From Neotamlana sedimentorum (lineage in GTDB: Bacteria > Bacteroidota > Bacteroidia > Flavobacteriales > Flavobacteriaceae), in NCBI RefSeq assembly GCF_000943565.1, contig NZ_JTDW01000001.1:372001-436000 (forward strand): 64,000 bases of DNA, given 5' to 3'. Both the position numbers and the translations under genes were made by a program. Of this stretch, positions 1 through 64,000 are shown one piece after another (within the stretch, counting starts at the first letter, position 1; every line of letters begins with the position of its first letter). Below the pieces are notes generated by a model. The model was given only the letters and a program-made list of their open reading frames with translations. It searched no databases and was not told where the DNA came from.

Positions 1-3000
1 CAAAATTTCGAAAGATTTTCGAATAAAGAAGGTTTTAACCAAAATTCTATCAATTCCATTGCACAAGACAGGTATGGGTTTTTATGGTACGGAACACCAA
101 ATGGCTTAATATTCTATGATGGCTATGAATTTAAAACTTATACAACTCAATCTGATACTAATGGTAATATTATTAGTAATGTTATTACACATCTGCATAA
201 TGACTCCGATGGTATTTTATGGATTGGAACAAATAATGGAGTCAGTGTTTATATACCATGGCTTGAAAAATTTCATAATGTACCGTTACCCATTGAAATC
301 TACATTGACAGAATAATTACAGCTTCCGATGGGAGAACCTGGTTTTTAGGTGAAAATACACTATATGTTTGTGAACTGATAGATATTGAAAAAGGAGTTT
401 TTAGTCTATCGGATGATATACTAGAAGCAAAGCTCAAAAACACTAGAATACATGATTTTAACTTCAAAGATGACCATACATTGATTTTAGCAACCTCTGA
501 AGGTATAAGTAAATTGATTTTTGAAAACAATAATAATCATGTTAATTCAATAAAAATAAAATATTTAACAAGTTTTGATAGTTTTAAAGAAGATGTGCTT
601 AAAATATTTATAGATAAAACGAATATGTTTTGGATAGGAACAAGTAACGGTCTGTTTAAGACAACATTAGATGCTAATAAGGTTCACATTCTCGAAACTT
701 TTGGACACTCTAAAAACCCCAATAAATCAGGTTCGTCATTTATCACCACTGCAATTTATGAAGATAATTCTGGTGCTATATGGGTTGGTACCAGAAACAA
801 TGGGTTATATAAAATAGGTCAAGACCCCAAAATTTTTGAACATTTCGCTTATAATCCTAAAAACACATCAGGTCTTAGCAGTCATTACATCAAAGACCTG
901 TATCAAGATGATTTTAATGTTTTATGGATTGGAACAGCTCAGGGAGGTCTTAACAAGTTAGATTTGGATCAAAAACCGTTCATTAATTATTCCAACAATC
1001 CATATGATTCGCAATCTATTTCAGACAATCTCATTACGTCTATTCTTGAAGATTCAAAAGGGAGGTTATGGCTGTCAGGATATAATAAACCTTTAGTTAG
1101 AAGTACTACGGAAATAACTCTTGAAACAGTAAATGAATTAAGGTTTGAAAATCTTGAAAAAGATATTCCAATATCCGATACCGATATTGTACGTATCATC
1201 TATGAGGATAAAAAAGGATTCATATGGTTAGGCTCAGATAAGCTAATTGTGGTGTACAATCCACTAAATGATAAGTTTAAGAAGGTAACACTAAAAGAAG
1301 AAAGCCGACTTATCAGTAACGCAATACGCAGTATTAGTCAGATAGACGATAACAATATTTTATTGGCAGGAACTGAGATTATTATTATAGAAAATCCTTG
1401 GGAGGAAATCAAGAAAAGCAAAGCCCCTCAGTTAGCTGTTAAGTCGGCTATCCATATAGAAAATAGAAGAGTACAGTGTGTGCTTAATGAAAGCAAAAGT
1501 TCTTTTTGGTTTGGTACAAGTAAAGGGCTAATACATGGGGTTTTTGATGGTGAAAAAATAATATTAGATCAAAAATATACAGACAATAAAGAAGTAAACT
1601 TACATTTAAGTAATAAAAATATTTTTTCTCTGCATAAGGATGGTAATGGTAATATTTGGGTGGGTACCTATGGAGGAGGATTAAATAAGTTATCTAAAGA
1701 TGATGAAGGATTGCCTTCCAAAATAACATATTTTAGAAAGAATGATGTTTTACCTGACGATGCTATTTATGGTATTTTACAAGAAGGTGATTTATATCTT
1801 TGGATGAGTACAGATATGGGGCTGGTAAAATATAATATTGATGATAATACAACTAGTTTATATGACGTAAGAGATGGTTTAGCACAAAATAATTATCGAG
1901 AAAATGCTTATTTTAAAGGCAAATCAGGTTTTTTTTATTTTGGAGGTTTAAATGGTTTGACCATTTTTAGACCTGAAAAAATCAAAAAAAATATCCAACC
2001 ACCAAATGTTTTGATTTCAGACTTATTTATAAATAATAAACCTATTAAAATTGGTGAAAAAAGTAATAATAAGGTTGTTTTAGAGAAGTCTATTTCAGAG
2101 ACTGGAGGTATAGTCATTAGTCAAAATCAACAAAGTATATCGTTCAATATTGTTGCGGAACATACCTCTACACCCTCAAAAAATAGAATAGCTTATAAAT
2201 TGGAAGGGTTTGATAATCAATGGATAGAAAATAAGTCTGGAAAAGCTATGATTACCTATACCAACCTTCCTGCAAGAAGTTACGTGTTAAAAATCAAGGC
2301 AGCCAATGGTGATGGAGTTTGGAGCTCAAGAATTAAAAGCCTAAATATTGAAGTATTACCACCGTGGTATAATACTTGGTGGAGTTATTTGTTGTTTTTT
2401 CTGGCTGCGGTTATATTAGGTATAGGGGTAATAATTTACTTTGTCCAATTAGAAAAATTAAAGCAGCGTCTTAAATATGAAAAATTGGATAGGGAGAGAA
2501 TTGAAACTGTTAATCAAGGAAAGTTCCGGTATTTCACGAATATTTCTCATGAATTTAGAACGCCTTTAACTTTAATTGCAGGTCCTTTGGAACGAGTAGT
2601 CTCACAAAATACTGATCCTAAAAACATAAGATATTTGGCAATAATTCAAAAGAACACTAAGAGGCTTTTAAATTTAATAGACCAACTAATTACATTTCGG
2701 CAAGCTGAAGAAGGTCAAATCAAATTAAATCTAGTTGAATATACTTTAGGTGAGTTTCTCTATCCTGTAACAGAAGCTTTTGAAGATTATGCACTCGAAA
2801 AAAATATTAATTTCTTTTATAAAGTTAACACTCCCAATGAAAAAATCGGAATAGATATTGAGAAATTCGAAAGAATTATTTTTAATTTACTGTCCAATTC
2901 TTTTAAAAACACTCCTTCTCAGGGTAGCATTAGTATAGAAGCAGGTGTTACTTTTGATTCAGGGCAAAAAATAATTAATATTGATGTAGTTGATTCAGGA

Positions 3001-4089
3001 AAAGGAATACCAAAAGAAAATATAGATAGTATATTCGAGAGATTTTACCAATTAGGAAATAAGGATGGTGAAATTAGCGGAGGAGGTATCGGGCTTGCAT
3101 TTTGTAAATCGCTCGCTAATTTAATGGATGGCAAAATAAACGCTATAAGTGACCCTGGAGTCGAGACGCGTTTTTCTGTTAAAATACCCTCAAGGGAACT
3201 TGATAATAGTAGTTTGAAAAATTCTAACATAACAAAAAAATCTTTTATTAAAAATTGGGTTCCCTTATCAAAAGATATATTTGATGATACAGATGCCGCA
3301 AAAAATCTAGAAAAACAAAAAACACATACTCTCCTCATTGTGGAGAATGAAGAAGATGTCCAAAATTTTCTGTTAAATGCACTTTCTGAAAAGTACGTTA
3401 TAATTATAGCTAATAATGGTGTCGAAGCTTGGGAGCAAATCAAAATCAAGCAACCAGATATGGTAATTAGTGATGTTATGATGCCAGAAATGGATGGGTA
3501 TGAACTTTGCAATAAAATTAAGCAATCTCCAGAAACTAGCCATTTACCTGTGTTGCTTTTGACTGCACTGGGAGAAAGTGATGATATTATAAAGGGGCTG
3601 GAATTTGGTGCCGATGAATATTTAAGTAAACCCTTTTCTTTAAAGCATTTAGAATTACGTATTGAAAAACTAATTCAAAACAATATTTTAATAAAAAAGT
3701 ATTTTTCCAAAAACAGTTTTCCACCAAAAGATAATGAAGGATTAGAATTATCGAATAGGGATAAAGATTTTCTGAAAAAAATCAGTGATGTTGTTCAAAA
3801 AAACATCTCTAACTCTAATTTTGGAGTTGAAGAACTATCCAAGGAAATTGGATTTAGCACCTCTCATTTTTATAGACGTTTAAAGCTGCTAACGGGACAG
3901 GTTCCGAGTGTGTATTTAAGAAATTTTAGATTACAGTATGCAGCCGAACTTTTAAAAGGTAACGAAGGATATAATGCCTCTGAAGTAATGTACCTAATAG
4001 GAATCGAATCTTATTCTTATTTTTCTAAATCATTCAAAAAACTCCATGGAGTATCACCATCACAATATCAAAAAAAAATCAGGAAATAA
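1..4089 (+). CDS. Hybrid two-component system sensor/regulator (HTCS), 5' truncated
   Basis: The reading frame is open from base 1, so the gene begins before the window. 1362 codons are visible, close to full length for the family, so probably little more than the signal peptide is missing. In order it has: repeated beta-propeller blades (W-x-G-T motifs such as LWIGT and IWVGT) to about codon 660; a Y_Y_Y domain near 690-780; a membrane helix at about 794-817; a histidine kinase with NISHEFRTP (His at codon 850) and ATPase boxes GKGIP and GGGIGLAF; a receiver with phospho-acceptor Asp near codon 1158 (SDVMMPEMDG); and a C-terminal AraC helix-turn-helix. HTCS proteins bind oligosaccharides in the periplasm and activate the adjacent degradation locus. 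The enzyme genes after it are the likely targets. Confidence 0.96.
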   Translation, partial: QNFERFSNKEGFNQNSINSIAQDRYGFLWYGTPNGLIFYDGYEFKTYTTQSDTNGNIISNVITHLHNDSDGILWIGTNNGVSVYIPWLEKFHNVPLPIEIYIDRIITASDGRTWFLGENTLYVCELIDIEKGVFSLSDDILEAKLKNTRIHDFNFKDDHTLILATSEGISKLIFENNNNHVNSIKIKYLTSFDSFKEDVLKIFIDKTNMFWIGTSNGLFKTTLDANKVHILETFGHSKNPNKSGSSFITTAIYEDNSGAIWVGTRNNGLYKIGQDPKIFEHFAYNPKNTSGLSSHYIKDLYQDDFNVLWIGTAQGGLNKLDLDQKPFINYSNNPYDSQSISDNLITSILEDSKGRLWLSGYNKPLVRSTTEITLETVNELRFENLEKDIPISDTDIVRIIYEDKKGFIWLGSDKLIVVYNPLNDKFKKVTLKEESRLISNAIRSISQIDDNNILLAGTEIIIIENPWEEIKKSKAPQLAVKSAIHIENRRVQCVLNESKSSFWFGTSKGLIHGVFDGEKIILDQKYTDNKEVNLHLSNKNIFSLHKDGNGNIWVGTYGGGLNKLSKDDEGLPSKITYFRKNDVLPDDAIYGILQEGDLYLWMSTDMGLVKYNIDDNTTSLYDVRDGLAQNNYRENAYFKGKSGFFYFGGLNGLTIFRPEKIKKNIQPPNVLISDLFINNKPIKIGEKSNNKVVLEKSISETGGIVISQNQQSISFNIVAEHTSTPSKNRIAYKLEGFDNQWIENKSGKAMITYTNLPARSYVLKIKAANGDGVWSSRIKSLNIEVLPPWYNTWWSYLLFFLAAVILGIGVIIYFVQLEKLKQRLKYEKLDRERIETVNQGKFRYFTNISHEFRTPLTLIAGPLERVVSQNTDPKNIRYLAIIQKNTKRLLNLIDQLITFRQAEEGQIKLNLVEYTLGEFLYPVTEAFEDYALEKNINFFYKVNTPNEKIGIDIEKFERIIFNLLSNSFKNTPSQGSISIEAGVTFDSGQKIINIDVVDSGKGIPKENIDSIFERFYQLGNKDGEISGGGIGLAFCKSLANLMDGKINAISDPGVETRFSVKIPSRELDNSSLKNSNITKKSFIKNWVPLSKDIFDDTDAAKNLEKQKTHTLLIVENEEDVQNFLLNALSEKYVIIIANNGVEAWEQIKIKQPDMVISDVMMPEMDGYELCNKIKQSPETSHLPVLLLTALGESDDIIKGLEFGADEYLSKPFSLKHLELRIEKLIQNNILIKKYFSKNSFPPKDNEGLELSNRDKDFLKKISDVVQKNISNSNFGVEELSKEIGFSTSHFYRRLKLLTGQVPSVYLRNFRLQYAAELLKGNEGYNASEVMYLIGIESYSYFSKSFKKLHGVSPSQYQKKIRK

Positions 4090-4153
4090 GGAAAGAACAA
4101 TATTTATAGGTGAAGCAAACCGTTTTAATATCACGGATTTCTATATAATCAAC

Positions 4154-4187
4154 ATGAATTGATTGAATTAAGCATGAATTTGATTGA
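4154..4187 (+). promoter_or_regulatory. Imperfect direct repeat upstream of the esterase operon, candidate HTCS site
   Basis: ATGAATTGATTGA (4154-4166) is repeated as ATGAATTTGATTGA (4174-4187). The starts are 20 bp apart, about two helical turns, in the 171-bp gap between the HTCS gene and the first enzyme gene. AraC-type regulators typically bind direct repeats, so this is a plausible HTCS operator. That is inference from position and repeat structure only. Confidence 0.4.
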
Positions 4188-4260
4188 TATGGACGGCATA
4201 GAATCTATTTAATCTACGTCCTTAGCGTTTTATTTATATAATAAATCTTGCATTGACCAA

Positions 4261-6141
4261 ATGTCTAAAGTCAACACAATAAATGTTTTAATCATAACCA
4301 TTCTTTTTGGTTTTGTATCTAGTGCGCAAAGTATATTGGAAGAAACATTTCCGCCTTTAACAAATATTGAAGCACCCCAATCATATGATGAGCTATGGAA
4401 AAGTTTCAATCCCAGAGCAGAACCTTTGGATACGGAAATTTTACACGAATGGGAAGAAGATAATATTGTAATGCAGGTTTTACGTTATCGCGTTGGAGTT
4501 TTTAAAGGACATAAAGCTATGATGGCTGCAGTGTATGGCTACCCAAAAGGTGCTGAAAATCTTTCTGGATTGGTGCAGATTCATGGGGGTGGACAGTATG
4601 CCAATTATAAGGCTGTTTTACAAAATGCTAAAAGAGGCTATGCCACTATTTCTATTTCATGGGCCGGTAGGATAGAGGCACCTAACTATAAAGTCAATCC
4701 AGAAGTTGTTCAACTTTTTTGGGACAATAAAACAGATGATCCGAATTATAAGATTACCACAGATTGGGGGCTCCTTGATGCATATCAAGCACCGCATCGC
4801 AATGAAGGCAATAGTTCGGCGTATGTTAAACCGCAGCACTGGACTCTTGATAGTGTTGAATCACCCCGAAATAATCTTTGGTTTTTATGTACGGTGGGAG
4901 CTCGTAGAGCACTAACTTTTTTAGAAAAACAACCTCAAGTAAATCCTGAAAAATTAGGGGTTTATGGACATTCCATGGGAGGGAAAATTACGGTTTTAAC
5001 CTCTACCGATTCCCGTGTAAAAGCAGCAGCACCATCTTGTGGAGGTATTAGTAATAATGATAATGAAAATGCTTTGTATCAAAATACCATTGCCGATAAT
5101 CTGTATTTAAAAGAAATTAGATGTCCCATCATATTTTTGAGTCCTTCAAACGATTTTCATGGACATTTACAGGATATTCCTAAAGCCGTTGATTTAATCA
5201 AAACCGAGCAATGGCGGGTTACATCATCACCCCACCATAATCATCAAGATACACCGGAATTTGAAGTAGCTACACTACTTTGGTTTGACCAATATTTAAA
5301 AAACGAATTTCAATGGCCTTCAACTCCACAAACAAAACTTGAATTAGGAACAAAATCCAAAACCCCAAGTTTCACTGTTGTTCCGGATGAGTTAAAACCT
5401 ATCATTTCTATCGATGTATATTATCTCCAGCCTGATAATGAAGGGGTCGATATTACAAGGGAAGAAAGAGTAAATAGGTTTTGGCATCATGCAGTAGCCG
5501 AAAAAAATGGTGATGTTTGGAAGGCTAATTTACCTGTACATACTACTAATAAAGGTCTTTGGGTATTTGCCAATGTATTATATGCTTTGGACGAAGAAGT
5601 TTCTGGTACTGGGTATTATTATAGAACGTATACCACTGATAAATTTAATGTGTCTTCCATGATTACCATGGTATCATCACAACAACTACAAGATGCCAAA
5701 GTAAAATCTAAAATAAAACATTCGCGAACTATTGAAACTTTTCAAGGTGATTGGGAAAAAGATTGGTTCTCATATTTGTCTGATAATTGGGCACGCAAAA
5801 CCCATAAACTAAATGATGAATTATGGAAAGCACCTAAAAACGCAAAATTAGTTTTTGAAGTTCGTTCAAAAGAACCAAACAAAATGGTAGTAGGTATAGA
5901 TAATTACGGTTCGGAAATTCAACTTAAAGGCGAATTAAAGTGGCAACATATTGTATTGTCAGAGGAAAACTTTAAAAATGCTTTGGGCGAAAAATTAGCT
6001 AGTTGGAATACGATTAAAGAATTCAGGTTAGGAGATAAAGAAATATTAAAACAAAAAGAAACGAGATTAAAGATTGGTGCAGAATGGGAAGGTGATGCAC
6101 CAGAGTTTCGAAATCTACATTGGGAAAAAAATAAATCATAA
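4261..6141 (+). CDS. Secreted alpha/beta-hydrolase, acetyl-xylan-esterase/dienelactone-hydrolase-like
   Basis: 626 residues with an N-terminal signal peptide ending near SSAQ. The hydrolase core runs to about residue 360. The oxyanion region is HGGGQ, the nucleophile elbow is GHSMGG (Ser about 238), the probable acid is Asp in SNDFHGH (about 298) and the His lies in the PHHNH stretch (about 325-328). The glucuronoyl esterase (CE15) signature GCSRxGK is absent, so a deacetylase-like or other ester-cleaving role is more likely. The C-terminal 200 residues form a separate beta-rich domain of unknown role. It is the first gene of a rightward run with GH29, GH115 and GH28 and probably removes ester groups from the same glycan. 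The substrate is unknown. Confidence 0.8.
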   Translation: MSKVNTINVLIITILFGFVSSAQSILEETFPPLTNIEAPQSYDELWKSFNPRAEPLDTEILHEWEEDNIVMQVLRYRVGVFKGHKAMMAAVYGYPKGAENLSGLVQIHGGGQYANYKAVLQNAKRGYATISISWAGRIEAPNYKVNPEVVQLFWDNKTDDPNYKITTDWGLLDAYQAPHRNEGNSSAYVKPQHWTLDSVESPRNNLWFLCTVGARRALTFLEKQPQVNPEKLGVYGHSMGGKITVLTSTDSRVKAAAPSCGGISNNDNENALYQNTIADNLYLKEIRCPIIFLSPSNDFHGHLQDIPKAVDLIKTEQWRVTSSPHHNHQDTPEFEVATLLWFDQYLKNEFQWPSTPQTKLELGTKSKTPSFTVVPDELKPIISIDVYYLQPDNEGVDITREERVNRFWHHAVAEKNGDVWKANLPVHTTNKGLWVFANVLYALDEEVSGTGYYYRTYTTDKFNVSSMITMVSSQQLQDAKVKSKIKHSRTIETFQGDWEKDWFSYLSDNWARKTHKLNDELWKAPKNAKLVFEVRSKEPNKMVVGIDNYGSEIQLKGELKWQHIVLSEENFKNALGEKLASWNTIKEFRLGDKEILKQKETRLKIGAEWEGDAPEFRNLHWEKNKS

Positions 6142-6160
6142 TTAATTAAAAGTATTATAA

Positions 6161-7957
6161 ATGAAATTGAGAAAAATAGTATTGGTCGTTACGCTATTGG
6201 GAGTATTAAACAATATTGCAGCACAAAAACCTAAAAAGGGTGAGGATGGCATGGATAAAATGTGGGGAGAAACTAAGGTAAAAGTTGATGCGCTAAAGGC
6301 CGGAAGAGGAAAACTTTTTGATGAAGGTAATTTTGCCATGTTTGTACACTGGGGATTGTTTTCTCATTTAGGGGGAAAATGGAAGGACACTACCTATTAT
6401 GGCATTGGCGAGTGGATTAAATTTAGAAAAATGGCAAATATTCCGGATGAAGAATACAAGCAAATAGCCAACGACTTTAATCCTTCTGATTTCAATGCCA
6501 AAGCCATTGCCAAATTAGCGAAAGATGCTGGTATGAAATACATCATCATTACCAGTAAACATCATGAAGGTTTTGCAATGTTCCATTCAAAAGTTTCAGA
6601 TTTTAATATAGTCGATGCCACACCTTTCGCACGCGACCCCATGAAGGAACTATCTGCTGCCTGTCGGGAAATCGGGCTAGGTTTTGGGTTTTATTATTCA
6701 CACAATCAAGATTGGTTGGCACCAGGAGCCCACAATGGACCAAAAGCCAATCCTGACGGGACTGAGTCCACATTCAAAAAATATTTTTACGAGAAGTGTA
6801 AACCTCAGGTTAAGGAAATATGTACCAACTATGGAGATATAGACTTTGTATGGTTTGATACCCCTGGACAAATGCCAAAAGAATACGTGGTTGAGTTAGA
6901 AAAGATGGTACGTAAATTACAGCCCAACGCCATGTTGGGAAGCCGAATAGGTTATGGTATGGGCGATTATGCCAGTGTTGGCGATATGGAAGTTCCCCAT
7001 CGAAATATTGAGGGGCTTTGGGAAACTTGCGACACCAATAATGATTCATGGTCTTATGCTTGGTACGATAATAATTTTAAAAGCCCTAGAATAATCTTAA
7101 GTAGGCTTATTGCAACAATTGGTCGTGGCGGCTCCTATCTATTTAATGTTGGGCCAGATGCCAAAGGGAACATACCTACCATTGGAAAAGAGTTTTTATT
7201 GGAAACGGGCCAGTGGATAAAAAAATATCCTCAAGTAATTTATGACGCTGGCAGTTCCCCATGGGGTCATGCTTTGTCTTGGGGGGATGTTACCACCAAG
7301 GGCAATTCCATGTTTTTATCTATTCTTAAATGGCCACAAGATGGAAAGCTGTATTTGCCAGGTTTACGCACAGAAATTATCTCTGCGGAAATACTTGGAA
7401 CTACTAAATTTGGAGAAATATCATTTAAGAAGGAAAACGATTGGACAGTTTTTGATTTACCATACCAGCCTGCGGACGATTTAGTATCTGTTATAGAACT
7501 AAAGTTAAATGGTGATGCGGAAACAGCTTCGGTCAATAAAAACCATGGTATTTACCCAAATGTAGAAACGGAATTATTATCAGAATTCGCAGAGGTTACA
7601 AATGCAGAAAAAAAAGAAGAGAAATGGATGGAGAAATTTGGGGAATGGAAACATGTTAAGCAGGTAAGTAAATGGGAGGATAACAGTAAGGCTGAATGGA
7701 CTGTAAATGTTTTGGAACCTGGGTATTACTATATCGATTTAAGATATAAAGGTGAGGGACGCTTGGTTTGGAAAACCGTTACAGACGAAGGCATTAAGAT
7801 ACAAAATCAACAAGCGGCCACTAAAAAGTTTGACAACTATCCTATGGGTATCATTGAATTTAAGACTCCTGGACAGCATACGGTATCAGTTTCATTGGTA
7901 GAAGGAGACAAAGAAACATCCAGTTTGGAATCGGTAATAATCCGGCCAATTAAATAA
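6161..7957 (+). CDS. GH29 family alpha-L-fucosidase-like glycoside hydrolase
   Basis: 598 residues with a signal peptide (VLNNIAAQ). The GH29 barrel is clear: MFVHWGLFSHLGG near the start, ITSKHHEGFAMF, and WFDTPGQ, whose Asp (about 233) sits at the family nucleophile position. A glycine-rich strand (GRGGSYLFNVGPDAKG) closes the barrel. From about residue 350 a beta-sandwich region follows, then a C-terminal domain ending in a SLVEGDKETSSLE motif. The family hydrolyses terminal alpha-L-fucose with retention. It lies 19 bp after the esterase and 13 bp before GH115, so co-transcription is likely. A decayed paralogue carrying the same C-terminal motif lies at 16887-17715. Confidence 0.92.
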   Translation: MKLRKIVLVVTLLGVLNNIAAQKPKKGEDGMDKMWGETKVKVDALKAGRGKLFDEGNFAMFVHWGLFSHLGGKWKDTTYYGIGEWIKFRKMANIPDEEYKQIANDFNPSDFNAKAIAKLAKDAGMKYIIITSKHHEGFAMFHSKVSDFNIVDATPFARDPMKELSAACREIGLGFGFYYSHNQDWLAPGAHNGPKANPDGTESTFKKYFYEKCKPQVKEICTNYGDIDFVWFDTPGQMPKEYVVELEKMVRKLQPNAMLGSRIGYGMGDYASVGDMEVPHRNIEGLWETCDTNNDSWSYAWYDNNFKSPRIILSRLIATIGRGGSYLFNVGPDAKGNIPTIGKEFLLETGQWIKKYPQVIYDAGSSPWGHALSWGDVTTKGNSMFLSILKWPQDGKLYLPGLRTEIISAEILGTTKFGEISFKKENDWTVFDLPYQPADDLVSVIELKLNGDAETASVNKNHGIYPNVETELLSEFAEVTNAEKKEEKWMEKFGEWKHVKQVSKWEDNSKAEWTVNVLEPGYYYIDLRYKGEGRLVWKTVTDEGIKIQNQQAATKKFDNYPMGIIEFKTPGQHTVSVSLVEGDKETSSLESVIIRPIK

Positions 7958-7970
7958 AATAAAAAATAAC

Positions 7971-10169
7971 ATGTATTACATGAAAAAAATAATTTGTTTA
8001 TTCATTTTATTTATCGCTGCCATAGGAGTAAATGCTCAAGTAACATCCCTTACCATAAATGGAGATACACCATGGGTAATTGCTGAAGCGGATTATGAAA
8101 ATATGCCGATTCAAAAAGCAATACGTGATGTAGAAAAGGATTGGTACAAAGTTTTTGGATATCCTCCTGTTATTTTTCATGACAAACCCGCAAGCCATTG
8201 GACAGGGCCCGTTATTGTATTTGGAACGACCGAAAACACCAAACATTTAATTGATGCAAAAGTTCCTAAAGGAAAAGAGCAGTTTCATGTTTTTTTAGGG
8301 GCATTAAAAAATAACCCAGCAGTCGTTGCTGTGGGCGCGGATACTCGTGGCGCTATATACGGGCTTTACACCTTTAGTGAAGAAATATTGGGAATAGACC
8401 CCATGTACATTTTTACGGACCATGTTCCTAAAAAACAAACGGAAATTATAGTTACATCCCAGGATGAAATCATTTCAAAGAAACCGACTTTTGAAAATAG
8501 GGGTTGGTTTATTAATGATGAAGAACTACACGATGGCATGCACAGGGACCCTTTGGGAGGCAATGTCATTTCCATGGAATGGATGGATAAAATTCTTGAA
8601 ACACTTTTAAGATGTAAAGGAAACATGATCATTCCAGAATCTGCCCCCTATCCAGATGCTACTGTTTATGATTTATGTAAGCGTAGAGCGGTAGTGGTCA
8701 CACACCATCATGTTACGCCTGTTGGACTGAATATGATGGATTGGCCAAAAAATGTCCCCTTTTCATTTATAACCCACAAAGATATTTTAATTGATGCTTG
8801 GACCAAAGCTGTTATAGCACAAAAAGATCAAGAAATTGCTTGGGTTATTGGATTTAGGGGAGAGAGCGATGGCGCATTTTGGAATAGTGATCCCGAAGCT
8901 CCTAAAACGGATGAAGGCAGAGCGAAAGTGATAGCTGAAGCAATGCAAATGCAAACAGACATCATCAAAAAGTATCAACCCCATGCAACGATTGTTGCTG
9001 CGCTTTGGAACGAACAAGGAGCACTGTATAATAAAGGGCTATTAAAAATACCCGATGGTGTATCAAAAATGTTTGCCGATGATGGCCGGGGATTTATGCG
9101 GGATGATGGAGGTAAAAATGTAGCAAAGGGAGATGGTCTATATTACCATGTGATGATGCAGATGTTAACGCAGAACCGTACTACCGAGGCTGTGCCTCCA
9201 GCACGATTTTATAGTGAATTGAGGCGTTATGTTGAAAAAGGAGCAACAAAGTATGCCATAATAAATGTAAGCGGCATCCGTCCTGCCGCGATGTCGGTTG
9301 AAGCTATTACAGACTTTTTGTGGGATGCAGAATCTGCTCTCAATAAAACTCCTAGTAATGCCATGAAAGATTATCTTATAGACTGGTATGCTAAAGAGTT
9401 TGGAACTGCGTTGGCTATAAAATTAGCAGATTTAAGATTGCATTATTACAATATACCTTATATGCGTGATAAGATGCCGATTGAAGGCCAATATAGAGGA
9501 GCGCGCGGGGAACACTTATTACAATTTTTGACCCAAGGGTTACTTAAACGTTTTGGAGATGGAATTGCCAAGGTGGAAAGCCTTGATAAGATTATTGAAG
9601 AAACAAAAGGAGGAAGACGTACTGTAGATGTTAGTGTTGTAAAAGAAGTCCTCACTGAAACGGCAACATTTTTCCCAAAATTGTGGAACTCTACAATGGC
9701 ACTCGCTAAAGAAATTCCAGAAAATCGCAAGGACTATTATCAGTCTCACTTTATGTATCAAGTAGCGGTACATATGCGTTCGGCAAAAGCATTACAAATT
9801 ATTGTAGATGCCTGTGATGCATATGCTGAAAATAAAGATCCATTGGATTTTGCCAAAGCTCTGTCCCTAGCATTGGAAGAAACAGAGTTGATCATTAATG
9901 AAGCACACAAAGCAGAATATGGTATTTGGGATACCATGTACATGCATGTGCGTTTAATGGATTTTTGGAAAACACGGCTTATGCTAAAAGCTGACATTGC
10001 AAAAATAAAGGGGGAGCCGTACACCGCTGAGAGTAGAGGGTACATGGGAGGTTCTTTTTGGGGTTCTGCCCAAGAATATATGAATCATGCTGAAGGTACC
10101 TTTCCCTATTTTTATAAACATTCCGGTAAAGGATTGACGGTATTGGAAAATAAAAAACAAAAAAAATGA
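7971..10169 (+). CDS. GH115 family alpha-glucuronidase-like hydrolase
   Basis: 732 residues with a signal peptide ending VNAQ. An alternative ATG at 7980 gives a cleaner signal peptide (MKKIICLF). GH115 features include an N-terminal domain with GADTRGAIYGLYTFSEE and a barrel beginning with ENRGWFINDEE, followed by GFRGESDGAFW and a conserved alpha-helical C-terminal half. GH115 enzymes remove (4-O-methyl-)glucuronic acid from side chains, best known on glucuronoxylan. Characterised members are usually over 800 residues, so this one seems to lack the extra C-terminal beta domain. Its end overlaps the next GH28 start by four bases (ATGA), implying translational coupling. The neighbours suggest a uronic-acid-containing branched glycan rather than plain xylan. 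Confidence 0.88.
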   Translation: MYYMKKIICLFILFIAAIGVNAQVTSLTINGDTPWVIAEADYENMPIQKAIRDVEKDWYKVFGYPPVIFHDKPASHWTGPVIVFGTTENTKHLIDAKVPKGKEQFHVFLGALKNNPAVVAVGADTRGAIYGLYTFSEEILGIDPMYIFTDHVPKKQTEIIVTSQDEIISKKPTFENRGWFINDEELHDGMHRDPLGGNVISMEWMDKILETLLRCKGNMIIPESAPYPDATVYDLCKRRAVVVTHHHVTPVGLNMMDWPKNVPFSFITHKDILIDAWTKAVIAQKDQEIAWVIGFRGESDGAFWNSDPEAPKTDEGRAKVIAEAMQMQTDIIKKYQPHATIVAALWNEQGALYNKGLLKIPDGVSKMFADDGRGFMRDDGGKNVAKGDGLYYHVMMQMLTQNRTTEAVPPARFYSELRRYVEKGATKYAIINVSGIRPAAMSVEAITDFLWDAESALNKTPSNAMKDYLIDWYAKEFGTALAIKLADLRLHYYNIPYMRDKMPIEGQYRGARGEHLLQFLTQGLLKRFGDGIAKVESLDKIIEETKGGRRTVDVSVVKEVLTETATFFPKLWNSTMALAKEIPENRKDYYQSHFMYQVAVHMRSAKALQIIVDACDAYAENKDPLDFAKALSLALEETELIINEAHKAEYGIWDTMYMHVRLMDFWKTRLMLKADIAKIKGEPYTAESRGYMGGSFWGSAQEYMNHAEGTFPYFYKHSGKGLTVLENKKQKK

Positions 10170-11638
10170 AAAATTTTATCATAATAACTACTCTTTTATC
10201 TTTCGTATTATATGGAAGTGCACAATCAGTTAATTTTAACCAGATTAAATTATCTTCTAAAACAGCTGTTTTTAATGTAAAAACCTATGGCGCCGTTGGT
10301 GATAGCATAGCTATGGATACAAAAGCTATACAATTGGCTATTGATGCCTGTAATAAGGCGGGAGGTGGAAAAGTTTGGGTTCCTGCTGGGGAGTACATAA
10401 TTGGTACTATAAAGTTAAAAAGCAATGTAACGCTTTCGCTCGATTATGGGGCGTATTTATTGGGCAGTGAGAATATTGCCGATTATGATACTGATCTCAT
10501 CGAAGCGAGAGAAGGTAATGTACATTGTTTAATTTATGCAGAAAATGCGCAAAATGTACGGATTGAAGGACTTGGTGTTATTGACGGTCGTGGCACTCCT
10601 CAATCTTTTCCACGGGAGCGAGGTAGACCGCGTCCTCGTTTGATCCGGATGGTTAATATAGATAAGCTTACTTTTTCAGGTGTGACTTATAAACGTCCAG
10701 CATTTTGGGGGATTCATATTATTGATAGTAAGAATGTACATTTTAACGGAGTCACTGTTCGTTTTAGAAATAATGGCTATAACAATGATGGTTTGGATAT
10801 TGACGGCTGTGAGAATGTGCTTATAGAAAATTGTGATATCGAGGCAGGAGATGATGCCATTTGCTTAAAAAGTTCTCTTCACCCATGTCGTAATTTTGTG
10901 GTGAAAAACTGTAAAGTAGCAAGCGGAACGGCTGCTCTTAAATTTGGAACTTCTTCATATGGAGGATTTTTAGATGTAAAAGTAACTGATTGTTATTTTT
11001 ACGATAGCCCCATGGGAGCAATTAAGCTTCAGTTAGTTGATGGAGGAAAATTGGAAAATGTGGATATATCAAGGATTACCATGAAAAATGTTGGAAATCC
11101 TATTTTCATAAGATTAGGTAACCGAGGCCGTACATATGAAAAGACCATAGTTCAGAAATTTAAAGCTGATGTTCAGCCAGAAGGAAGGCCCGTTGGAACG
11201 CTTAAAAACATTCGTATTAGTGATGTTGTTGCAGAAGTAACATTTGAAGATAGGGAACAAGCAGCAATGGCAGCATATAAAGCATCAGATAAAAAAGATA
11301 TACTAGAGTTATCAGGGGAGATTACCGATATGGAAAAATCTAAAGCAGGCCCTATAATGATTGCAGGTATTCCAGGACATTATGTGGAGAATGTAGTGTT
11401 GGAAAACATTTCGATTTCATATCCTGGTGGGGGAACGGAAAATGATTCAAAAAACTATGTTCCAGAAGATATAGCTCGTTATCCAGAGCAATTTTTCTTT
11501 GGGGTTCTGCCCGCTTGGGGGGCTTACATCCGTCATGCTAAAAATGTCCAGTTTACAAATGTAAAAATGGAAGCCCGTTCTGAGGATAAACGTGAAATGA
11601 TAGTTTTAGATGATGTGGAAGGTTTTATTAATAAATAG
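10166..11638 (+). CDS. GH28 family polygalacturonase-like enzyme (first of a pair)
   Basis: 490 residues with a signal peptide ending YGSAQ, then a right-handed parallel beta-helix starting with FNVKTYGAVGDS. The family Asp-rich sites are present as NNDGLDIDGC and GDDAICLKS. The usual GHG motif is replaced by SGTAALKFGT, and the usual R-x-K reads AIKL, so this is a divergent GH28 group. GH28 enzymes hydrolyse alpha-galacturonosyl or related linkages by inversion. It is translationally coupled to GH115 (4-bp overlap) and followed 16 bp later by a close paralogue. A residue of a third copy lies at 16731-16878, showing that this family was once more numerous here. Confidence 0.9.
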   Translation: MKNFIIITTLLSFVLYGSAQSVNFNQIKLSSKTAVFNVKTYGAVGDSIAMDTKAIQLAIDACNKAGGGKVWVPAGEYIIGTIKLKSNVTLSLDYGAYLLGSENIADYDTDLIEAREGNVHCLIYAENAQNVRIEGLGVIDGRGTPQSFPRERGRPRPRLIRMVNIDKLTFSGVTYKRPAFWGIHIIDSKNVHFNGVTVRFRNNGYNNDGLDIDGCENVLIENCDIEAGDDAICLKSSLHPCRNFVVKNCKVASGTAALKFGTSSYGGFLDVKVTDCYFYDSPMGAIKLQLVDGGKLENVDISRITMKNVGNPIFIRLGNRGRTYEKTIVQKFKADVQPEGRPVGTLKNIRISDVVAEVTFEDREQAAMAAYKASDKKDILELSGEITDMEKSKAGPIMIAGIPGHYVENVVLENISISYPGGGTENDSKNYVPEDIARYPEQFFFGVLPAWGAYIRHAKNVQFTNVKMEARSEDKREMIVLDDVEGFINK

Positions 11639-11654
11639 AAAACAAACAATTATT

Positions 11655-13025
11655 ATGATGATGAAAAGGAATAGAATTTTAACGATAAATTTTGTAACAC
11701 TTGCTATATTATTTTTGTTATGTGGATGTAATAATATAAAAAATGAATTTAATATTGTTGATTATGGAGCAGTTAGTGATACTACAATTGTCAATACAAA
11801 ATTTATTCAAAAAGCCATTGATGAATGTGCTAAAAATGGAGGTAAAGTAATTATTCCCAAAGGAAATTTCGTAACAGGGACCATCAATCTTAAAAGTAAT
11901 GTAGAACTTCATTTGACCAAAGGGGCAAACCTTTTGGGAAGTTCATCCTTATCCGATTACTCAACCAGTAATATTGGAGCAATTGAAGGTCCGGCGTTCA
12001 ATAAATGTTTAGTTTATGCCCAAAATGCCAATAATGTAAAAATAACAGGCAAGGGAACCATAAATGGGCGTGGTGACAAGAAGAATTTTCCTGTTAAAAT
12101 AGGTAACACGTTGGGCGAACGGCCTATGTTGATACGTTTTGTTAATTGTAAAAATATTGATTTTTTAGATGTCACTCTTAAAAATAGTGCGTCATGGTGT
12201 ACCCACTTGGTTGATTGTGATAATATAGTTGCTCGAAATGTAGTTATAGATAGTCGTGTGAATACCAACAATGATGGTTTTGATATAGATGGTTGCAAAA
12301 ATGTATTGATTGAAGGCTGTACCATTAATTCTGGTGATGATGCTATTTGTCCAAAAAGTACAACATCTAGATTAACAGAAAATATGGTTGTTAAAAATTG
12401 TAGAATTACTAGTCATACATCTGCGTTCAAATGTGGAACATCATCTCGTGGAGGTTTTAAAAACATTACAGTTTCAGATTGTGATTTTTCGGATACACGC
12501 ATGGGGGCTATTAAGCTTCTTCAAGTTGATGGTGGCATTCTAGAAGATATTACCATTTCAAATATTGTAATGAATAATGTAGAAGGTCCAATTTTTATTA
12601 GATTGGGAAACCGTGGAAGAAAATATGATGTACCAACGGAACAAGTATATAATAAAAAAGTAGAAAGTGAAGGTCTGCCACCAGGGACGATTAAAAATAT
12701 TAAGATCAGTAATATTAAGGCAACAGTGGTAAGTGATATTCCGGAGCGGTGCGGAATTATGATTTCTGGAATTCCGGGGCATTACATAGAGAATGTAGTG
12801 TTAGAGGATATTGAGATTTCCTATCCTGGAGGGGGTACAAAAGAAGATGCTAAAATAATAGTGCCAGAAGACGAAGCACGTTATCCCGAGCAGTTTTTCT
12901 TTGGGAAATTACCAACTTGGGGAGCATATATTCGTCATGCTCGAAATATTGAATTTAAAAATGTCAATATGTCAACCCGCACACCTGACGAACGTGAAAA
13001 AATTGTAATGATTGATACCTTGTGA
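11655..13025 (+). CDS. GH28 family polygalacturonase-like lipoprotein (second of a pair)
   Basis: About 456 residues. Three consecutive ATGs (11655, 11658, 11661) could start the gene; an upstream in-frame ATG inside the previous gene is unlikely. The leader ends LFLLCGC, a lipobox, so the enzyme is probably membrane-anchored, unlike its upstream neighbour. The beta-helix begins FNIVDYGAVSD. Catalytic stretches are NNDGFDIDGC, GDDAICPKS, TSHTSAFKCGT and GAIKLLQ, the same departures from canonical GH28 seen in the first copy. The C-terminal halves are very similar, with shared EDEARYPEQFFFGKLP and GAYIRHA segments. It is likely a tandem duplication with a changed cellular location, perhaps acting on shorter products. 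Confidence 0.9.
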   Translation: MMMKRNRILTINFVTLAILFLLCGCNNIKNEFNIVDYGAVSDTTIVNTKFIQKAIDECAKNGGKVIIPKGNFVTGTINLKSNVELHLTKGANLLGSSSLSDYSTSNIGAIEGPAFNKCLVYAQNANNVKITGKGTINGRGDKKNFPVKIGNTLGERPMLIRFVNCKNIDFLDVTLKNSASWCTHLVDCDNIVARNVVIDSRVNTNNDGFDIDGCKNVLIEGCTINSGDDAICPKSTTSRLTENMVVKNCRITSHTSAFKCGTSSRGGFKNITVSDCDFSDTRMGAIKLLQVDGGILEDITISNIVMNNVEGPIFIRLGNRGRKYDVPTEQVYNKKVESEGLPPGTIKNIKISNIKATVVSDIPERCGIMISGIPGHYIENVVLEDIEISYPGGGTKEDAKIIVPEDEARYPEQFFFGKLPTWGAYIRHARNIEFKNVNMSTRTPDEREKIVMIDTL

Positions 13026-13096
13026 CAGCTTAATATAGCACCTTTAATATCATTTTAAAATTAGAAGAATAGTATAAATACATAAATTTTTATTAG

Positions 13097-14521
13097 ATGA
13101 ACAAAAAACAATACTTTTTTTGTGGGATATTTTTATTCCTTTTTCAGTTATTACCTTATACTGTTGTAGGACAGGTTTATTTTACTAACGGACTTAAAAT
13201 TCAAGAGGTAACGGATACAAGTGCTGTTATTTGGACACGATTATGTAAGTTGCCTAATGCCATTCCAATTTACCATAAACAAAAAAAGGCTCCTTTTAAA
13301 GCACCGATTGATTTTGACAATAATATGCCAGTAAATAAAATGGATGGTGCTGTAGAAGGTGTTTTTGGTGAGATTAAAATAAATATATTTAATGTGAATG
13401 ATACTATTTCAGTTGACTGGAAACATGTGTCTCCTTATAAGGATTATACTTTTATGGAAGTCATTAATGGGTTAAATCCCAATACGGAGTATCAAGTTTT
13501 ATTACAAGGAAGAAAAGATAAGAATGGTTCTATTACTGAAATATTAGGTTCATTTAAAACAGCTCCTTCATCAGAAATGATTGTACCAGTAGGTTTTACA
13601 TCCTCAACTTGCCAATATTTTTGGGATTACGACGATCCTATTAGAGGTTTTAAAGCCTATGATAATATGCTGAAATTAAATCCAGCTTTTCACTGCCAAA
13701 CGGGAGATTATATATATTATGATAAGCCTGGTCCAATGTCATATAATGTGGAATTGGCGAGACATAAATGGCATGCAATTAATTCATGGCCATCTTTAGT
13801 TGATTTCTACTCAAATGTGCCTTCTTATTTACAAAAGGATGATCATGATATTTTGAGAGATGATGCAACTCCTAACTCTAAACCGTTTGGAGAATTAACT
13901 TTTGATGATGCTTTACAGATTTGGAATGAGCAAGTACCTTTAAATGATAAACCTTTTAGAAGTGTTAGGTGGGGTAAAGATTTAGAAGTATGGTTAGTAG
14001 AAGCCCGTGAATTTAGGAGCGATAATAGAGATGAAGATGGTGATGAAAAGTCAATTTTTGGAAAAGAACAAAAAGCGTGGTTGAAATCTTCTATTGAATC
14101 TTCAAATGCCACTTTTAAAATTTTAATGTCTCCAACTCCAGTTGTTGGACCTGATAGAGCTAAACTTAAAATAGATAATCACTCAAACAAGTCATACGAA
14201 ACAGAAGGTAAATGGCTTCGTAAATTTCTTGCTTCTCAAAAAAACACATTTGTTGTTAATGGAGATAGACACTGGCAATACGTTTCGAAAGATTTAGAAA
14301 CAGGTCTTTTAGAGTTTAGCCAAGGGCCAACTAGTGATGATCATGCACAAGGTTGGGACCCAGATGATTATAGACCAGAGCATAAATTTTTAAGAGTAAA
14401 AGGCGGGTTTTTGTATGTATATGTTTTTAGGAACAAACATGATGTTCCAACTATAAAATTTATCCATTACGATGTTGAGGGAAAAGCGGTTCACGAAGAA
14501 ATCATTAAATCAAAAGATTAA
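13097..14521 (+). CDS. PhoD-like metallophosphatase / phosphodiesterase
   Basis: 474 residues with a signal peptide ending TVVGQ. An N-terminal fibronectin-like domain (about 25-155, with ITDTSAVIWTR-type sequence) precedes a PhoD-family metallo-hydrolase domain. Metal-ligand motifs are visible as QTGDYIYYD, QKDDHDILRDD and VNGDRHWQYV. PhoD-family enzymes cleave phosphate mono- or diesters outside the cytoplasm. It follows the GH28 pair by 71 bp in the same direction. A member inside a glycan locus might remove phosphate substituents or scavenge phosphate; sequence alone does not decide. Confidence 0.88.
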   Translation: MNKKQYFFCGIFLFLFQLLPYTVVGQVYFTNGLKIQEVTDTSAVIWTRLCKLPNAIPIYHKQKKAPFKAPIDFDNNMPVNKMDGAVEGVFGEIKINIFNVNDTISVDWKHVSPYKDYTFMEVINGLNPNTEYQVLLQGRKDKNGSITEILGSFKTAPSSEMIVPVGFTSSTCQYFWDYDDPIRGFKAYDNMLKLNPAFHCQTGDYIYYDKPGPMSYNVELARHKWHAINSWPSLVDFYSNVPSYLQKDDHDILRDDATPNSKPFGELTFDDALQIWNEQVPLNDKPFRSVRWGKDLEVWLVEAREFRSDNRDEDGDEKSIFGKEQKAWLKSSIESSNATFKILMSPTPVVGPDRAKLKIDNHSNKSYETEGKWLRKFLASQKNTFVVNGDRHWQYVSKDLETGLLEFSQGPTSDDHAQGWDPDDYRPEHKFLRVKGGFLYVYVFRNKHDVPTIKFIHYDVEGKAVHEEIIKSKD

Positions 14522-14633
14522 ACTTTTTGAGGCTATTAGTTATAGTGTTAATAGATATGAGCAGTAAAATAGAGCCCTATTTTTATTAATAAAGACTTTT
14601 TATTTCTATAGAAAATAGTTTTCATTAGGCTTT

Positions 14634-15131
14634 ATGGGAAGCGTATTTTGTCATTCAATTATTTTGTTTTTCAAATTTTCAACAACATTGGTATTTTGCT
14701 CTTTTAAATCATTAGCTTCATTGCAAAAAACGGGTAATCAAAGTCATATTATAATAAGCCGAAAAGATGCATCAAATTCTGTGAGTCTATCGCCAGGATC
14801 TAAATACAAAAGTTCGGAAGTTGAGATGCATGGTAAAATTGTAAAACGTGGGTTTGATAGAGATGCGTTTTTCACAGAAGCAGAAAGCACTTTTGACAAA
14901 ACTTTTGGCTACAAACGCAACTATGCAAAATCCTATAAATCGAAAAAAGATTTTATTAAGAATCCAAAGCTGTACTTCACAACATTGTTAGGATTACCAG
15001 CAAGTGAGAAATCGATTGCTTTTAAATGCCTGCAAAATCTGGAGTGCCTATTGCGAGTATTCCAATTAATCAAGTGCAGTTGGCTCTTAAAAGCTAAGAT
15101 GTTTAAAACGTGGTGTGGGAATAGTAATTAA
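14634..15131 (+). pseudogene. Unrecognised ORF, probable gene relic
   Basis: A 165-codon ORF that I cannot assign to a family. Its composition is uneven: the N-terminus is rich in Phe/Cys/Ser, while the middle (DRDAFFTEAESTFDKTFGY) reads like normal protein. Near 15030 the sense of the sequence appears to move to the next frame, which reads MPAKSGVPIASIPINQVQLA and stops shortly after, while the ORF itself continues into Cys-rich, unlikely sequence. This suggests a fragment with a frameshift. It lies beside three clearly decayed carbohydrate-active genes, which supports that reading. The intervals 14522-14633 and 15132-15303 hold nothing I recognise. Confidence 0.35.
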
Positions 15132-15303
15132 ATCAGGTTCAATAGGTTTATAAGCTACATTAAGAAGCTATGTGATGTGCTTTTAATTAACTGGTTGGTT
15201 TCTATAGGTTAGTTAAGATTTGAGCAATAAGATGGTTGAAATGAGATGTGTTTTATGGTTTTTATGAATTAAGTTTGTCACTAACTCAAAACTCTAAGTT
15301 ACA

Positions 15304-16718
15304 ATGTTATATAAAATCCGATTATTATATCTGTTTTTTGCTATGGTCTTTTTCTCATGTAAACCAAGTACTAAAAATATTAAATTAATCGGGGACGATG
15401 CATTGAAAAAGCCAAATATTATATTCATTTTCGCAGATGATTGGGGTTATAGTGACTTAGGAATTCATGGAAGTTCCTTTTGTAAAACACCAAATCTTGA
15501 TAAAATGGCAGCAGAGGGTATTGATTTTCAAAATTTTTTGGTAGTTAATCCAGTTTGTTCTCCGAGTAGAGTAGGAGTTATGACGGGACAATACCCAGCG
15601 AGACATAGTGTTCATGGTCATTTTGCTACGGTAGAATCTCATATGGAACGTAACATGCCAGATTGGTTGAGCCCTAATGCTCCCTTACTTCCTAAAATGC
15701 TTAAAAATGCTGGGTATGCAACAGCTCATTATGGAAAATGGCACCTATCCAATACACATGTAGATGATGCTCCTTCTCCTTTGAAATATGGGTATGATGA
15801 ATATGGTGCTTTTAATTTACCAAGCAGATTGCATCAAATGCATATAGATTCCACTTTGTACAAAACTATCGATTTTGCCAAACGCTATAAAGACCAGCCA
15901 TTCTTTATAAATGCGTGGATTCACGCAACTCATACACCACATTATCCTAAACAAGAATATATGCAGCAATTTGCAAATTTAAATGAACAGGAACAGGTCT
16001 ATGCAGCTGTAGTTGCAGAATATGATGCTCGTATAGGTGAATTGTTTAAAACATTGGAAGATTTAGGTATTGATAATAATACTTTAGTCATTTTTTCTTC
16101 TGATAATGGTCCTGAAATAACTGGAAAAGATATGACTACTGATGATAATTCTACAGGTCCAGGTTTGGGGTCATATTATTCCGTAGGGAAACTGGAGAGC
16201 TCAAAGGGCGTAAGCGTTCATTGTTCGCAGGTGGTGTACGCATACCACTTATTGTGCGTTGGCCTAGTGAGAGTCCTGCTGGCATAGTAGACAAAACAAC
16301 TGAATTAGTTACTGTAGATTTGTTGCCTACTTTTTTAGAATTGGCAGGAGTGACTTTCCCAGATAATTATAAACCCGATGGAGTAAGCATTCTATCTGCC
16401 ATTAAGGGAAAAGCTTTTAAAAGAGATAAACCTATTTACTGGGATTGGCGTTTTTCAAATAACAGAACAGATTTTTGGCCCTCTGCTGGAATTCAGGAAG
16501 CTAATTGGAAACTCTTAACCAATTCTGAATTGGGTAGAACCGAACTGTATAATATTAACTCCGATTGGTCTGAGCAAATGGATTTGTCCAATAAACATCC
16601 AGAGAAAGTGAAGGAGTTATTGAATAAAATTAAAACTTTTGAAGAAACATTGCCAACAGCCCCTGCGGAAAATTGTTTTTCAAAAGAAAGAGCAAACTTG
16701 TTTTTACGTAAGGAATAA
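15304..16718 (+). pseudogene. Family S1 sulfatase disrupted by a one-base frameshift
   Basis: A signal-peptide/lipoprotein leader (FFSCKPS) is followed by a formylglycine-type S1 sulfatase. It has FADDWGYSDLG, NPVCSPSRVGVMTG (Cys about 85, C-x-P-S-R), GKWHLSN and SSDNGPE. The first frame then runs into nonsense and stops at 16287. The second frame resumes exactly at FAGGVRIPLIVRWPSE and ends normally with a C-terminal subdomain. The two frames join if one A is restored in the A-run at 16189-16191, which would give GKTGELKGRKRS. This is either a true inactivating deletion or a homopolymer sequencing error. Restored, the protein would be about 471 residues, normal for S1. Confidence 0.9.
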
Positions 16719-16730
16719 AATTAATTAGAT

Positions 16731-16878
16731 ATGAAAACAACTTTTAAATATTTTGTAATAACAACGGTGCTAATAATCTTCAAAGGTTGTAAAAATCAAA
16801 GTAAAAATGACCACTCGGGAAGAAGATATGAGAGAAATGATAGTGTTGGGTGATGTTTAAGGTTTTGTTAATCAATGA
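16731..16878 (+). pseudogene. GH28 remnant: leader and C-terminal tail only
   Basis: The segment starts with a lipoprotein-like leader (MKTTFKYFVITT, then a hydrophobic stretch and GCKNQ). Within about 85 bases it passes to a tail in another frame reading REEDMREMIVLGDV, a stop, then GFVNQ and a final stop. The tail matches the end of the first GH28 (SEDKREMIVLDDVEGFINK at 11580-11638), with a Glu codon changed to stop. More than 400 codons of the beta-helix are missing. It is a deletion derivative of a third GH28 copy. Confidence 0.8.
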
Positions 16879-16886
16879 ATTAAATA

Positions 16887-17715
16887 ATGAAAAGATTTAG
16901 AATTATAGTTCTGATTTGTATTTCGCAAGTACAGTTTTCTCATCTAGAAGCACAGAATATGCGTGCCCCTGTAAATGGTGAACTTGTAAATGATATTGAT
17001 AGGAACGAAGAGTTTATGAATTGGGGCTTGGGTATGTTTGTGCACTGGTCTTTTGATTCGCAGCTTGGTTCTGTAATAAGTCATTCCATAGTAGGTGCTT
17101 CAAAAAAGTATCTTGACCGTTATATTAATGAGCTTCCTAAGACTTTTAACCCAGACCAATATAACCCAGGGTGTTTACAACAAAACATCATAATGGTTTT
17201 TGCATGTGGGATACCAAGACGACTGACTTTAATATTATGAATACACCTTATAGGAAAGACATTGTAAAAGACTATGTTTTTTATAATTCGATAGTATTTG
17301 GTCGATATGAGTATGGATATGTAAGATATGAGCAACTAAAAAAGCAAATAAAATAGTTAATTTACATATGTTAAAAAAGCAACGGTAGAATTGATAAAAT
17401 TGTAGAGAAAGCATGTTAATCAAGTTTGCAGTTGGGAAGATAATGTTGCTGTTACCCTGAAAGTAAATGCATAAATACCTGGTTGCTCTTACTTGGAGTT
17501 GTTATAATGAAGATGGGCGATTAGTTTAGATAACGGCGAAAGATGAAGATATTGTAGTACGCAACCAATAAGCTAGTACTGAAAAACATGTATTTTATAA
17601 TATGGAGGTTTTAGAGTTTAAAACTGCGGAAAAACATACTGTTTTAACTTCTTTGGTAGAAGGAGATAGGAAAACATCAAGTTTAAAACCATTAACCTTC
17701 AAGCCAATAAACTAG
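16887..17715 (+). pseudogene. GH29 alpha-L-fucosidase relic with internal deletions
   Basis: The 5' part has a signal peptide and GH29 start (NWGLGMFVHWSFDSQLG), open to about 17165. The next recognisable piece, FTTKHHNGFCMWDTKTTDFN, is in a different frame (17171 onward) and ends after NTPYRKDIVKDYV. Several hundred codons including the nucleophile region are absent. From about 17395 a decayed tail with stops resembles the C-terminal domain of the intact GH29 at 6161-7957: HVNQVCSWEDN against HVKQVSKWEDN, and a final HTVLTSLVEGDRKTSSL against HTVSVSLVEGDKETSSL. It is therefore a paralogue lost by deletion plus point mutation. Confidence 0.88.
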
Positions 17716-17753
17716 ATTTCACTTTTTTTTTAAACTAAATAACTTATTATTTT

Positions 17754-19385
17754 ATGAGAAACTTATTTACTACATTATTCCTTTCAGCAACCATTGCAGC
17801 AATAGCACAGGATGTTAATCTTACAGATGTTTTTTCTGATGGAGGACCAACAAGGTTAGATAACACAAGTCTATCTTTTACCCGAAATTTTTCAGCAACA
17901 CCTTCTACTTTCTCTGTATTTAATTATTACCCTGAGGAGTCTATATATCATGCTAGCATAACATATGACAATGGACAAAATGACGAGGGTTATGTTATGA
18001 GAATAGGCAAGGGAGCTCAAATTTATTCATTTAGAAATTCTGTTCATGGTGAAATAGTTCCACCACAACATAGAACCAATATAGCTTCTAATGGGCTTCA
18101 TCACACGCCATTCGTAGATGATGTCTTTCAAATGGTGGCTGCTTCTTCTCGTCATACTGGTACAGCACCTGATATTATACATCAGGCAGGTTCTTATGTA
18201 CGTTTACCTGAACAAGTAGATGAAAACAACCATCCTTTTTACTCTCCTTTAATAGCAGAGCATTTTGATGCTGACGATAAATCTTTTACTACGGTAAACT
18301 GGGGACAGCAACCGAATACAGACAAGAACTTAACACTTGGATATACTGCAGATCTTATGTTCTATACAAGACATAAAAATATTGGAAATGGAGTTATTCA
18401 AGTAGATAACATACTACATAATTTTGGTCAACAAGACTTTACTTTTCTAGATGTACCATGGGGAGGAGTAAGACATTCAAGTATGCCTTATTTATTTGTC
18501 TCAAACGAAGACAATTCTTATAGCTTACAAACACCTGCTAGTTTTCCTGTTAAAGAAATAAGTATAGCAAGTACAGGAGGCTGGATTGCTTACTCTTCTA
18601 GTCAGGATGGAAATGGTCCTTCTATGGGATTAGTTTTTACTAGGGATCAAAGTGCTGGACCAGGTGTAATAAGATGGGGAGAAGCAATAGCGAATGATAG
18701 AGACTTTTATGTATTAGAGTTAATACGATTTCCTCAGGGGAATTTATCTGGTGGAAAATCTATGCAATTCAGAACATTTATGGTGTTAGGGTCTTCTGTA
18801 GATGATGTGAAATCAAAAATACTAGATAGTGGCTTAGAAGGTGAGGCTTTTATTACTGCTAATAACAATACTAAAGATCAAACAACAGATATACATTATC
18901 AAGTCACCTCATCAGGATCAAAGTTCGAAGTTTCTGAGACAACACAAGCTAATTCAGATCTAACATTAGAAGCAACTCCATTTCAGAACAGTTTACCAGT
19001 GTGTCTGATTGAAGGTGCTGATGGAACCAATAGAATCACAACAGATTTATATACATATTCTTCTTTTCCTTATGATAGAACTGCTCTTAGTTGGAAACTT
19101 TTAGGGTATTCAGAACAAGCTGTTAATTTTGATGTTTTAGGAATTTCAGAACAAGTTATTAATAAGACTGATTTTAAGGTGTATCCCAATCCAGTAGAAT
19201 CCATAATAACCATTCAAGGCTTTGCAAACTTAACAGTTGTTGATCTTTATGATATTAATGGAAGAATACTATTAAGCAAAATTATTTCAAATGAAAGCGA
19301 AACAATAGATTTAAGCCATTTAAAAAGTGGTACATATTACCTAAAAACTAATTCTGGTGCTAAACAACTTATTGTAAAGAAATAA
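17754..19385 (+). CDS. Secreted T9SS-sorted protein of unknown function
   Basis: 543 residues with a signal peptide ending AAIAQ and a type IX sorting domain at about 470-543 (KVYPNPVES, then VDLYDINGR, ending LIVKK). The protein is therefore exported through the Por/T9SS machinery and either anchored on the surface or released. The central 440 residues look beta-rich, with aromatic stretches such as DVPWGGVRHSSMPY and a segment ELIRFPQGNLSGGKSMQFRTF that recalls mutarotase-like sandwich domains. I do not recognise a CAZy or sulfatase signature. It is intact although the gene relics lie immediately before it. Placement between GH relics and a GH95-like gene makes a glycan-active or glycan-binding role plausible but unproven. 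Confidence 0.75.
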   Translation: MRNLFTTLFLSATIAAIAQDVNLTDVFSDGGPTRLDNTSLSFTRNFSATPSTFSVFNYYPEESIYHASITYDNGQNDEGYVMRIGKGAQIYSFRNSVHGEIVPPQHRTNIASNGLHHTPFVDDVFQMVAASSRHTGTAPDIIHQAGSYVRLPEQVDENNHPFYSPLIAEHFDADDKSFTTVNWGQQPNTDKNLTLGYTADLMFYTRHKNIGNGVIQVDNILHNFGQQDFTFLDVPWGGVRHSSMPYLFVSNEDNSYSLQTPASFPVKEISIASTGGWIAYSSSQDGNGPSMGLVFTRDQSAGPGVIRWGEAIANDRDFYVLELIRFPQGNLSGGKSMQFRTFMVLGSSVDDVKSKILDSGLEGEAFITANNNTKDQTTDIHYQVTSSGSKFEVSETTQANSDLTLEATPFQNSLPVCLIEGADGTNRITTDLYTYSSFPYDRTALSWKLLGYSEQAVNFDVLGISEQVINKTDFKVYPNPVESIITIQGFANLTVVDLYDINGRILLSKIISNESETIDLSHLKSGTYYLKTNSGAKQLIVKK

Positions 19386-19926
19386 GAAACCAATATTACG
19401 CATGATTTTTGGTGCGGAAGCATCTGAGAACTTAGATTTTTCTGTAGGTGAATTTTCACCTACACTTAAAATAAGATTTAAAAATTTTCCAATCGATTAA
19501 TTTGGAGCCCAAAAACCAAAACTAAAAAGATGGCAAAAACATCCGAAGTTCCAAAATTAATTGATATTTCGGAGAAAAGTAGTCTGATGGCGGACTGGTT
19601 AAACAATAAATTAAAAAGCGTTGATTCTCCTGCGGAGCAGTCGGCATACGGATTAAATACTTCCGAAGGGATAATTGTATTTGAAATTTGGAACCAAAGT
19701 CCAGCAGTTCAAAATAAGGTGTAGGAATTTCTCTTTGGACGATATTACCACGCGGAAAAAATTTCTACTTCTTTGTGTTTTAAATGGACAAAAGACTGAA
19801 AACTTTATTTATCAGGTTTAAAAAACAAAATAGTAAGTGCTACACTTATTAATGCAAATGACTTATAACACAACTAATAATTGGATAGTAATAATTTAGG
19901 TATTATCAATATATAATTTTATAAAA
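19386..19926 (+). other. Low-information gap with one short ORF
   Basis: A stretch of about 540 bases between two real genes. It holds one 64-codon ORF at 19530-19724 (MAKTSEVPKLIDISEKSSL...). The ORF has an AAAAAGATGG-like start context and ordinary amino-acid composition, but I recognise no family and it may be a fragment of a deleted gene. No promoter, hairpin or RNA gene was convincing here. Confidence 0.3.
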
Positions 19927-22368
19927 ATGAAAAATATCGCTTTTATTTCTTTCAGCAAACTTCCTTTCTTCATTATTTCAAAATTTATAAAAGATTTTTC
20001 ACCTGTTTTTTGGGGTATAATACTTTTCATATCAGTAATCTTTTTTTCAGTTTCTTCAAATGCACAAACAGTAAAGATGGATGTGAATTTCGCTTCTTTT
20101 TTATCACAGCATGATATGAAATGGACTAAAGTACCTAAAAGATGGGAAGTAGCACCTTATAGCGGAAATGGAAATGTAGGTTTTCTTTTTTATCAAACTA
20201 CTACTACAAACAAGAATATAATGTCAGTTTATACAGGTAGACATGACTATTATGACCATAGAGAGGCTTCAAAAGAAAATCAAATGTTGTGGATTAATAG
20301 AGGAAGATTACCGTTAGGTAGATTTGATCTACAGTCTAAAGGACAAATACAATCCGTTGATTTAAGACTTGATTTATGGAATGCACAGCTAACGGGCTGG
20401 GTTTACACTACAACAGGTTCATATTTTATCAAAGGGTATACCCATAGTAACCTTGATGTTATTTATTTTGAAACAGAAGCTAAAGATGGTGAATCAATAA
20501 AGATTACTTGGATTGCAGATAAACCTATACCACCAGTTTGGGAAACTTTACAAACCGGTAAAGGTCCAAAAGGTAGTGGCTGGGATAAAATGCGGAATGC
20601 TCCAATGCCAATGCCTGATAGTGCAACTTTTAGTGAAGATAAGGGAGTGAATTTTTGCTATCAGCCCTTATATCAACACAGAGGAGAAACAACTACAGCT
20701 TGGAAAATTATAGGTTCAGCATCTGGCAAACAACAATTAATCGCTAGTGTACACCATAGTTATCCAGAAAAAAACAGTTTGACTGTTGTTAAAAATACTA
20801 TTAACCAAGCTGAGCAATTACTACAAAACAACACTCTTTTTACAAGTCATCAAAAATGGTGGCATCAATATTACCCCCTCAGTTTTATAACTTTTAACGA
20901 TATAGAAAAGGAATCTTTTTATTGGATTCAAATGTACAAACTAGCATCAGCTACTAGAGGAAATGGACCCATTATGGATTTAATGGGACCTTGGTATCAT
21001 AAAACTTTTTGGCCAATGGTATGGGGAGATCTAAATGTAGAGCTCCAATATTGGACCCACTTAACGGCAAATAGAATGGCTGTGGGCGAGTCATTGCCAA
21101 ACTCTATAGATAAATATAAATTAAATTTAGAAAACAATGTAACCAGCAAATGGAAAGAAAGCATAAACTTAGCTACGCTTTTTCCACAAGATTTTGATGC
21201 CTATAACGGAGCCGTTGTGCCTGATATGCTAGTATGGATTTTACACAATTATTGGTTGCATTGTAAATTTGAAGATGATGATGAACGCATACGCATTAAG
21301 CTATTTCCTTTATTAAAGAAAGCAGTTAATAGTTATCTTAACTATATAAAAGATAATCCTGTTGATGCCACTGACGGAAAAATTCATATAAAAAATAGCT
21401 GGTCTCCAGAATACCCTGGAGGACGCGGACAAGATATCAACTTTACTATAGCACTCATAAAATGGAGTACTAGTACGTTGCTAAGTATAGACGATAAATA
21501 TCACGTAAACGACCCTTTAAAAAAAGAATGGCAAAATTTATATGATAATCTCGTTGGTTTTCAAATTGATGATAATGGCTTACGTATTGGAAAAGATATT
21601 CCGTTTAATACACCTCACCGCCATTATTCACATCTACTTGGGTTCTATCCCTTATCTGTTTTAAGTTTAGAAACAGAATATAATAAAAAACTATTACGTA
21701 CAACTTTAGACCACTGGCTAAATGTTTCTATAAATAGTGATATAAAAGTTAATGCAATGCCTGTTACTGGGTACACAGCTACTGGTGCAGCCTCTATGTA
21801 CGCCATGCTTAATGATGCTGATAAAGCATATTATTACCTTAATTTTTTTATCAGTCACAAAAATGTTTCTCCAACAACAATGTATGCAGAAGGGAACCCA
21901 GTAATTGAAAGCCCACTATCCTTTGCTACCTGTATACATGATATGTTTTTGCAAAGTTGGGATGGTAAAATCAACGTTTTTCCAGCCATACCAACCTTAT
22001 GGCCAGATGCTTCTTTTTATCATTTACGCACACAGGGTGCATTCTTAGTTAGCGCAAAAAAAATAGCGGGTATTACCGAGTTTATAGAAATTGAGAGCTT
22101 ACATGAGAACATAGCAAAAGTTAAGACAGATATTCAACAACCTTATTTTTACAGTAAAAGGAAGTTGGTTTCTTACAAAAAACAGTCGGATGGCTTTTAC
22201 TATATACCCTTAAAAAAATCGGAAAAGATACTGATTACTTCTAAACTATTAAATAAAACCGACTTATCTATCAAAGAATTAAATAGAAACACTCAAGAGA
22301 AAAATCTTTTTGGATACAGTGATAAAACAGAAAGGCTTCCGAGTGATGCTTTTTACACAAAAAAATAA
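19927..22368 (+). CDS. GH95-like alpha-L-fucosidase/galactosidase family protein
   Basis: 813 residues with a long N-terminal export signal ending SSNAQ (about residue 47). The fold is that of six-hairpin GH95 proteins: an N-terminal beta-sandwich, then an (alpha/alpha)6 barrel. Family-like segments include PMVWGDLNVELQYW, KNSWSPEYPGGRGQD (the region carrying the catalytic Glu), HRHYSHLLGFYPLS, and near the C-terminus VIESPLSFATCIHDMFLQSW followed by INVFPAIPTLWPDASF. It is divergent from the better-matching GH95 at 54166-56583, so activity on alpha-L-fucose or alpha-L-galactose is only a family inference. Confidence 0.72.
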   Translation: MKNIAFISFSKLPFFIISKFIKDFSPVFWGIILFISVIFFSVSSNAQTVKMDVNFASFLSQHDMKWTKVPKRWEVAPYSGNGNVGFLFYQTTTTNKNIMSVYTGRHDYYDHREASKENQMLWINRGRLPLGRFDLQSKGQIQSVDLRLDLWNAQLTGWVYTTTGSYFIKGYTHSNLDVIYFETEAKDGESIKITWIADKPIPPVWETLQTGKGPKGSGWDKMRNAPMPMPDSATFSEDKGVNFCYQPLYQHRGETTTAWKIIGSASGKQQLIASVHHSYPEKNSLTVVKNTINQAEQLLQNNTLFTSHQKWWHQYYPLSFITFNDIEKESFYWIQMYKLASATRGNGPIMDLMGPWYHKTFWPMVWGDLNVELQYWTHLTANRMAVGESLPNSIDKYKLNLENNVTSKWKESINLATLFPQDFDAYNGAVVPDMLVWILHNYWLHCKFEDDDERIRIKLFPLLKKAVNSYLNYIKDNPVDATDGKIHIKNSWSPEYPGGRGQDINFTIALIKWSTSTLLSIDDKYHVNDPLKKEWQNLYDNLVGFQIDDNGLRIGKDIPFNTPHRHYSHLLGFYPLSVLSLETEYNKKLLRTTLDHWLNVSINSDIKVNAMPVTGYTATGAASMYAMLNDADKAYYYLNFFISHKNVSPTTMYAEGNPVIESPLSFATCIHDMFLQSWDGKINVFPAIPTLWPDASFYHLRTQGAFLVSAKKIAGITEFIEIESLHENIAKVKTDIQQPYFYSKRKLVSYKKQSDGFYYIPLKKSEKILITSKLLNKTDLSIKELNRNTQEKNLFGYSDKTERLPSDAFYTKK

Positions 22369-22422
22369 TTAACTCCGCAAAACCATCTAGAATTAAACAA
22401 CAAATAATTAAAAATAATAATC

Positions 22423-23301
22423 ATGAAAAAAACACTTTTAATTACAATTTTAACGATTAGTTCAATAATTATCGGTTATGCACAAACTCAAAAAATTAGA
22501 GGCAACGGAACTCCAATATCAGGAACACAGGCAATGGTTTCAGGTACCACGGAATTGCAGTTACCAATTTCTGGCACATTAACATTTGCGGTTTTTAGTA
22601 AATTTACAGGAAGTTTTACACTGGAAACATTAGGAACAAAGGATGGAGTTGCCCCCGTATATTTAACTGCATTTAATAATTCAACTAGGTTATTTGCAAT
22701 CAAAGAAACTGGCGAAACCTTATTCAATACAAATGATGGGTCTTCGTTGCAATCTGTCACAAACGAAACATTGTCTTTCAAATTTTCCAACATCGTTATA
22801 AAGCCCAATACAGCTAGCTATGTTTCAGATTTAAAAATAATTTCTGTTGGTGTTGTGGGTTTTGGAGTTATCGGAGAATGTTTTGGGCTTTATAAGAATG
22901 GTAATTTAATAGAAAAATTTGTTAGCTCAGATAGTCCTAACAACGAAAAAAAATTAACTCTAACGACTCCAACAGCAATTTCGGATAATGATGTGATTAC
23001 AAGAACCGAAAGGCCAGATGTAGGAAAAGTGAAGTTTTATAATGGAAATCTAACTGAGTTAGTTCAAAAGTTAAAAAATGATAGCGGTAAAAATATTTAT
23101 TGTGATGGCGGTGCAGAAATCATAAACGAACTTTTAAAAGATGACTTGATTGACGATCTTATTATTTCTGTCATTCCAATATTATTAGGTAATGGAACAA
23201 GATTATTTAAAGACGGAAGACCTGAGCTGTTACTTGAGTTTGTGAGTACAAAAACATTTGATACTGGATTAGCACAGTTGCATTACAAACGGAAAAAATA
23301 A
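22423..23301 (+). CDS. Exported chimera: unknown N-terminus fused to half a DHFR/RibD-C domain
   Basis: 292 residues with a signal peptide ending IGYAQ. Residues about 22-195 are a low-complexity Thr/Ser-rich beta-type sequence of unknown function. From about residue 195 it matches the C-terminal half of dihydrofolate-reductase-like (RibD C-terminal, YyaP-type) proteins: VITRTERPD, KFYNGNLTELVQKLK, IYCDGGAEIINELL, IPILLGNGTRLFKDGRPE and a final LAQLHYKRKK. The N-terminal half of that fold is missing. A cytoplasmic nucleotide-dependent half-domain behind a signal peptide makes no functional sense, so this is probably the product of a rearrangement that joined two genes in frame. It lies beside a broken recombinase. 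Confidence 0.78.
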   Translation: MKKTLLITILTISSIIIGYAQTQKIRGNGTPISGTQAMVSGTTELQLPISGTLTFAVFSKFTGSFTLETLGTKDGVAPVYLTAFNNSTRLFAIKETGETLFNTNDGSSLQSVTNETLSFKFSNIVIKPNTASYVSDLKIISVGVVGFGVIGECFGLYKNGNLIEKFVSSDSPNNEKKLTLTTPTAISDNDVITRTERPDVGKVKFYNGNLTELVQKLKNDSGKNIYCDGGAEIINELLKDDLIDDLIISVIPILLGNGTRLFKDGRPELLLEFVSTKTFDTGLAQLHYKRKK

Positions 23302-23350
23302 ACTATTCAGTGAGCTTAAGGACGTTAATTCTCACTGAAAGCTCTTGTTT

Positions 23351-24559
23351 TCAAAAATTGATTACACTATCCAAAGCATCATCTGCATCTTTATTAATAA
23401 AATTAGCTTGATAGTTTATAGTTGTAGTTACAGAGGAGTGCCTATAAAGTTTTTGAAGCATTTGAATTGGGATTTTATCACCTGAAATATTACCAAAACT
23501 ATGTCTTGCAATGTGCATACTCATTTTTTTGGTTATGTCCAGTTTGGAAGCAACTTTTTTCAAATGTCTATTTAGGTTTCGCGTTATGGTCTGTGTTCGT
23601 ATAGAAACCCTTTGAGAATCTTTCAGATCTGTATCCTTAAGATAATCGAAAATCAAATCATTATCCAGAGAATAGTTCTGTTGATAAATTTTAATTATTT
23701 CGCTAGCCTTTTCAGGTATTTTGAGTGTAACCAATTTACTGTTTTTGTTCATCCGGTACATTAATCTTCCATCATTAAAATCAGACCATTTCAATTTTAA
23801 GACATCACCAACCCTGATACCTGCAAAATAAAAGCTAATGAGCCAGACGTGAACTGCTTTTTGTTGAGCATCGGTTAAGTCTGTAGCATTCTCTAATTTT
23901 TTAATTTCTTTTTGATTCAGTCCAATCTTTTGTGATTCTGGAATTTTAATCTGGACTTTCCCTTTCCCAAAAGGATATCTCCCTCTGTCAACTAAAGATT
24001 CAGATATGGCAAGATTGTAAATAGTTCGTATTAAGATGAGATAATTTACCACTGTTCTTGGCGAACGTTTTTTATTATGAAGCAAATAGGTTTCAAATTT
24101 TTTGAGAAGTAAAACACTGAGTTCATTAAACAATAACTCATTTTTTTTGAGAAAACTCTTGAACTTTTTAAGGCGGCCAAGCTCAGTATCGTACTGATGA
24201 TGTTTTTCTCTGTTTTTGAGATTTTCAAGATGCATATTTGCAACTGCAAAAAAATCAACTTTTTTATTTTGCATAATATTTTTCTTGATCGCTTTGACTG
24301 TTTGATAGTCCGAATTGTTTTCAGCTTCCAGAACTTTTTTATTTGCCTCAGCGATTTAGGAAAGTATAAAATTATTAATGATGTTGGCATTGGGATGCGA
24401 TTTTCTAACGCATCTATTTTTCTCATCCCAGTACTTTTCTTCAATATGTTGACCAGTTCCTAAATAAGAACTTTTTCTATCCTTTGTAATTCTTATAGAT
24501 ATTGGATAATGTCCTTCTGGATTCCTTTTTTTTCGGAGTACTGCCTTAACTGTTGCCAT
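23351..24559 (-). pseudogene. Tyrosine recombinase (integrase) with an in-frame premature stop
   Basis: The frame from the ATG at 24559 to the stop at 23351 spans 402 codons, the normal size for Bacteroidota site-specific integrases. It is interrupted only by a TAA at 24356-24358 (FILS, stop, IAEANKKV). One base change from a sense codon explains it, since both halves share the same frame. Parts visible are an N-terminal arm-binding domain (MATVKAVLRKKRNPEG), a SAM-like core-binding domain and a catalytic domain. The catalytic residues are an Arg in AGIRVGDVLKLKW, HIARHSFG (H-x-x-R), and LYRHSSVTTTINY (His and Tyr nucleophile). An internal ATG at 24274 could restart translation, giving a 307-residue protein without the arm domain. 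Confidence 0.9.
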
Positions 24560-24593
24560 ATTGAATGCTTTAGATTATAAAGGTAATAAAAAC

Positions 24594-24626
24594 AGGTACA
24601 ACATAGGTACAACATAGGTACAACAT
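24594..24626 (+). repeat. Three perfect tandem 11-bp repeats next to the integrase, candidate arm sites
   Basis: AGGTACAACAT occurs at 24594-24604, 24605-24615 and 24616-24626 without spacers. The array lies 35 bp upstream of the integrase start and about 105 bp from the tRNA fragment. Integrase arm domains bind short direct repeats in this position, so these are plausible arm-type sites. An 11-bp period puts all copies on nearly the same helix face. Confidence 0.6.
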
Positions 24627-24731
24627 TTTATGCTTTTAATTGATATTAATTGACATTGAATACTATTATGTTTTTATTAAATCATTGAATATCAGTGTAA
24701 TTGTGTTTTCTTAATACCATACGGAAAAACA

Positions 24732-24775
24732 CTCATAACCCGAAGGTCACTGGTTCGAGTCCAGTTCCCGCTACT
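24732..24775 (+). other. 3' part of a tRNA-Met(CAT) gene, candidate attachment site
   Basis: The sequence from CTCATAA (anticodon CAT at 24734-24736) continues through a perfect T-arm, ACTGG-TTCGAGT-CCAGT (24749-24765), and the 3' acceptor strand TCCCGCT. The matching 5' acceptor (AGCGGGA) and D-arm are absent from the preceding 100 bases, so this is not a functional tRNA. A tRNA 3' end next to an integrase gene is the standard mark of an element end (att). Because the tRNA reads rightward, the element would lie to its left, with the intact tRNA at the far left end outside this window. Confidence 0.78.
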
Positions 24776-24780
24776 AAGTG

Positions 24781-24810
24781 AGAGTAATCAGAAATGGTTA
24801 CTCTTTTTTT
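24781..24810 (+). terminator. Rho-independent terminator after the tRNA fragment
   Basis: AGAGTAA (24781-24787) pairs with TTACTCT (24798-24804) and is followed by T residues to 24810. It is probably the original terminator of the tRNA transcription unit. Confidence 0.6.
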
Positions 24811-25054
24811 ATGCTTTTAATTTTCGAAAGAATTTATTAGTGACTCGCCTTAAAGTTGAATAGAGTTATAGTATTAATAAATATGAGAGCATTTCATTGC
24901 TCCAAATTTATGGCTTCACTTAAGTTAATCGAATCATTAAAAATTCATTGAATTATGGTATTCAATCCGTTTCAAAAACCTATATTTTGTTTATCACATA
25001 CAATATATAATTAGTATTATTTTATATTTAATTTTATTGAATAGATTATTTTAT
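24811..25054. other. AT-rich gap before the alginate locus
   Basis: About 240 AT-rich bases between the tRNA terminator and the first alginate-locus promoter. No ORF of note, RNA gene or repeat was seen. Confidence 0.4.
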
Positions 25055-25083
25055 TATATTTGGTACACCAAACTGGTGCGCCA
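25055..25083 (+). promoter_or_regulatory. Promoter -7 box and paired operator before the alginate lyase operon
   Basis: A Bacteroidota-type -7 element TATATTTG (25055-25062) overlaps the first of two palindromic boxes, TGGTACACCA (25061-25070) and TGGTGCGCCA (25074-25083), whose starts are 13 bp apart. The same boxes recur before susC (30595-30630) and before the FadR-type regulator (35556-35565). Overlap with the -7 box suggests repression by that regulator. Confidence 0.65.
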
Positions 25084-25146
25084 ATTTAGTTTGAAATAAA
25101 TTTGTAAATTATCGTACCGTTATTAATCATAAATGAATTAAAGACA

Positions 25147-26211
25147 ATGGGTTTTAATGTTTTTTTACGTGCTTTAAAGTTAGGCTTTATTCTAAGTTTA
25201 TTAATTCTTTTCTCAGATTGTAAAAATTCTGAGAAAAGAATTCATTTGAAGTTAAAAGAAAAAATGGATCTTGAGACCACCTATCCAAGCGATGTAATTC
25301 CTTTTATGGATAAATGGAAGATTTTTCTTGGCGATGGCACAAAGTCTGATTCGTTAATAAATTTTGATAAAGAAGATTTTTTCTATGTAGAAAATGATGG
25401 AAAAACAAACTGGGTAGTTTATAAAACACCTAATTCTGGTATAACATCTAGAACTTCAAGTAATACAAGAACTGAATTAGGAGAGAAAAAACATTGGATT
25501 CCTGAAACAGGCGGAAAGTTAACAGGAACTTTAAAGGTTATGCATGTATCAACATCTGGTGATGCTCGAGTAGCAGCTTCTTACTCGGTAGTTGTTGGTC
25601 AAATTCATAGCGATGAAGGGCATGAAAACGAACCATTAAAAATATTTTATAAAAAGTTTCCAGGGCATAAAAAAGGTTCGGTTTACTGGAACTACGAAAT
25701 TAATACAGATGGCGATAATTCTAAACGTTGGGATTTTTCTACAGCGGTATGGGGTAACGATATGTCTGTTGTCGGAGAAACACCAGATACCTATCCAGAG
25801 GAACCAGAAGAAGGTATTGAATTAGGAGAAACTTTTAGTTACGAGGTAAATGTTCATGAAGGTATAATGTATTTAACTTTTACAAGCGAAGGACATGAAA
25901 CGGTTAAGTTTACAAAGAATTTATTAAAATCAGATTTTTCAACAAAAGCCGATATACCAGAACAAATTTTAACCTTATATGCTCCAATAGATCGTGATGG
26001 TATTGAACGCGATTCGGCTTATGCAGGAGAAATTCAATATTTTAAACAAGGGGCTTACAATCAAACCAATGGAAAAGATCCAGAGAAAAATATAGTTTGG
26101 AGTACAGGCTCTGAAACCTATGGCGGCGATATCGCAAAACAATATGAAAACGGTTGTTATGCCGAAGTTTGGTTTAGCAATGCCACAGTTGGACCAGGTG
26201 TTGCACCTTAA
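25147..26211 (+). CDS. PL7 family alginate lyase, probable lipoprotein
   Basis: 354 residues with a hydrophobic leader ending FSDC, a probable lipoprotein cleavage site. The PL7 jelly-roll is supported by SRTSSNTRTELGE (the conserved R-T-E-L strand holding the substrate), VVVGQIHSDEG (the Q-I-H motif carrying catalytic Gln and His) and GEIQYFKQGAYNQTNG near the C-terminus (YFKxGxYNQ, with the catalytic Tyr). PL7 enzymes cleave alginate by beta-elimination, producing unsaturated oligouronates. It is first in the operon with a kinase, transporter and PL6 lyase, under a promoter with the shared operator. A surface or periplasmic location is inferred from the lipobox. Confidence 0.93.
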   Translation: MGFNVFLRALKLGFILSLLILFSDCKNSEKRIHLKLKEKMDLETTYPSDVIPFMDKWKIFLGDGTKSDSLINFDKEDFFYVENDGKTNWVVYKTPNSGITSRTSSNTRTELGEKKHWIPETGGKLTGTLKVMHVSTSGDARVAASYSVVVGQIHSDEGHENEPLKIFYKKFPGHKKGSVYWNYEINTDGDNSKRWDFSTAVWGNDMSVVGETPDTYPEEPEEGIELGETFSYEVNVHEGIMYLTFTSEGHETVKFTKNLLKSDFSTKADIPEQILTLYAPIDRDGIERDSAYAGEIQYFKQGAYNQTNGKDPEKNIVWSTGSETYGGDIAKQYENGCYAEVWFSNATVGPGVAP

Positions 26212-26222
26212 TAAATATAGTT

Positions 26223-26708
26223 ATGAATACTGTGTTTTATGTTATGGGCGTGTCCGGTTCAGGAAAAAGTACTGTAGGTAAATTAATTGCAGAATCTTTG
26301 GAGATTCCATTTTTTGATGGTGACGATTTTCACCCTAAAGAAAATATTGTTAAAATGAGTAACGGTATGCCTTTAAATGATGAAGACCGTCAAGGCTGGT
26401 TATTAAATTTAAATGATTTAGCCATAAATCAATTAAAACAAAACAGCTGTGTTATTGTTTGTTCGGCCTTAAAAGAAAAATACCGAGAATTATTAAGTGC
26501 AACTATTGAAACGCATGTAAAATGGATTCATTTGGTGGGTTCGTACCACCAAATTTTAAATCGAATGAATAAACGAGAAAATCATTTTATGTCGTCTAAC
26601 ATGCTTCAGTCCCAATTCGACACTTTAGAAGCGCCCCAATACGCCATAAATGTAGATATTAATTTAAAGCCAAACGAGATTATAAAACATATCATTAAAC
26701 ACATTTGA
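26223..26708 (+). CDS. Gluconokinase-family (GntK-like) sugar-acid kinase
   Basis: 161 residues, cytoplasmic, the normal length of the family. It has a Walker A motif GVSGSGKSTVG near the start, the family substrate segment DGDDFHPKENIVKMSNG, DEDRQGWL, and CSALKEKYRE. GntK phosphorylates D-gluconate. Alginate catabolism needs phosphorylation of 2-keto-3-deoxygluconate, normally by a PfkB-type KDG kinase that is absent from this window. The position 11 bp after the PL7 gene suggests a role in the same pathway, so a shifted substrate is possible. This is an inference from context; the sequence itself says gluconokinase family. Confidence 0.85.
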   Translation: MNTVFYVMGVSGSGKSTVGKLIAESLEIPFFDGDDFHPKENIVKMSNGMPLNDEDRQGWLLNLNDLAINQLKQNSCVIVCSALKEKYRELLSATIETHVKWIHLVGSYHQILNRMNKRENHFMSSNMLQSQFDTLEAPQYAINVDINLKPNEIIKHIIKHI

Positions 26709-26797
26709 AATAAATTTTAAGCCATCATATATAAGTCACCACCTTATTTCGGCTTTAAAATTTAAAAAAAACAACCAACAAACTAAATAAGTATAAC

Positions 26798-28075
26798 ATG
26801 TCCGAAACTGTTCAAAAAAAATCACTTTTAAAAAAAATAATCGCCCTTGTACTTAGTTTTGGTCCAGGTATTTTTGCAATAGGTTACACCATAGGAACCG
26901 GAAGTGTAACAGCAATGATAGTAGCAGGAAGTAAGTACAATATGCAGTTACTTTGGGTGCTATTATTAAGTTGTATTTTCTCTGGAATTTTAATGTTTGT
27001 GTATGGTAATTATGCTTTACTTACTGGCGAAACCGCGCTTTTTGGTTTTAAAAAGCATTTAAAGTATGGCAAAGCTTTAGCGATATTAATTATTGTAGGT
27101 ATTACATTTGGGCAATGGAATTCTTTAATGGGAATTTTAGGGATTTCATCCAACATAATTTACGAAATATTAGCTTTAAATTATCAAGGATTAGAAGGTT
27201 TAAAATACGAAACGGTTTTAATTACCGCCATTATAATTATCGTTGTTTTTTATTTACTAATGTTGGTCGGTAAGTACACCTTTTTCGAAAAAATACTAGT
27301 TATTTTTGTAACTTTAATGGGGCTGTCATTTGTGTTGTCTTTATGTTTAGTACAACCATTACCGTTAGATGTAGTTAAAGGTATATTGCCTTCTATACCA
27401 AATGTGCCCGATGGTAAAATGTTGGTAGCGGCATTTGTAGGAACAACAATGGCAGCGGCTACATTTTTATCACGCCCGTTATTTGTTAAGGGGAAAGGGT
27501 GGACAATAAACAATTTAAAAGATCAGAAAAAAGATTCTATTACTGCTGCTATTTTAATATTTGTAATTAGTGGCACTATTATGGCCGTAGCTGCAGGCGC
27601 ACTATTTTATCAAGGTAAAGAAGTAACTCATGTATTAGATATGGCAAATACCTTGGAGCCAGTTGCAGGAAAATGGGCGGTTACTATTTTCTTTTTTGGG
27701 GCACTAAGTGCTGGATTGTCGTCTATATTTCCATGTTTATTAATAGCACCTTTACTTGTTGCCGATTACCAATCTGGTGAGCTTGATACCAATTCAAAAC
27801 AATTTAAAATAATAACAGCAATAGCATGTTTAGTGGCTTTAATTGGGCCTGCATTTGGTGCTAATCCTATTGAAATTCAAATTCTATCACAGGTTTTTAA
27901 TGTATTTATTTTGCCATTGGTAGTTTTGGGTATTATTCTGCTTGTTAATAATAAAAAGGTGATGAAAGGGTATAAAACATCAGTGTTTATAAACATATGT
28001 TTATTTGCAGCTTTATTTTTCTCTTGCTTAGTGTCTTACACAGGTGTAGTTGGAATTTTAACTAAATATTTTTAA
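26798..28075 (+). CDS. NRAMP-fold membrane transporter lacking the canonical metal motif
   Basis: 425 residues with about 11 membrane helices. The start FGPGIFAIGYTIGTGS resembles the first NRAMP helix, but the metal-binding D-P-G-N is not present: the equivalent stretch reads TIGTGS. The helix-6 M-P-H motif is also missing (FVGTTMAAATFLSRP there). NRAMP proteins carry divalent metals with protons. Loss of both ligand motifs suggests another substrate or mechanism. Its place between a sugar-acid kinase and PL6 in an alginate operon makes uptake of a sugar-acid or lyase product a reasonable hypothesis. It ends 8 bp before the PL6 start. Confidence 0.75.
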   Translation: MSETVQKKSLLKKIIALVLSFGPGIFAIGYTIGTGSVTAMIVAGSKYNMQLLWVLLLSCIFSGILMFVYGNYALLTGETALFGFKKHLKYGKALAILIIVGITFGQWNSLMGILGISSNIIYEILALNYQGLEGLKYETVLITAIIIIVVFYLLMLVGKYTFFEKILVIFVTLMGLSFVLSLCLVQPLPLDVVKGILPSIPNVPDGKMLVAAFVGTTMAAATFLSRPLFVKGKGWTINNLKDQKKDSITAAILIFVISGTIMAVAAGALFYQGKEVTHVLDMANTLEPVAGKWAVTIFFFGALSAGLSSIFPCLLIAPLLVADYQSGELDTNSKQFKIITAIACLVALIGPAFGANPIEIQILSQVFNVFILPLVVLGIILLVNNKKVMKGYKTSVFINICLFAALFFSCLVSYTGVVGILTKYF

Positions 28076-28083
28076 AAAACTAG

Positions 28084-30432
28084 ATGAAAACTAAACTAAA
28101 TTTTTCGATTTTAATGTTCGCTTTGTTTGTTTTAATGTCCTGCGATAAAAAGGTTGGTAAAGCAAATTCCAATGCATTATTGGTTAAAGATGTAACTGAA
28201 TTTAACACAGCTGTAAAAAATGCCAATCCTGGAGATACAATAACTTTGGTTAATGGTGTTTGGAAAGATGTAGAACTAGTATTTGAAGGTAAAGGAACAA
28301 AAGAAAAACCTATTACTTTAACAGTGGAAACGAAGGGAGAAGTTACCTTAGAAGGAAATTCAAACTTACAACTTGCAGGCGAATATTTAATTGTAGATGG
28401 TTTGGTGTTTAAAAACGGATATACACCCACAAACGCTGTGATTTCTTTAAGAAAAAGCCGAGAGGAAATAGCAAACAACAGCCGATTAACAAATTGTGTT
28501 ATCGATAATTATAATAATCCAGAACGCCAAGTACAAGATTATTGGATTACTATTTATGGTAAAAATAATCGAATAGACCATAATCATATTGTCGGTAAGA
28601 AAAACTTAGGTGTAACCATGATAGTTGGTTTAGATACTGAGGAAAGCAGAGCGAATCATCATAGAATAGATCATAATTATTTTGGTCCAAGACCAACTTA
28701 TGGAAACAACGGAGGCGAAACTTTAAGAATTGGTACGAGTCATCATGCTCTTGAAAATTCTAATACACTAGTAGAATCTAATTATTTTGATAGAACCAAT
28801 GGCGAGCATGAAATTATTTCAAATAAAGCTTGCCAAAACACCTTTAAATATAATACTTTTTTTGAGTGTACAGGAACTTTAACCATGCGTCACGGAAACG
28901 AAACTTTAGTAGATGGTAACGTCTTTATTGGTAACGGAAAACCAAGCACAGGTGGTGTTCGTTTAATAAACGAATCCCAAACCGTTATAAATAACTATCA
29001 TATTGGATTAACAGGCTACCGTTTTAGAGGCGCTTTTGTAATGATGAATGGCGTGCCTAATTCGCCACCAAACCGTTATGTTCCGGTAATCAATTCTAAA
29101 GTTAATAATAACACATTTATAAACTGCGACCACATTCAATTATGTGCAGGTAGCGATGCCGAACGAAGCACTGCTCCAAAAACATCAGAAATTTCTAATA
29201 ATATTTTTTATCACGAATCTAAGTCCGATTTGTTTACCGTTTACGATGTCATAAGTGGAATAACCTTTAAAAATAATATTCTAGGAAATAATTTAAAACG
29301 ACTTTTAAAAGACGGATTTACTAATACTGAAATCACTTTAGTAAAAAACGATCAAGGGTTTTTAATACCAACATCCAATGCTATAAAACCTATTTCAATA
29401 AGTCCTAAAATTGCAACAAAAGAAAATACAGGAGTTTCATGGTATTCAAAAGATGATGAGGATGTTGCGTTAAATTCGGGAAGTATAATTAAGGTTAAAC
29501 CCGGCATTAATACCTTATACGATATTGTCAAAACATCTAAACCTGGTGATATTATAGCATTAGAAGAAGGCGGAGAGTATTTAATCACTAAAGCTGTCGC
29601 AGTAAATCATCCCTTAACTTTTAAAACCATAGGCGAGAAAAAAGCAACAGTTTTGTTTGAACGTATGATGGCTTTCCAAATTCAAAATGGAGGAAGTTTA
29701 GAATTAGAAAACGTGTCGTTCGACGGTTCAAAATCACCCGACTATGCCGGTAATTCGGTAATATGTACCAGTAAAAACTCCATGATTGAAAATTATAAGC
29801 TTTTTATAAATAATTGTGAGTTTAAAGATATGGTTGTAAATCACTCGTTCGATGTGCTTCGTGTTTCAAAAGGCACCTTTGCCGATACTATAAGCATTCA
29901 AAATTCAATCTTTAAAAATATTTCAGGTCATATCGCTGCTTTAGATAAAGAAACTGATGATATTGGTGCATATAACGTAGAGTATTTTATAATGAAAAAC
30001 AATATAATTACAGATTTACAAGGAACTGCTTTAAGGTTGTATAGAGGTGGTAAAGATGAAAGTACATTTGGTCCTTTTCTTGAAGTAAACCACAATGTAT
30101 TTAATAATGTAGGTTTTGGTAAAAAGAATAAATACGAAGCAGCAATGTCACTTTATGGTGTGCAAGTAAATACCATAGAAAACAATATTTTTAATAATAC
30201 TAAGGCTTTAAATATGCATTTAGTGGTTGGCGAACCTATTGTAAATTTGTTTAATAATAATTTTTATAATTCCGAAGAACTTATTGTAACTGGCGACCAA
30301 GCTTATGTTGAAAAAAATACTTGGAATTATAATCCAAAGTTCGTAGAAAATACTTTTAAATTAAGTAAAACATCGCCTTTAACAGGAAAAGCGACTGATG
30401 GTTTTAATTTAGGTATTTTGGAAAATGAGTAG
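28084..30432 (+). CDS. PL6 family alginate lyase, lipoprotein
   Basis: 782 residues with a lipobox leader (FVLMSCDKK). It contains two parallel beta-helix domains (about 30-430 and 470-782), the two-domain architecture of AlyGC-like PL6 enzymes. The active-site region is visible: NGGETLRIGTS, NGEHEIISNKACQNTF (with the catalytic Lys) and TLTMRHGNETLVDGN (with the catalytic Arg). PL6 members cleave alginate, often at G- or MG-blocks. Together with PL7 it probably completes extracellular or periplasmic depolymerisation. It is last in the operon; a strong terminator follows at 30458-30499. Confidence 0.94.
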   Translation: MKTKLNFSILMFALFVLMSCDKKVGKANSNALLVKDVTEFNTAVKNANPGDTITLVNGVWKDVELVFEGKGTKEKPITLTVETKGEVTLEGNSNLQLAGEYLIVDGLVFKNGYTPTNAVISLRKSREEIANNSRLTNCVIDNYNNPERQVQDYWITIYGKNNRIDHNHIVGKKNLGVTMIVGLDTEESRANHHRIDHNYFGPRPTYGNNGGETLRIGTSHHALENSNTLVESNYFDRTNGEHEIISNKACQNTFKYNTFFECTGTLTMRHGNETLVDGNVFIGNGKPSTGGVRLINESQTVINNYHIGLTGYRFRGAFVMMNGVPNSPPNRYVPVINSKVNNNTFINCDHIQLCAGSDAERSTAPKTSEISNNIFYHESKSDLFTVYDVISGITFKNNILGNNLKRLLKDGFTNTEITLVKNDQGFLIPTSNAIKPISISPKIATKENTGVSWYSKDDEDVALNSGSIIKVKPGINTLYDIVKTSKPGDIIALEEGGEYLITKAVAVNHPLTFKTIGEKKATVLFERMMAFQIQNGGSLELENVSFDGSKSPDYAGNSVICTSKNSMIENYKLFINNCEFKDMVVNHSFDVLRVSKGTFADTISIQNSIFKNISGHIAALDKETDDIGAYNVEYFIMKNNIITDLQGTALRLYRGGKDESTFGPFLEVNHNVFNNVGFGKKNKYEAAMSLYGVQVNTIENNIFNNTKALNMHLVVGEPIVNLFNNNFYNSEELIVTGDQAYVEKNTWNYNPKFVENTFKLSKTSPLTGKATDGFNLGILENE

Positions 30433-30457
30433 ATAAAATTTTAGTTTAGTAATAGTT

Positions 30458-30499
30458 AAAGCCCTAAAGGTTAATCTTTTGATTCTTTAGGGCTTTTTT
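30458..30499 (+). terminator. Rho-independent terminator after PL6
   Basis: AAAGCCCTAAAG (30458-30469) and CTTTAGGGCTTT (30485-30496) form a perfect 12-bp stem followed by T residues. It separates the lyase operon from the susCD operon. Confidence 0.85.
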
Positions 30500-30566
30500 A
30501 TATGTTGAAATTTAAGAAACTGAAAAACAATATGTTAAATGTATTCTATTTTTTTTATAAAAAGCT

Positions 30567-30630
30567 TTGATGATAAAATTTTATATCATATATTTGGTAC
30601 ACCAGTTTGGGGTACCAATTTGGAATACCA
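30567..30630 (+). promoter_or_regulatory. susC promoter with triple operator
   Basis: TTG (30567-30569), 19 bases, then TATATTTG (30589-30596) matches the Bacteroidota sigma consensus. Three palindromic boxes follow at exact 13-bp steps: TGGTACACCA (30595-30604), TGGGGTACCA (30608-30617) and TGGAATACCA (30621-30630). The first overlaps the -7 box. It is the densest site of the proposed alginate regulon. Confidence 0.72.
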
Positions 30631-30813
30631 GACAAAAACCTATAAAACTAAATTAAATATGAACATTATGAAAAGAACACATCTCTAAAATTCTTCATTG
30701 CAAACCAAAGTGTGCAAATCATAATTTAAAAGCATTTTTTACTCTTAAAAGGATGTCAGTAGGTAATAAAATCATAAGCCTATGACAGGTTATCTTATGC
30801 CTTTAAATTTAAA

Positions 30814-30837
30814 AATTGGTTAAAAAATTAACCAATT
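30814..30837 (+). promoter_or_regulatory. Perfect hairpin in the susC 5' leader
   Basis: AATTGGTTAA (30814-30823) and TTAACCAATT (30828-30837) form a 10-bp stem with a four-base loop, 35 bp before the susC ATG. The leader is long (about 235 bases after the promoter) and contains a 9-codon ORF starting at about 30660. A role in mRNA stability or translation control is possible. Confidence 0.4.
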
Positions 30838-30872
30838 AAAAAGTAAATACTAACAACTAAATAAATCATTAA

Positions 30873-33800
30873 ATGAAATTAAAAGTGAAACTAAGCTTAT
30901 GGCTACTTTTGATATTTAATATATCATTATTTGCCCAAGATGGATATCAAATATCCGGAGTTGTAAAAGATGAGTCAGGAATGCCAATTCCTGGTGTAAA
31001 TGTAATTGTAGAAAATACCACAAAAGGAACCGCAACCGATTTTGATGGCCAATTTCAATTAACGGTCTCAAACGGTGATATTTTGAAATTTTCATACCTC
31101 GGTTATATAGGTCAAAGCCTTAATATTACAGGGCAGAAATCAGTGGAAATTATATTAATAGAAGACACTAGTGCTTTAGAAGAAGTTGTTGTTGTTGGTT
31201 ATGGCGTTAGAAAAAAATCACATTTAACAGGAGCCATTGCTAAAATTGGTGGAGAAGATGTGGCGGCGGTTCAAGTAGCGCGAGTAGATGAAGCCTTGGC
31301 AGGTAAATTACCAGGGGTTTTAATACAAAATCAAAGTGGAGAACCTGGTGCCGATTTAAAAATACAAATTAGAGCAGCATCCTCTATATCTGGAGACTCT
31401 GGTCCTTTAATTGTTGTTGATGGATATCCTATTTCTGGCAATTTAGCAACAGTTAACCCGAACGACATAGAAAGCATGGAAGTTTTAAAAGATGCTGCAT
31501 CTGCTGCAATTTATGGGTCTAGAGGTGCCAATGGTGTTATTTTAGTTACAACCAAAAAAGGAAAAACAGGAAAACTTAATTTTAGCTATAATGCTTATAC
31601 AAGCACATCTAGCAAATATGTAAGAGATATCGAAATGTTAAAAACAGCTTCAGAGTGGGCGGCCGAAATACAAACTGATGCCTACGACCTTTCTGAAATA
31701 GATCCGGCACTACTAGCTTACAGATTAGATGCCTACGAAAATGCTCCAGACGTAGTTAGTGTAGAAGATTGGCTATTTAGAAATGGCAACTCAACCAGTC
31801 ATGATTTTAGCGTAAGTGGGGGTTCAGAAAATTTAAAAGGTTTTGCATCTCTAGGGTATTTAAAAACAGATGGGATTGTAAATGGTCAAGGTTTCGAGCG
31901 CGTAAATGCCCGAATGAATATTGATGCCAATTTAAACGATAAACTACAAGCTGGAATGAGTATAAATGGCTACTATGGTAATCAGGATATTGTGCCTTGG
32001 GATATGCGTGATCTTTTAAGAACTTATAGTATTAGCCCAATTTATCATACAGCAGAGTCTATTGCCTTTGTGCAAGAATTAGATTCTAAACGACAAGCCT
32101 TATACGAATCGGGTTTTACTGGGGCAAATGTTGATAGAAGCTTCGATCAAGATAGAAGAGGTATAGGTTTAGATCCTACAAGTATATACTTATTACAACC
32201 TGGTGATGTGGTACACGATTGGCATTATGGAAGAAATCAAAATGGTATTGGAGGTACAGGAGATGCGGGTGTAGGTGCAAAATTTGATAATTCAAGACGT
32301 TGGAAGAAAACATATTTTGCTAATATGAACTCTTATTTACAATACACCATTCTAGAAGGTTTAAATATTAAAACTGTTTTCGGATCAGATATTCAAGATA
32401 CTCAAGATTTTTACTATAGAGGTATTTTATCTGATGGACAGCAACGTTCTACACAAACAAACTTAGATATTTCTAACATTAAAAAATCTACCATTTTAAG
32501 CGAAACTACTTTAAATTATGCTAAAGTATTTAATGATAAGCACGATGTGTCTGCAGTAGTAGGTTTAGAGTTTCAAAACACATACTATAAAGGTATTGTA
32601 AACGATGGTACAAACGTTCCTTTTGGCTTACCATTAAATTATTCATTTTTTAACGCAGAAGATGTAGTTTCTTACGAAGTGGATGAGACACGATCAAGAA
32701 GAAGTATTTTTGGTAGAGTAAATTATGCTTTTGATGACAGGTATTTATTATCATTTTCATTAAGAAGAGATGGCGATTCTAGATTTGGTGCAAATAAAAA
32801 ATATGCAACATTTCCAGCATATTCAATTGGTTGGAACATGCATAAAGAAGCCTTTTTAGCCGATAGTAAAGTTATAAGTTTATTAAAACCTCGTTTTAGC
32901 ACAGGGTCATTAGGTACAGAATCTTTCCTTGGGTCGTACGATGCACTAAGTATATTAAGTACATCACAAACTGCTTTTGGTACAGGGTTTTTAATTCCAA
33001 ATAACGTTGCAAATCCAGACTTAACTTGGCAAACCAATAAAGAAACAAACTATGGTATAGACACCGGTTTTTTAAATAACCGTTTTAGGCTTAGTGTAGA
33101 TTATTATACTTCAGATATTGAAGATATGCTAATTAACCAAAGTGTATCAGAAGTTTTAGGAACGCCTTCAATTGTATTAAATCGAGGCGATGTAAAAAGC
33201 TCAGGACTTGAGTTTGAATTTAATGCAGGCATCATTCAAAAAGAGGATTTTAACTGGAGTATTAATGCTAACTTATCTACCGTAAAAACAGAAATTACAA
33301 GTTTAGGAGATTTAGATGCATTACCAACTCAAATTTATGGAGGACCAAGCGGAAGAGGGCCTGAGTTTAGAAACTACGTTGGTGGTGAAATAGGCGAAAT
33401 GTGGGGCTACCAAGTAACTGGCGAAGTAGAAACTATTCATATAGAAGATCCATCTCGAAACATAGGTTTTGGAAGTTCAGAATGGTATGTAGTAGATCAA
33501 AACGGAGATGGAGAAATAACTTACGAAGGCGATTACGTAAAATTAGGTTCAGCCAACCCAGATTTTTACTGGGGGTTATCAAGCTCAATGAATTATAAAA
33601 ATTTCGATTTTTCATTTCAATTTCAAGGATCACAAGGCGCAGAGGTTTATAACATAGATCCGTTATATTGGAAATCACAGTTTGGAGGAAGACTAAGAGC
33701 TAGCTTTGATGCCAATAACGATGGTATTGCAGATGCATCGGGTAAATTTTACGAAGAAACCAGAGATGCACACGGCTCAGGGATACAAGATGCATCGTAT

Positions 33801-34055
33801 ATAGCATTACGTAACTTAACTTTTGGGTATACTTTAAATCCAGATTTTGTAAATAAAGTAGGTATTGGTTCCATGAGAGTTTATGTAGCAGCATCCAATT
33901 TATTGTACATAATGGGAGATAATTATACATCTTACAACCCTGAAGGGGTAGAAACAGAAAACACAGGTTATGCAGGGCCAACTACCTACGGATATCAAGA
34001 AGGAGCTAGCCCAATTACTAGAAGTTTTACGTTTGGAGTTAATGTGAATTTTTAA
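30873..34055 (+). CDS. SusC-like TonB-dependent outer-membrane transporter (alginate locus)
   Basis: 1060 residues with a signal peptide ending SLFAQ. A carboxypeptidase-regulatory-like beta domain follows (about 25-100: ISGVVKDESGMPIPGVNVIVE), then the TonB box/SusC signature near VVVGYGVRKKS, a plug domain (LAGKLPGVLIQNQSGEPG...) and a 22-strand barrel ending FTFGVNVNF. No STN domain is present, so this receptor is not wired to a sigma/anti-sigma pair. It imports oligosaccharides together with the SusD lipoprotein 11 bp downstream. The setting between PL6 and a DEH-type reductase indicates alginate oligomers as cargo. Confidence 0.95.
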   Translation: MKLKVKLSLWLLLIFNISLFAQDGYQISGVVKDESGMPIPGVNVIVENTTKGTATDFDGQFQLTVSNGDILKFSYLGYIGQSLNITGQKSVEIILIEDTSALEEVVVVGYGVRKKSHLTGAIAKIGGEDVAAVQVARVDEALAGKLPGVLIQNQSGEPGADLKIQIRAASSISGDSGPLIVVDGYPISGNLATVNPNDIESMEVLKDAASAAIYGSRGANGVILVTTKKGKTGKLNFSYNAYTSTSSKYVRDIEMLKTASEWAAEIQTDAYDLSEIDPALLAYRLDAYENAPDVVSVEDWLFRNGNSTSHDFSVSGGSENLKGFASLGYLKTDGIVNGQGFERVNARMNIDANLNDKLQAGMSINGYYGNQDIVPWDMRDLLRTYSISPIYHTAESIAFVQELDSKRQALYESGFTGANVDRSFDQDRRGIGLDPTSIYLLQPGDVVHDWHYGRNQNGIGGTGDAGVGAKFDNSRRWKKTYFANMNSYLQYTILEGLNIKTVFGSDIQDTQDFYYRGILSDGQQRSTQTNLDISNIKKSTILSETTLNYAKVFNDKHDVSAVVGLEFQNTYYKGIVNDGTNVPFGLPLNYSFFNAEDVVSYEVDETRSRRSIFGRVNYAFDDRYLLSFSLRRDGDSRFGANKKYATFPAYSIGWNMHKEAFLADSKVISLLKPRFSTGSLGTESFLGSYDALSILSTSQTAFGTGFLIPNNVANPDLTWQTNKETNYGIDTGFLNNRFRLSVDYYTSDIEDMLINQSVSEVLGTPSIVLNRGDVKSSGLEFEFNAGIIQKEDFNWSINANLSTVKTEITSLGDLDALPTQIYGGPSGRGPEFRNYVGGEIGEMWGYQVTGEVETIHIEDPSRNIGFGSSEWYVVDQNGDGEITYEGDYVKLGSANPDFYWGLSSSMNYKNFDFSFQFQGSQGAEVYNIDPLYWKSQFGGRLRASFDANNDGIADASGKFYEETRDAHGSGIQDASYIALRNLTFGYTLNPDFVNKVGIGSMRVYVAASNLLYIMGDNYTSYNPEGVETENTGYAGPTTYGYQEGASPITRSFTFGVNVNF

Positions 34056-34066
34056 AAAACTTAATC

Positions 34067-35410
34067 ATGAAAAAAATAGAAATTATATATATATTATTGT
34101 TGTCTGTGTTCTTAGCAACATCTTGTGACAATGATTTAGATCAAATCCCGCCAAAAGATTTAGAATCTAGTGCTTTAACAGAATATGAGCCTGTGTTATT
34201 CGCAGCATATTATTATCAAACAGGAGCTTCTACACCTTTATTAATTATGGGAGACTTTAGAGCGGATAATATGCAAATGATTGAGGAACCTTATCCTGCC
34301 TTTGATAGATTTAATGCCGATTTAGCTGGTGGCGATTTAGTAGAGCAATTTTTCCGTCCTTTTTACAGCAATTTATACAAAGCCATTTTAAGTGCAAATA
34401 ATGTTATAGATAACTCTGCCGACGATACAGAAATATCTGAAGCTTACTTTTTAAGAGCATTATCTTATTTTAAATTAGTTACTGTATTTGGAGATGTTAC
34501 TATTAATTTATCTCCAACACCAAATACTTCAGATTTATCAATATTAGAAAGACAACCCGCAGACGATGTTTATAACAACATTATTATCCCAGATTTACAA
34601 GCTGCTATTTCAGGATTAACAAATTCAGAAATTAGTGAAGGTCGAGCCTCACAGTTAGCAGCACAAGCACTTCTGGGTAAAGTTTATATGTACAGAGGTA
34701 ATTACAATAGTGCAGCGCCATTGCTGGCTGGAGTTGTAAATAATGCTGGAGGAGTAGGAGTTACTCTAGAGCCGGATTTTGCAAATGTTGTAGTAGATGA
34801 AAATTCAGAAGTTATTTTCGCCACTAAATTTTCATCATCTATTTCAGATGCTTACAGTTTTGCCTCAGAATTTCCTATCTGGTTTTCTGGAGCCGATACA
34901 AAATCGCCATTACCACTAGATCCTGATTTAACAGCAGCTTTCGATGAAAGTAGTGCAAATGCTGGAGCAACAGATTTAAGAAAAGATTTAACTATTGATG
35001 AAGTTAATAATACAGGAATAAAATATACTGGAGCTCTAGAGCAAGATCATATAGAAATGAGGTTATCAGATTTCATTTTAATGCACGCCGAGGCCTTAAA
35101 CGAAACTACAAATGCAACAGGAGCACAATCAGCCACAATTTTAGCATTGTTAGACGATATTAGGTCTAGAGCAGGTTTACCAAGTTTAGTAGGTACAGCA
35201 ACTACTCAAGCCGAAGTAAGAACAGCTATAGCTAAAGAAAGACGCTTGGAGCTAGCATTAGAAGGTCACCGTTGGTTCGATTTGGTTAGAACGAATACGG
35301 TCGATGAAGAAATGGGAGAGGTAATCAATAGTAATTATTACATATTTCCAATTCCTACCTCCGAAATTACAGCAACTAATAGTGTGATTACTCAGAATCC
35401 AGGATATTAA
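34067..35410 (+). CDS. SusD-like glycan-binding lipoprotein (alginate locus)
   Basis: 447 residues with lipoprotein leader ending ATSCDND. It is a RagB/SusD family protein: the N-terminal part has tetratricopeptide-like helices (AYFLRALSYFKLVTVFGDV) and the C-terminal region carries the standard RAGLPSL, KERRLELALEGHRWFDLVR and final IPTSEITATN...QNPGY segments. It caps the SusC barrel at the cell surface and binds incoming oligosaccharide. It is somewhat short for the family. A strong terminator follows at 35454-35505. Confidence 0.95.
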   Translation: MKKIEIIYILLLSVFLATSCDNDLDQIPPKDLESSALTEYEPVLFAAYYYQTGASTPLLIMGDFRADNMQMIEEPYPAFDRFNADLAGGDLVEQFFRPFYSNLYKAILSANNVIDNSADDTEISEAYFLRALSYFKLVTVFGDVTINLSPTPNTSDLSILERQPADDVYNNIIIPDLQAAISGLTNSEISEGRASQLAAQALLGKVYMYRGNYNSAAPLLAGVVNNAGGVGVTLEPDFANVVVDENSEVIFATKFSSSISDAYSFASEFPIWFSGADTKSPLPLDPDLTAAFDESSANAGATDLRKDLTIDEVNNTGIKYTGALEQDHIEMRLSDFILMHAEALNETTNATGAQSATILALLDDIRSRAGLPSLVGTATTQAEVRTAIAKERRLELALEGHRWFDLVRTNTVDEEMGEVINSNYYIFPIPTSEITATNSVITQNPGY

Positions 35411-35453
35411 CAATTTACTTGAATAGGAGTATTTAAGTTAGTTTAGTTTTTTT

Positions 35454-35505
35454 AAAGGTTAGCCAACATCAGTAAAGATGTGGTATGTGTTGGTTAACCT
35501 TTTTT
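35454..35505 (+). terminator. Rho-independent terminator after susD
   Basis: AAAGGTTAGCCAACA (35454-35468) pairs with TGTTGGTTAACCTTT (35488-35502), with one mismatch in the middle, and a T run follows. It ends the susCD transcript. Confidence 0.8.
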
Positions 35506-35555
35506 AATTTTATTTTGGTAAGTAAAATTATTTAAATAGTTTTACCTAATAAAAC

Positions 35556-35565
35556 TGGCGTACCA
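35556..35565 (+). promoter_or_regulatory. Single operator box before the FadR-type regulator
   Basis: TGGCGTACCA matches the boxes at 25061 and 30595. It lies 13 bp upstream of the regulator's ATG (35579), a position suited to autorepression. Confidence 0.6.
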
Positions 35566-35578
35566 ATTTATTTTGCAA

Positions 35579-36316
35579 ATGAACATAGATATTCTCTCAA
35601 AAAATGAAAATCAAGAAATTACAACCAGAGTAAATAATATAATTTCTAAAATAAGTGATTTAATAAAAGAAAAACATTTACAACCTGGAGACAAACTTCC
35701 TGCAGAAAGAATTCTTGCAGAAAAGTTTGATGTAAGTCGGCGAAGTATACGTGTAGCTATTTTAAAACTAGAATCTTATGGTATTTTAAAAGCTATACCA
35801 CAAAGTGGAACCTTTATTGCAAATATTGGAACTATAGCCATGAATGGAATGATAGATGATATTTTAAATTTGGGTTTACCGGATTTTAAATCTTTAGTTG
35901 AAACTAGAATTTTATTAGAACTTAAAGCTGTAAGGCTAGCCGCATTAAGGCGTTCTGAGGAAGATTTACTAAGAATAAAAGAAGCTTTAACGGCTCATGA
36001 AAATAAACTTAAGTCTGGCGAAGATGCAGTTCAAGAAGATTTATTATTTCATTTAGCCATTGCCAAGGCAAGCGGAAATGTTACTATTAATCAAATCATG
36101 ATTGGTATAACGCCACAAATTATAGTCGATTTTAAAAAGTATCATAAAGATTATAATTCACTAGATGCGTTACGAATTATTGAACATGCTGAAATTTATG
36201 AAGCGATAAAATCAAAAAATCCACAACTGGCAAAAGAAAAAATGAAAGAGCATTTTAAGATGTTGTATCAATATTGCTATGATATTAAAAGCTTAAATAA
36301 AAATCAAAATACTTAA
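35579..36316 (+). CDS. GntR-family (FadR subfamily) transcriptional regulator
   Basis: About 245 residues from ATG 35579; a TTG six bases upstream is an alternative start but less likely. The N-terminal winged helix has the GntR signature LQPGDKLPAERILAEKFDVSRRSIRVAILKL split over about residues 28-58, then QSGTFI. The C-terminal FCD ligand domain contains the metal-binding pattern, with DLLFHLAIAKASGN and later HAEIYEAI and MKEHF. FadR-type regulators sense small carboxylates and usually release DNA when bound. Boxes before the lyase operon, susC and its own gene suggest that it represses the alginate locus until a uronate product appears. It is followed by the SDR gene 22 bp on. Confidence 0.92.
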   Translation: MNIDILSKNENQEITTRVNNIISKISDLIKEKHLQPGDKLPAERILAEKFDVSRRSIRVAILKLESYGILKAIPQSGTFIANIGTIAMNGMIDDILNLGLPDFKSLVETRILLELKAVRLAALRRSEEDLLRIKEALTAHENKLKSGEDAVQEDLLFHLAIAKASGNVTINQIMIGITPQIIVDFKKYHKDYNSLDALRIIEHAEIYEAIKSKNPQLAKEKMKEHFKMLYQYCYDIKSLNKNQNT

Positions 36317-36338
36317 CACTAACAAGAAAGAACAAAAA

Positions 36339-37094
36339 ATGGGAAGATTAACAGGAAAAATAGCAGTAGTAACTGGGGGAGCGAGAGACATAGGTCGTTC
36401 AATTTGTGTAAAATTAGCAAAAGAAGGTGCCAAGGTAGTTGTAAACTATTTAAATAGTGAAAAGGATAGAGATGCAACATTAGAAGCTATTAAAGCTATA
36501 GGAGGAGAAGCCATTGCAGTTTATGGAGATGTTACAAAACAAACTGATATTGATGCCATGGTAGCTAAAACAAAAGAAGCTTTTGGAGATAAAATTGATA
36601 TTCTTGTTAATAATGCAGGTGGATTATTCGGCAGAAGAACAGCAGAAGAGCTAGATGAAGATTTTTACAACCTAGTAATGGGAGTTAATTTTAAAGGTGT
36701 TGTTTTTGTAACCCAAGCATTTAAAGCCATGATGGAAGAAGGCGCATCAATAGTAAATTTAGCTTCACAAGCTGGTCGAGATGGCGGCGGTGGCGGTTCT
36801 GTATTATATGCTGCATCAAAAGGTGCTATTATGACATTAACTCGTAACTGGGCTAAAGAGTTTGGCCCACAAGGTATTCGCATAAATGCAGTTTGCCCAG
36901 GTTTAATAGGAACTAAGTTTCACGACGATTTTACTCAAGATGAGGTTAGAGTAAAAGTAGCAGCATCAACTCCCTTAAGAAGAGAAGGACACCCAGATGA
37001 GGTGGCAGATTTGGTTGCTTATTTAGCCAGTGATGAAGCGTCATTTATAACAGGAAATAATGTAGATATTAATGGTGGTTTAGCATTTAGTTAA
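36339..37094 (+). CDS. Short-chain dehydrogenase/reductase, probable DEH reductase
   Basis: 251 residues, cytoplasmic, classical SDR. The nucleotide-binding motif is TGGARDIG, the structural motif NNAG, the catalytic Ser lies in NLASQAG, and Y-x-x-x-K reads YAASK. The end is GNNVDINGG. In alginate pathways an SDR reduces 4-deoxy-L-erythro-5-hexoseulose uronate (DEH) to 2-keto-3-deoxygluconate using NAD(P)H. That assignment rests on linkage to PL6, PL7 and susCD rather than on diagnostic residues. It is in an operon with the regulator and is followed by a terminator. Confidence 0.85.
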   Translation: MGRLTGKIAVVTGGARDIGRSICVKLAKEGAKVVVNYLNSEKDRDATLEAIKAIGGEAIAVYGDVTKQTDIDAMVAKTKEAFGDKIDILVNNAGGLFGRRTAEELDEDFYNLVMGVNFKGVVFVTQAFKAMMEEGASIVNLASQAGRDGGGGGSVLYAASKGAIMTLTRNWAKEFGPQGIRINAVCPGLIGTKFHDDFTQDEVRVKVAASTPLRREGHPDEVADLVAYLASDEASFITGNNVDINGGLAFS

Positions 37095-37117
37095 TTTCTG
37101 GTATTACCTTATTTTAT

Positions 37118-37148
37118 AAGCCCAATAATTTCATCATTATTGGGCTTT
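37118..37148 (+). terminator. Rho-independent terminator after the SDR gene
   Basis: AAGCCCAATAAT (37118-37129) pairs with ATTATTGGGCTT (37136-37147), followed by a short T/A stretch. It marks the right end of the alginate locus. The hairpin may also serve the leftward epimerase gene, whose stop is at 37261. Confidence 0.75.
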
Positions 37149-37260
37149 ATATTTATCGATAATATGACAGAGCATGTCTACCGTTGTCAGTTGTGTTTAA
37201 TTAATTTTTTAGTGTATTGATATAAAAAAATGATAAATAAATTGTTTGTTTAACTCAAGT

Positions 37261-38178
37261 TTACACTATTAGTTTTAAGGTTTTATTTAATAACAGTTTG
37301 TCAATGAATATAGTCCATGTAATGTTATAATCTTTATTTGGTTCTAAAAGTTGTAAGCCTATTTGATTGTTAAAACTGTTAGAAACGCCTGTGGTAGGCT
37401 CAATCGCAATAGTATTAGGTGTTGGCGGGGTGTAAATCTGTAAAAAATTTTGTTCGGCGGTGCTGTTAAATTGTAGTTTGTAGGAAGGTGTTTTAAATAT
37501 AATTTCATCGGAATTTAAAATCCAACAATCATCTAACGTTTTATTTTTAATATTGAAATCAGTTTCAATAGCAGGTGTTACACCAGAGGTGATATTGCGA
37601 TCGTCCAGTTCAATTTTTTCTAAACTGTTAAACGAAATATTGCTTTGGTATAAATTTTTGCTTGAAAAATAAGGATGCCAACCTAAAGTAAACGGAAAAG
37701 TGTTGCTACTGGTATTTTTAATAGTTACGTTTAAACTTACTGTTGTACTTGTAAAAGTATAGGCAATAATAATATTATAAGTATAAGGAAAAGCCGGGTG
37801 TTTTTCGTTTTCAGAATAAAGAAGTACAATATTGGCTTCGTTTTCTGTAGCCTTTGTACTCACAACATTAAAGGTTTTATTAAAAACTAACCCGTGTAAT
37901 GCATTGTTATTTGCAGGTTCGTTAATGTCGAATTTATATGTTTTACCTTCAAATTTATATTCACCATCTTTAATTCGGTTAGCGAATGGAAATAAAATTG
38001 AAGAAGCATAGGTGTTTTTGTATTTAAGTGGTGCTAAATCCTTTATTATTTGGTTTGCGTTTAAGGTGAGTTCTTGTAGGCTTGCGCCATCTTTTAAATT
38101 TATTTTAGCACACAGTTTTTTATTAGAATGCTTTACTTCTAAAGTGTTTTGGGTTTTATTATGTGAAATTTGAAACAT
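37261..38178 (-). CDS. Aldose 1-epimerase family (GalM-like) protein
   Basis: 305 residues without signal peptide, so cytoplasmic. It is a mutarotase fold with FPFANRIKDGEYKFEGKTY, the His motif NNALHGLVFNKTF, and TLGWHPYFSSKN containing the second His. The catalytic Glu is likely in the IAIEPTTGVSNSFNN segment. It interconverts anomers of free aldoses and so speeds entry of released sugars into catabolism. Its ATG overlaps the stop codon of the upstream regulator by one base (TAATG), so the two are translationally coupled. That links the regulator's ligand to an aldose. Confidence 0.88.
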   Translation of the reverse strand: MFQISHNKTQNTLEVKHSNKKLCAKINLKDGASLQELTLNANQIIKDLAPLKYKNTYASSILFPFANRIKDGEYKFEGKTYKFDINEPANNNALHGLVFNKTFNVVSTKATENEANIVLLYSENEKHPAFPYTYNIIIAYTFTSTTVSLNVTIKNTSSNTFPFTLGWHPYFSSKNLYQSNISFNSLEKIELDDRNITSGVTPAIETDFNIKNKTLDDCWILNSDEIIFKTPSYKLQFNSTAEQNFLQIYTPPTPNTIAIEPTTGVSNSFNNQIGLQLLEPNKDYNITWTIFIDKLLLNKTLKLIV

Positions 38179-39170
38179 TATAAAGAGCTCCTTAAAATTA
38201 GTTGGTTTGGGTTTTCTATTTGTTTTTGCTCTTTATTTAAAATCATTTCGGCTAAACGTTTTCCCATTTCATTAAAATCTGTAGATATGGTAGTTATTCC
38301 TCCTTCTACGAGCTCTTTTAATAAAGTGTCGTTATACGAAATGATGCCAACATCTTTTGCAAGAGTGAGGTTATTCGATTTTAGTTTCTTTAAAATTCGT
38401 AATAAATTTTTATCGTCGGGAATAATGTACAATTCACCTTTTTCTGGCGTTTTTTCTAACAAGGTGGTTTCAATTGAATAATTAAAGTTGTGCGCTTCAC
38501 AAAAATTAGTGAAACCCTTAAGCATGCCTTCTGGCTGTTTAGATTTAGTGTTTACTAAAATAAAGTGGTTATATTTTGATAGTAGTGCTTTGGTTTCATT
38601 TAAATTATTAAAAATCGCTTTTTCAAAATTTTGATAGATAGACGGGTAACTAGACAAATCGTCGTGAAGCTGATCGAGGATATAAACCTTGTCGCTTGGT
38701 AAGTTTTTAATCTCCTTGTTGGTGTTGTTAAAATTTGCAGGCATAATCACGTAATAATTGTAATCGCCTTTGTTGTCTTTTATTAATTTCTTGAAAATCG
38801 ATCGGTTAAAGTGATGAAAATATATTTCAACTTCAATACTGTCATCGAGGTGCTTTAAAAAAGAGTTATATAAATCTTCTTTAAATGAATTAAGCTCATC
38901 AAACAATAAAAATATTTTTTGAGTTACAGTAACTTGATCACTAGAAACGTAATACCCTTTACCAACAACAGACTGTATAATACCTCTACTTTTTAGTTCA
39001 TTAAAGGCCATTAAAACGGTATCTCTTGAGAGTTTGTTGTCGTTTTTAATTTTGTTAATTGATGGTATTTGGTCACCTTTTTTTAGTGTGCCTGAAACTA
39101 TTAATGCTTCAATTGTATTAATAATTTGCTTGTATTTAGGCGTCCCTATTTTCTGTTTAATTTTAATCAT
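38178..39170 (-). CDS. GntR-type regulator with sugar-binding (LacI-like) domain
   Basis: About 330 residues from ATG 39170; an in-frame TTG at 39212 would extend it by 14 residues into the operator and is less likely. The N-terminal winged helix is GntR-type (LKKGDQIPSINKIKNDNKLSRDT and GKGYYV, about residues 30-75). The rest resembles a periplasmic-binding-protein fold with VGIISYNDTLLKELVEGGITTIS, as in LacI-family effector domains. This is the architecture of the Bacteroides fucose regulator FucR and AraR-type repressors, so a monosaccharide effector is expected. It is divergent from the sigma-factor operon. Near-palindromes sit in its own promoter (39211-39228 and 39281-39298) and before GH97 (48945-48962). 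Confidence 0.88.
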   Translation of the reverse strand: MIKIKQKIGTPKYKQIINTIEALIVSGTLKKGDQIPSINKIKNDNKLSRDTVLMAFNELKSRGIIQSVVGKGYYVSSDQVTVTQKIFLLFDELNSFKEDLYNSFLKHLDDSIEVEIYFHHFNRSIFKKLIKDNKGDYNYYVIMPANFNNTNKEIKNLPSDKVYILDQLHDDLSSYPSIYQNFEKAIFNNLNETKALLSKYNHFILVNTKSKQPEGMLKGFTNFCEAHNFNYSIETTLLEKTPEKGELYIIPDDKNLLRILKKLKSNNLTLAKDVGIISYNDTLLKELVEGGITTISTDFNEMGKRLAEMILNKEQKQIENPNQLILRSSL

Positions 39171-39210
39171 AACTGAGGTTGCAAATCTATAAAATATTTT
39201 CAACTTAACC

Positions 39211-39228
39211 AACTAGCCCCTACTAGTT
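39211..39228. promoter_or_regulatory. Operator 1 in the regulator promoter
   Basis: AACTAGCCCCTACTAGTT: the 6-bp ends are perfect inverted repeats (AACTAG / CTAGTT). It lies 41 bp upstream of the regulator's ATG. It differs by two bases from the site at 48945-48962. Confidence 0.65.
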
Positions 39229-39280
39229 TGATGTTATGTTTCTATATTATTTTTCTTTCATGATTTTCTTGACTAACAAC

Positions 39281-39326
39281 AACTAGTTGGTACTGGTTGG
39301 TTTTTTCAATTTATTTATTATATTTG
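39281..39326 (+). promoter_or_regulatory. Operator 2 and promoter of the sigma-factor operon
   Basis: AACTAGTTGGTACTGGTT (39281-39298) is a variant of operator 1. Its right end contains the TTG (39297-39299), which is followed by 19 bases and TATATTTG (39319-39326), a full Bacteroidota promoter reading into the sigma gene. Bound regulator would cover the -33 element. Confidence 0.68.
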
Positions 39327-39446
39327 CACTAGTGATGTCTTCAATATAATTTTAAGTATTCTAATTTATTTAGGGTAAATTTTATTATTAATTAATTTAT
39401 AAGATCTTAAAAATAAAAAATTCTAAAAACAGATGTTTGAGTTTTA

Positions 39447-39977
39447 ATGACTACAACCGATAAAAATATTATTTCACGATTAAAAAAAGGCGACTTTGCT
39501 GCGTACAAAGAAATGTTCGATAAGTACTACAAAGCATTATGTATTTATGCTTTTAAGTATACAGATTCTTACGCGTTGTCTGAAGATATTGTGCAAGATT
39601 TTTTTGTAAAATTTTGGGATGATAAATTGTATTTAAAATTAAATAATGCGATTGGACCTTACTTGTATACTTCTGTAAAAAATAACGCTTTACAAGTTTT
39701 AAAAAAGCAAAGAAAATTTCACTTTCAAAATATCGAAAACGAGGTTGATAAATTAATCGCTGTTGAAAATTTTGAAATAAATAATCTTGTTTCAGAATAC
39801 GATAAACTTCATAAGGAGGTCGAGGCTTTACCAATAAGATGCCGCGAGGTTTTTAAAGCAATTGTTTTAGATAACCAAAAATATAAAGACGTTGCTTTAA
39901 AATTGGGTATCACTGTAAATACTGTGAAAACCCAGCATTCAAGGGCATTAAAGCAGCTAAGAAACTCACTAGGATAA
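39447..39977 (+). CDS. ECF RNA polymerase sigma factor, SusC-linked
   Basis: 176 residues. Region 2 (DKYYKALCIYAFKYTDSYALSEDIVQDFFVKFWDD) and region 4 (LPIRCREVFKAIVLDNQKYKDVALKLGITVNTVKTQHSRALKQL) of a Bacteroidota ECF sigma factor are both present and complete. It precedes a FecR anti-sigma factor and an STN-containing SusC, the standard trans-envelope signalling trio. Occupied SusC signals through FecR and the sigma factor is released to transcribe the locus. Unusually, its own promoter overlaps an operator of the divergent GntR-type regulator. Confidence 0.94.
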   Translation: MTTTDKNIISRLKKGDFAAYKEMFDKYYKALCIYAFKYTDSYALSEDIVQDFFVKFWDDKLYLKLNNAIGPYLYTSVKNNALQVLKKQRKFHFQNIENEVDKLIAVENFEINNLVSEYDKLHKEVEALPIRCREVFKAIVLDNQKYKDVALKLGITVNTVKTQHSRALKQLRNSLG

Positions 39978-40084
39978 AGCTAAAATAAAACTTTTTAAAA
40001 AAAGTTTAAATTCTTGTCACCCATTTTCATTGTTTAGAAGTTATATTAATATAAAATAGTTTAAAGTTAATATAGTATAGTTTC

Positions 40085-41284
40085 GTGCAAGAGTTTCCTC
40101 CACATATTTTTAAGTTAGTTTCATCTTACATCAATAATAGTATTAGTAATGTAGAGTTTGATGAATTAACGGAGTGGATTAATCACAATCGAGAAAATAG
40201 GCAGCTTTTTAAAGATTATTTATACTTATACAAAAAGACGCAAAGTTTAAAATTTGCCGAATCTTTAGATACAGATAAAGCTTGGAGTAAAACTATAGAA
40301 AAGTTAAATACACCAAATGCTTTAAAGGTGGAGCCAACAAAAAAGAATAAAAAGACGAAATCCAATTTTAAGTTTTTTCAAATTTTTAAATATGCTTCAA
40401 TTTTGGTGGTGTTTTTCACAGTTGGCTTCTATGTTTACAATAATAATTTTAGAGCGCAATCTGATACAGTAAAAGAAATAAACCAAATTACGCTTCAATT
40501 AGAAAATGGAGATATTCAAGTGCTTACAGAAGTAAAAGAAGATTATTTATTAAATTCTAAAGGTGAAATAGTAGGTGAGCAAAAAGGGAATCAGTTAACC
40601 TATTCTAAAATAAAAAATCAACAGGAGTTAATTTATAATACGCTAACCATTCCATATGGTAAACACTTCGAGATTTCGTTGTCCGATGGAACAAAAGTCT
40701 ATTTAAACGCAGGATCATCTTTAAAGTATCCAGTGCATTTTATTCACGGCCACGAGCGAAAAGTATTTTTAAATGGAGAGGCTTATTTTGATGTAGAGAA
40801 AGATGCTAAACATCCTTTTATAGTTAATTCTGGAGAAATGAATGTTAGAGTTTTAGGTACAGAATTTAATTTATCGTCCTATCCAGAAGATAAAAACATA
40901 AAAACCGTATTGGTAGAAGGAGCAGTAAGTGTTTATAATGCAAAAGATACTTATACACCAAGATCGTCTACTAAATTAAACCCTGGTTTTAAAGCTTCAT
41001 TTAATAAAGGGAGTAAAACGGTTTCGATAAAAAAAGCCGATTTAGATATGGAAACCGCCTGGGTAAAGGGTAAAATAATTTTTCGAAGAACCTTATTTAG
41101 CGACATAATAAAAAAATTAGAGCGACAGTATAACGTCTCTATAGAAAATAATAATCCTGAAATTGGTAATCAGCGATTTGCAGCGTCATTCGATAACGAA
41201 ACTATTGAAGAAGTCTTAGAGTCGTTTAATGCCAATTTCAATATTGATTATACCATAAATGAAAACAAAATAATAATCCATTAA
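40085..41284 (+). CDS. FecR-family anti-sigma factor
   Basis: 399 residues from a GTG start; no better ATG is seen upstream. Residues 1-95 are the cytoplasmic sigma-binding part (EFDELTEWINHNRENRQLF), a single membrane helix lies at about 104-121 (ASILVVFFTVGFYVYN), then the periplasmic FecR domain (GKHFEISLSDGTKVYLNAGSS, GEAYFDVEKDAKHPFIV) and a C-terminal DUF4974-type STN-like domain (FRRTLFSDIIKKLERQYNVSI). It holds the sigma factor inactive until the STN domain of the downstream SusC signals substrate binding. Confidence 0.94.
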   Translation: MQEFPPHIFKLVSSYINNSISNVEFDELTEWINHNRENRQLFKDYLYLYKKTQSLKFAESLDTDKAWSKTIEKLNTPNALKVEPTKKNKKTKSNFKFFQIFKYASILVVFFTVGFYVYNNNFRAQSDTVKEINQITLQLENGDIQVLTEVKEDYLLNSKGEIVGEQKGNQLTYSKIKNQQELIYNTLTIPYGKHFEISLSDGTKVYLNAGSSLKYPVHFIHGHERKVFLNGEAYFDVEKDAKHPFIVNSGEMNVRVLGTEFNLSSYPEDKNIKTVLVEGAVSVYNAKDTYTPRSSTKLNPGFKASFNKGSKTVSIKKADLDMETAWVKGKIIFRRTLFSDIIKKLERQYNVSIENNNPEIGNQRFAASFDNETIEEVLESFNANFNIDYTINENKIIIH

Positions 41285-41460
41285 AATTTTAATTGCCTAT
41301 GACGTAATTAGTAAACAAATTAATTTCAATTAATTAATAACTATCTCCTTGGAATACGCAAACGTAGTCCCAAAAAAAACGGAAGATACTACCAATATCT
41401 CCCGAATTTTAAGCGTGTAGTTATTAAAGTAATTAACCACACTAAACCGACAACTAAATT

Positions 41461-44400
41461 ATGAAAAAAGTATTTAAGCATGAAAGGCTTTACCCTTTTA
41501 TGTTAAAAATTGATTTAAAAATGAAACTTACCGTACTTCTTGTGTTTGTTACCTTGTTTCAACTTCAAGCGAAAGAAACATATGGTCAAAAAACTAAGAT
41601 TTCTTTAAATTTAACAGAAGTAAGTATTGAACAAGTATTTAACGAAATTGAAAAACAGACAGAATTTAAGTTTTTATATAACTATAATGACGCGAATTAT
41701 GACAAAACAATTTCTGTTAAAGCAAAAAAAGAACAGGTTAACGCTATTTTAAAGCGTGTTTTAAAAGGAACAAACGTTACGTTTAAAGTTCTTGGAAAAC
41801 AAATTGTTTTAAAAAAGGACGAAAAAAAATCTTTAGAAGCTTTAAAAAACACTAAAGCTAAAGTGCACTCGCCAACAAAAATTATTCAAGACTTAACCAT
41901 TTCTGGGGCCATTGTCGATGAAGCTGGCGTGCCTTTACCTGGAGTCAATATTATTGTAGAAGGTACAACCACAGGAACCCAATCCGATTTCGATGGTGAA
42001 TATGCCATCAAGGTGAAAAAAGGAGCTGTGTTGTTGTTTTCTTATGTTGGCTATCAGTCACAAAAAGTAACTGTAGCAAATTCCAGCACCATAAATATAA
42101 TCATGAAAGAAGAAGCCGGTGTTTTAGATGAGGTTGTTGTAATTGGGTACGGTACACAAAAAAAAGTAAATTTAACTTCTGCCGTTCAAATGGTAGATAT
42201 GAAAGATTTGGAAAATAGGCCTGTTAAATCGTTAACAGAAATGCTAACAGCATCAGTACCGGGGTTAAATGTAACAATAAATTCTGGTGCACCTAATGCA
42301 GAACCGAGCTTAAATATTCGTGGGTTTACAGGTATTAATGCTTCAGCAGCTCCATTAGTATTAGTTGATGGGGTGCCGCAGGACATTAGATTTGTTAATC
42401 CTAACGACGTAGAAAGCATATCGGTGTTAAAAGATGCAGCAGCTTCAGCCATTTATGGGTCTCGTGCACCAAATGGGGTAATATTGATTTCTACAAAATC
42501 TGGTAAAAAAGGTCAAGGCATGCAAGTTAATTTCAGTACAACTTTAATTACAAGTTCTCCTATCGGACTACCAGATCCTCAAGATAGTAATATAGATGCT
42601 ATACATAGAAATAATAGAAGGTATAATTCGCAACAGGCGCCACTATTTACCGATGAGGCTATAGAACGCATGAGGCAGTATATAGCAGGTGAAATAACGA
42701 CTACAAATATTATTTTGCCTAACGGAAAATACGGAAGTGTTTACGAATATAATGCCAATAATAACCATTACGAGACGGGTTATAGGCAAAATGTATTTAA
42801 TAGGCAAAACAATTTAAGTCTTAGTGGGGGAAGTGAAAAAACCACCTATTTTGCAAGTCTAGGAGCAATAAATAATCAAGGGGTATACAATGGACCCAAC
42901 GATTGGTTAAAAAGATATTCTTCTTTAATTAAAGTAAACACAGATGTTACAGATTGGCTCAACATAGGAGCGAGTTCAAAATATGGTAGGCAGATAGTGA
43001 ATAGACCAAATATTTGGAATCAAGGGCAAAATGATGGTTCTGTGTTTAATTTGTTGGGGTTTATTGGGAGCTTACCGGATTATGACGATAATGGATCTCC
43101 TAACGAGTTTTCTATTGTACCTAATTTAAACGGGCTTTCAGGTGGCGTACATAACACTATTGATGATTTATGGCTAACAGGTCAGTTTACTTTAAAACTG
43201 GTTAAGGGGCTTAGCATAAAAGGAGATTATAGCTGGAATGTAAATAATCAGCTTACTACAGATACAGAAACGGTTTTTGGAAGCTATGATGCCGATGGAA
43301 CACCAAAAAATAGTAGACGTAGCCCGCCTGTTGATAAAATAGAAAAGACCGCTAGAAACCGAACTTATCATAATTTAAATTTAGTTGCTACATATAAACT
43401 GAATTTAAAAAATCACGATTTTACTGCATTGGCAGGATATAACGAGGAATTATTTCAAAACAATACGCTTTCAGCAGGTAACTCTTTGTTTTATACCCAA
43501 ACTACACAATCTATAAGTACCACTTATGGCGATAGCCCATTTGCCGATGATACTATTTATGCATGGGCAACTAGAGGGTATTTTGGACGATTAACCTATA
43601 ATTATAAGGAAAAATATTTACTCGATTTTAACGCGCGTTACGATGCGTCATCAAAGTATTCACCAGAAACTCGTTGGGCATTTTTTCCATCCGTATCGGC
43701 AGGGTATAATATAGCGAAAGAAAATTTTTGGCCATTAAAAGATGCGGTAAGTATGTTTAAGATAAAAGGTTCTTGGGGTAAGTTGGGTAATAATTCTGCT
43801 GGAGGTAATTATACGTATTTACCAACTTTGGGGACTAATAGTCAAACACCAGTACTGCTAGATGGTGGTAAATTACCATACGTTACTATGCCTGGTATTT
43901 TGTCTTCCGATCTTACTTGGACAAAACCCAGAACAATAGGTTTTGGTTTAGAAATAGCTGCGTTTAATAATAGGTTTACAGCAGAATACGATTGGTATCA
44001 AAAAACGATTTATGATCAAATTGGTATAGCAGAGCAATATTCGGAAGTACTAGGAACTAATCCTCCTAATAGAAACAATGCGGTTTCTGAGACACGTGGT
44101 TGGGAATTTAGTACAACATGGAGAGATAAAGCGTTTAATATTAAAGAATCTCCACTTAACTACAGTATACGCGCAGGAATTTCAGATTATATAGGTTATG
44201 TGGTTAAATATGAAGGAAGCGACTCTGGTTTAAGAAACCAATGGACACCAGGACAGGTATTTGGTGAGTTGTATGGATGGACAAGCTCAGGAATTGCTCA
44301 AAATTCTGAGACCTTCCAATCGCAAGCACTTTGGAGAAGTGGGTGGTTTTACGCAGGTGATATCCTGTATGCAGATACCAATGGTGATGGCTTGGTAAAT

Positions 44401-44946
44401 AATGGCCAAGGTAGTTACTGGTATGCTCAAGGCGACCGTAAATTTTTGGGGCATAATTATGCGCGTTACCGTTATAACATAGCCTTAAATGCTAGCTGGA
44501 AAGGTTTTAGTATTTCAGCTTTGTTTGAAGGGGTGGGGAAACATACGAAGTATTCTCGTCAGAAGTTTTCCTATGGGGACAGAAACTTTTCCTCGGTACA
44601 AAACCAAGAGCGTGGTTATTGGAGTTTAAATAATCAAGATGCTTATTATCCGCGTGCTTACCATACAAATATAAATAATGACTACTTAAGGCTATCTAAT
44701 GATCAATACGCTCTCAACTTGGCACACTTAAGAATAAAAAATGTTAATTTGAGCTATAGCTTACCTAGTGAGGTGCTTTCAAGAATTGGACTTCGAAACT
44801 TGTCAATTAATGTTAGTGGAGAGAATTTGGGTATGGTTTTTAATAAATCCAGAATAAAAGAATATGATCCTATTCAAATTGCCAACGATTTCCTAACCTA
44901 TCCTCCATCGCGTATATTTTCTTTAGGTGTAAACGTAGGAATTTAA
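41461..44946 (+). CDS. SusC-like TonB-dependent transporter with STN signalling domain
   Basis: 1161 residues. The N-terminal leader contains an extension (MKKVFKHERLYPFMLKIDLK) before the hydrophobic segment and cleavage near ETYGQ. An STN domain (about 45-120: ISLNLTEVSIEQVFNEIEKQ) is followed by a carboxypeptidase-regulatory-like domain (about 145-220), SusC signature VVVIGYGTQKK, plug (LTASVPGLNVTINSGAPN) and barrel ending IFSLGVNVGI. STN contacts the FecR protein encoded just upstream. It imports oligosaccharides of the sulfated polysaccharide with the SusD protein 18 bp downstream. Confidence 0.95.
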   Translation: MKKVFKHERLYPFMLKIDLKMKLTVLLVFVTLFQLQAKETYGQKTKISLNLTEVSIEQVFNEIEKQTEFKFLYNYNDANYDKTISVKAKKEQVNAILKRVLKGTNVTFKVLGKQIVLKKDEKKSLEALKNTKAKVHSPTKIIQDLTISGAIVDEAGVPLPGVNIIVEGTTTGTQSDFDGEYAIKVKKGAVLLFSYVGYQSQKVTVANSSTINIIMKEEAGVLDEVVVIGYGTQKKVNLTSAVQMVDMKDLENRPVKSLTEMLTASVPGLNVTINSGAPNAEPSLNIRGFTGINASAAPLVLVDGVPQDIRFVNPNDVESISVLKDAAASAIYGSRAPNGVILISTKSGKKGQGMQVNFSTTLITSSPIGLPDPQDSNIDAIHRNNRRYNSQQAPLFTDEAIERMRQYIAGEITTTNIILPNGKYGSVYEYNANNNHYETGYRQNVFNRQNNLSLSGGSEKTTYFASLGAINNQGVYNGPNDWLKRYSSLIKVNTDVTDWLNIGASSKYGRQIVNRPNIWNQGQNDGSVFNLLGFIGSLPDYDDNGSPNEFSIVPNLNGLSGGVHNTIDDLWLTGQFTLKLVKGLSIKGDYSWNVNNQLTTDTETVFGSYDADGTPKNSRRSPPVDKIEKTARNRTYHNLNLVATYKLNLKNHDFTALAGYNEELFQNNTLSAGNSLFYTQTTQSISTTYGDSPFADDTIYAWATRGYFGRLTYNYKEKYLLDFNARYDASSKYSPETRWAFFPSVSAGYNIAKENFWPLKDAVSMFKIKGSWGKLGNNSAGGNYTYLPTLGTNSQTPVLLDGGKLPYVTMPGILSSDLTWTKPRTIGFGLEIAAFNNRFTAEYDWYQKTIYDQIGIAEQYSEVLGTNPPNRNNAVSETRGWEFSTTWRDKAFNIKESPLNYSIRAGISDYIGYVVKYEGSDSGLRNQWTPGQVFGELYGWTSSGIAQNSETFQSQALWRSGWFYAGDILYADTNGDGLVNNGQGSYWYAQGDRKFLGHNYARYRYNIALNASWKGFSISALFEGVGKHTKYSRQKFSYGDRNFSSVQNQERGYWSLNNQDAYYPRAYHTNINNDYLRLSNDQYALNLAHLRIKNVNLSYSLPSEVLSRIGLRNLSINVSGENLGMVFNKSRIKEYDPIQIANDFLTYPPSRIFSLGVNVGI

Positions 44947-44964
44947 TAATAAAAAACAAAAACA

Positions 44965-46821
44965 ATGAAACTAAAAATTTTATATACATTAGTAATTACA
45001 GGTTTGTTTTTTTCAATAACGGCCTGCGACGAAGAATTTCTAGACAGATACCCAGAAGATTCTATGAGTGATGCTACATTCTTTACAAAATCTAGCGATT
45101 TCAAAACATATGTAAATGGGTTGTATAGTAGTGTTTTAGGAGCTAGACATGTTACAAGCGCTGGCGAAAATGGTACCGATAATTTTTTAATGGAAACAAC
45201 AGGCGGTAACGAAATGAAGCATTCTGAAAGTGGTGCTGCCGATGAAACCAATAACACATGGAATAACAACTACGACAATATTCGTAAAGTTAACTATGTG
45301 TTAAATAGTATAGATAAATTGGAAGCCAGAGACGAGGAAGCGGATCAATATATAGGGGAAGCCTATTTTATTAGAGCATGGCACTATTTTACTTTACTTC
45401 AAACTTTTGGTGGTGTACCATATATTGATGAGGTATTAGGGACTGATAGCGAAGCGCTTTTTAAAACAAGGGACAGCCGCGATTTTATTGCCAGCAAAAT
45501 TATAGAAGATTTAGACATGGCAATAGAACTTATGAATTGGAAAAATGAAGGTTTTGCAGTTGCGCCTCGTATAAACAAAGAAAGTGCTTTAGCTTTTAAA
45601 ACAAGGGTAGCTTTGTACGAAGGTAGCTGGGAATATTACCACGGAAGAAAAAATACACTATTTAAAGTAGAAGGTAATGACGGTCTAGACTTTTTGCGTG
45701 AAGTTGTAGATGCCGGAGATTTATTAATTGCCCACCAAGGAGACAATATTGATAAAGGTAGTGCAGGCTTTGAGTATTGGGATCTCTTCAATCAACAAGA
45801 TTATAGCAGCCACGAAGGTGTATTTTTGTACAAACATTTTGATATTCTTTTGGAGGTGTCTACCCAACATAACGGAGGTATTGTTTCGTATTACGGAGGG
45901 TTAACTAAAGATGCCGTGTATAATTATTTAATGGCAGATGGTAAGCCAGAAGCTGTTTCTAGTGAAACTTACGATTATACCCAATTGAGTAGCCTTATTG
46001 CGGCTAGAGACCCTAGATTGGACCAAACTATTTATTCACCAGCAAGGGGTGATTTTTATGATATAATGAGTCAATATTTTGTACCGGCCGAAAATACTAC
46101 GAAAGGACCGTATCAAGATTTAACTAATTCCTTTACTGGTAGAGGAGGATACAAAGTCTGGAAAGGTATGCTTGCCCACCAAGGTAACCGATCTGGAGAT
46201 CAACAAGATGAAATAATGATTCGCTACGCAGAAGCATTATTGAATTATGCAGAAGCTAAAGCTATTTTGGGAACCATTTCCCAAACCGATATTGATAAGA
46301 CAGTTAATGTGCTTCGAGACAGAGTAGGTATGGTTGATTTAAATATGGGTGAAGCCAATAGTTGGAGTGTTACTTATGATGTTTCGGACGGGTACGATCC
46401 TGCAGCTGATAACATTTTGAATGAAATACGCCGCGAACGTCGTGTAGAATTAATATTGGAGAATTTTAGAAGAATGGACTTAAGACGTTGGGCTATTTAT
46501 GAAGATGTTGTAAACGGGAATAAACCAGTAGGAGCTTATTACCAAGAATTTGAAGATTTTTGGAATGATGATACACGTGTACTTGCAGCGGGATATGATC
46601 AATCTCAGTTGGCTAGTCTTAGGTTAACCTTAGGAACAAACATTGACATTACTGGTGAAGATATTAATCCGCTTTGGAGAAATGCAGATTTTACCCCAGC
46701 GGGAAGAGGTTACTATATCGACCCAGATAGAGATTACTTGTTATCTATTCCTAGAAATGAAATTAATTTTTATGAAACCGAAGGCGGTGTAACCTTAGAG
46801 CAGAACCCAGGTTGGTTCTAA
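44965..46821 (+). CDS. SusD-like glycan-binding lipoprotein (sulfated-glycan locus)
   Basis: 618 residues with lipobox leader ending SITACDEE. RagB/SusD features are AYFIRAWHYFTLLQTFGGVPY, MIRYAEALLNYAEAKAIL, RRERRVELILENFRRMDLRRW, and the terminal SIPRNEINFYE...LEQNPGW. It is larger than the alginate-locus SusD (447 residues), with extra loops in the middle. It forms the lid of the upstream SusC and selects the imported oligosaccharide. Confidence 0.95.
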   Translation: MKLKILYTLVITGLFFSITACDEEFLDRYPEDSMSDATFFTKSSDFKTYVNGLYSSVLGARHVTSAGENGTDNFLMETTGGNEMKHSESGAADETNNTWNNNYDNIRKVNYVLNSIDKLEARDEEADQYIGEAYFIRAWHYFTLLQTFGGVPYIDEVLGTDSEALFKTRDSRDFIASKIIEDLDMAIELMNWKNEGFAVAPRINKESALAFKTRVALYEGSWEYYHGRKNTLFKVEGNDGLDFLREVVDAGDLLIAHQGDNIDKGSAGFEYWDLFNQQDYSSHEGVFLYKHFDILLEVSTQHNGGIVSYYGGLTKDAVYNYLMADGKPEAVSSETYDYTQLSSLIAARDPRLDQTIYSPARGDFYDIMSQYFVPAENTTKGPYQDLTNSFTGRGGYKVWKGMLAHQGNRSGDQQDEIMIRYAEALLNYAEAKAILGTISQTDIDKTVNVLRDRVGMVDLNMGEANSWSVTYDVSDGYDPAADNILNEIRRERRVELILENFRRMDLRRWAIYEDVVNGNKPVGAYYQEFEDFWNDDTRVLAAGYDQSQLASLRLTLGTNIDITGEDINPLWRNADFTPAGRGYYIDPDRDYLLSIPRNEINFYETEGGVTLEQNPGWF

Positions 46822-46852
46822 GCTTTTGTATTAACTCAAAAAATTTAAAAAA

Positions 46853-47308
46853 ATGGAAAATATAAAAATTCAATTCGGATTTCTATTTGTTATCTTGGTT
46901 TCACTTTATTCTTGTGAGCCACGTATTGAAATGGATATGTCTCAATGGGGAGATAACTCATTGATCACTAATGTTCAAATAATGAAACTGGAAACACAGG
47001 ACGGTGTTAAATTAGAAGAGTATTATGTAGATGAAACGACCTTAACAGGTACAAGAAGGGTAGTAGTGTCTTCAGGTGCAGCTGTAGTAGATGAGACAGC
47101 CCAAACAGTTATTGTCAATCTAATGGCTGGAGAGACTATTACTGGGTTAGCATTTTTAATCTATCACTACGGAACCAAGGTAGAACCTCTAAATGATGCT
47201 CCAACAGCAGGTATTATTGGTGATTTATCCACAGGGCCGTATACATACCGCGTACATTCAGCAGACGGTAGTCATACAGATTGGACAATAACTGTTAATC
47301 AATTATAA
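46853..47308 (+). CDS. Small lipoprotein following SusD, candidate surface glycan-binding accessory
   Basis: 151 residues with a lipobox leader (VSLYSCEPR). The remainder is one beta-sandwich-like domain: ITNVQIMKLE, VIVNLMAGETITGLAFLIYHYG, and a terminal YTYRVHSADGSHTDWTITV. That last segment resembles the ends of DUF5018-type or cadherin-like domains found after SusD in many loci. It is co-directional with susD (31 bp gap). A role as a cell-surface glycan-binding protein is suggested by position only. Confidence 0.6.
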   Translation: MENIKIQFGFLFVILVSLYSCEPRIEMDMSQWGDNSLITNVQIMKLETQDGVKLEEYYVDETTLTGTRRVVVSSGAAVVDETAQTVIVNLMAGETITGLAFLIYHYGTKVEPLNDAPTAGIIGDLSTGPYTYRVHSADGSHTDWTITVNQL

Positions 47309-47522
47309 TTAATTGTAATACAGTAGTTAAGTCTTAATCTTTTAATATTGAGTTTAGTTAGTAATTAGTTTTAAGGCGGAGATTTGTAAGCTTCATGCTT
47401 ACAGTCTCTTCCTTTATAATTAATCTGATTGAAGTTATAATTACAAATATTTATTTATGATTATAATGACTCGATAAAGTAGTATTTCAAATTTTTTAAA
47501 AACAGAACTTTAACGATACACT

Positions 47523-48950
47523 ATGTTGATTAATTTAATTCACAAAAGTTTGAAAATATTGCTGTGCAAAGCATTAGTTTTAGCCGGTTTGTTTTTGTTG
47601 TATGGTTGCTCGAAGGTATCAAAAGATATAGAAAAAACACCTAATTTCATTATCATTTTTACAGACGATCAAGGTTACGGCGATTTAGGATGTTTTGGAG
47701 GAACCCATGTAAAAACACCGCAAATTGATAAAATGGCTTTAGAAGGGACAAAGCTAACTAGTTTTTATGTAGCGGCACCAATATGTACACCGTCTAGAGC
47801 GGCATTAATGACGGGTAGCTATCCTAAAAGAGTAGGTATTGCTAAACGCGTGTTACTTGCGGCAGATTCATTGGGGTTAAATCCAAATGAAATTACTATT
47901 GCAGAGGTTTTAAAATCTGTGGGTTACAAAACTGGAATGTTTGGTAAATGGCATTTAGGAGATCAGCCAGAGTTTTTGCCAACAAAACAAGGTTTCGATA
48001 CCTTTTTTGGTATTCCATATAGTCATGATATACATCCGTTTCATCCAAATAAAAAGAAGTACAATTTTCCTTCGTTGCCTTTGTTAAATGGCGACGTTGT
48101 AATTGAAAAAGATCCGGAGGCAGATTATTTAAATAAACGAATCACCGAAAAAGCAATTAGTTTTATAGAAGAAAACAAAGACAATCCGTTTTTTGTTTAC
48201 CTGCCACACACTAGTCCGCACAGACCATTATTGGCCTCTCCAAAATTTATGAAAGATGCTCCAAATGATATTAAAGAAATTTTAAAAAATGAAGAAGGAG
48301 TAGATTATAAAACTAGAGACAAAATTTATCCGCAAACCATAGCTGAAATCGACTGGTCTGTAGGACAAATTTTAGAAACCTTAAAAAAGCACGGTCTAGA
48401 TAAAAATACCTTTGTGATTTTTACATCAGATAATGGGCCAAGTGTTGGTAGTGCTTTGCCTTTAAAAGGAAGGAAAGGACAAACATTCGAGGGCGGAATG
48501 CGCATGCCAACTGTAGTTTGGTGGCCTGGTGTTATTCCTGCAAAAGCATCAAACGATGAGGTTGTTACAGCAATGGATTTGTTGCCCACATTTGCGAAGC
48601 TTAGCGGTGCACAAATTCCGGACGATAGAGTAATAGATGGAAAGGATGTTTTTCATACAATACAAGGTAAAAGTAAAACACCTAATCAATACTTTTTTTA
48701 TCATAGCAAGGGTAATTTGGAAGCTGTTAGGTCTGGAAAATGGAAGCTTCGTATTTCTGGAAAGCAGTCACCATCACTTTATAACCTTGAAAATGATATT
48801 GGAGAAACAACAAATGTTATTAAATCTCATCCAGATATTGAAAGCAAATTACGTCTAGCGATTCAAGATTTCGAAAGTGAAATTAAAAATAATATAAGGC
48901 CAGCTGGTTTTGTTAAAAACCCACAAGCACTTATGTTAAAAACCTACTAG
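47523..48950 (+). CDS. Family S1 sulfatase, lipoprotein (first of a similar pair)
   Basis: 475 residues with a lipobox leader (LLYGCSK). S1 features: IIFTDDQGYGDLGCFGG, AAPICTPSRAALMTG with the formylglycine Cys about 88 in C-T-P-S-R, GKWHLGDQPEFLPT, and FTSDNGP. The enzyme needs a maturation enzyme encoded elsewhere. It removes sulfate esters from the polysaccharide or its oligomers. It is closely similar to the sulfatase at 56610-58043 (YVAAPxCTPSRAALMTG, GKWHLGDQPEFLPTKQGFD) but lacks that protein's insertion after residue 90. The operator at 48945-48962 overlaps its stop codon, so the next operon starts here. Confidence 0.93.
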   Translation: MLINLIHKSLKILLCKALVLAGLFLLYGCSKVSKDIEKTPNFIIIFTDDQGYGDLGCFGGTHVKTPQIDKMALEGTKLTSFYVAAPICTPSRAALMTGSYPKRVGIAKRVLLAADSLGLNPNEITIAEVLKSVGYKTGMFGKWHLGDQPEFLPTKQGFDTFFGIPYSHDIHPFHPNKKKYNFPSLPLLNGDVVIEKDPEADYLNKRITEKAISFIEENKDNPFFVYLPHTSPHRPLLASPKFMKDAPNDIKEILKNEEGVDYKTRDKIYPQTIAEIDWSVGQILETLKKHGLDKNTFVIFTSDNGPSVGSALPLKGRKGQTFEGGMRMPTVVWWPGVIPAKASNDEVVTAMDLLPTFAKLSGAQIPDDRVIDGKDVFHTIQGKSKTPNQYFFYHSKGNLEAVRSGKWKLRISGKQSPSLYNLENDIGETTNVIKSHPDIESKLRLAIQDFESEIKNNIRPAGFVKNPQALMLKTY

Positions 48951-48983
48951 ACCCTACTAGTTTGAGTTGTTTTTTTATATTTG
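48945..48983 (+). promoter_or_regulatory. Operator 3 and -7 box before the GH97 operon
   Basis: TACTAGACCCTACTAGTT (48945-48962) matches operator 1 (39211-39228) at 16 of 18 positions. It is followed by TATATTTG (48976-48983), a -7 element reading toward GH97. A TTG at the ideal distance was not seen, so this promoter may need activation or be weak. Confidence 0.62.
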
Positions 48984-49035
48984 TGAAGCTTTGTGTAAAC
49001 CAAGCCAAAAAGTTATAAAAATAAAATAAATTTAA

Positions 49036-50937
49036 ATGAAGAAAATTTTATTTTCTCTAATGTTTGTAATAGCATTAGTTAGTTGCAAACAGTCTGAATT
49101 ATTGGAAATAACTGCGCCAAATGGTGAGCTTAAAGTTGTATTTAATAATGAAAATAACCAATTAAAATACAACCTTTTCGAGGGTAGTAAGAATATTATT
49201 TTAAATTCTGAAATCTCATTATTTCAAAATGTAAACGTTGAGGTAACTAACGTTACGATTAAAGAAGTTAATAACACTTGGAATCCGGTTTGGGGACAAT
49301 TCAGCGAAATACAAAATCATTATAACGAGCTGGAAGTTTCTTTAAATTATCAAGGCACGCCAGCAACTCTTTTTGCTAGAGTTTATAATAAAGGAATCGC
49401 TTTTCGATTTAAAACCGCAAACAATTCAACCGCAAATAACCCGGTTTTATTTATGGAATACAACATGCCAGAAACAAGCGGCGTGTATTCACCTGCTGGC
49501 GAAGGGCAGCCTTACGGGCCAATTGCTATTTCAAAATTAGGAGACCCGAAAGAAAATGGTAAAAAAAATAAAATCAAAATGCCATTGGTTATCGAGCATC
49601 CAACACATAAATATCTATCACTTTTAGAATCCGATTTAATAAGTGCTCCGGGGTTCGATGTTATTAAATTTAATTTAGATAAGCAAACCAATACGCTGGT
49701 TTCCAAAAATAATTTTAATGCTGATGGAAGCCAAATTACAACTCCTTGGCGAATTATTCTTGTTGAAGATAAGGTAGGAGATTTGCTCACTAACACCATC
49801 CCGTTAAATGTGGCAGAACCAAATAAACTAGACGATACGTCATGGATAAAGCCAGGAAAAACATTATGGGATTGGAGAGTTCATGGTTTTACAGCAAAGG
49901 ATGGTTTTACCTATGGAATTGATAACGAAAGCTACTTCCGTTTTATCGATTTTGCTGCCAAAAACGGTATCGAATATTTCTTAATCGACGATGCTTGGTA
50001 CACAAAAGTTGAGCCTGGTAAAATGAACATGTCAAACAAGTTAGATTTAGAAAAAGTAGCAAATTATGCTCAAGAAAAAGGTGTGGAATTAATTCTGTAT
50101 TACGATCGCCGACAAGGAAATTACGGAGATGAAGCCTTGTTTCCTTATTACCAATCTTTAGGAATGAAAGGTATAAAATATGGCTTTATGGGAACAGATG
50201 TGCCATTTACCAAAAATGCTATCGAAATGAGTGCTAAGAGTAATTTGTTAATAGATTTTCACGATGGTCCTGTGCCATTTACAGGAGTTACTAGAACATA
50301 TCCTAATGCCATTACCCGAGAGTTTTGCCATGCGCAACAAGATTCCAGACGTGCTTTTACGCCTAAAACATTTATTAGAATGGCTTTAATAAATGCGCTT
50401 CAAGGCCCTTTAGATATGAACAATGGTATTTTCGATATTTCAAGTGTTAATGCTGGCGAAAGAGAAAAAGGACCAAAAAAACTAAATTCATTACAAACTA
50501 CAGCAGTTGCCGAAGCTGCCAGAACGTTAATAATTTTTAGCGGACTGGTGTGTATTCCAGATGCACCCGAAGCCTATACAGAAAAACAAGATCTGTTTGA
50601 GTTTATAAAAGAAATGCCTGTTGGTAAATGGGACGAAACCAAAATTTTACATGCTAAAATGGATGGGTATATTTCTACGGCAAGACGACAAGGCGACGCA
50701 TGGTTTATTGGCACTGTGCATAACAATGGTGGAACGCTCGATATTGATTTTGATTTTTTAGATGAAAACAAAAACTATAAAATAACCTATTACGAAGACA
50801 CCAAAGAAACCAATAGCAAAACAAATCCTGAAGCATACCAAATAAGAACCGAAACAATAAAAAAAGGAGACACTATTAAAGTAACTATGGTTGCGGGTGG
50901 CGGACATTGCATGTGGATAAGACCAGAATTAAACTAA
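49036..50937 (+). CDS. GH97 family alpha-glycosidase
   Basis: 633 residues with lipobox leader (LVSCKQ). The N-terminal beta-sandwich (ITAPNGELKVVFNNENN) and central barrel are those of GH97. Signature pieces include LWDWRVHGF, GIEYFLIDDAWY, TRTYPNAITREF and NALQGPLDMNNGIFD. GH97 splits into inverting alpha-glucosidases and retaining alpha-galactosidases. The retaining group has an Asp nucleophile after a G-x-K-x-D-F strand; here the strand reads GIKYGFMG, without Asp. That favours the inverting type, though the downstream DFHDGPVPF differs from SusB as well. It opens a long rightward gene run after operator 3. Confidence 0.88.
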   Translation: MKKILFSLMFVIALVSCKQSELLEITAPNGELKVVFNNENNQLKYNLFEGSKNIILNSEISLFQNVNVEVTNVTIKEVNNTWNPVWGQFSEIQNHYNELEVSLNYQGTPATLFARVYNKGIAFRFKTANNSTANNPVLFMEYNMPETSGVYSPAGEGQPYGPIAISKLGDPKENGKKNKIKMPLVIEHPTHKYLSLLESDLISAPGFDVIKFNLDKQTNTLVSKNNFNADGSQITTPWRIILVEDKVGDLLTNTIPLNVAEPNKLDDTSWIKPGKTLWDWRVHGFTAKDGFTYGIDNESYFRFIDFAAKNGIEYFLIDDAWYTKVEPGKMNMSNKLDLEKVANYAQEKGVELILYYDRRQGNYGDEALFPYYQSLGMKGIKYGFMGTDVPFTKNAIEMSAKSNLLIDFHDGPVPFTGVTRTYPNAITREFCHAQQDSRRAFTPKTFIRMALINALQGPLDMNNGIFDISSVNAGEREKGPKKLNSLQTTAVAEAARTLIIFSGLVCIPDAPEAYTEKQDLFEFIKEMPVGKWDETKILHAKMDGYISTARRQGDAWFIGTVHNNGGTLDIDFDFLDENKNYKITYYEDTKETNSKTNPEAYQIRTETIKKGDTIKVTMVAGGGHCMWIRPELN

Positions 50938-50948
50938 AAATTTTTTTA

Positions 50949-52550
50949 ATGAAGAACCAATTATTATTTGTGATGCTAATCACTATAATTTTAACAGCTT
51001 GTAAAAACGAAAGTCCGCAAGAAACCAAAGTGTCTAAACCCAATATATTATTTATTGTGGTAGACGATTTAGGTTATGCCGATTTAAGCGTAATGGGGAG
51101 CAATTTCTACGAAACACCAAACATTGATGCCTTGGCAAAAGCAGGACATATTTTTACCAATGGCTATGCCACTTGTGCTGTTTGTAGTCCGTCGCGTGCT
51201 AGTTTGTTAAATGGCCAATTTACGGCAAGACATGGTCTTACCCAATTTGAAGGTGCACCTTACGGTTTAGAATGGAAAAAGAAAAACAGACATACAAAAT
51301 TGCTACCACCAAATTACAAACACCATTTAAGTCATAGCGATATTACCTTACCAGAAGCCTTAAAAGAACAAGGTTATGCTACTTTTTTTGCTGGAAAATG
51401 GCATTTAGGAAGCGAACAACAACACTCGTTACCTACAGATCATGGTTTCGATATAAATAAAGGCGGTTACGAAAGAGGCGGACCTTATAGTGGTGGTTAT
51501 TTTTCTCCTTTTAATAATCCGTATTTAGAAGATTATGAAGACGAAAAAGGCATGTCGTTTTCTATGAAGCTAGCCAAAGAAACTTCAAAATTTATAGAAA
51601 AAAATAAGGACACCACCTTTTTAGCATATTTATCGTTTTATGCAGTGCATTCACCAATTCAAACCACAAAAGAAAAATGGAGCAAATACAGAAATAAAGC
51701 CGAAAAAATAGGCATTGCCGAAAAAGGTTTTGAAATGGAGCGCATTTTGCCTGCAAGAAAATATCAGGATAATCCTGTTTATGCCGGATTAATTGAACAA
51801 GTTGATGATGCGATAGGAGTTGTTCTAAAAACCTTAAAAGAAAATAATTTAGATAAAAATACCATCGTGGTATTTACTTCCGATAATGGCGGAGTAACTT
51901 CTGGCGATGCCTTTGCAACTAATCAATTAATATTGCGAGGTGGTAAAGGTTACCAGTGGGAAGGCGGTTTGCGTGTGCCTTATTTTATTTATGTGCCTTG
52001 GCTTGAACAAAACGGAACACTAATAGAAACACCTGTTTCTGGTGCCGATTTGTATCCAACTTTGTTAGATCTGGCAAACATTCCTTTAAAACCCGAACAA
52101 CATGCCGATGGTTTGAGTTTAAAGCCATTATTAAACGGGAAAGATATAGAAAATAGACCTTTGTTTTGGCATTATCCGCATTATGGAAATCAAGGTGGCG
52201 AGCCTGTTTCAATAATTAGAAAAGATAACTGGAAATTAATTCATTATTGGGAAGATAATCATGTAGAATTATATGATTTAAATTCAGATTTAAAAGAAAA
52301 CAGCGATGTTTCGACGCAAAATGAAGAAAAAACACAAGCGATGCACCACGAATTAATAGCTTGGTTAAAATCTATGAATACCCAATATGCAAATCAGGAC
52401 CCAGAATGGGACGCCCTTGCACGAAAAAAGCGTTTAGAAAACAACCGAACTACATTGATGCCAAAGTTAGAGAAATCTCGAATGCAAATGTTAAGTCCAG
52501 AATGGCAACCTAATGCCGATTGGTGGGGTAGCAAAATTACAAACAATTAA
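50949..52550 (+). CDS. Family S1 sulfatase, lipoprotein
   Basis: About 533 residues from ATG 50949, chosen because it begins directly at the lipoprotein signal peptide (MKNQLLFVMLITIILTACK); a start 42 bases upstream would lie inside the GH97 gene end. Motifs are VDDLGYADLSVMGS, TCAVCSPSRASLLNG with the formylglycine Cys about 79 (C-S-P-S-R), GKWHLGSEQ and FTSDNGGVTSG. The C-terminal subdomain contains DNWKLIHYWEDN. It lies 11 bp after GH97. The sulfate position attacked cannot be told from sequence alone. Confidence 0.93.
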   Translation: MKNQLLFVMLITIILTACKNESPQETKVSKPNILFIVVDDLGYADLSVMGSNFYETPNIDALAKAGHIFTNGYATCAVCSPSRASLLNGQFTARHGLTQFEGAPYGLEWKKKNRHTKLLPPNYKHHLSHSDITLPEALKEQGYATFFAGKWHLGSEQQHSLPTDHGFDINKGGYERGGPYSGGYFSPFNNPYLEDYEDEKGMSFSMKLAKETSKFIEKNKDTTFLAYLSFYAVHSPIQTTKEKWSKYRNKAEKIGIAEKGFEMERILPARKYQDNPVYAGLIEQVDDAIGVVLKTLKENNLDKNTIVVFTSDNGGVTSGDAFATNQLILRGGKGYQWEGGLRVPYFIYVPWLEQNGTLIETPVSGADLYPTLLDLANIPLKPEQHADGLSLKPLLNGKDIENRPLFWHYPHYGNQGGEPVSIIRKDNWKLIHYWEDNHVELYDLNSDLKENSDVSTQNEEKTQAMHHELIAWLKSMNTQYANQDPEWDALARKKRLENNRTTLMPKLEKSRMQMLSPEWQPNADWWGSKITNN

Positions 52551-52555
52551 TAGTT

Positions 52556-54136
52556 ATGAAACTTAATAAGGTATTCGTTTTACTGTTTTTATTGGTTAGT
52601 GTTTTTGCAAAGGCACAACCTAATGAACAACCCAATATTATTTTAATTTATGCTGATGATTTGGGTAAGGGCTTACTAAGTCATTATGGTCAAAAAATAA
52701 TTAGCACACCACACATCGATCACTTGGCACAGGAAGGCGTTACTTTCGAAAATGCCTATTCTGGAATGGTATGTGCTGCTTCAAGAGCATCTTTAATTAC
52801 AGGTTTAAGAGATTGTCGTCCAGATAACTTTCAAGTTACCCAAGCTGGTATTTATAAAAAAATTAGTCAAGGTGTGTATACCAATAATGATATTCAGAAT
52901 ATGTTGAATACCGTTTTAACACCACCAAATAGTGATGCCGTTTTTTTAGGTGAAGTAGCTCAAAAACAAGGTTATGTAACAGGGCAATTTGGTAAGTTAG
53001 AATGGGGGTTTTCTGCCTCACATAGGCAAATGGAAAGACATGGTTGGGATGAGTATTATGGATATTTAGATCATGTTAGAGCACATGGGTTTTACCCACC
53101 TTTTTTGTTTAGAAATGGAGAAGTAGAATATATTCAAGGAAACACCCGTGCAGATTGTGGTAAAACTAAAGAAAACGAAACCCAAGAAAAATATAAAGAA
53201 CGTTGGAATATGGAAGGTAAAACCGTGTATTCTCAAGATTTATTTATGAGTAATGCGCTGCGTTTTATTAGCGAAAATAAGGAAAAACCCTTCTTTTTAT
53301 ATTTTCCAACGCAGTTGCCTCATGGCCCAGCTTCGGTGCCTGCTGTTCATCCAGATTTTGCTAATAACCCAGAACTTACAGCCGTCGAAAAAGAATACGC
53401 GTCCATGGTTAAAATGCTCGATGATAACGTGGGACAAATAATGGCACATTTAAAAAAATTAAAAATTGACGATAATACTTTAGTCATTTTTACTTCAGAT
53501 AATGGACATGAAATTTATTATACCAAAGAAGGGCGCACTTACAAACCTTATAAAAATGTAAATACTGGTGTTAAGTTTGATGATTTAGAGCATAAGTTTT
53601 ATAGCGATTTAGGAGGCGATGTGTTTAATGGAAATGGCGGTCGAGCCGGATTAAAACGAAGTAATTTACAGGGCGGAATTCAAGCGCCGTTAATTGCGCG
53701 TTGGCCAGCTAAAATTAAAGCGGGTCGTAAAAGCGATTTACTGGTTGCTAATTACGATTTTCTGTCCACTTTAGCCGATGTTACCGGATTTCAAGATGTG
53801 TCTGAAACCGACGGTATTTCATTTTATAACGAACTTATAGGTCGGGAAAATAGCAAACAACACAATCACGTAGTGTATGCCTCATTTATTGGGCCAACAA
53901 TAATTACCAACGACGGTTGGAAATTAAGAACTCATGTGCCAAAAGAGGCCTTCGAATTATACTATTTGCCAGAGGATTTCAAGGAAGAAAATAATTTGGC
54001 CGAAAAATTTCCAAAAAAGGTAAAAGACTTGAAAAAAGAAATGTTGAAGGCTTGCAACGGCGATTTAGAAAATGGCGTATTTACCTTCAGGAAAAACTCA
54101 ATAAATATTGAAAAAATGGTAAAGAATAAGAATTAA
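52556..54136 (+). CDS. Family S1 sulfatase with C-A-A-S-R maturation motif
   Basis: 526 residues with a signal peptide ending VFAKAQ. The sulfatase core has YADDLGKGLLSHYGQ, GMVCAASRASLITG and FTSDNGHEIYY. The formylglycine Cys (about 73) lies in C-A-A-S-R rather than the usual C-x-P-S-R. Proline to alanine is tolerated by some formylglycine-forming enzymes, so maturation is still likely. The Lys-His metal region reads QFGKLEWGFSASH instead of GKWHLG, another departure. The gene is five bases after the previous sulfatase, thus in the same transcript. Confidence 0.88.
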   Translation: MKLNKVFVLLFLLVSVFAKAQPNEQPNIILIYADDLGKGLLSHYGQKIISTPHIDHLAQEGVTFENAYSGMVCAASRASLITGLRDCRPDNFQVTQAGIYKKISQGVYTNNDIQNMLNTVLTPPNSDAVFLGEVAQKQGYVTGQFGKLEWGFSASHRQMERHGWDEYYGYLDHVRAHGFYPPFLFRNGEVEYIQGNTRADCGKTKENETQEKYKERWNMEGKTVYSQDLFMSNALRFISENKEKPFFLYFPTQLPHGPASVPAVHPDFANNPELTAVEKEYASMVKMLDDNVGQIMAHLKKLKIDDNTLVIFTSDNGHEIYYTKEGRTYKPYKNVNTGVKFDDLEHKFYSDLGGDVFNGNGGRAGLKRSNLQGGIQAPLIARWPAKIKAGRKSDLLVANYDFLSTLADVTGFQDVSETDGISFYNELIGRENSKQHNHVVYASFIGPTIITNDGWKLRTHVPKEAFELYYLPEDFKEENNLAEKFPKKVKDLKKEMLKACNGDLENGVFTFRKNSINIEKMVKNKN

Positions 54137-54165
54137 TTAAATAATTACAGAATTTAAACTAAATA

Positions 54166-56583
54166 ATGACACCACCACTACAATCCTTTCTTAAATATAC
54201 AAGCTTAATATTAAGTTTAAATTGCTTTTTGATGTCTTGCAATACGCAACAAGAAAACAAAGCTTCTCATTTAAAATTATGGTATCAACAGCCAGCAAAA
54301 TCTGGAACCTTATCGAATGCTGCCATAGTTAAACGAAACGATCTGGAATGGTTAAAAGCCCTACCTATTGGGAATGGCTCGTTAGGAGCAATGGTTTACG
54401 GCGATGTAAATAATGAACACATTCAGCTAAACGAAGAAACCATGTGGTCTGGTGGTCCTAGTGATAACGATAATCTCGAAGCATTTAGTGCATTAAGCGA
54501 TATTAGAAATCTTCTTTTTGAAGGTAAGTACAAAGAGGCAACTACCTTAACTAAACAAACTCAAATTTGCAAAGGTGCAGGTACTGGGCTAGGTAAAGGT
54601 GCTAACGTGCCTTTTGGGTGTTTTCAAACCTTAGGCGATTTGTGGTTAGATTTTGATTCTACTGGTAGTTTTGAAAATTATCATCGCGAATTAGATTTAG
54701 ATGAAGCTGTAGTTCGAGTAAGTTATTCTCAAAATGGAGTCAATTATAAACGTGAATATTTTGTGAGTTACCCCGACCAAGCACTTGTTGTTAAGTTAAC
54801 AGCCAATAAACCACAAAGTATTTCTTTTAAAAGTACTTTAACACGGCCAGAACTTTATCAAACAAAATCTACAGAAAATGAATTGGTTATGCAAGGAGCG
54901 CTTTCTAATGGAAGTGGAGGAAAAGGACTAGAATATATAGCCAGATTATCAGCCAAAAATAAAAATGGGACACTCAATTTTAATAATGGATTTCTTGAAG
55001 TTAAAAAAGCCGATGAAGTGGTGTTGTACCTAACGGCTTCAACAAATTATAAATTAAGTTACCCAGATTTTACGGGAAGATTATACGAGGAAATATCAGC
55101 AAAAAATCTTGAAGATGTTCAGCAAAAAGCATACGAATCTGTTTTAGTTTCACATGTTAACGACTATCAAAAGTATTATAAAAGAGTGCAATTAAAATTG
55201 ACATCAAGTTTAGATACGATTCCAACCGATTTACGTTTAAAAACATTTAAATCTAACAATAAAAAATCAGATTTACATCTAGTAGAATTATTGTACCAAT
55301 ACGGTCGATATTTACTAATATCTTCGTCCAGACCAGGAACTTTACCTGCCAATTTACAAGGTATTTGGGCTAACGAATTACAAACGCCTTGGAATGGCGA
55401 CTACCATACCGATGTTAATGTTCAAATGAATTATTGGCCTAGTGAAGTTGCTAATTTAGGAGAAATGCATTTGCCGCTTTTTAGTTTAATGGAAATGCTT
55501 CAAAAACCGGGAGCTAAAACCGCTAAAGTGCATTATAATGCAAACGGTTGGGTGGTGCATCCTGTAACAAATGTTTGGGGGTTTACAGCGCCCGGTGAAA
55601 GATCTGATTGGGGAATGCATGTAGGCGCAGGAGCGTGGTTAACTACGCATATCATGGAGCATTATTATTTTACTTTAAATGAAGATTTTCTTAAAAGTAA
55701 ATTCCCTGTTTTAAAGGGCGCTACGCAGTTTTATTTAGATTGGTTAATACCCGATCCAAAAACTAAAAAATTAATTTCAGGGCCATCGGTTTCGCCAGAA
55801 AACAAATTTATAGCACCTGATGGTAGCATGAGTAAAATTTGTATGGCACCCGCACACGACCAACAAGTTATTTGGCAATTGTTTCAAAATTATATTGATG
55901 CTTGCAATGCATTGGGAATTCAAGATGATTTTTTAAACGAAGTACAACAGGCTCAACAACAATTACAAGGTCCTCAAATTGGCGCCGACGGCAGGTTGTT
56001 GGAATGGAATGAAGCCTTCGAAGAAATTGAAAAAGGTCACAGACACATTTCCCATTTGTATGCATTACATCCAGGTTTTCAAATCGATTTAAAAGAAACA
56101 CCAGAACTAGCTAATGCCGCTAGAAATTCTTTAGATTATAGAATAAAACATGGCGGTGGCCATACGGGTTGGAGTTCTGCTTGGTTAATTAATCAGTACG
56201 CGCGTTTAGGTGAAGGTGGTCTAGCCGAAAATAGTTTAAAAACGCTGCTATCAAAAAAAATTAGTCCAAATTTATTTGGACAACATCCACCGTTTCAAAT
56301 CGATGCTAATTTTGGTGCTACAGCTGGCATTTCAGAAATGCTCTTACAAAGCCATACCAATGAAATTAGATTGTTGCCAGCTTTACCAGTGAGTTGGAAA
56401 AGCGGCGAAGTAAAAGGGCTTTGTACAAAAGGTGGTTTTGTAGTCGATTTAAAATGGGAAGCTGGAGAGTTAATTCAGGCACAAGTCCATTCAAAAAAAG
56501 GAGGCGTAGCCGCGTTAAGTTATAAAGACAATGTAATAAATTTGGAGACAAAGGCTGGAGAAACCATTCAGGTTCCTCTTTAA
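54166..56583 (+). CDS. GH95 family alpha-L-fucosidase/alpha-L-galactosidase
   Basis: 805 residues with lipobox leader (FLMSCNTQ). It is a clear GH95: an N-terminal beta-sandwich with ALPIGNGSLGAMVYG and LNEETMWSGGP, then the (alpha/alpha)6 barrel with NLQGIWANE, YHTDVNVQMNYWPSE, SGPSVSPENKF (catalytic Glu about 545) and HPPFQIDANFGATAG (Asp about 713). The Asn pair often written N-x-N in this family reads D-V-N here. GH95 enzymes release terminal alpha-L-fucose or alpha-L-galactose by inversion. With GH97 and several sulfatases it implies an alpha-L-linked deoxy- or galactose sugar in the target glycan. Confidence 0.93.
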   Translation: MTPPLQSFLKYTSLILSLNCFLMSCNTQQENKASHLKLWYQQPAKSGTLSNAAIVKRNDLEWLKALPIGNGSLGAMVYGDVNNEHIQLNEETMWSGGPSDNDNLEAFSALSDIRNLLFEGKYKEATTLTKQTQICKGAGTGLGKGANVPFGCFQTLGDLWLDFDSTGSFENYHRELDLDEAVVRVSYSQNGVNYKREYFVSYPDQALVVKLTANKPQSISFKSTLTRPELYQTKSTENELVMQGALSNGSGGKGLEYIARLSAKNKNGTLNFNNGFLEVKKADEVVLYLTASTNYKLSYPDFTGRLYEEISAKNLEDVQQKAYESVLVSHVNDYQKYYKRVQLKLTSSLDTIPTDLRLKTFKSNNKKSDLHLVELLYQYGRYLLISSSRPGTLPANLQGIWANELQTPWNGDYHTDVNVQMNYWPSEVANLGEMHLPLFSLMEMLQKPGAKTAKVHYNANGWVVHPVTNVWGFTAPGERSDWGMHVGAGAWLTTHIMEHYYFTLNEDFLKSKFPVLKGATQFYLDWLIPDPKTKKLISGPSVSPENKFIAPDGSMSKICMAPAHDQQVIWQLFQNYIDACNALGIQDDFLNEVQQAQQQLQGPQIGADGRLLEWNEAFEEIEKGHRHISHLYALHPGFQIDLKETPELANAARNSLDYRIKHGGGHTGWSSAWLINQYARLGEGGLAENSLKTLLSKKISPNLFGQHPPFQIDANFGATAGISEMLLQSHTNEIRLLPALPVSWKSGEVKGLCTKGGFVVDLKWEAGELIQAQVHSKKGGVAALSYKDNVINLETKAGETIQVPL

Positions 56584-56609
56584 AAATAAGGTTAATAATT
56601 TTTCATAAA

Positions 56610-58043
56610 ATGAAATCAATTTTAACATTAATAACATGTTTAACTGCGATACTGGTTAGTATGTCGTGTAAAGCGAAAATTGACAAAATTGAGGAGTCAA
56701 AATTGCCTAATGTTGTTATTATTTTTACCGACGATCAAGGTTATGCCGATTTAAGTTGTTTTGGAGGCAAACATGTGTACACGCCAAATATTGATAAAAT
56801 GGCCTCCGAAGGTGCAAAATTAACTAGTTTTTATGTTGCTGCCCCTTTATGTACACCATCTCGTGCAGCACTTATGACGGGTTGTTACCCGCGACGCATT
56901 AGTATGGAGCCGCCATCTAGTTTGGTTATTGATTTACCTAACGTTCCACAAAATAAGCGGTTTCCTGTGTGTTTAGCAGGCGATGGTAATGGCTTAAACC
57001 CAGATGAAATCACGATAGCCGAAATAGCTAAAGCAGCAGGATATAAAACAGGAATTTTTGGTAAGTGGCATTTAGGCGATCAACCAGAATTTTTGCCAAC
57101 AAAACAAGGGTTCGATGAGTTTTATGGGTTGCCTTATAGTCATGATATTACACCAACACATCGTCGACAAGAATTTTTTAAATTTCCTTCACTTCCTTTT
57201 TTAAATGGTGAAAAGGTGATTGAAATGGATCCTGATGCCGATTATTTAACTAGAAGAATTACAGAGCGAGCGGTAAAGTTTATTAAAGAAAATAAAGATG
57301 AAAATTTCTTTTTGTACGTGCCTCATCCCATGCCTCACGGTCCCGTTGCTGCATCTCAAGAAATTAAAAAGGAATATGCTCAGGTTTTAGAAAATGGCGT
57401 AAATGCTTCTTCAAAAATTTATGAAACAGCAATTTATGAAATTGATTGGTCGGTTGGTCAAATTCTTAATACTTTAAAAACGCTAGGAATCGATGAAAAT
57501 ACGTTGGTTTTGTTTACCAGCGATAATGGAGCTGTAAAAAATAGAAAAAATTCTATGCAACCTTTGTCTGGAGGAAAAGGCAGTACTTTAGAAGGTGGTA
57601 TGCGAATGCCTACTGTTATACGTTGGCCAGAAAAAATTAAACCAGGAATCGAAATTGACGAATTACTAACAACCATGGATATGCTGCCAACTTTTGCCAA
57701 CTTAGTAGGCGTTAGCTTAACTAAAGATCGTAAAATAGATGGTAAAGATATTTTACCGGTGCTTACAGAAGGAGCCAAAAGCCCTCATGAATATTTTTTC
57801 TATTCGCACTGGGGTACTTTGGAAGCTGTTAGATGGAAAGATTGGAAACTTAGAGTTGTTAACGATAAAATCGCTTTGTATAACCTAAAAAATGATATTT
57901 CAGAGCAACATAATATTAAAAATCAATATCCAGAAATAGTAGCCCAACTAAAAGAAGTGATGAAAAATTTTGAAACAGAAATCGATGCAAACGCAAGACC
58001 TGTTGGTCATGTAAATAACCCTAAACCTTTAAGTGTAAATTAA
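56610..58043 (+). CDS. Family S1 sulfatase (second of a similar pair)
   Basis: 477 residues with lipobox-like leader (VSMSCKAK). Motifs are IIFTDDQGYADLSCFGG, AAPLCTPSRAALMTG (Cys about 81, C-T-P-S-R), GKWHLGDQPEFLPTKQGFD and FTSDNGAVKNR. It is a close relative of the sulfatase at 47523-48950, differing mainly in an inserted loop after the active-site helix (EPPSSLVIDLPNVPQNKRF). That loop lies near the substrate pocket, so the two probably remove sulfate from different positions or residues. Confidence 0.93.
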   Translation: MKSILTLITCLTAILVSMSCKAKIDKIEESKLPNVVIIFTDDQGYADLSCFGGKHVYTPNIDKMASEGAKLTSFYVAAPLCTPSRAALMTGCYPRRISMEPPSSLVIDLPNVPQNKRFPVCLAGDGNGLNPDEITIAEIAKAAGYKTGIFGKWHLGDQPEFLPTKQGFDEFYGLPYSHDITPTHRRQEFFKFPSLPFLNGEKVIEMDPDADYLTRRITERAVKFIKENKDENFFLYVPHPMPHGPVAASQEIKKEYAQVLENGVNASSKIYETAIYEIDWSVGQILNTLKTLGIDENTLVLFTSDNGAVKNRKNSMQPLSGGKGSTLEGGMRMPTVIRWPEKIKPGIEIDELLTTMDMLPTFANLVGVSLTKDRKIDGKDILPVLTEGAKSPHEYFFYSHWGTLEAVRWKDWKLRVVNDKIALYNLKNDISEQHNIKNQYPEIVAQLKEVMKNFETEIDANARPVGHVNNPKPLSVN

Positions 58044-58046
58044 ATT

Positions 58047-58997
58047 ATGATGATTGAAATGAAGCAAATTCATTGTTTTTTGTTGTTAGGATGCTTTGTA
58101 GTAGTTCTACATAGTGTGCATTCGCAACATAAAATAAAGCTGCTCAATGTTCAATCAGGAGTGTTTTGGGCTTCTGACAAAGAGAATAAAAAAAAGCTTC
58201 CTATTACAAAAGGTTTAATGGTTGATTTGAATGCAGATTTCGGAATAACCGTCGATAGTAGTAATAGAATTAGTTCATGGGAAAATCAAGTTGTCGAGAA
58301 TGAAATTGATGCCTTTGTTAAACAGGATGAAGGTAGAACTCTTAAAGGCTCTGGTATGCCAAGACTTAAAAAAAACGTTCCAGAATTAAATGGCCATAAT
58401 GCGGTAATTTTTCATCGTCAGGAATTAGTGAATCACAATGAAGATGCTTTCGATCATTTAACAAAAGGCAGCGGATTTACTTGGTTTGCAATAATTTCAA
58501 TTTATGATCAAGTTATCGGGAAACCAGGTGTAAATGCGTTTTTTGGAAATCTAAGAAATACAAACATTGATAAAAAAGGTGAATACGAAGGTGTTTGGGC
58601 TGGAGTAAGTGATGAAAATCAAATTTGGATTGGTGCCAGAAATGCATTAGAAAAAGGCTTGTGGCATAAAAATAGTCCACACGTTTTAGCTCCCGAACCA
58701 TTAAAAAGTGAACAGTATTATTTGATTATTGGTAAAATGGAATCAGGACAAGGAAATGTGCCTTTGGAGCTGTTTATTAATTCAGATAAACCCATAGCAA
58801 GTGCTAAATTTCCTGTGAGTGAAAAAGTAAATCCTTCTAAAATGGTAATAGGGCAAGAACGCGATGCAACTAACTATCCAGGATTCGAATCGTTTGATGG
58901 GGCAATTGCTCGATTTTTGATTTACGACAGACCATTAGCGAATAATGACTTAAATAAAGTAATAAAATATTTAAATAAAACGTATAACATAAAATGA
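58047..58997 (+). CDS. LamG/concanavalin-like secreted protein
   Basis: 316 residues. The leader (CFVVVLHSVHSQ) is a signal peptide; the start could be ATG 58047 or one of the nearby ATGs. From about residue 55 the protein reads as a single concanavalin-like sandwich: GLMVDLNADFGITVDSSNRISSW, NGHNAVIFH, FTWFAIISIYD, LELFINSDKP, and the typical LamG ending FDGAIARFLIYDRPLANNDLNKVIKYLNKTY. Such domains bind carbohydrate or act in uptake of glycans; no catalytic residues are apparent. It overlaps GH116 by four bases (ATGA), so the two are translationally coupled. Confidence 0.72.
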   Translation: MMIEMKQIHCFLLLGCFVVVLHSVHSQHKIKLLNVQSGVFWASDKENKKKLPITKGLMVDLNADFGITVDSSNRISSWENQVVENEIDAFVKQDEGRTLKGSGMPRLKKNVPELNGHNAVIFHRQELVNHNEDAFDHLTKGSGFTWFAIISIYDQVIGKPGVNAFFGNLRNTNIDKKGEYEGVWAGVSDENQIWIGARNALEKGLWHKNSPHVLAPEPLKSEQYYLIIGKMESGQGNVPLELFINSDKPIASAKFPVSEKVNPSKMVIGQERDATNYPGFESFDGAIARFLIYDRPLANNDLNKVIKYLNKTYNIK

Positions 58998-61549
58998 GCA
59001 ATAAAACCCAAATAACAATTTTCTTTACCCTATTTTTATTAGGGGTTGGAGTTATAATAGCTCAGGAAAAAAACGCTTGGCCCGTATTAAAAACTTACAA
59101 CCAAAACCATTCCGACCGAATTGCTATGCCAGTTGGAGGCATTGGTACAGGAACTATTTCTTTAACAGGAAGAGGCGCTTTAGAAGATTGGGAAGTTATG
59201 AGTCGTCCAGCTAAAGGCTTTAATCCGTTGTACACAGGCGTCGAAGTTATAAATCGAGCGCCGTTTTTCTCAATTTATTTAAAAGAAGAAAATAAAGAAG
59301 CCCAAGCTTTACTTTTAGAAGGCCCTATTCCCGTAAAATACGACGAAGGTTTTTACGGTTCTAAAGCTCCTAATCATGGTTTGCCGCGTTTTTCAGAATC
59401 TAAATTTCAAACGGCTTATCCTTTTGGTGAAGTGTTGTTAAGTGACGAAAATTTACCAATTGAAGTTACCGTTGGGGCATTTAATCCGTTAATTCCGGGA
59501 AACACAGAAGACAGTAGTTTGCCAATAGCGATATTAAGTTATAAGGTTAAGAATAGGAGTAGCAAGCCAATTACAATTTCATTAGCAGGAAACATTCCAA
59601 ATTTTATTGGTTACGATGGAAAAGAGGGAAAGCCATACCAAAATATTAATACTTACAAAGAAGAAAATGGAATAAAAGGAATCCATTTTACCGCAGGAGA
59701 AGCGGTTGATAAGGAAAGTTATCAATATGGAACTTTTAGCTTAACAACTGCAAATAAAGGCGATGTGTCTTACAGAACGGCATGGCAAGTTGGAGATTGG
59801 GGTAATAGTACTTTAGAGTTTTGGGACGATTATACCGACGATGGTAACTTAGAGGAACGAAGCTCCCAGCAAAAAAATAACATGGGCTCTTTAGCCGTAA
59901 AAACGACTCTGGCTCCTAACGAAGAAAAAGATATTCGATTTTTTATTACTTGGCATTTCCCAAATCGTCCGGCTTGGAGTAACCAAAAAGCAAATGTGGG
60001 TAATTTTTACGCTACGAAATATATCGATTCATGGGAAGTTGCTGTAAAAAACGTTCATAGAATTCCAAACCTAGAAAAGCAAACAAAAACCTTTGTACAA
60101 GCTTTTATAGGTAGTGATTTTCCAGAAATTGTAAAAGAAGCCGCATTGTTTAATTTGGCGCATTTTAGAACGCAGTTGGCTTTTAAAACCAAATCGGGTT
60201 ATTATTTAGGTTGGGAAGGTATAAAAGATAACGAAGGCAGTGGTACAGGAACCTGTACTCATGTTTGGAACTACGAACAAACCATACCGTTTTTATTTGG
60301 TGATATCGCCAAAAATATGCGCGACGTAGAATTTGGATTTGCTACAGACGAAAACGGAATGATGAGTTATCGCATTCACTTGCCGTTAAAAGAAAAAGCA
60401 ACAAGTTTTGGTTTGGCAGCTGCCGACGGTCAAATGGGAAGTATTATGAAATATTACAGAGAATGGCAACTCTCTGGCGATGATAATTTCCTTAAAAAGA
60501 ACTGGGTAAATGTTAAAAAAGCTATGGAATTCTGTTGGATTCCTAAAGGTTGGGATCCCAATAAAGATGGTGTTATGGAAGGAAGTCAACATAACACTAT
60601 GGATGTAGAGTATTTTGGTCCAAATCCGCAAATGGGCTTATGGTATCTTGGTGCATTGCGAGTAACCGAAGAAATGGCAAACTATTTAGGCGATAAAAAA
60701 TTCGCTAAAACATGTCGTTCATTATACGAAAATGGTTCAAAGTGGATGGATGAAAATTTGTTTAATGGCGAATATTACATCCAAAAAATTGTGCCGCCAA
60801 AACATCTTGATAGTATTGCAAAAGGATTAATTCGTGTAAAAAGAAGACTCGTTCCTAACGACCCGCAATATCAGTTAGGAGAAGGCGTGCTTGTAGACCA
60901 GTTGGTAGGACAGGTAATGGCTCATATTCTCGATTTAGGGTATTTAGTAAATAAAGAAAATATAAAAAAGACAAACGAGTCTATCATAAAATATAACTAC
61001 CGCGAAAACTTAATGAAGCATCCTAATTTTATGCGTTCTTATGCTTACGGAAACGAATCGGCTTTGTTAATGGCCGATTACCCTAAAGCCAGACCTAAGC
61101 AGCCATTTCCTTATTTTACTGAAGTAATGACTGGTTTTGAGCACACAGCGGCTGTAGCGATGATGTATGAAGGACAAACGGAAACAGCTTTAAAAACCAT
61201 ACAAGATATTAGAAATAGATACGACGGAAAAAAACGAAATCCTTTTAACGAAGCAGAATATGGACATCATTATGCTAGAAGTATGATGGCATGGGCCGGT
61301 GTTTTAGCAACTTCAGGATTTCATTATTCTGGAGTTCAAAAATCGATAACTTTTACCTCAAAACCCGGGACTTATTTTTGGAGTAATGGTTACAGTTGGG
61401 GAACCTGTGAAGTTAAAAATGAATTGGCAAAAATTAATGTGCTTCACGGTGCATTAGAGTTAAAAAGTTTTACGCTTCAAGGTGTTGCTAAAAAGAAACT
61501 AAAACAACAAACCATTTCAAAAGGAGAAAATTTAACAGTTAAGTTTTAA
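58994..61549 (+). CDS. GH116 family beta-glycosidase
   Basis: 851 residues with a signal peptide (GVGVIIAQEK). N-terminal beta domain (MPVGGIGTGTISLTGRGALEDWEV) and C-terminal (alpha/alpha)6 barrel are those of GH116. The nucleophile Glu (about 428) lies in THVWNYEQTIPFLF and the acid Asp (about 537) in GSQHNTMDVEYFGPN. GH116 members cleave beta-glucosides, beta-xylosides or N-acetylglucosaminides, so the linkage is beta but the sugar is uncertain. It is coupled to the LamG gene upstream and lies 4 bp before the SGNH gene. Confidence 0.92.
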   Translation: MSNKTQITIFFTLFLLGVGVIIAQEKNAWPVLKTYNQNHSDRIAMPVGGIGTGTISLTGRGALEDWEVMSRPAKGFNPLYTGVEVINRAPFFSIYLKEENKEAQALLLEGPIPVKYDEGFYGSKAPNHGLPRFSESKFQTAYPFGEVLLSDENLPIEVTVGAFNPLIPGNTEDSSLPIAILSYKVKNRSSKPITISLAGNIPNFIGYDGKEGKPYQNINTYKEENGIKGIHFTAGEAVDKESYQYGTFSLTTANKGDVSYRTAWQVGDWGNSTLEFWDDYTDDGNLEERSSQQKNNMGSLAVKTTLAPNEEKDIRFFITWHFPNRPAWSNQKANVGNFYATKYIDSWEVAVKNVHRIPNLEKQTKTFVQAFIGSDFPEIVKEAALFNLAHFRTQLAFKTKSGYYLGWEGIKDNEGSGTGTCTHVWNYEQTIPFLFGDIAKNMRDVEFGFATDENGMMSYRIHLPLKEKATSFGLAAADGQMGSIMKYYREWQLSGDDNFLKKNWVNVKKAMEFCWIPKGWDPNKDGVMEGSQHNTMDVEYFGPNPQMGLWYLGALRVTEEMANYLGDKKFAKTCRSLYENGSKWMDENLFNGEYYIQKIVPPKHLDSIAKGLIRVKRRLVPNDPQYQLGEGVLVDQLVGQVMAHILDLGYLVNKENIKKTNESIIKYNYRENLMKHPNFMRSYAYGNESALLMADYPKARPKQPFPYFTEVMTGFEHTAAVAMMYEGQTETALKTIQDIRNRYDGKKRNPFNEAEYGHHYARSMMAWAGVLATSGFHYSGVQKSITFTSKPGTYFWSNGYSWGTCEVKNELAKINVLHGALELKSFTLQGVAKKKLKQQTISKGENLTVKF

Positions 61550-61553
61550 TGGT

Positions 61554-62210
61554 ATGAAAAGCTTTAAAGTAGTTTTTGTGGTATTGGTTTTAGCGGTTGT
61601 TTCGTTAAGTTTTAAGCAGCCAAAAACTAATGTGTTAATTATTGGAGATTCTATTTCACTGGGTTATACACCTTTTGTTAAGGCTAATTTAATTGATATT
61701 GCTGAGGTGCAGCATAACTCTGGGAATGCAAAACATACAGGTAATGGGTTAAAACATATTAAATCTTGGTTGGCAGCTGGAAACTGGGATATTATACATT
61801 TTAATTGGGGACTTTGGGATTTGTGTTATCGACATCCAGATTCGAAAGAACAAGGGAAAAGAGATAAGAAAAACGGAACGATTACATTCAAGCCAGAGGA
61901 ATATGAAAAAAACCTTGATAGCTTGGTTAAATTCATAAAGCACAATTCTGAGGCAGAGTTAATTTTTGCTACGACAACTTATGTGCCCGAAAACGAAGCT
62001 GGTCGATTTAAAGAAGATGCTTTGATTTATAATGAAATAGCTAAAAAAGTAATGAAAAATAACGGTGTAAAAATCAACGATATTTATGAAGTTTCAAAAA
62101 CCATTCATAAAAATTATGGAAAAGGAAACAACGATGTGCATTACACTAATAAAGGTTATGAATTACTTGGTGAACATATTTCAGACTATATAAAACGAAT
62201 CATAAATTAA
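61554..62210 (+). CDS. SGNH/GDSL hydrolase family protein
   Basis: 218 residues with a hydrophobic leader. Block I is VLIIGDSISLGYTP (nucleophile Ser in GDS), a middle block is HFNWGLWDLCY, and block V is NDVHYTNKGYELLG with the D-x-x-H Asp/His pair. These enzymes hydrolyse ester bonds, often acetyl groups on sugars. The size matches the minimal SGNH fold. It is clustered with sulfatases and GH116, suggesting that the native polysaccharide is acetylated as well as sulfated. Confidence 0.85.
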   Translation: MKSFKVVFVVLVLAVVSLSFKQPKTNVLIIGDSISLGYTPFVKANLIDIAEVQHNSGNAKHTGNGLKHIKSWLAAGNWDIIHFNWGLWDLCYRHPDSKEQGKRDKKNGTITFKPEEYEKNLDSLVKFIKHNSEAELIFATTTYVPENEAGRFKEDALIYNEIAKKVMKNNGVKINDIYEVSKTIHKNYGKGNNDVHYTNKGYELLGEHISDYIKRIIN

Positions 62211-62260
62211 TTAGGTGGAAATCTGATTAATTATAAAAATTATTAAACAAACTCATTAAG

Positions 62261-63808
62261 ATGAAACAACTCATATTTTTCTTATTGTCCATGTCAATAA
62301 TAACAGTACAAGCCCAAAAAGCTGATAAAAGTCCAAATATCATCTATATTTTGGCAGACGATTTAGGCTATGGAGATGTCAAGTGTTTTAATCCGGAAGG
62401 GAAAATTCCAACGCCAAATTTAGACGATATGGCAACTAATGGCATTAAGTTTACCGATGCGCACACTTCGTCGGCAGTTTGTACACCAACGCGATATGGT
62501 ATTTTAACGGGACGTTATAATTGGCGTTCAACATTAAAAAAATCGGTACTAGGTGGGTTTTCTAAGTCGTTAATTAAGCAGGAACGAACCACAGTTGCCG
62601 AAATGTTAAAAGCACAAGGTTACACAACCGCTTTTATTGGTAAATGGCACTTAGGTTGGGATTGGGCTACTAAACAGGGTGCCGATGAAGCTGATAGAAA
62701 TAATTGGAATGCTCAATTGGCGGTGGACTATACTAAGGCTATTAAAAACGGGCCATCAACTCATGGTTTCGATTATTCATTTGGTTTTTGTGGCTCGCTT
62801 GATATGGCTCCTTATGTGTATGTTGAAAACGATATACCTACTATGGTGCCAACTAAAACAACTATTAACGTAGACGAAAAAGGGTTTTGGAGAGAAGGTC
62901 CAACTTCCGATGATTTCGACCATACCAATGTGCTTCAAGATTTAACCAATAAAGCCGTTAGTTATATTAGTAAAGCATCAAAAAACAAGTCACCTTTCTT
63001 TTTGTATTTCCCTTTACCTGCACCACATACACCTATTTTACCAACCACTGAATTTCTTGGGAAGAGTAATACCAATATGTATGGCGATTTTGTAATGCAG
63101 GTAGACGATGTGGTACGACAAATTAGAGATGCGCTTAAAAAACAAGGTATTTCGGAAAATACATTATTGGTTTTTACTAGCGATAATGGTTGCTCTCCAA
63201 GAGCTAATTTCGATGAACTTAAAAAAGTGAAGCACAACCCAAGTTCGGAGTTTAGAGGTGCTAAAGCCGATATTTTTGAAGGCGGACATCGCGTGCCTTT
63301 TATAGTGGAATGGCCAAAAGAAGGCTTAAAGAATACCTATTCTGATAAAACTATTTGTACTACCGATTTCTTCGCTACTTGTGCTGATATTTCTAAATTT
63401 AAATTAAACGATTATGAAGCTGAAGATAGCTTTAGTATGCTACCATTAATCACTGGAGCAAGCGATAAAAATATTCGTGAGTATACTGTTCATCATTCCA
63501 TTAATGGGTCGTTTGCAATTAGAAAAGATAGTTGGAAGCTCATTGTTTGTCCGGGTTCTGGTGGATGGAGCTATCCAAGACCACAGGATATAAAAAGCGA
63601 AGCCCTTGTGTTGCCAGAGATGCAATTATATAATTTGAAAGCCGATAAAGGCGAAACCAATAATTTAATTGGTGCCTTTCCCGAAAAAGCAGCTGTTTTA
63701 AAAGCAGCACTCAAGAAAATTATTTTAGATGGCAGAAGTACCAAAGGTAAAGTTCAAAAAAATGAAGGAATGGATGGCTGGAAACAGATAGAACCTATTA
63801 TTAACTAA
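62261..63808 (+). CDS. Family S1 sulfatase, secreted
   Basis: 515 residues with a signal peptide ending TVQAQ. Motifs: ILADDLGYGDVKCFNPEG, SSAVCTPTRYGILTGRYNWRS (formylglycine Cys about 74 in C-T-P-T-R), GKWHLGWDW and FTSDNGCSPRA. The N-R-Y-N-W-R and long middle insert (FCGSLDMAPYVYVENDIPT) distinguish it from the other four intact sulfatases, which points to a different subfamily. It is the fifth intact sulfatase of the locus and is followed 27 bp later by a lipoprotein gene. Confidence 0.93.
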   Translation: MKQLIFFLLSMSIITVQAQKADKSPNIIYILADDLGYGDVKCFNPEGKIPTPNLDDMATNGIKFTDAHTSSAVCTPTRYGILTGRYNWRSTLKKSVLGGFSKSLIKQERTTVAEMLKAQGYTTAFIGKWHLGWDWATKQGADEADRNNWNAQLAVDYTKAIKNGPSTHGFDYSFGFCGSLDMAPYVYVENDIPTMVPTKTTINVDEKGFWREGPTSDDFDHTNVLQDLTNKAVSYISKASKNKSPFFLYFPLPAPHTPILPTTEFLGKSNTNMYGDFVMQVDDVVRQIRDALKKQGISENTLLVFTSDNGCSPRANFDELKKVKHNPSSEFRGAKADIFEGGHRVPFIVEWPKEGLKNTYSDKTICTTDFFATCADISKFKLNDYEAEDSFSMLPLITGASDKNIREYTVHHSINGSFAIRKDSWKLIVCPGSGGWSYPRPQDIKSEALVLPEMQLYNLKADKGETNNLIGAFPEKAAVLKAALKKIILDGRSTKGKVQKNEGMDGWKQIEPIIN

Positions 63809-63835
63809 GCACGCTTTTAACGAATAAATAATCAG

Positions 63836-64000
63836 ATGAAAAATATAATACTTATTGTTTTAGGCCTATTCTGCTTACTATCTTGTAAGGAGCAAAGCGA
63901 TGCAAAAAAGCAAAATTCAAATTTAGATGTATTTCCCGAAATATTAAATCTATCAGCCTTAAACAAAAAAGGAGTTATAACGGTTGCTAAACAAGAATTA
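63836..64000 (+). CDS. Lipoprotein, cut by the window end
   Basis: Only 55 codons are visible. They encode a lipoprotein leader (VLGLFCLLSCKEQ) followed by SDAKKQNSNLDVFPEIL. It continues the rightward operon. Nothing beyond export as a lipoprotein can be said. Confidence 0.7.
   Translation, partial: MKNIILIVLGLFCLLSCKEQSDAKKQNSNLDVFPEILNLSALNKKGVITVAKQEL

Follow-up and report, generated by a model that had tools for sequence, protein, structure and literature searches.

Phased palindromic boxes at alginate promoters of Neotamlana sedimentorum as predicted operator arrays of an AusR-type repressor

Described systems and the window locus

AusR of Zobellia galactanivorans is reportedly the subject of Dudek et al. 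2020. In the available text of PMC7874173, AusR of Zobellia is a GntR-family alginate repressor that binds operators present in single, double or triple copy, so that graded operator copy number was already known; alginate intermediates inhibit AusR-operator complexes, according to the available parts of PMC7874173, PMC8286568 and PMC8073546. NanR of Escherichia coli is, in the accessible portion of PMC8012715, an FCD-type GntR repressor whose dimers cooperatively occupy the three repeats of an operator lying downstream of the polymerase site; its repeats are direct GGTATA hexamers, and a 32-residue N-terminal extension mediates the cooperativity. Operator sites of the FadR subfamily have the form TKGT..ACMA. 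UxuR is among the members whose GT and AC stand 2 nt apart, weaker extra half-sites lie 7 to 12 nt from the site centre, and the table of PMC4494728, in the portion available, holds 0 Bacteroidetes regulators of this subfamily.

We compared these systems with a window of 64,000 nucleotides, the whole stretch of DNA analysed here (Table 1). Boxes of the pattern TGGNNNNCCA occur at three of its promoters, in two copies before the PL7 lyase gene, three before susC and one before an FCD-GntR regulator gene. As the first-pass annotation had claimed, all six are present at these alginate promoters, the steps within arrays are exactly 13 bp (25061/25074 and 30595/30608/30621), and the -7 element TATATTTG overlaps box 1 at both PL7 and susC. 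The regulator carries PF00392 (E value = 3.5e-17) and PF07729 (E value = 1.3e-23), which places it in the FadR (FCD) subfamily of GntR proteins; none of the NCBIfam equivalog models (LldR, PdhR, GlcC, UxuR and ExuR), nor the NanR subfamily model, scored over its cut-off, LldR being the best at 116.1 bits versus 311. The regulator is 59 to 62% identical to the Zobellia homologues at loci L084, L085 and L090, and it lies inside an alginate PUL with PL and susCD genes adjoining. We consider it very probable from sequence comparison that the boxes form operator arrays for an alginate repressor of the AusR type (FCD/FadR-subfamily GntR), the regulator encoded at 35579.

Table 1. Predicted promoter elements, operator boxes and genes of the window locus
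Feature	Sequence	Position	Strand	Basis
-7 element, PL7 operon promoter	TATATTTG	25055..25062	+	Sequence and offset rule
Operator box 1 (slot 1), PL7 operon	TGGTACACCA	25061..25070	+	Pattern match; predicted
Operator box 2 (slot 2), PL7 operon	TGGTGCGCCA	25074..25083	+	Pattern match; predicted
PL7-type alginate lyase (Alginate_lyase2)		25147..26211	+	PF08787, E 8.9e-52
GntK-type gluconokinase, next gene on + strand		26223..26708	+	TIGR01313, 174.1 bits (cut-off 113.75)
NRAMP-fold transporter, next gene on + strand		26798..28075	+	PF01566; NF037982, 86.1 bits (cut-off 50)
PL6-type lyase (Chondroitinas_B), next gene on + strand		28084..30432	+	PF14592, E 5.1e-118; PL6 name putative
-33 element, susC promoter	TTTG	30566..30569	+	Sequence; 19 nt upstream of -7
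-7 element, susC promoter	TATATTTG	30589..30596	+	Sequence; overlaps box 1
Operator box 1 (slot 1), susC	TGGTACACCA	30595..30604	+	Pattern match; predicted
Operator box 2 (slot 2), susC	TGGGGTACCA	30608..30617	+	Pattern match; predicted
Operator box 3 (slot 3), susC	TGGAATACCA	30621..30630	+	Pattern match; predicted
SusC-like TonB-dependent receptor		30873..34055	+	Plug, CarbopepD_reg_2
SusD-like protein		34067..35410	+	SusD_RagB
-33 element, regulator promoter	TTTG	35514..35517	+	Sequence
-7-like element, regulator promoter	TAGTTTTA	35537..35544	+	Sequence; starts 19 nt upstream of box start
Single operator box (slot 2), regulator	TGGCGTACCA	35556..35565	+	Pattern match; predicted
FCD-type GntR regulator, AusR homologue; recognition helix VSRRSIR		35579..36316	+	PF00392 and PF07729
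SDR oxidoreductase, candidate DEH reductase, co-directional with regulator		36339..37094	+	adh_short_C2; function putative

The window system resembles AusR in pairing an alginate-PUL GntR regulator with multiple operator copies (2, 3 and 1, against the single, double or triple copies given in the available text of PMC7874173), a comparison made by copy number. It differs from AusR as described there in that its regulator falls in a separate clade marked by a recognition-helix Arg, its box centres are AC, GC or GT, and its genome has two AusR-type paralogues; one Zobellia locus, L084, likewise carries two genes of the AusR type. Like NanR as partly described in PMC8012715, the regulator is an FCD-type GntR protein with a three-unit operator at susC, but the units are TGGNNNNCCA palindromes at 13 bp instead of direct GGTATA hexamers, and only about 18 residues precede the GntR match, compared to the 32-residue extension of NanR. 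(Counted in the TTG frame the match begins at residue 21, or at 19 from the ATG at 35579, and query residue 22 aligns to NanR residue 37.) The regulator could still act cooperatively by a route other than a NanR-type extension. The UxuR-type palindrome TKGT-NN-ACMA of PMC4494728, as far as that text is available, fits TGGTNNACCA, and of the six TGGTNNACCA-type boxes, putative binding sites of the subfamily form TKGT-N2or3-ACMA, two are exact and four have one mismatch. Unlike the weaker half-sites given in the same source, the window has full boxes at a fixed 13-bp step.

Slots on the promoter and operator copy number

The -7 consensus is TAnnTTTG and the -33 consensus is TTTG. The 19-nt spacing between the two at the susC promoter of the window also appears in base counts over homologue arrays. 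At PL7 the final TG of TATATTTG is itself the TG of box 1, and the single box of the regulator promoter ends 13 bp upstream of the ATG and does not overlap the -7 element. A near-match, TGGTTAACCT, lies at 35491 inside a terminator-like hairpin downstream of susD.

Among box pairs within 80 bp of each other at 41 homologue loci, a spacing of 13 bp occurred 87 times, 26 bp 27 times and four others once each; reversed boxes numbered 93 versus 341 true boxes at these loci and formed no pair within 80 bp. The -7 element started 6 nt upstream of box 1 in 59 of 64 target arrays, whereas at regulator promoters it started 18 to 21 nt upstream of the last box, which is slot 2, in 27 of 28, the exception being L088 with no -7 element at all. 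At the regulator promoters of L069 and L076 another -7-like element lies 6 nt upstream of the box, and at that of L056 slot 1 holds a full box. These four promoters count against reading the boxes as AusR arrays, as do the five target arrays without a -7 element at offset 6 and the 15 of 43 homologue loci that have no assigned box before the regulator; the first of the two regulators at L084 likewise has none. A 13-bp lattice anchored to the promoter -7 element, with slots that differ between targets and regulator, is new here.

For copy number we joined strict boxes to 13-bp neighbours that differed at no more than one of the six fixed letters and labelled genes by best BLAST hit (E 1e-10) to window-genome proteins. 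Single boxes within coding sequence were removed beforehand. We then discarded arrays that fell in coding sequence or that had no labelled gene within 450 bp, and 98 remained. The susC arrays (n = 44) comprised 27 triple, 15 double, 1 quadruple and 1 single, and the regulator arrays (n = 28) 24 single and 4 double. Arrays were also found at KdgK genes (2 double) and at genes for a T9SS-tail protein (1 triple, 1 double), PKD proteins (1 double, 1 single) and NRAMP proteins (1 double, 2 single). Lone single boxes may be chance, and the gene behind the one single "susC" box (L072 4777) also has a triple array. The graded copy number of 2, 3 and 1 suggested by the first-pass annotation holds, with the amendment that the regulator box differs in position as well, standing in slot 2 and off the -7 element.

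It is plausible that copy number sets repression strength. Another possibility, which we would hold only tentatively, is that occupancy of slot 1 over the -7 element decides repression and that extra boxes serve cooperative loading only. Regulator and target promoters do differ in slot and not in number alone, and in 31 triple arrays the frequencies of perfect TGGT/ACCA halves (left/right) were 0.58/0.90 in slot 1, 0.90/0.94 in slot 2 and 0.52/0.68 in slot 3, as if filling began at slot 2. However, slot 2 is the best match in triple arrays only, double arrays (0.83/0.97 and 0.86/0.86) giving it no advantage, and the third box is retained at many loci, since susC triples outnumber doubles. The weak-looking outer half-sites also prompted us to consider an overall 36-bp palindrome in triple arrays; on comparing box 1 with box 3 in reverse complement, 2.19 of the 4 central letters agreed, barely above the box 2 value of 2.0, and the idea was dropped.

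Operator centres and the recognition helix

In a clade of four species that includes the window regulator, a recognition-helix position that contacts bases is occupied by Arg. Box centres of AC, GC or GT were found in 21 of 23 boxes near regulators of that clade versus 0 of 184 beside other AusRs, the usual centres elsewhere being mostly AA, TT or TA. Locus L118, from the same genome as L061 (identical regulator), was dropped from this final count, and both were kept in the helix tree count. One of the 23 clade boxes (CTAG, L120) may be chance. The helix change is a single event on the tree, and the four species are therefore not independent. At L121, a canonical regulator and canonical boxes stand beside homologous PL7, PL6, SusC and SusD genes (59 to 70% identity), which reads as a natural swap for the covariation of helix and centre. 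That operator centre and recognition helix changed together in one clade seems to be new here.

The genome has two FCD regulators, each inside an alginate PUL; their recognition helices differ, with RS in the window protein where the C6 paralogue has SN. Because the AC, GC and GT centres track the Arg-clade helix, two paralogous AusR-type repressors in one genome may be insulated from each other. It is rather unlikely that both paralogues instead bind both centre types, leaving the circuits uninsulated: the array on contig C49 does combine one AA-centre and one GC-centre box, in a sequence identical in a second species, and the TGGT/ACCA halves are common to both operator types, but in four species the Arg-clade regulator keeps company with AC, GC or GT boxes at the frequencies given above. 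This mixed C49 array, on a contig where no FCD gene was found, is a point against the AusR-array reading. We give an even chance to the fuller proposal, in which a slot code on a 13-bp, -7-locked lattice and clade-specific centres would yield two separately addressed alginate circuits that meet at a hybrid promoter, where each type contributes one box.

Occurrence of the arrays and a proposed mechanism

We searched for the array pattern in 199 genomes of the family. All 50 genomes with a close homologue of the regulator contained it, versus 16 of the 149 without one (Fisher test, P value = 2.5e-33, nominal because the genomes are related). The 149 genomes without a close homologue held 18 array matches versus 4 control matches, which again speaks against the AusR-array reading. 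Outside the family, 266 genomes of a phylum sample gave 42 array matches in 39 genomes versus 39 control matches in 35, which is background. Loci L091 to L093 (Bacillota, 26 to 39% identity over the best segment) were excluded from the counts, and L020 to L049 and L094 to L109 were considered through their listed matches alone. Arrays of the window kind are present in Z. uliginosa, Z. russellii and Z. barbeyronii.

Within the window, the 13-bp box pair occurs 3 times versus a shuffled mean of 0.00, so phased boxes are not equally frequent at random, and single TGGNNNNCCA boxes occur 20 times versus 10.29 expected, about twofold, a count reached in 0 of 100 shuffles. The genome-wide search for TGGNNNNCCA repeats at 13-bp spacing, proposed in the first-pass annotation, gave 11 matches versus 0 for the reversed control. 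These fall in eight clusters adjoining lyase or PUL genes, so that the three promoters named at first stand as part of a multi-locus set. With TGGTNNNCCA as the first box and any gap from 0 to 30 allowed, the 13-bp step occurred at 11 places, the 26-bp step at one (C6 64632) and five other gaps at five places on C5, C7, C9 and C23; the reversed control gave 3 matches. The proposal of a candidate repressor operator in 2, 3 and 1 copies gains support from the co-occurrence, the covariation of centre and helix, and the AusR operator copies published in the available text of PMC7874173.

An AraR-like protein (GntR plus periplasmic-binding domain) is encoded at 38178-39212, near the regulator. We think it improbable that this or another local regulator, such as the similar protein beside the C19 arrays, reads the boxes. 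Such proteins have a GntR winged helix and lie close to arrays, but the arrays track the FCD homologue (all 50 genomes), box centres shift with the FCD recognition helix, AusR is reported on operator copies in Zobellia (available text of PMC7874173), and GntR-helix frames of about 330 to 365 residues, AraR-like in size, occur in at least 10 array-free genomes (G005, G020, G029, G049, G072, G082, G083, G092, G117 and G196). Leader RNA hairpins or chance palindromes deserve almost no credence, for although boxes 2 and 3 are probably transcribed, RNA fold z-scores were -1.45, 0.11 and 1.06 with stems of 3 bp, on which the hairpin reading was rejected, and shuffles and the reversed control gave zero matches.

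Under the preferred reading, that of AusR-type operator arrays, dimers of the 35579 regulator would occupy the 10-bp palindromes in the absence of inducer, on a 13-bp lattice whose register is fixed by the -7 element. The first slot would lie over the -7 element and slots 2 and 3 downstream, over the start region, so that access of RNA polymerase would be blocked. Lyase and susC promoters would use slots 1-2 or 1-2-3, while the regulator's own promoter would use mainly slot 2 and leave the -7 element free, so that the regulator would be expected to repress itself less strongly and to remain in steady supply. Alginate breakdown intermediates would then free the repressor from its operators. In the Arg clade, the AC/GC/GT centre would have shifted with the recognition helix, separating this PUL from the second AusR paralogue.

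A 13-bp box pair with a -7 element starting 6 nt before box 1 might apply as a sequence rule for AusR regulons in the Flavobacteriaceae, and such a rule would let alginate-responsive genes outside PULs be listed from sequence. Furthermore, the difference in slots between targets and the self-promoter offers a design by which repression could be graded and which can be tested, and two operator classes with matching helices open the specificity change between sister repressors to direct test.

Phased boxes in the window and the genome

The first-pass annotation had placed six 10-bp palindromic boxes, read as a candidate repressor operator, before PL7 (two), susC (three) and the regulator gene (one), and all six are present there. 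Pfam matches in this PUL comprise Alginate_lyase2 (PF08787), Chondroitinas_B (PF14592, which we read as PL6), SusC/SusD, and GntR plus FCD. Taken singly, TGGNNNNCCA boxes showed only a mild excess in the window (20 found vs. 10.29 expected). The annotation had named equal frequency of phased boxes at random sites as a refutation; box pairs with a 13-bp step occurred 3 times in the window vs. 0.00 in 100 shuffles and are not due to chance.

Features of the window and related positions
Feature	Position	Strand	Context	Basis
PL7 lyase boxes	25061, 25074		upstream of PL7 lyase gene	sequence
susC boxes	30595, 30608, 30621		upstream of susC	sequence
Regulator box	35556		upstream of FCD-type GntR gene, ATG 35579	sequence
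Phage-type integrase	23351-24274	minus	beside alginate PUL	
11-bp unit ggtacaacata	24595-24627		three tandem copies, last one base off	
tRNA-like 3' end	near 24735-24775		no complete tRNA	by eye; ARAGORN
GntK-type gluconokinase	26223-26708		between PL7 and PL6 genes	TIGR01313
NRAMP-fold transporters	26798-28075; L017 (fetched locus):9409-10665		beneath alginate arrays	
GntR winged helix plus periplasmic-binding-type domain (AraR-like)	38178-39212		beside aldose epimerase gene	
Separate ECF sigma/FecR/STN-SusC/SusD unit	39447-46821		followed by sulfatase at 47523	

The genome search for 13-bp-spaced repeats that the annotation had proposed yielded 11 pairs in 3,955,127 bases and 0 for the reversed control, and these pairs form eight clusters on contigs C1, C6, C19, C43 and C49. 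When the gap was left free (0 to 30) with TGGTNNNCCA leading, the 13-bp step was found at 11 places, a step of 26 once, at C6 64632, where a degenerate box lies in between, and five other gaps at five places on C5, C7, C9 and C23; the reversed control gave 3 matches. Genome-wide, the clusters neighbor genes of lyases and of PULs: on C6, PL17-type, PL7 and SusC/SusD genes, two PKD proteins and a gene sharing 28% identity with the PL6-type lyase of C19; on C19, PL6-type, SusC/SusD, SDR, MFS and PfkB kinase genes; on C43, CBM6-PL7; and on C49, an NRAMP-like gene and a DUF4962/heparinase-like gene. We infer a role in alginate use for the C49 cluster. Two proteins in the genome match FCD, one in the window and one on C6, with 64% mutual identity.

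Promoter anchoring of the arrays

We kept 41 homologue loci of 44 fetched, all from named records, including MAGs and excluding three distant Bacillota loci; genera include Zobellia, Maribacter, Winogradskyella and Algibacter, and the initial pattern scan of the 44 gave at least the matches listed. Box-to-box steps within 80 bp in the 41 loci were 13 (87 times), 26 (27 times) and 27, 39, 40 and 68 (once each). The reversed box formed no pair within 80 bp in these loci, but it was also rarer (93 vs. 341). Adding the array loci of the window's genome gave 98 arrays, distributed over susC-like genes (n = 44; 27 triple, 15 double, 1 quadruple, 1 single), PL17 (n = 7; 6 double, 1 single), PL7 (n = 4; all double), PL6 (n = 6; 3 triple, 2 double, 1 single), regulators (n = 28; 24 single, 4 double) and other genes (n = 9). 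No box was assigned upstream of the regulator in 15 of 43 homologue loci, two of which have a degenerate box at -20 or -22; the first of the two regulators in locus L084 also has no assigned box.

The -7 assignment follows TAnnTTTG, which we take to be the promoter consensus. Of the 64 target arrays that have at least two boxes, 59 have TAnnTTT[AG] starting six nt 5' of box 1, and a TG is therefore common to the -7 element and the box. At regulator promoters the same element started 18 to 21 nt ahead of the last box in 27 of 28 cases (19 in 16, 20 in 8, 21 in 2 and 18 in 1; none in L088). The regulator's box is slot 2 of the targets' 13-bp lattice, counted from the -7 element. A second -7-like element lies 6 nt ahead of the box in the regulator promoters of L069 and L076, and of the four two-box regulator promoters L056 has a full box in slot 1, the other three a degenerate one. 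The window promoters follow the anchoring rule, with offsets of 6 (PL7), 6 (susC) and 19 (regulator), which bears out the overlap with the -7 box claimed earlier for the first two. TTTG stands 19 nt 5' of the -7 element at susC (30566) and the regulator (35514); the equivalent position at PL7 (25032) is TTTT. The best half-sites of triple arrays are in slot 2, and double arrays show no slot 2 advantage.

Operator centers and the regulator

The array pattern was found in 66 of 199 family genomes. Close homologues, defined by a profile of both regulators at an E value of 1e-70 or better, occur in 50 of these genomes, and all 50 carried the pattern with at least one match each (234 matches vs. 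4 for the reversed control). The pattern was present in 16 of the 149 genomes without a close homologue, G154 (L020) for example, with a small excess of matches over the control (18 vs. 4). For 50 of 50 vs. 16 of 149 genomes the Fisher P value is 2.5e-33, nominal only, because the genomes are related. Beyond the family there was no excess (42 array vs. 39 control matches in 266 genomes, counted by hand).

The recognition helix of the window regulator is VSRRSIR. This regulator, those of two congeners (L117, L120) and that of Winogradskyella vidalii (L050) form one group (support, 100/100), whose second Arg is S, G, N or T in the other 44 rows. With the register set by the T-R-T-T-x-R pattern in Table 1 of PMC4494728, this Arg is HTH position 39 (FadR Thr-46), which excerpts of that paper describe as a base contact that correlates with the bases at the center of FadR-subfamily sites. 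Of the 23 boxes near the Arg group, 21 had an AC, GT or GC center, compared with 0 of 184 near other regulators. A further congener (L121) has a canonical regulator and canonical boxes over homologous PL7, gluconokinase, NRAMP, PL6, SusC and SusD genes (58 to 78% identity), and the operator therefore tracks the regulator, not the target. The helix change is a single tree event, and the match between helix and centers is thus covariation across several promoters rather than many independent events. The hybrid array TGGTAAACCA-AAT-TGGTGCACCA (L017:9354-9376, L125:1501-1523), left out of the 184-box count, has one box per operator class before the NRAMP-like gene on C49; its sequence is identical in two congeners, and it is possibly a joint target of both AusR paralogues.

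Neighboring genes and relation to AusR

The canonical NRAMP motifs are DPGN and MPH, and the window protein has YTIGTGS and TMAAATF in their places. Because of these altered motifs the transporter may carry a non-metal cargo, perhaps a product of alginate breakdown; its homologue adjoins PL7/PL6 in L117, L120 and L121. With the integrase, the tRNA-like 3' end and the tandem 11-bp units at its side, the alginate PUL may border an integrated element (23351-24790). The ECF sigma/FecR unit is another PUL, of a different control type, adjoining the alginate PUL.

In excerpts of PMC8286568 and PMC8073546, the alginate system is repressed by the GntR regulator AusR, and the account of Dudek et al. 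in PMC7874173, as excerpted, has it bind single, double or triple operator copies in complexes that alginate intermediates inhibit. The candidate-operator interpretation of the annotation was mostly right, and graded copy number is already published for AusR. The operator sequence is absent from the excerpted AusR accounts in these three papers, and a search of titles and abstract beginnings found no other paper on the 13-bp step, -7 anchoring, slot difference or center classes. The nearest worked mechanism, as excerpted, is that of NanR, in which three dimers cooperatively fill a three-repeat operator (PMC8012715). The uronate regulators listed for Bacteroides thetaiotaomicron in excerpts of PMC3878776 belong to the LacI family, and the FCD scheme is therefore, on that listing, not phylum-wide. 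Subject to the contents of the original AusR paper, the additions made here would be the slot lattice and the way operator and helix have changed to match each other.
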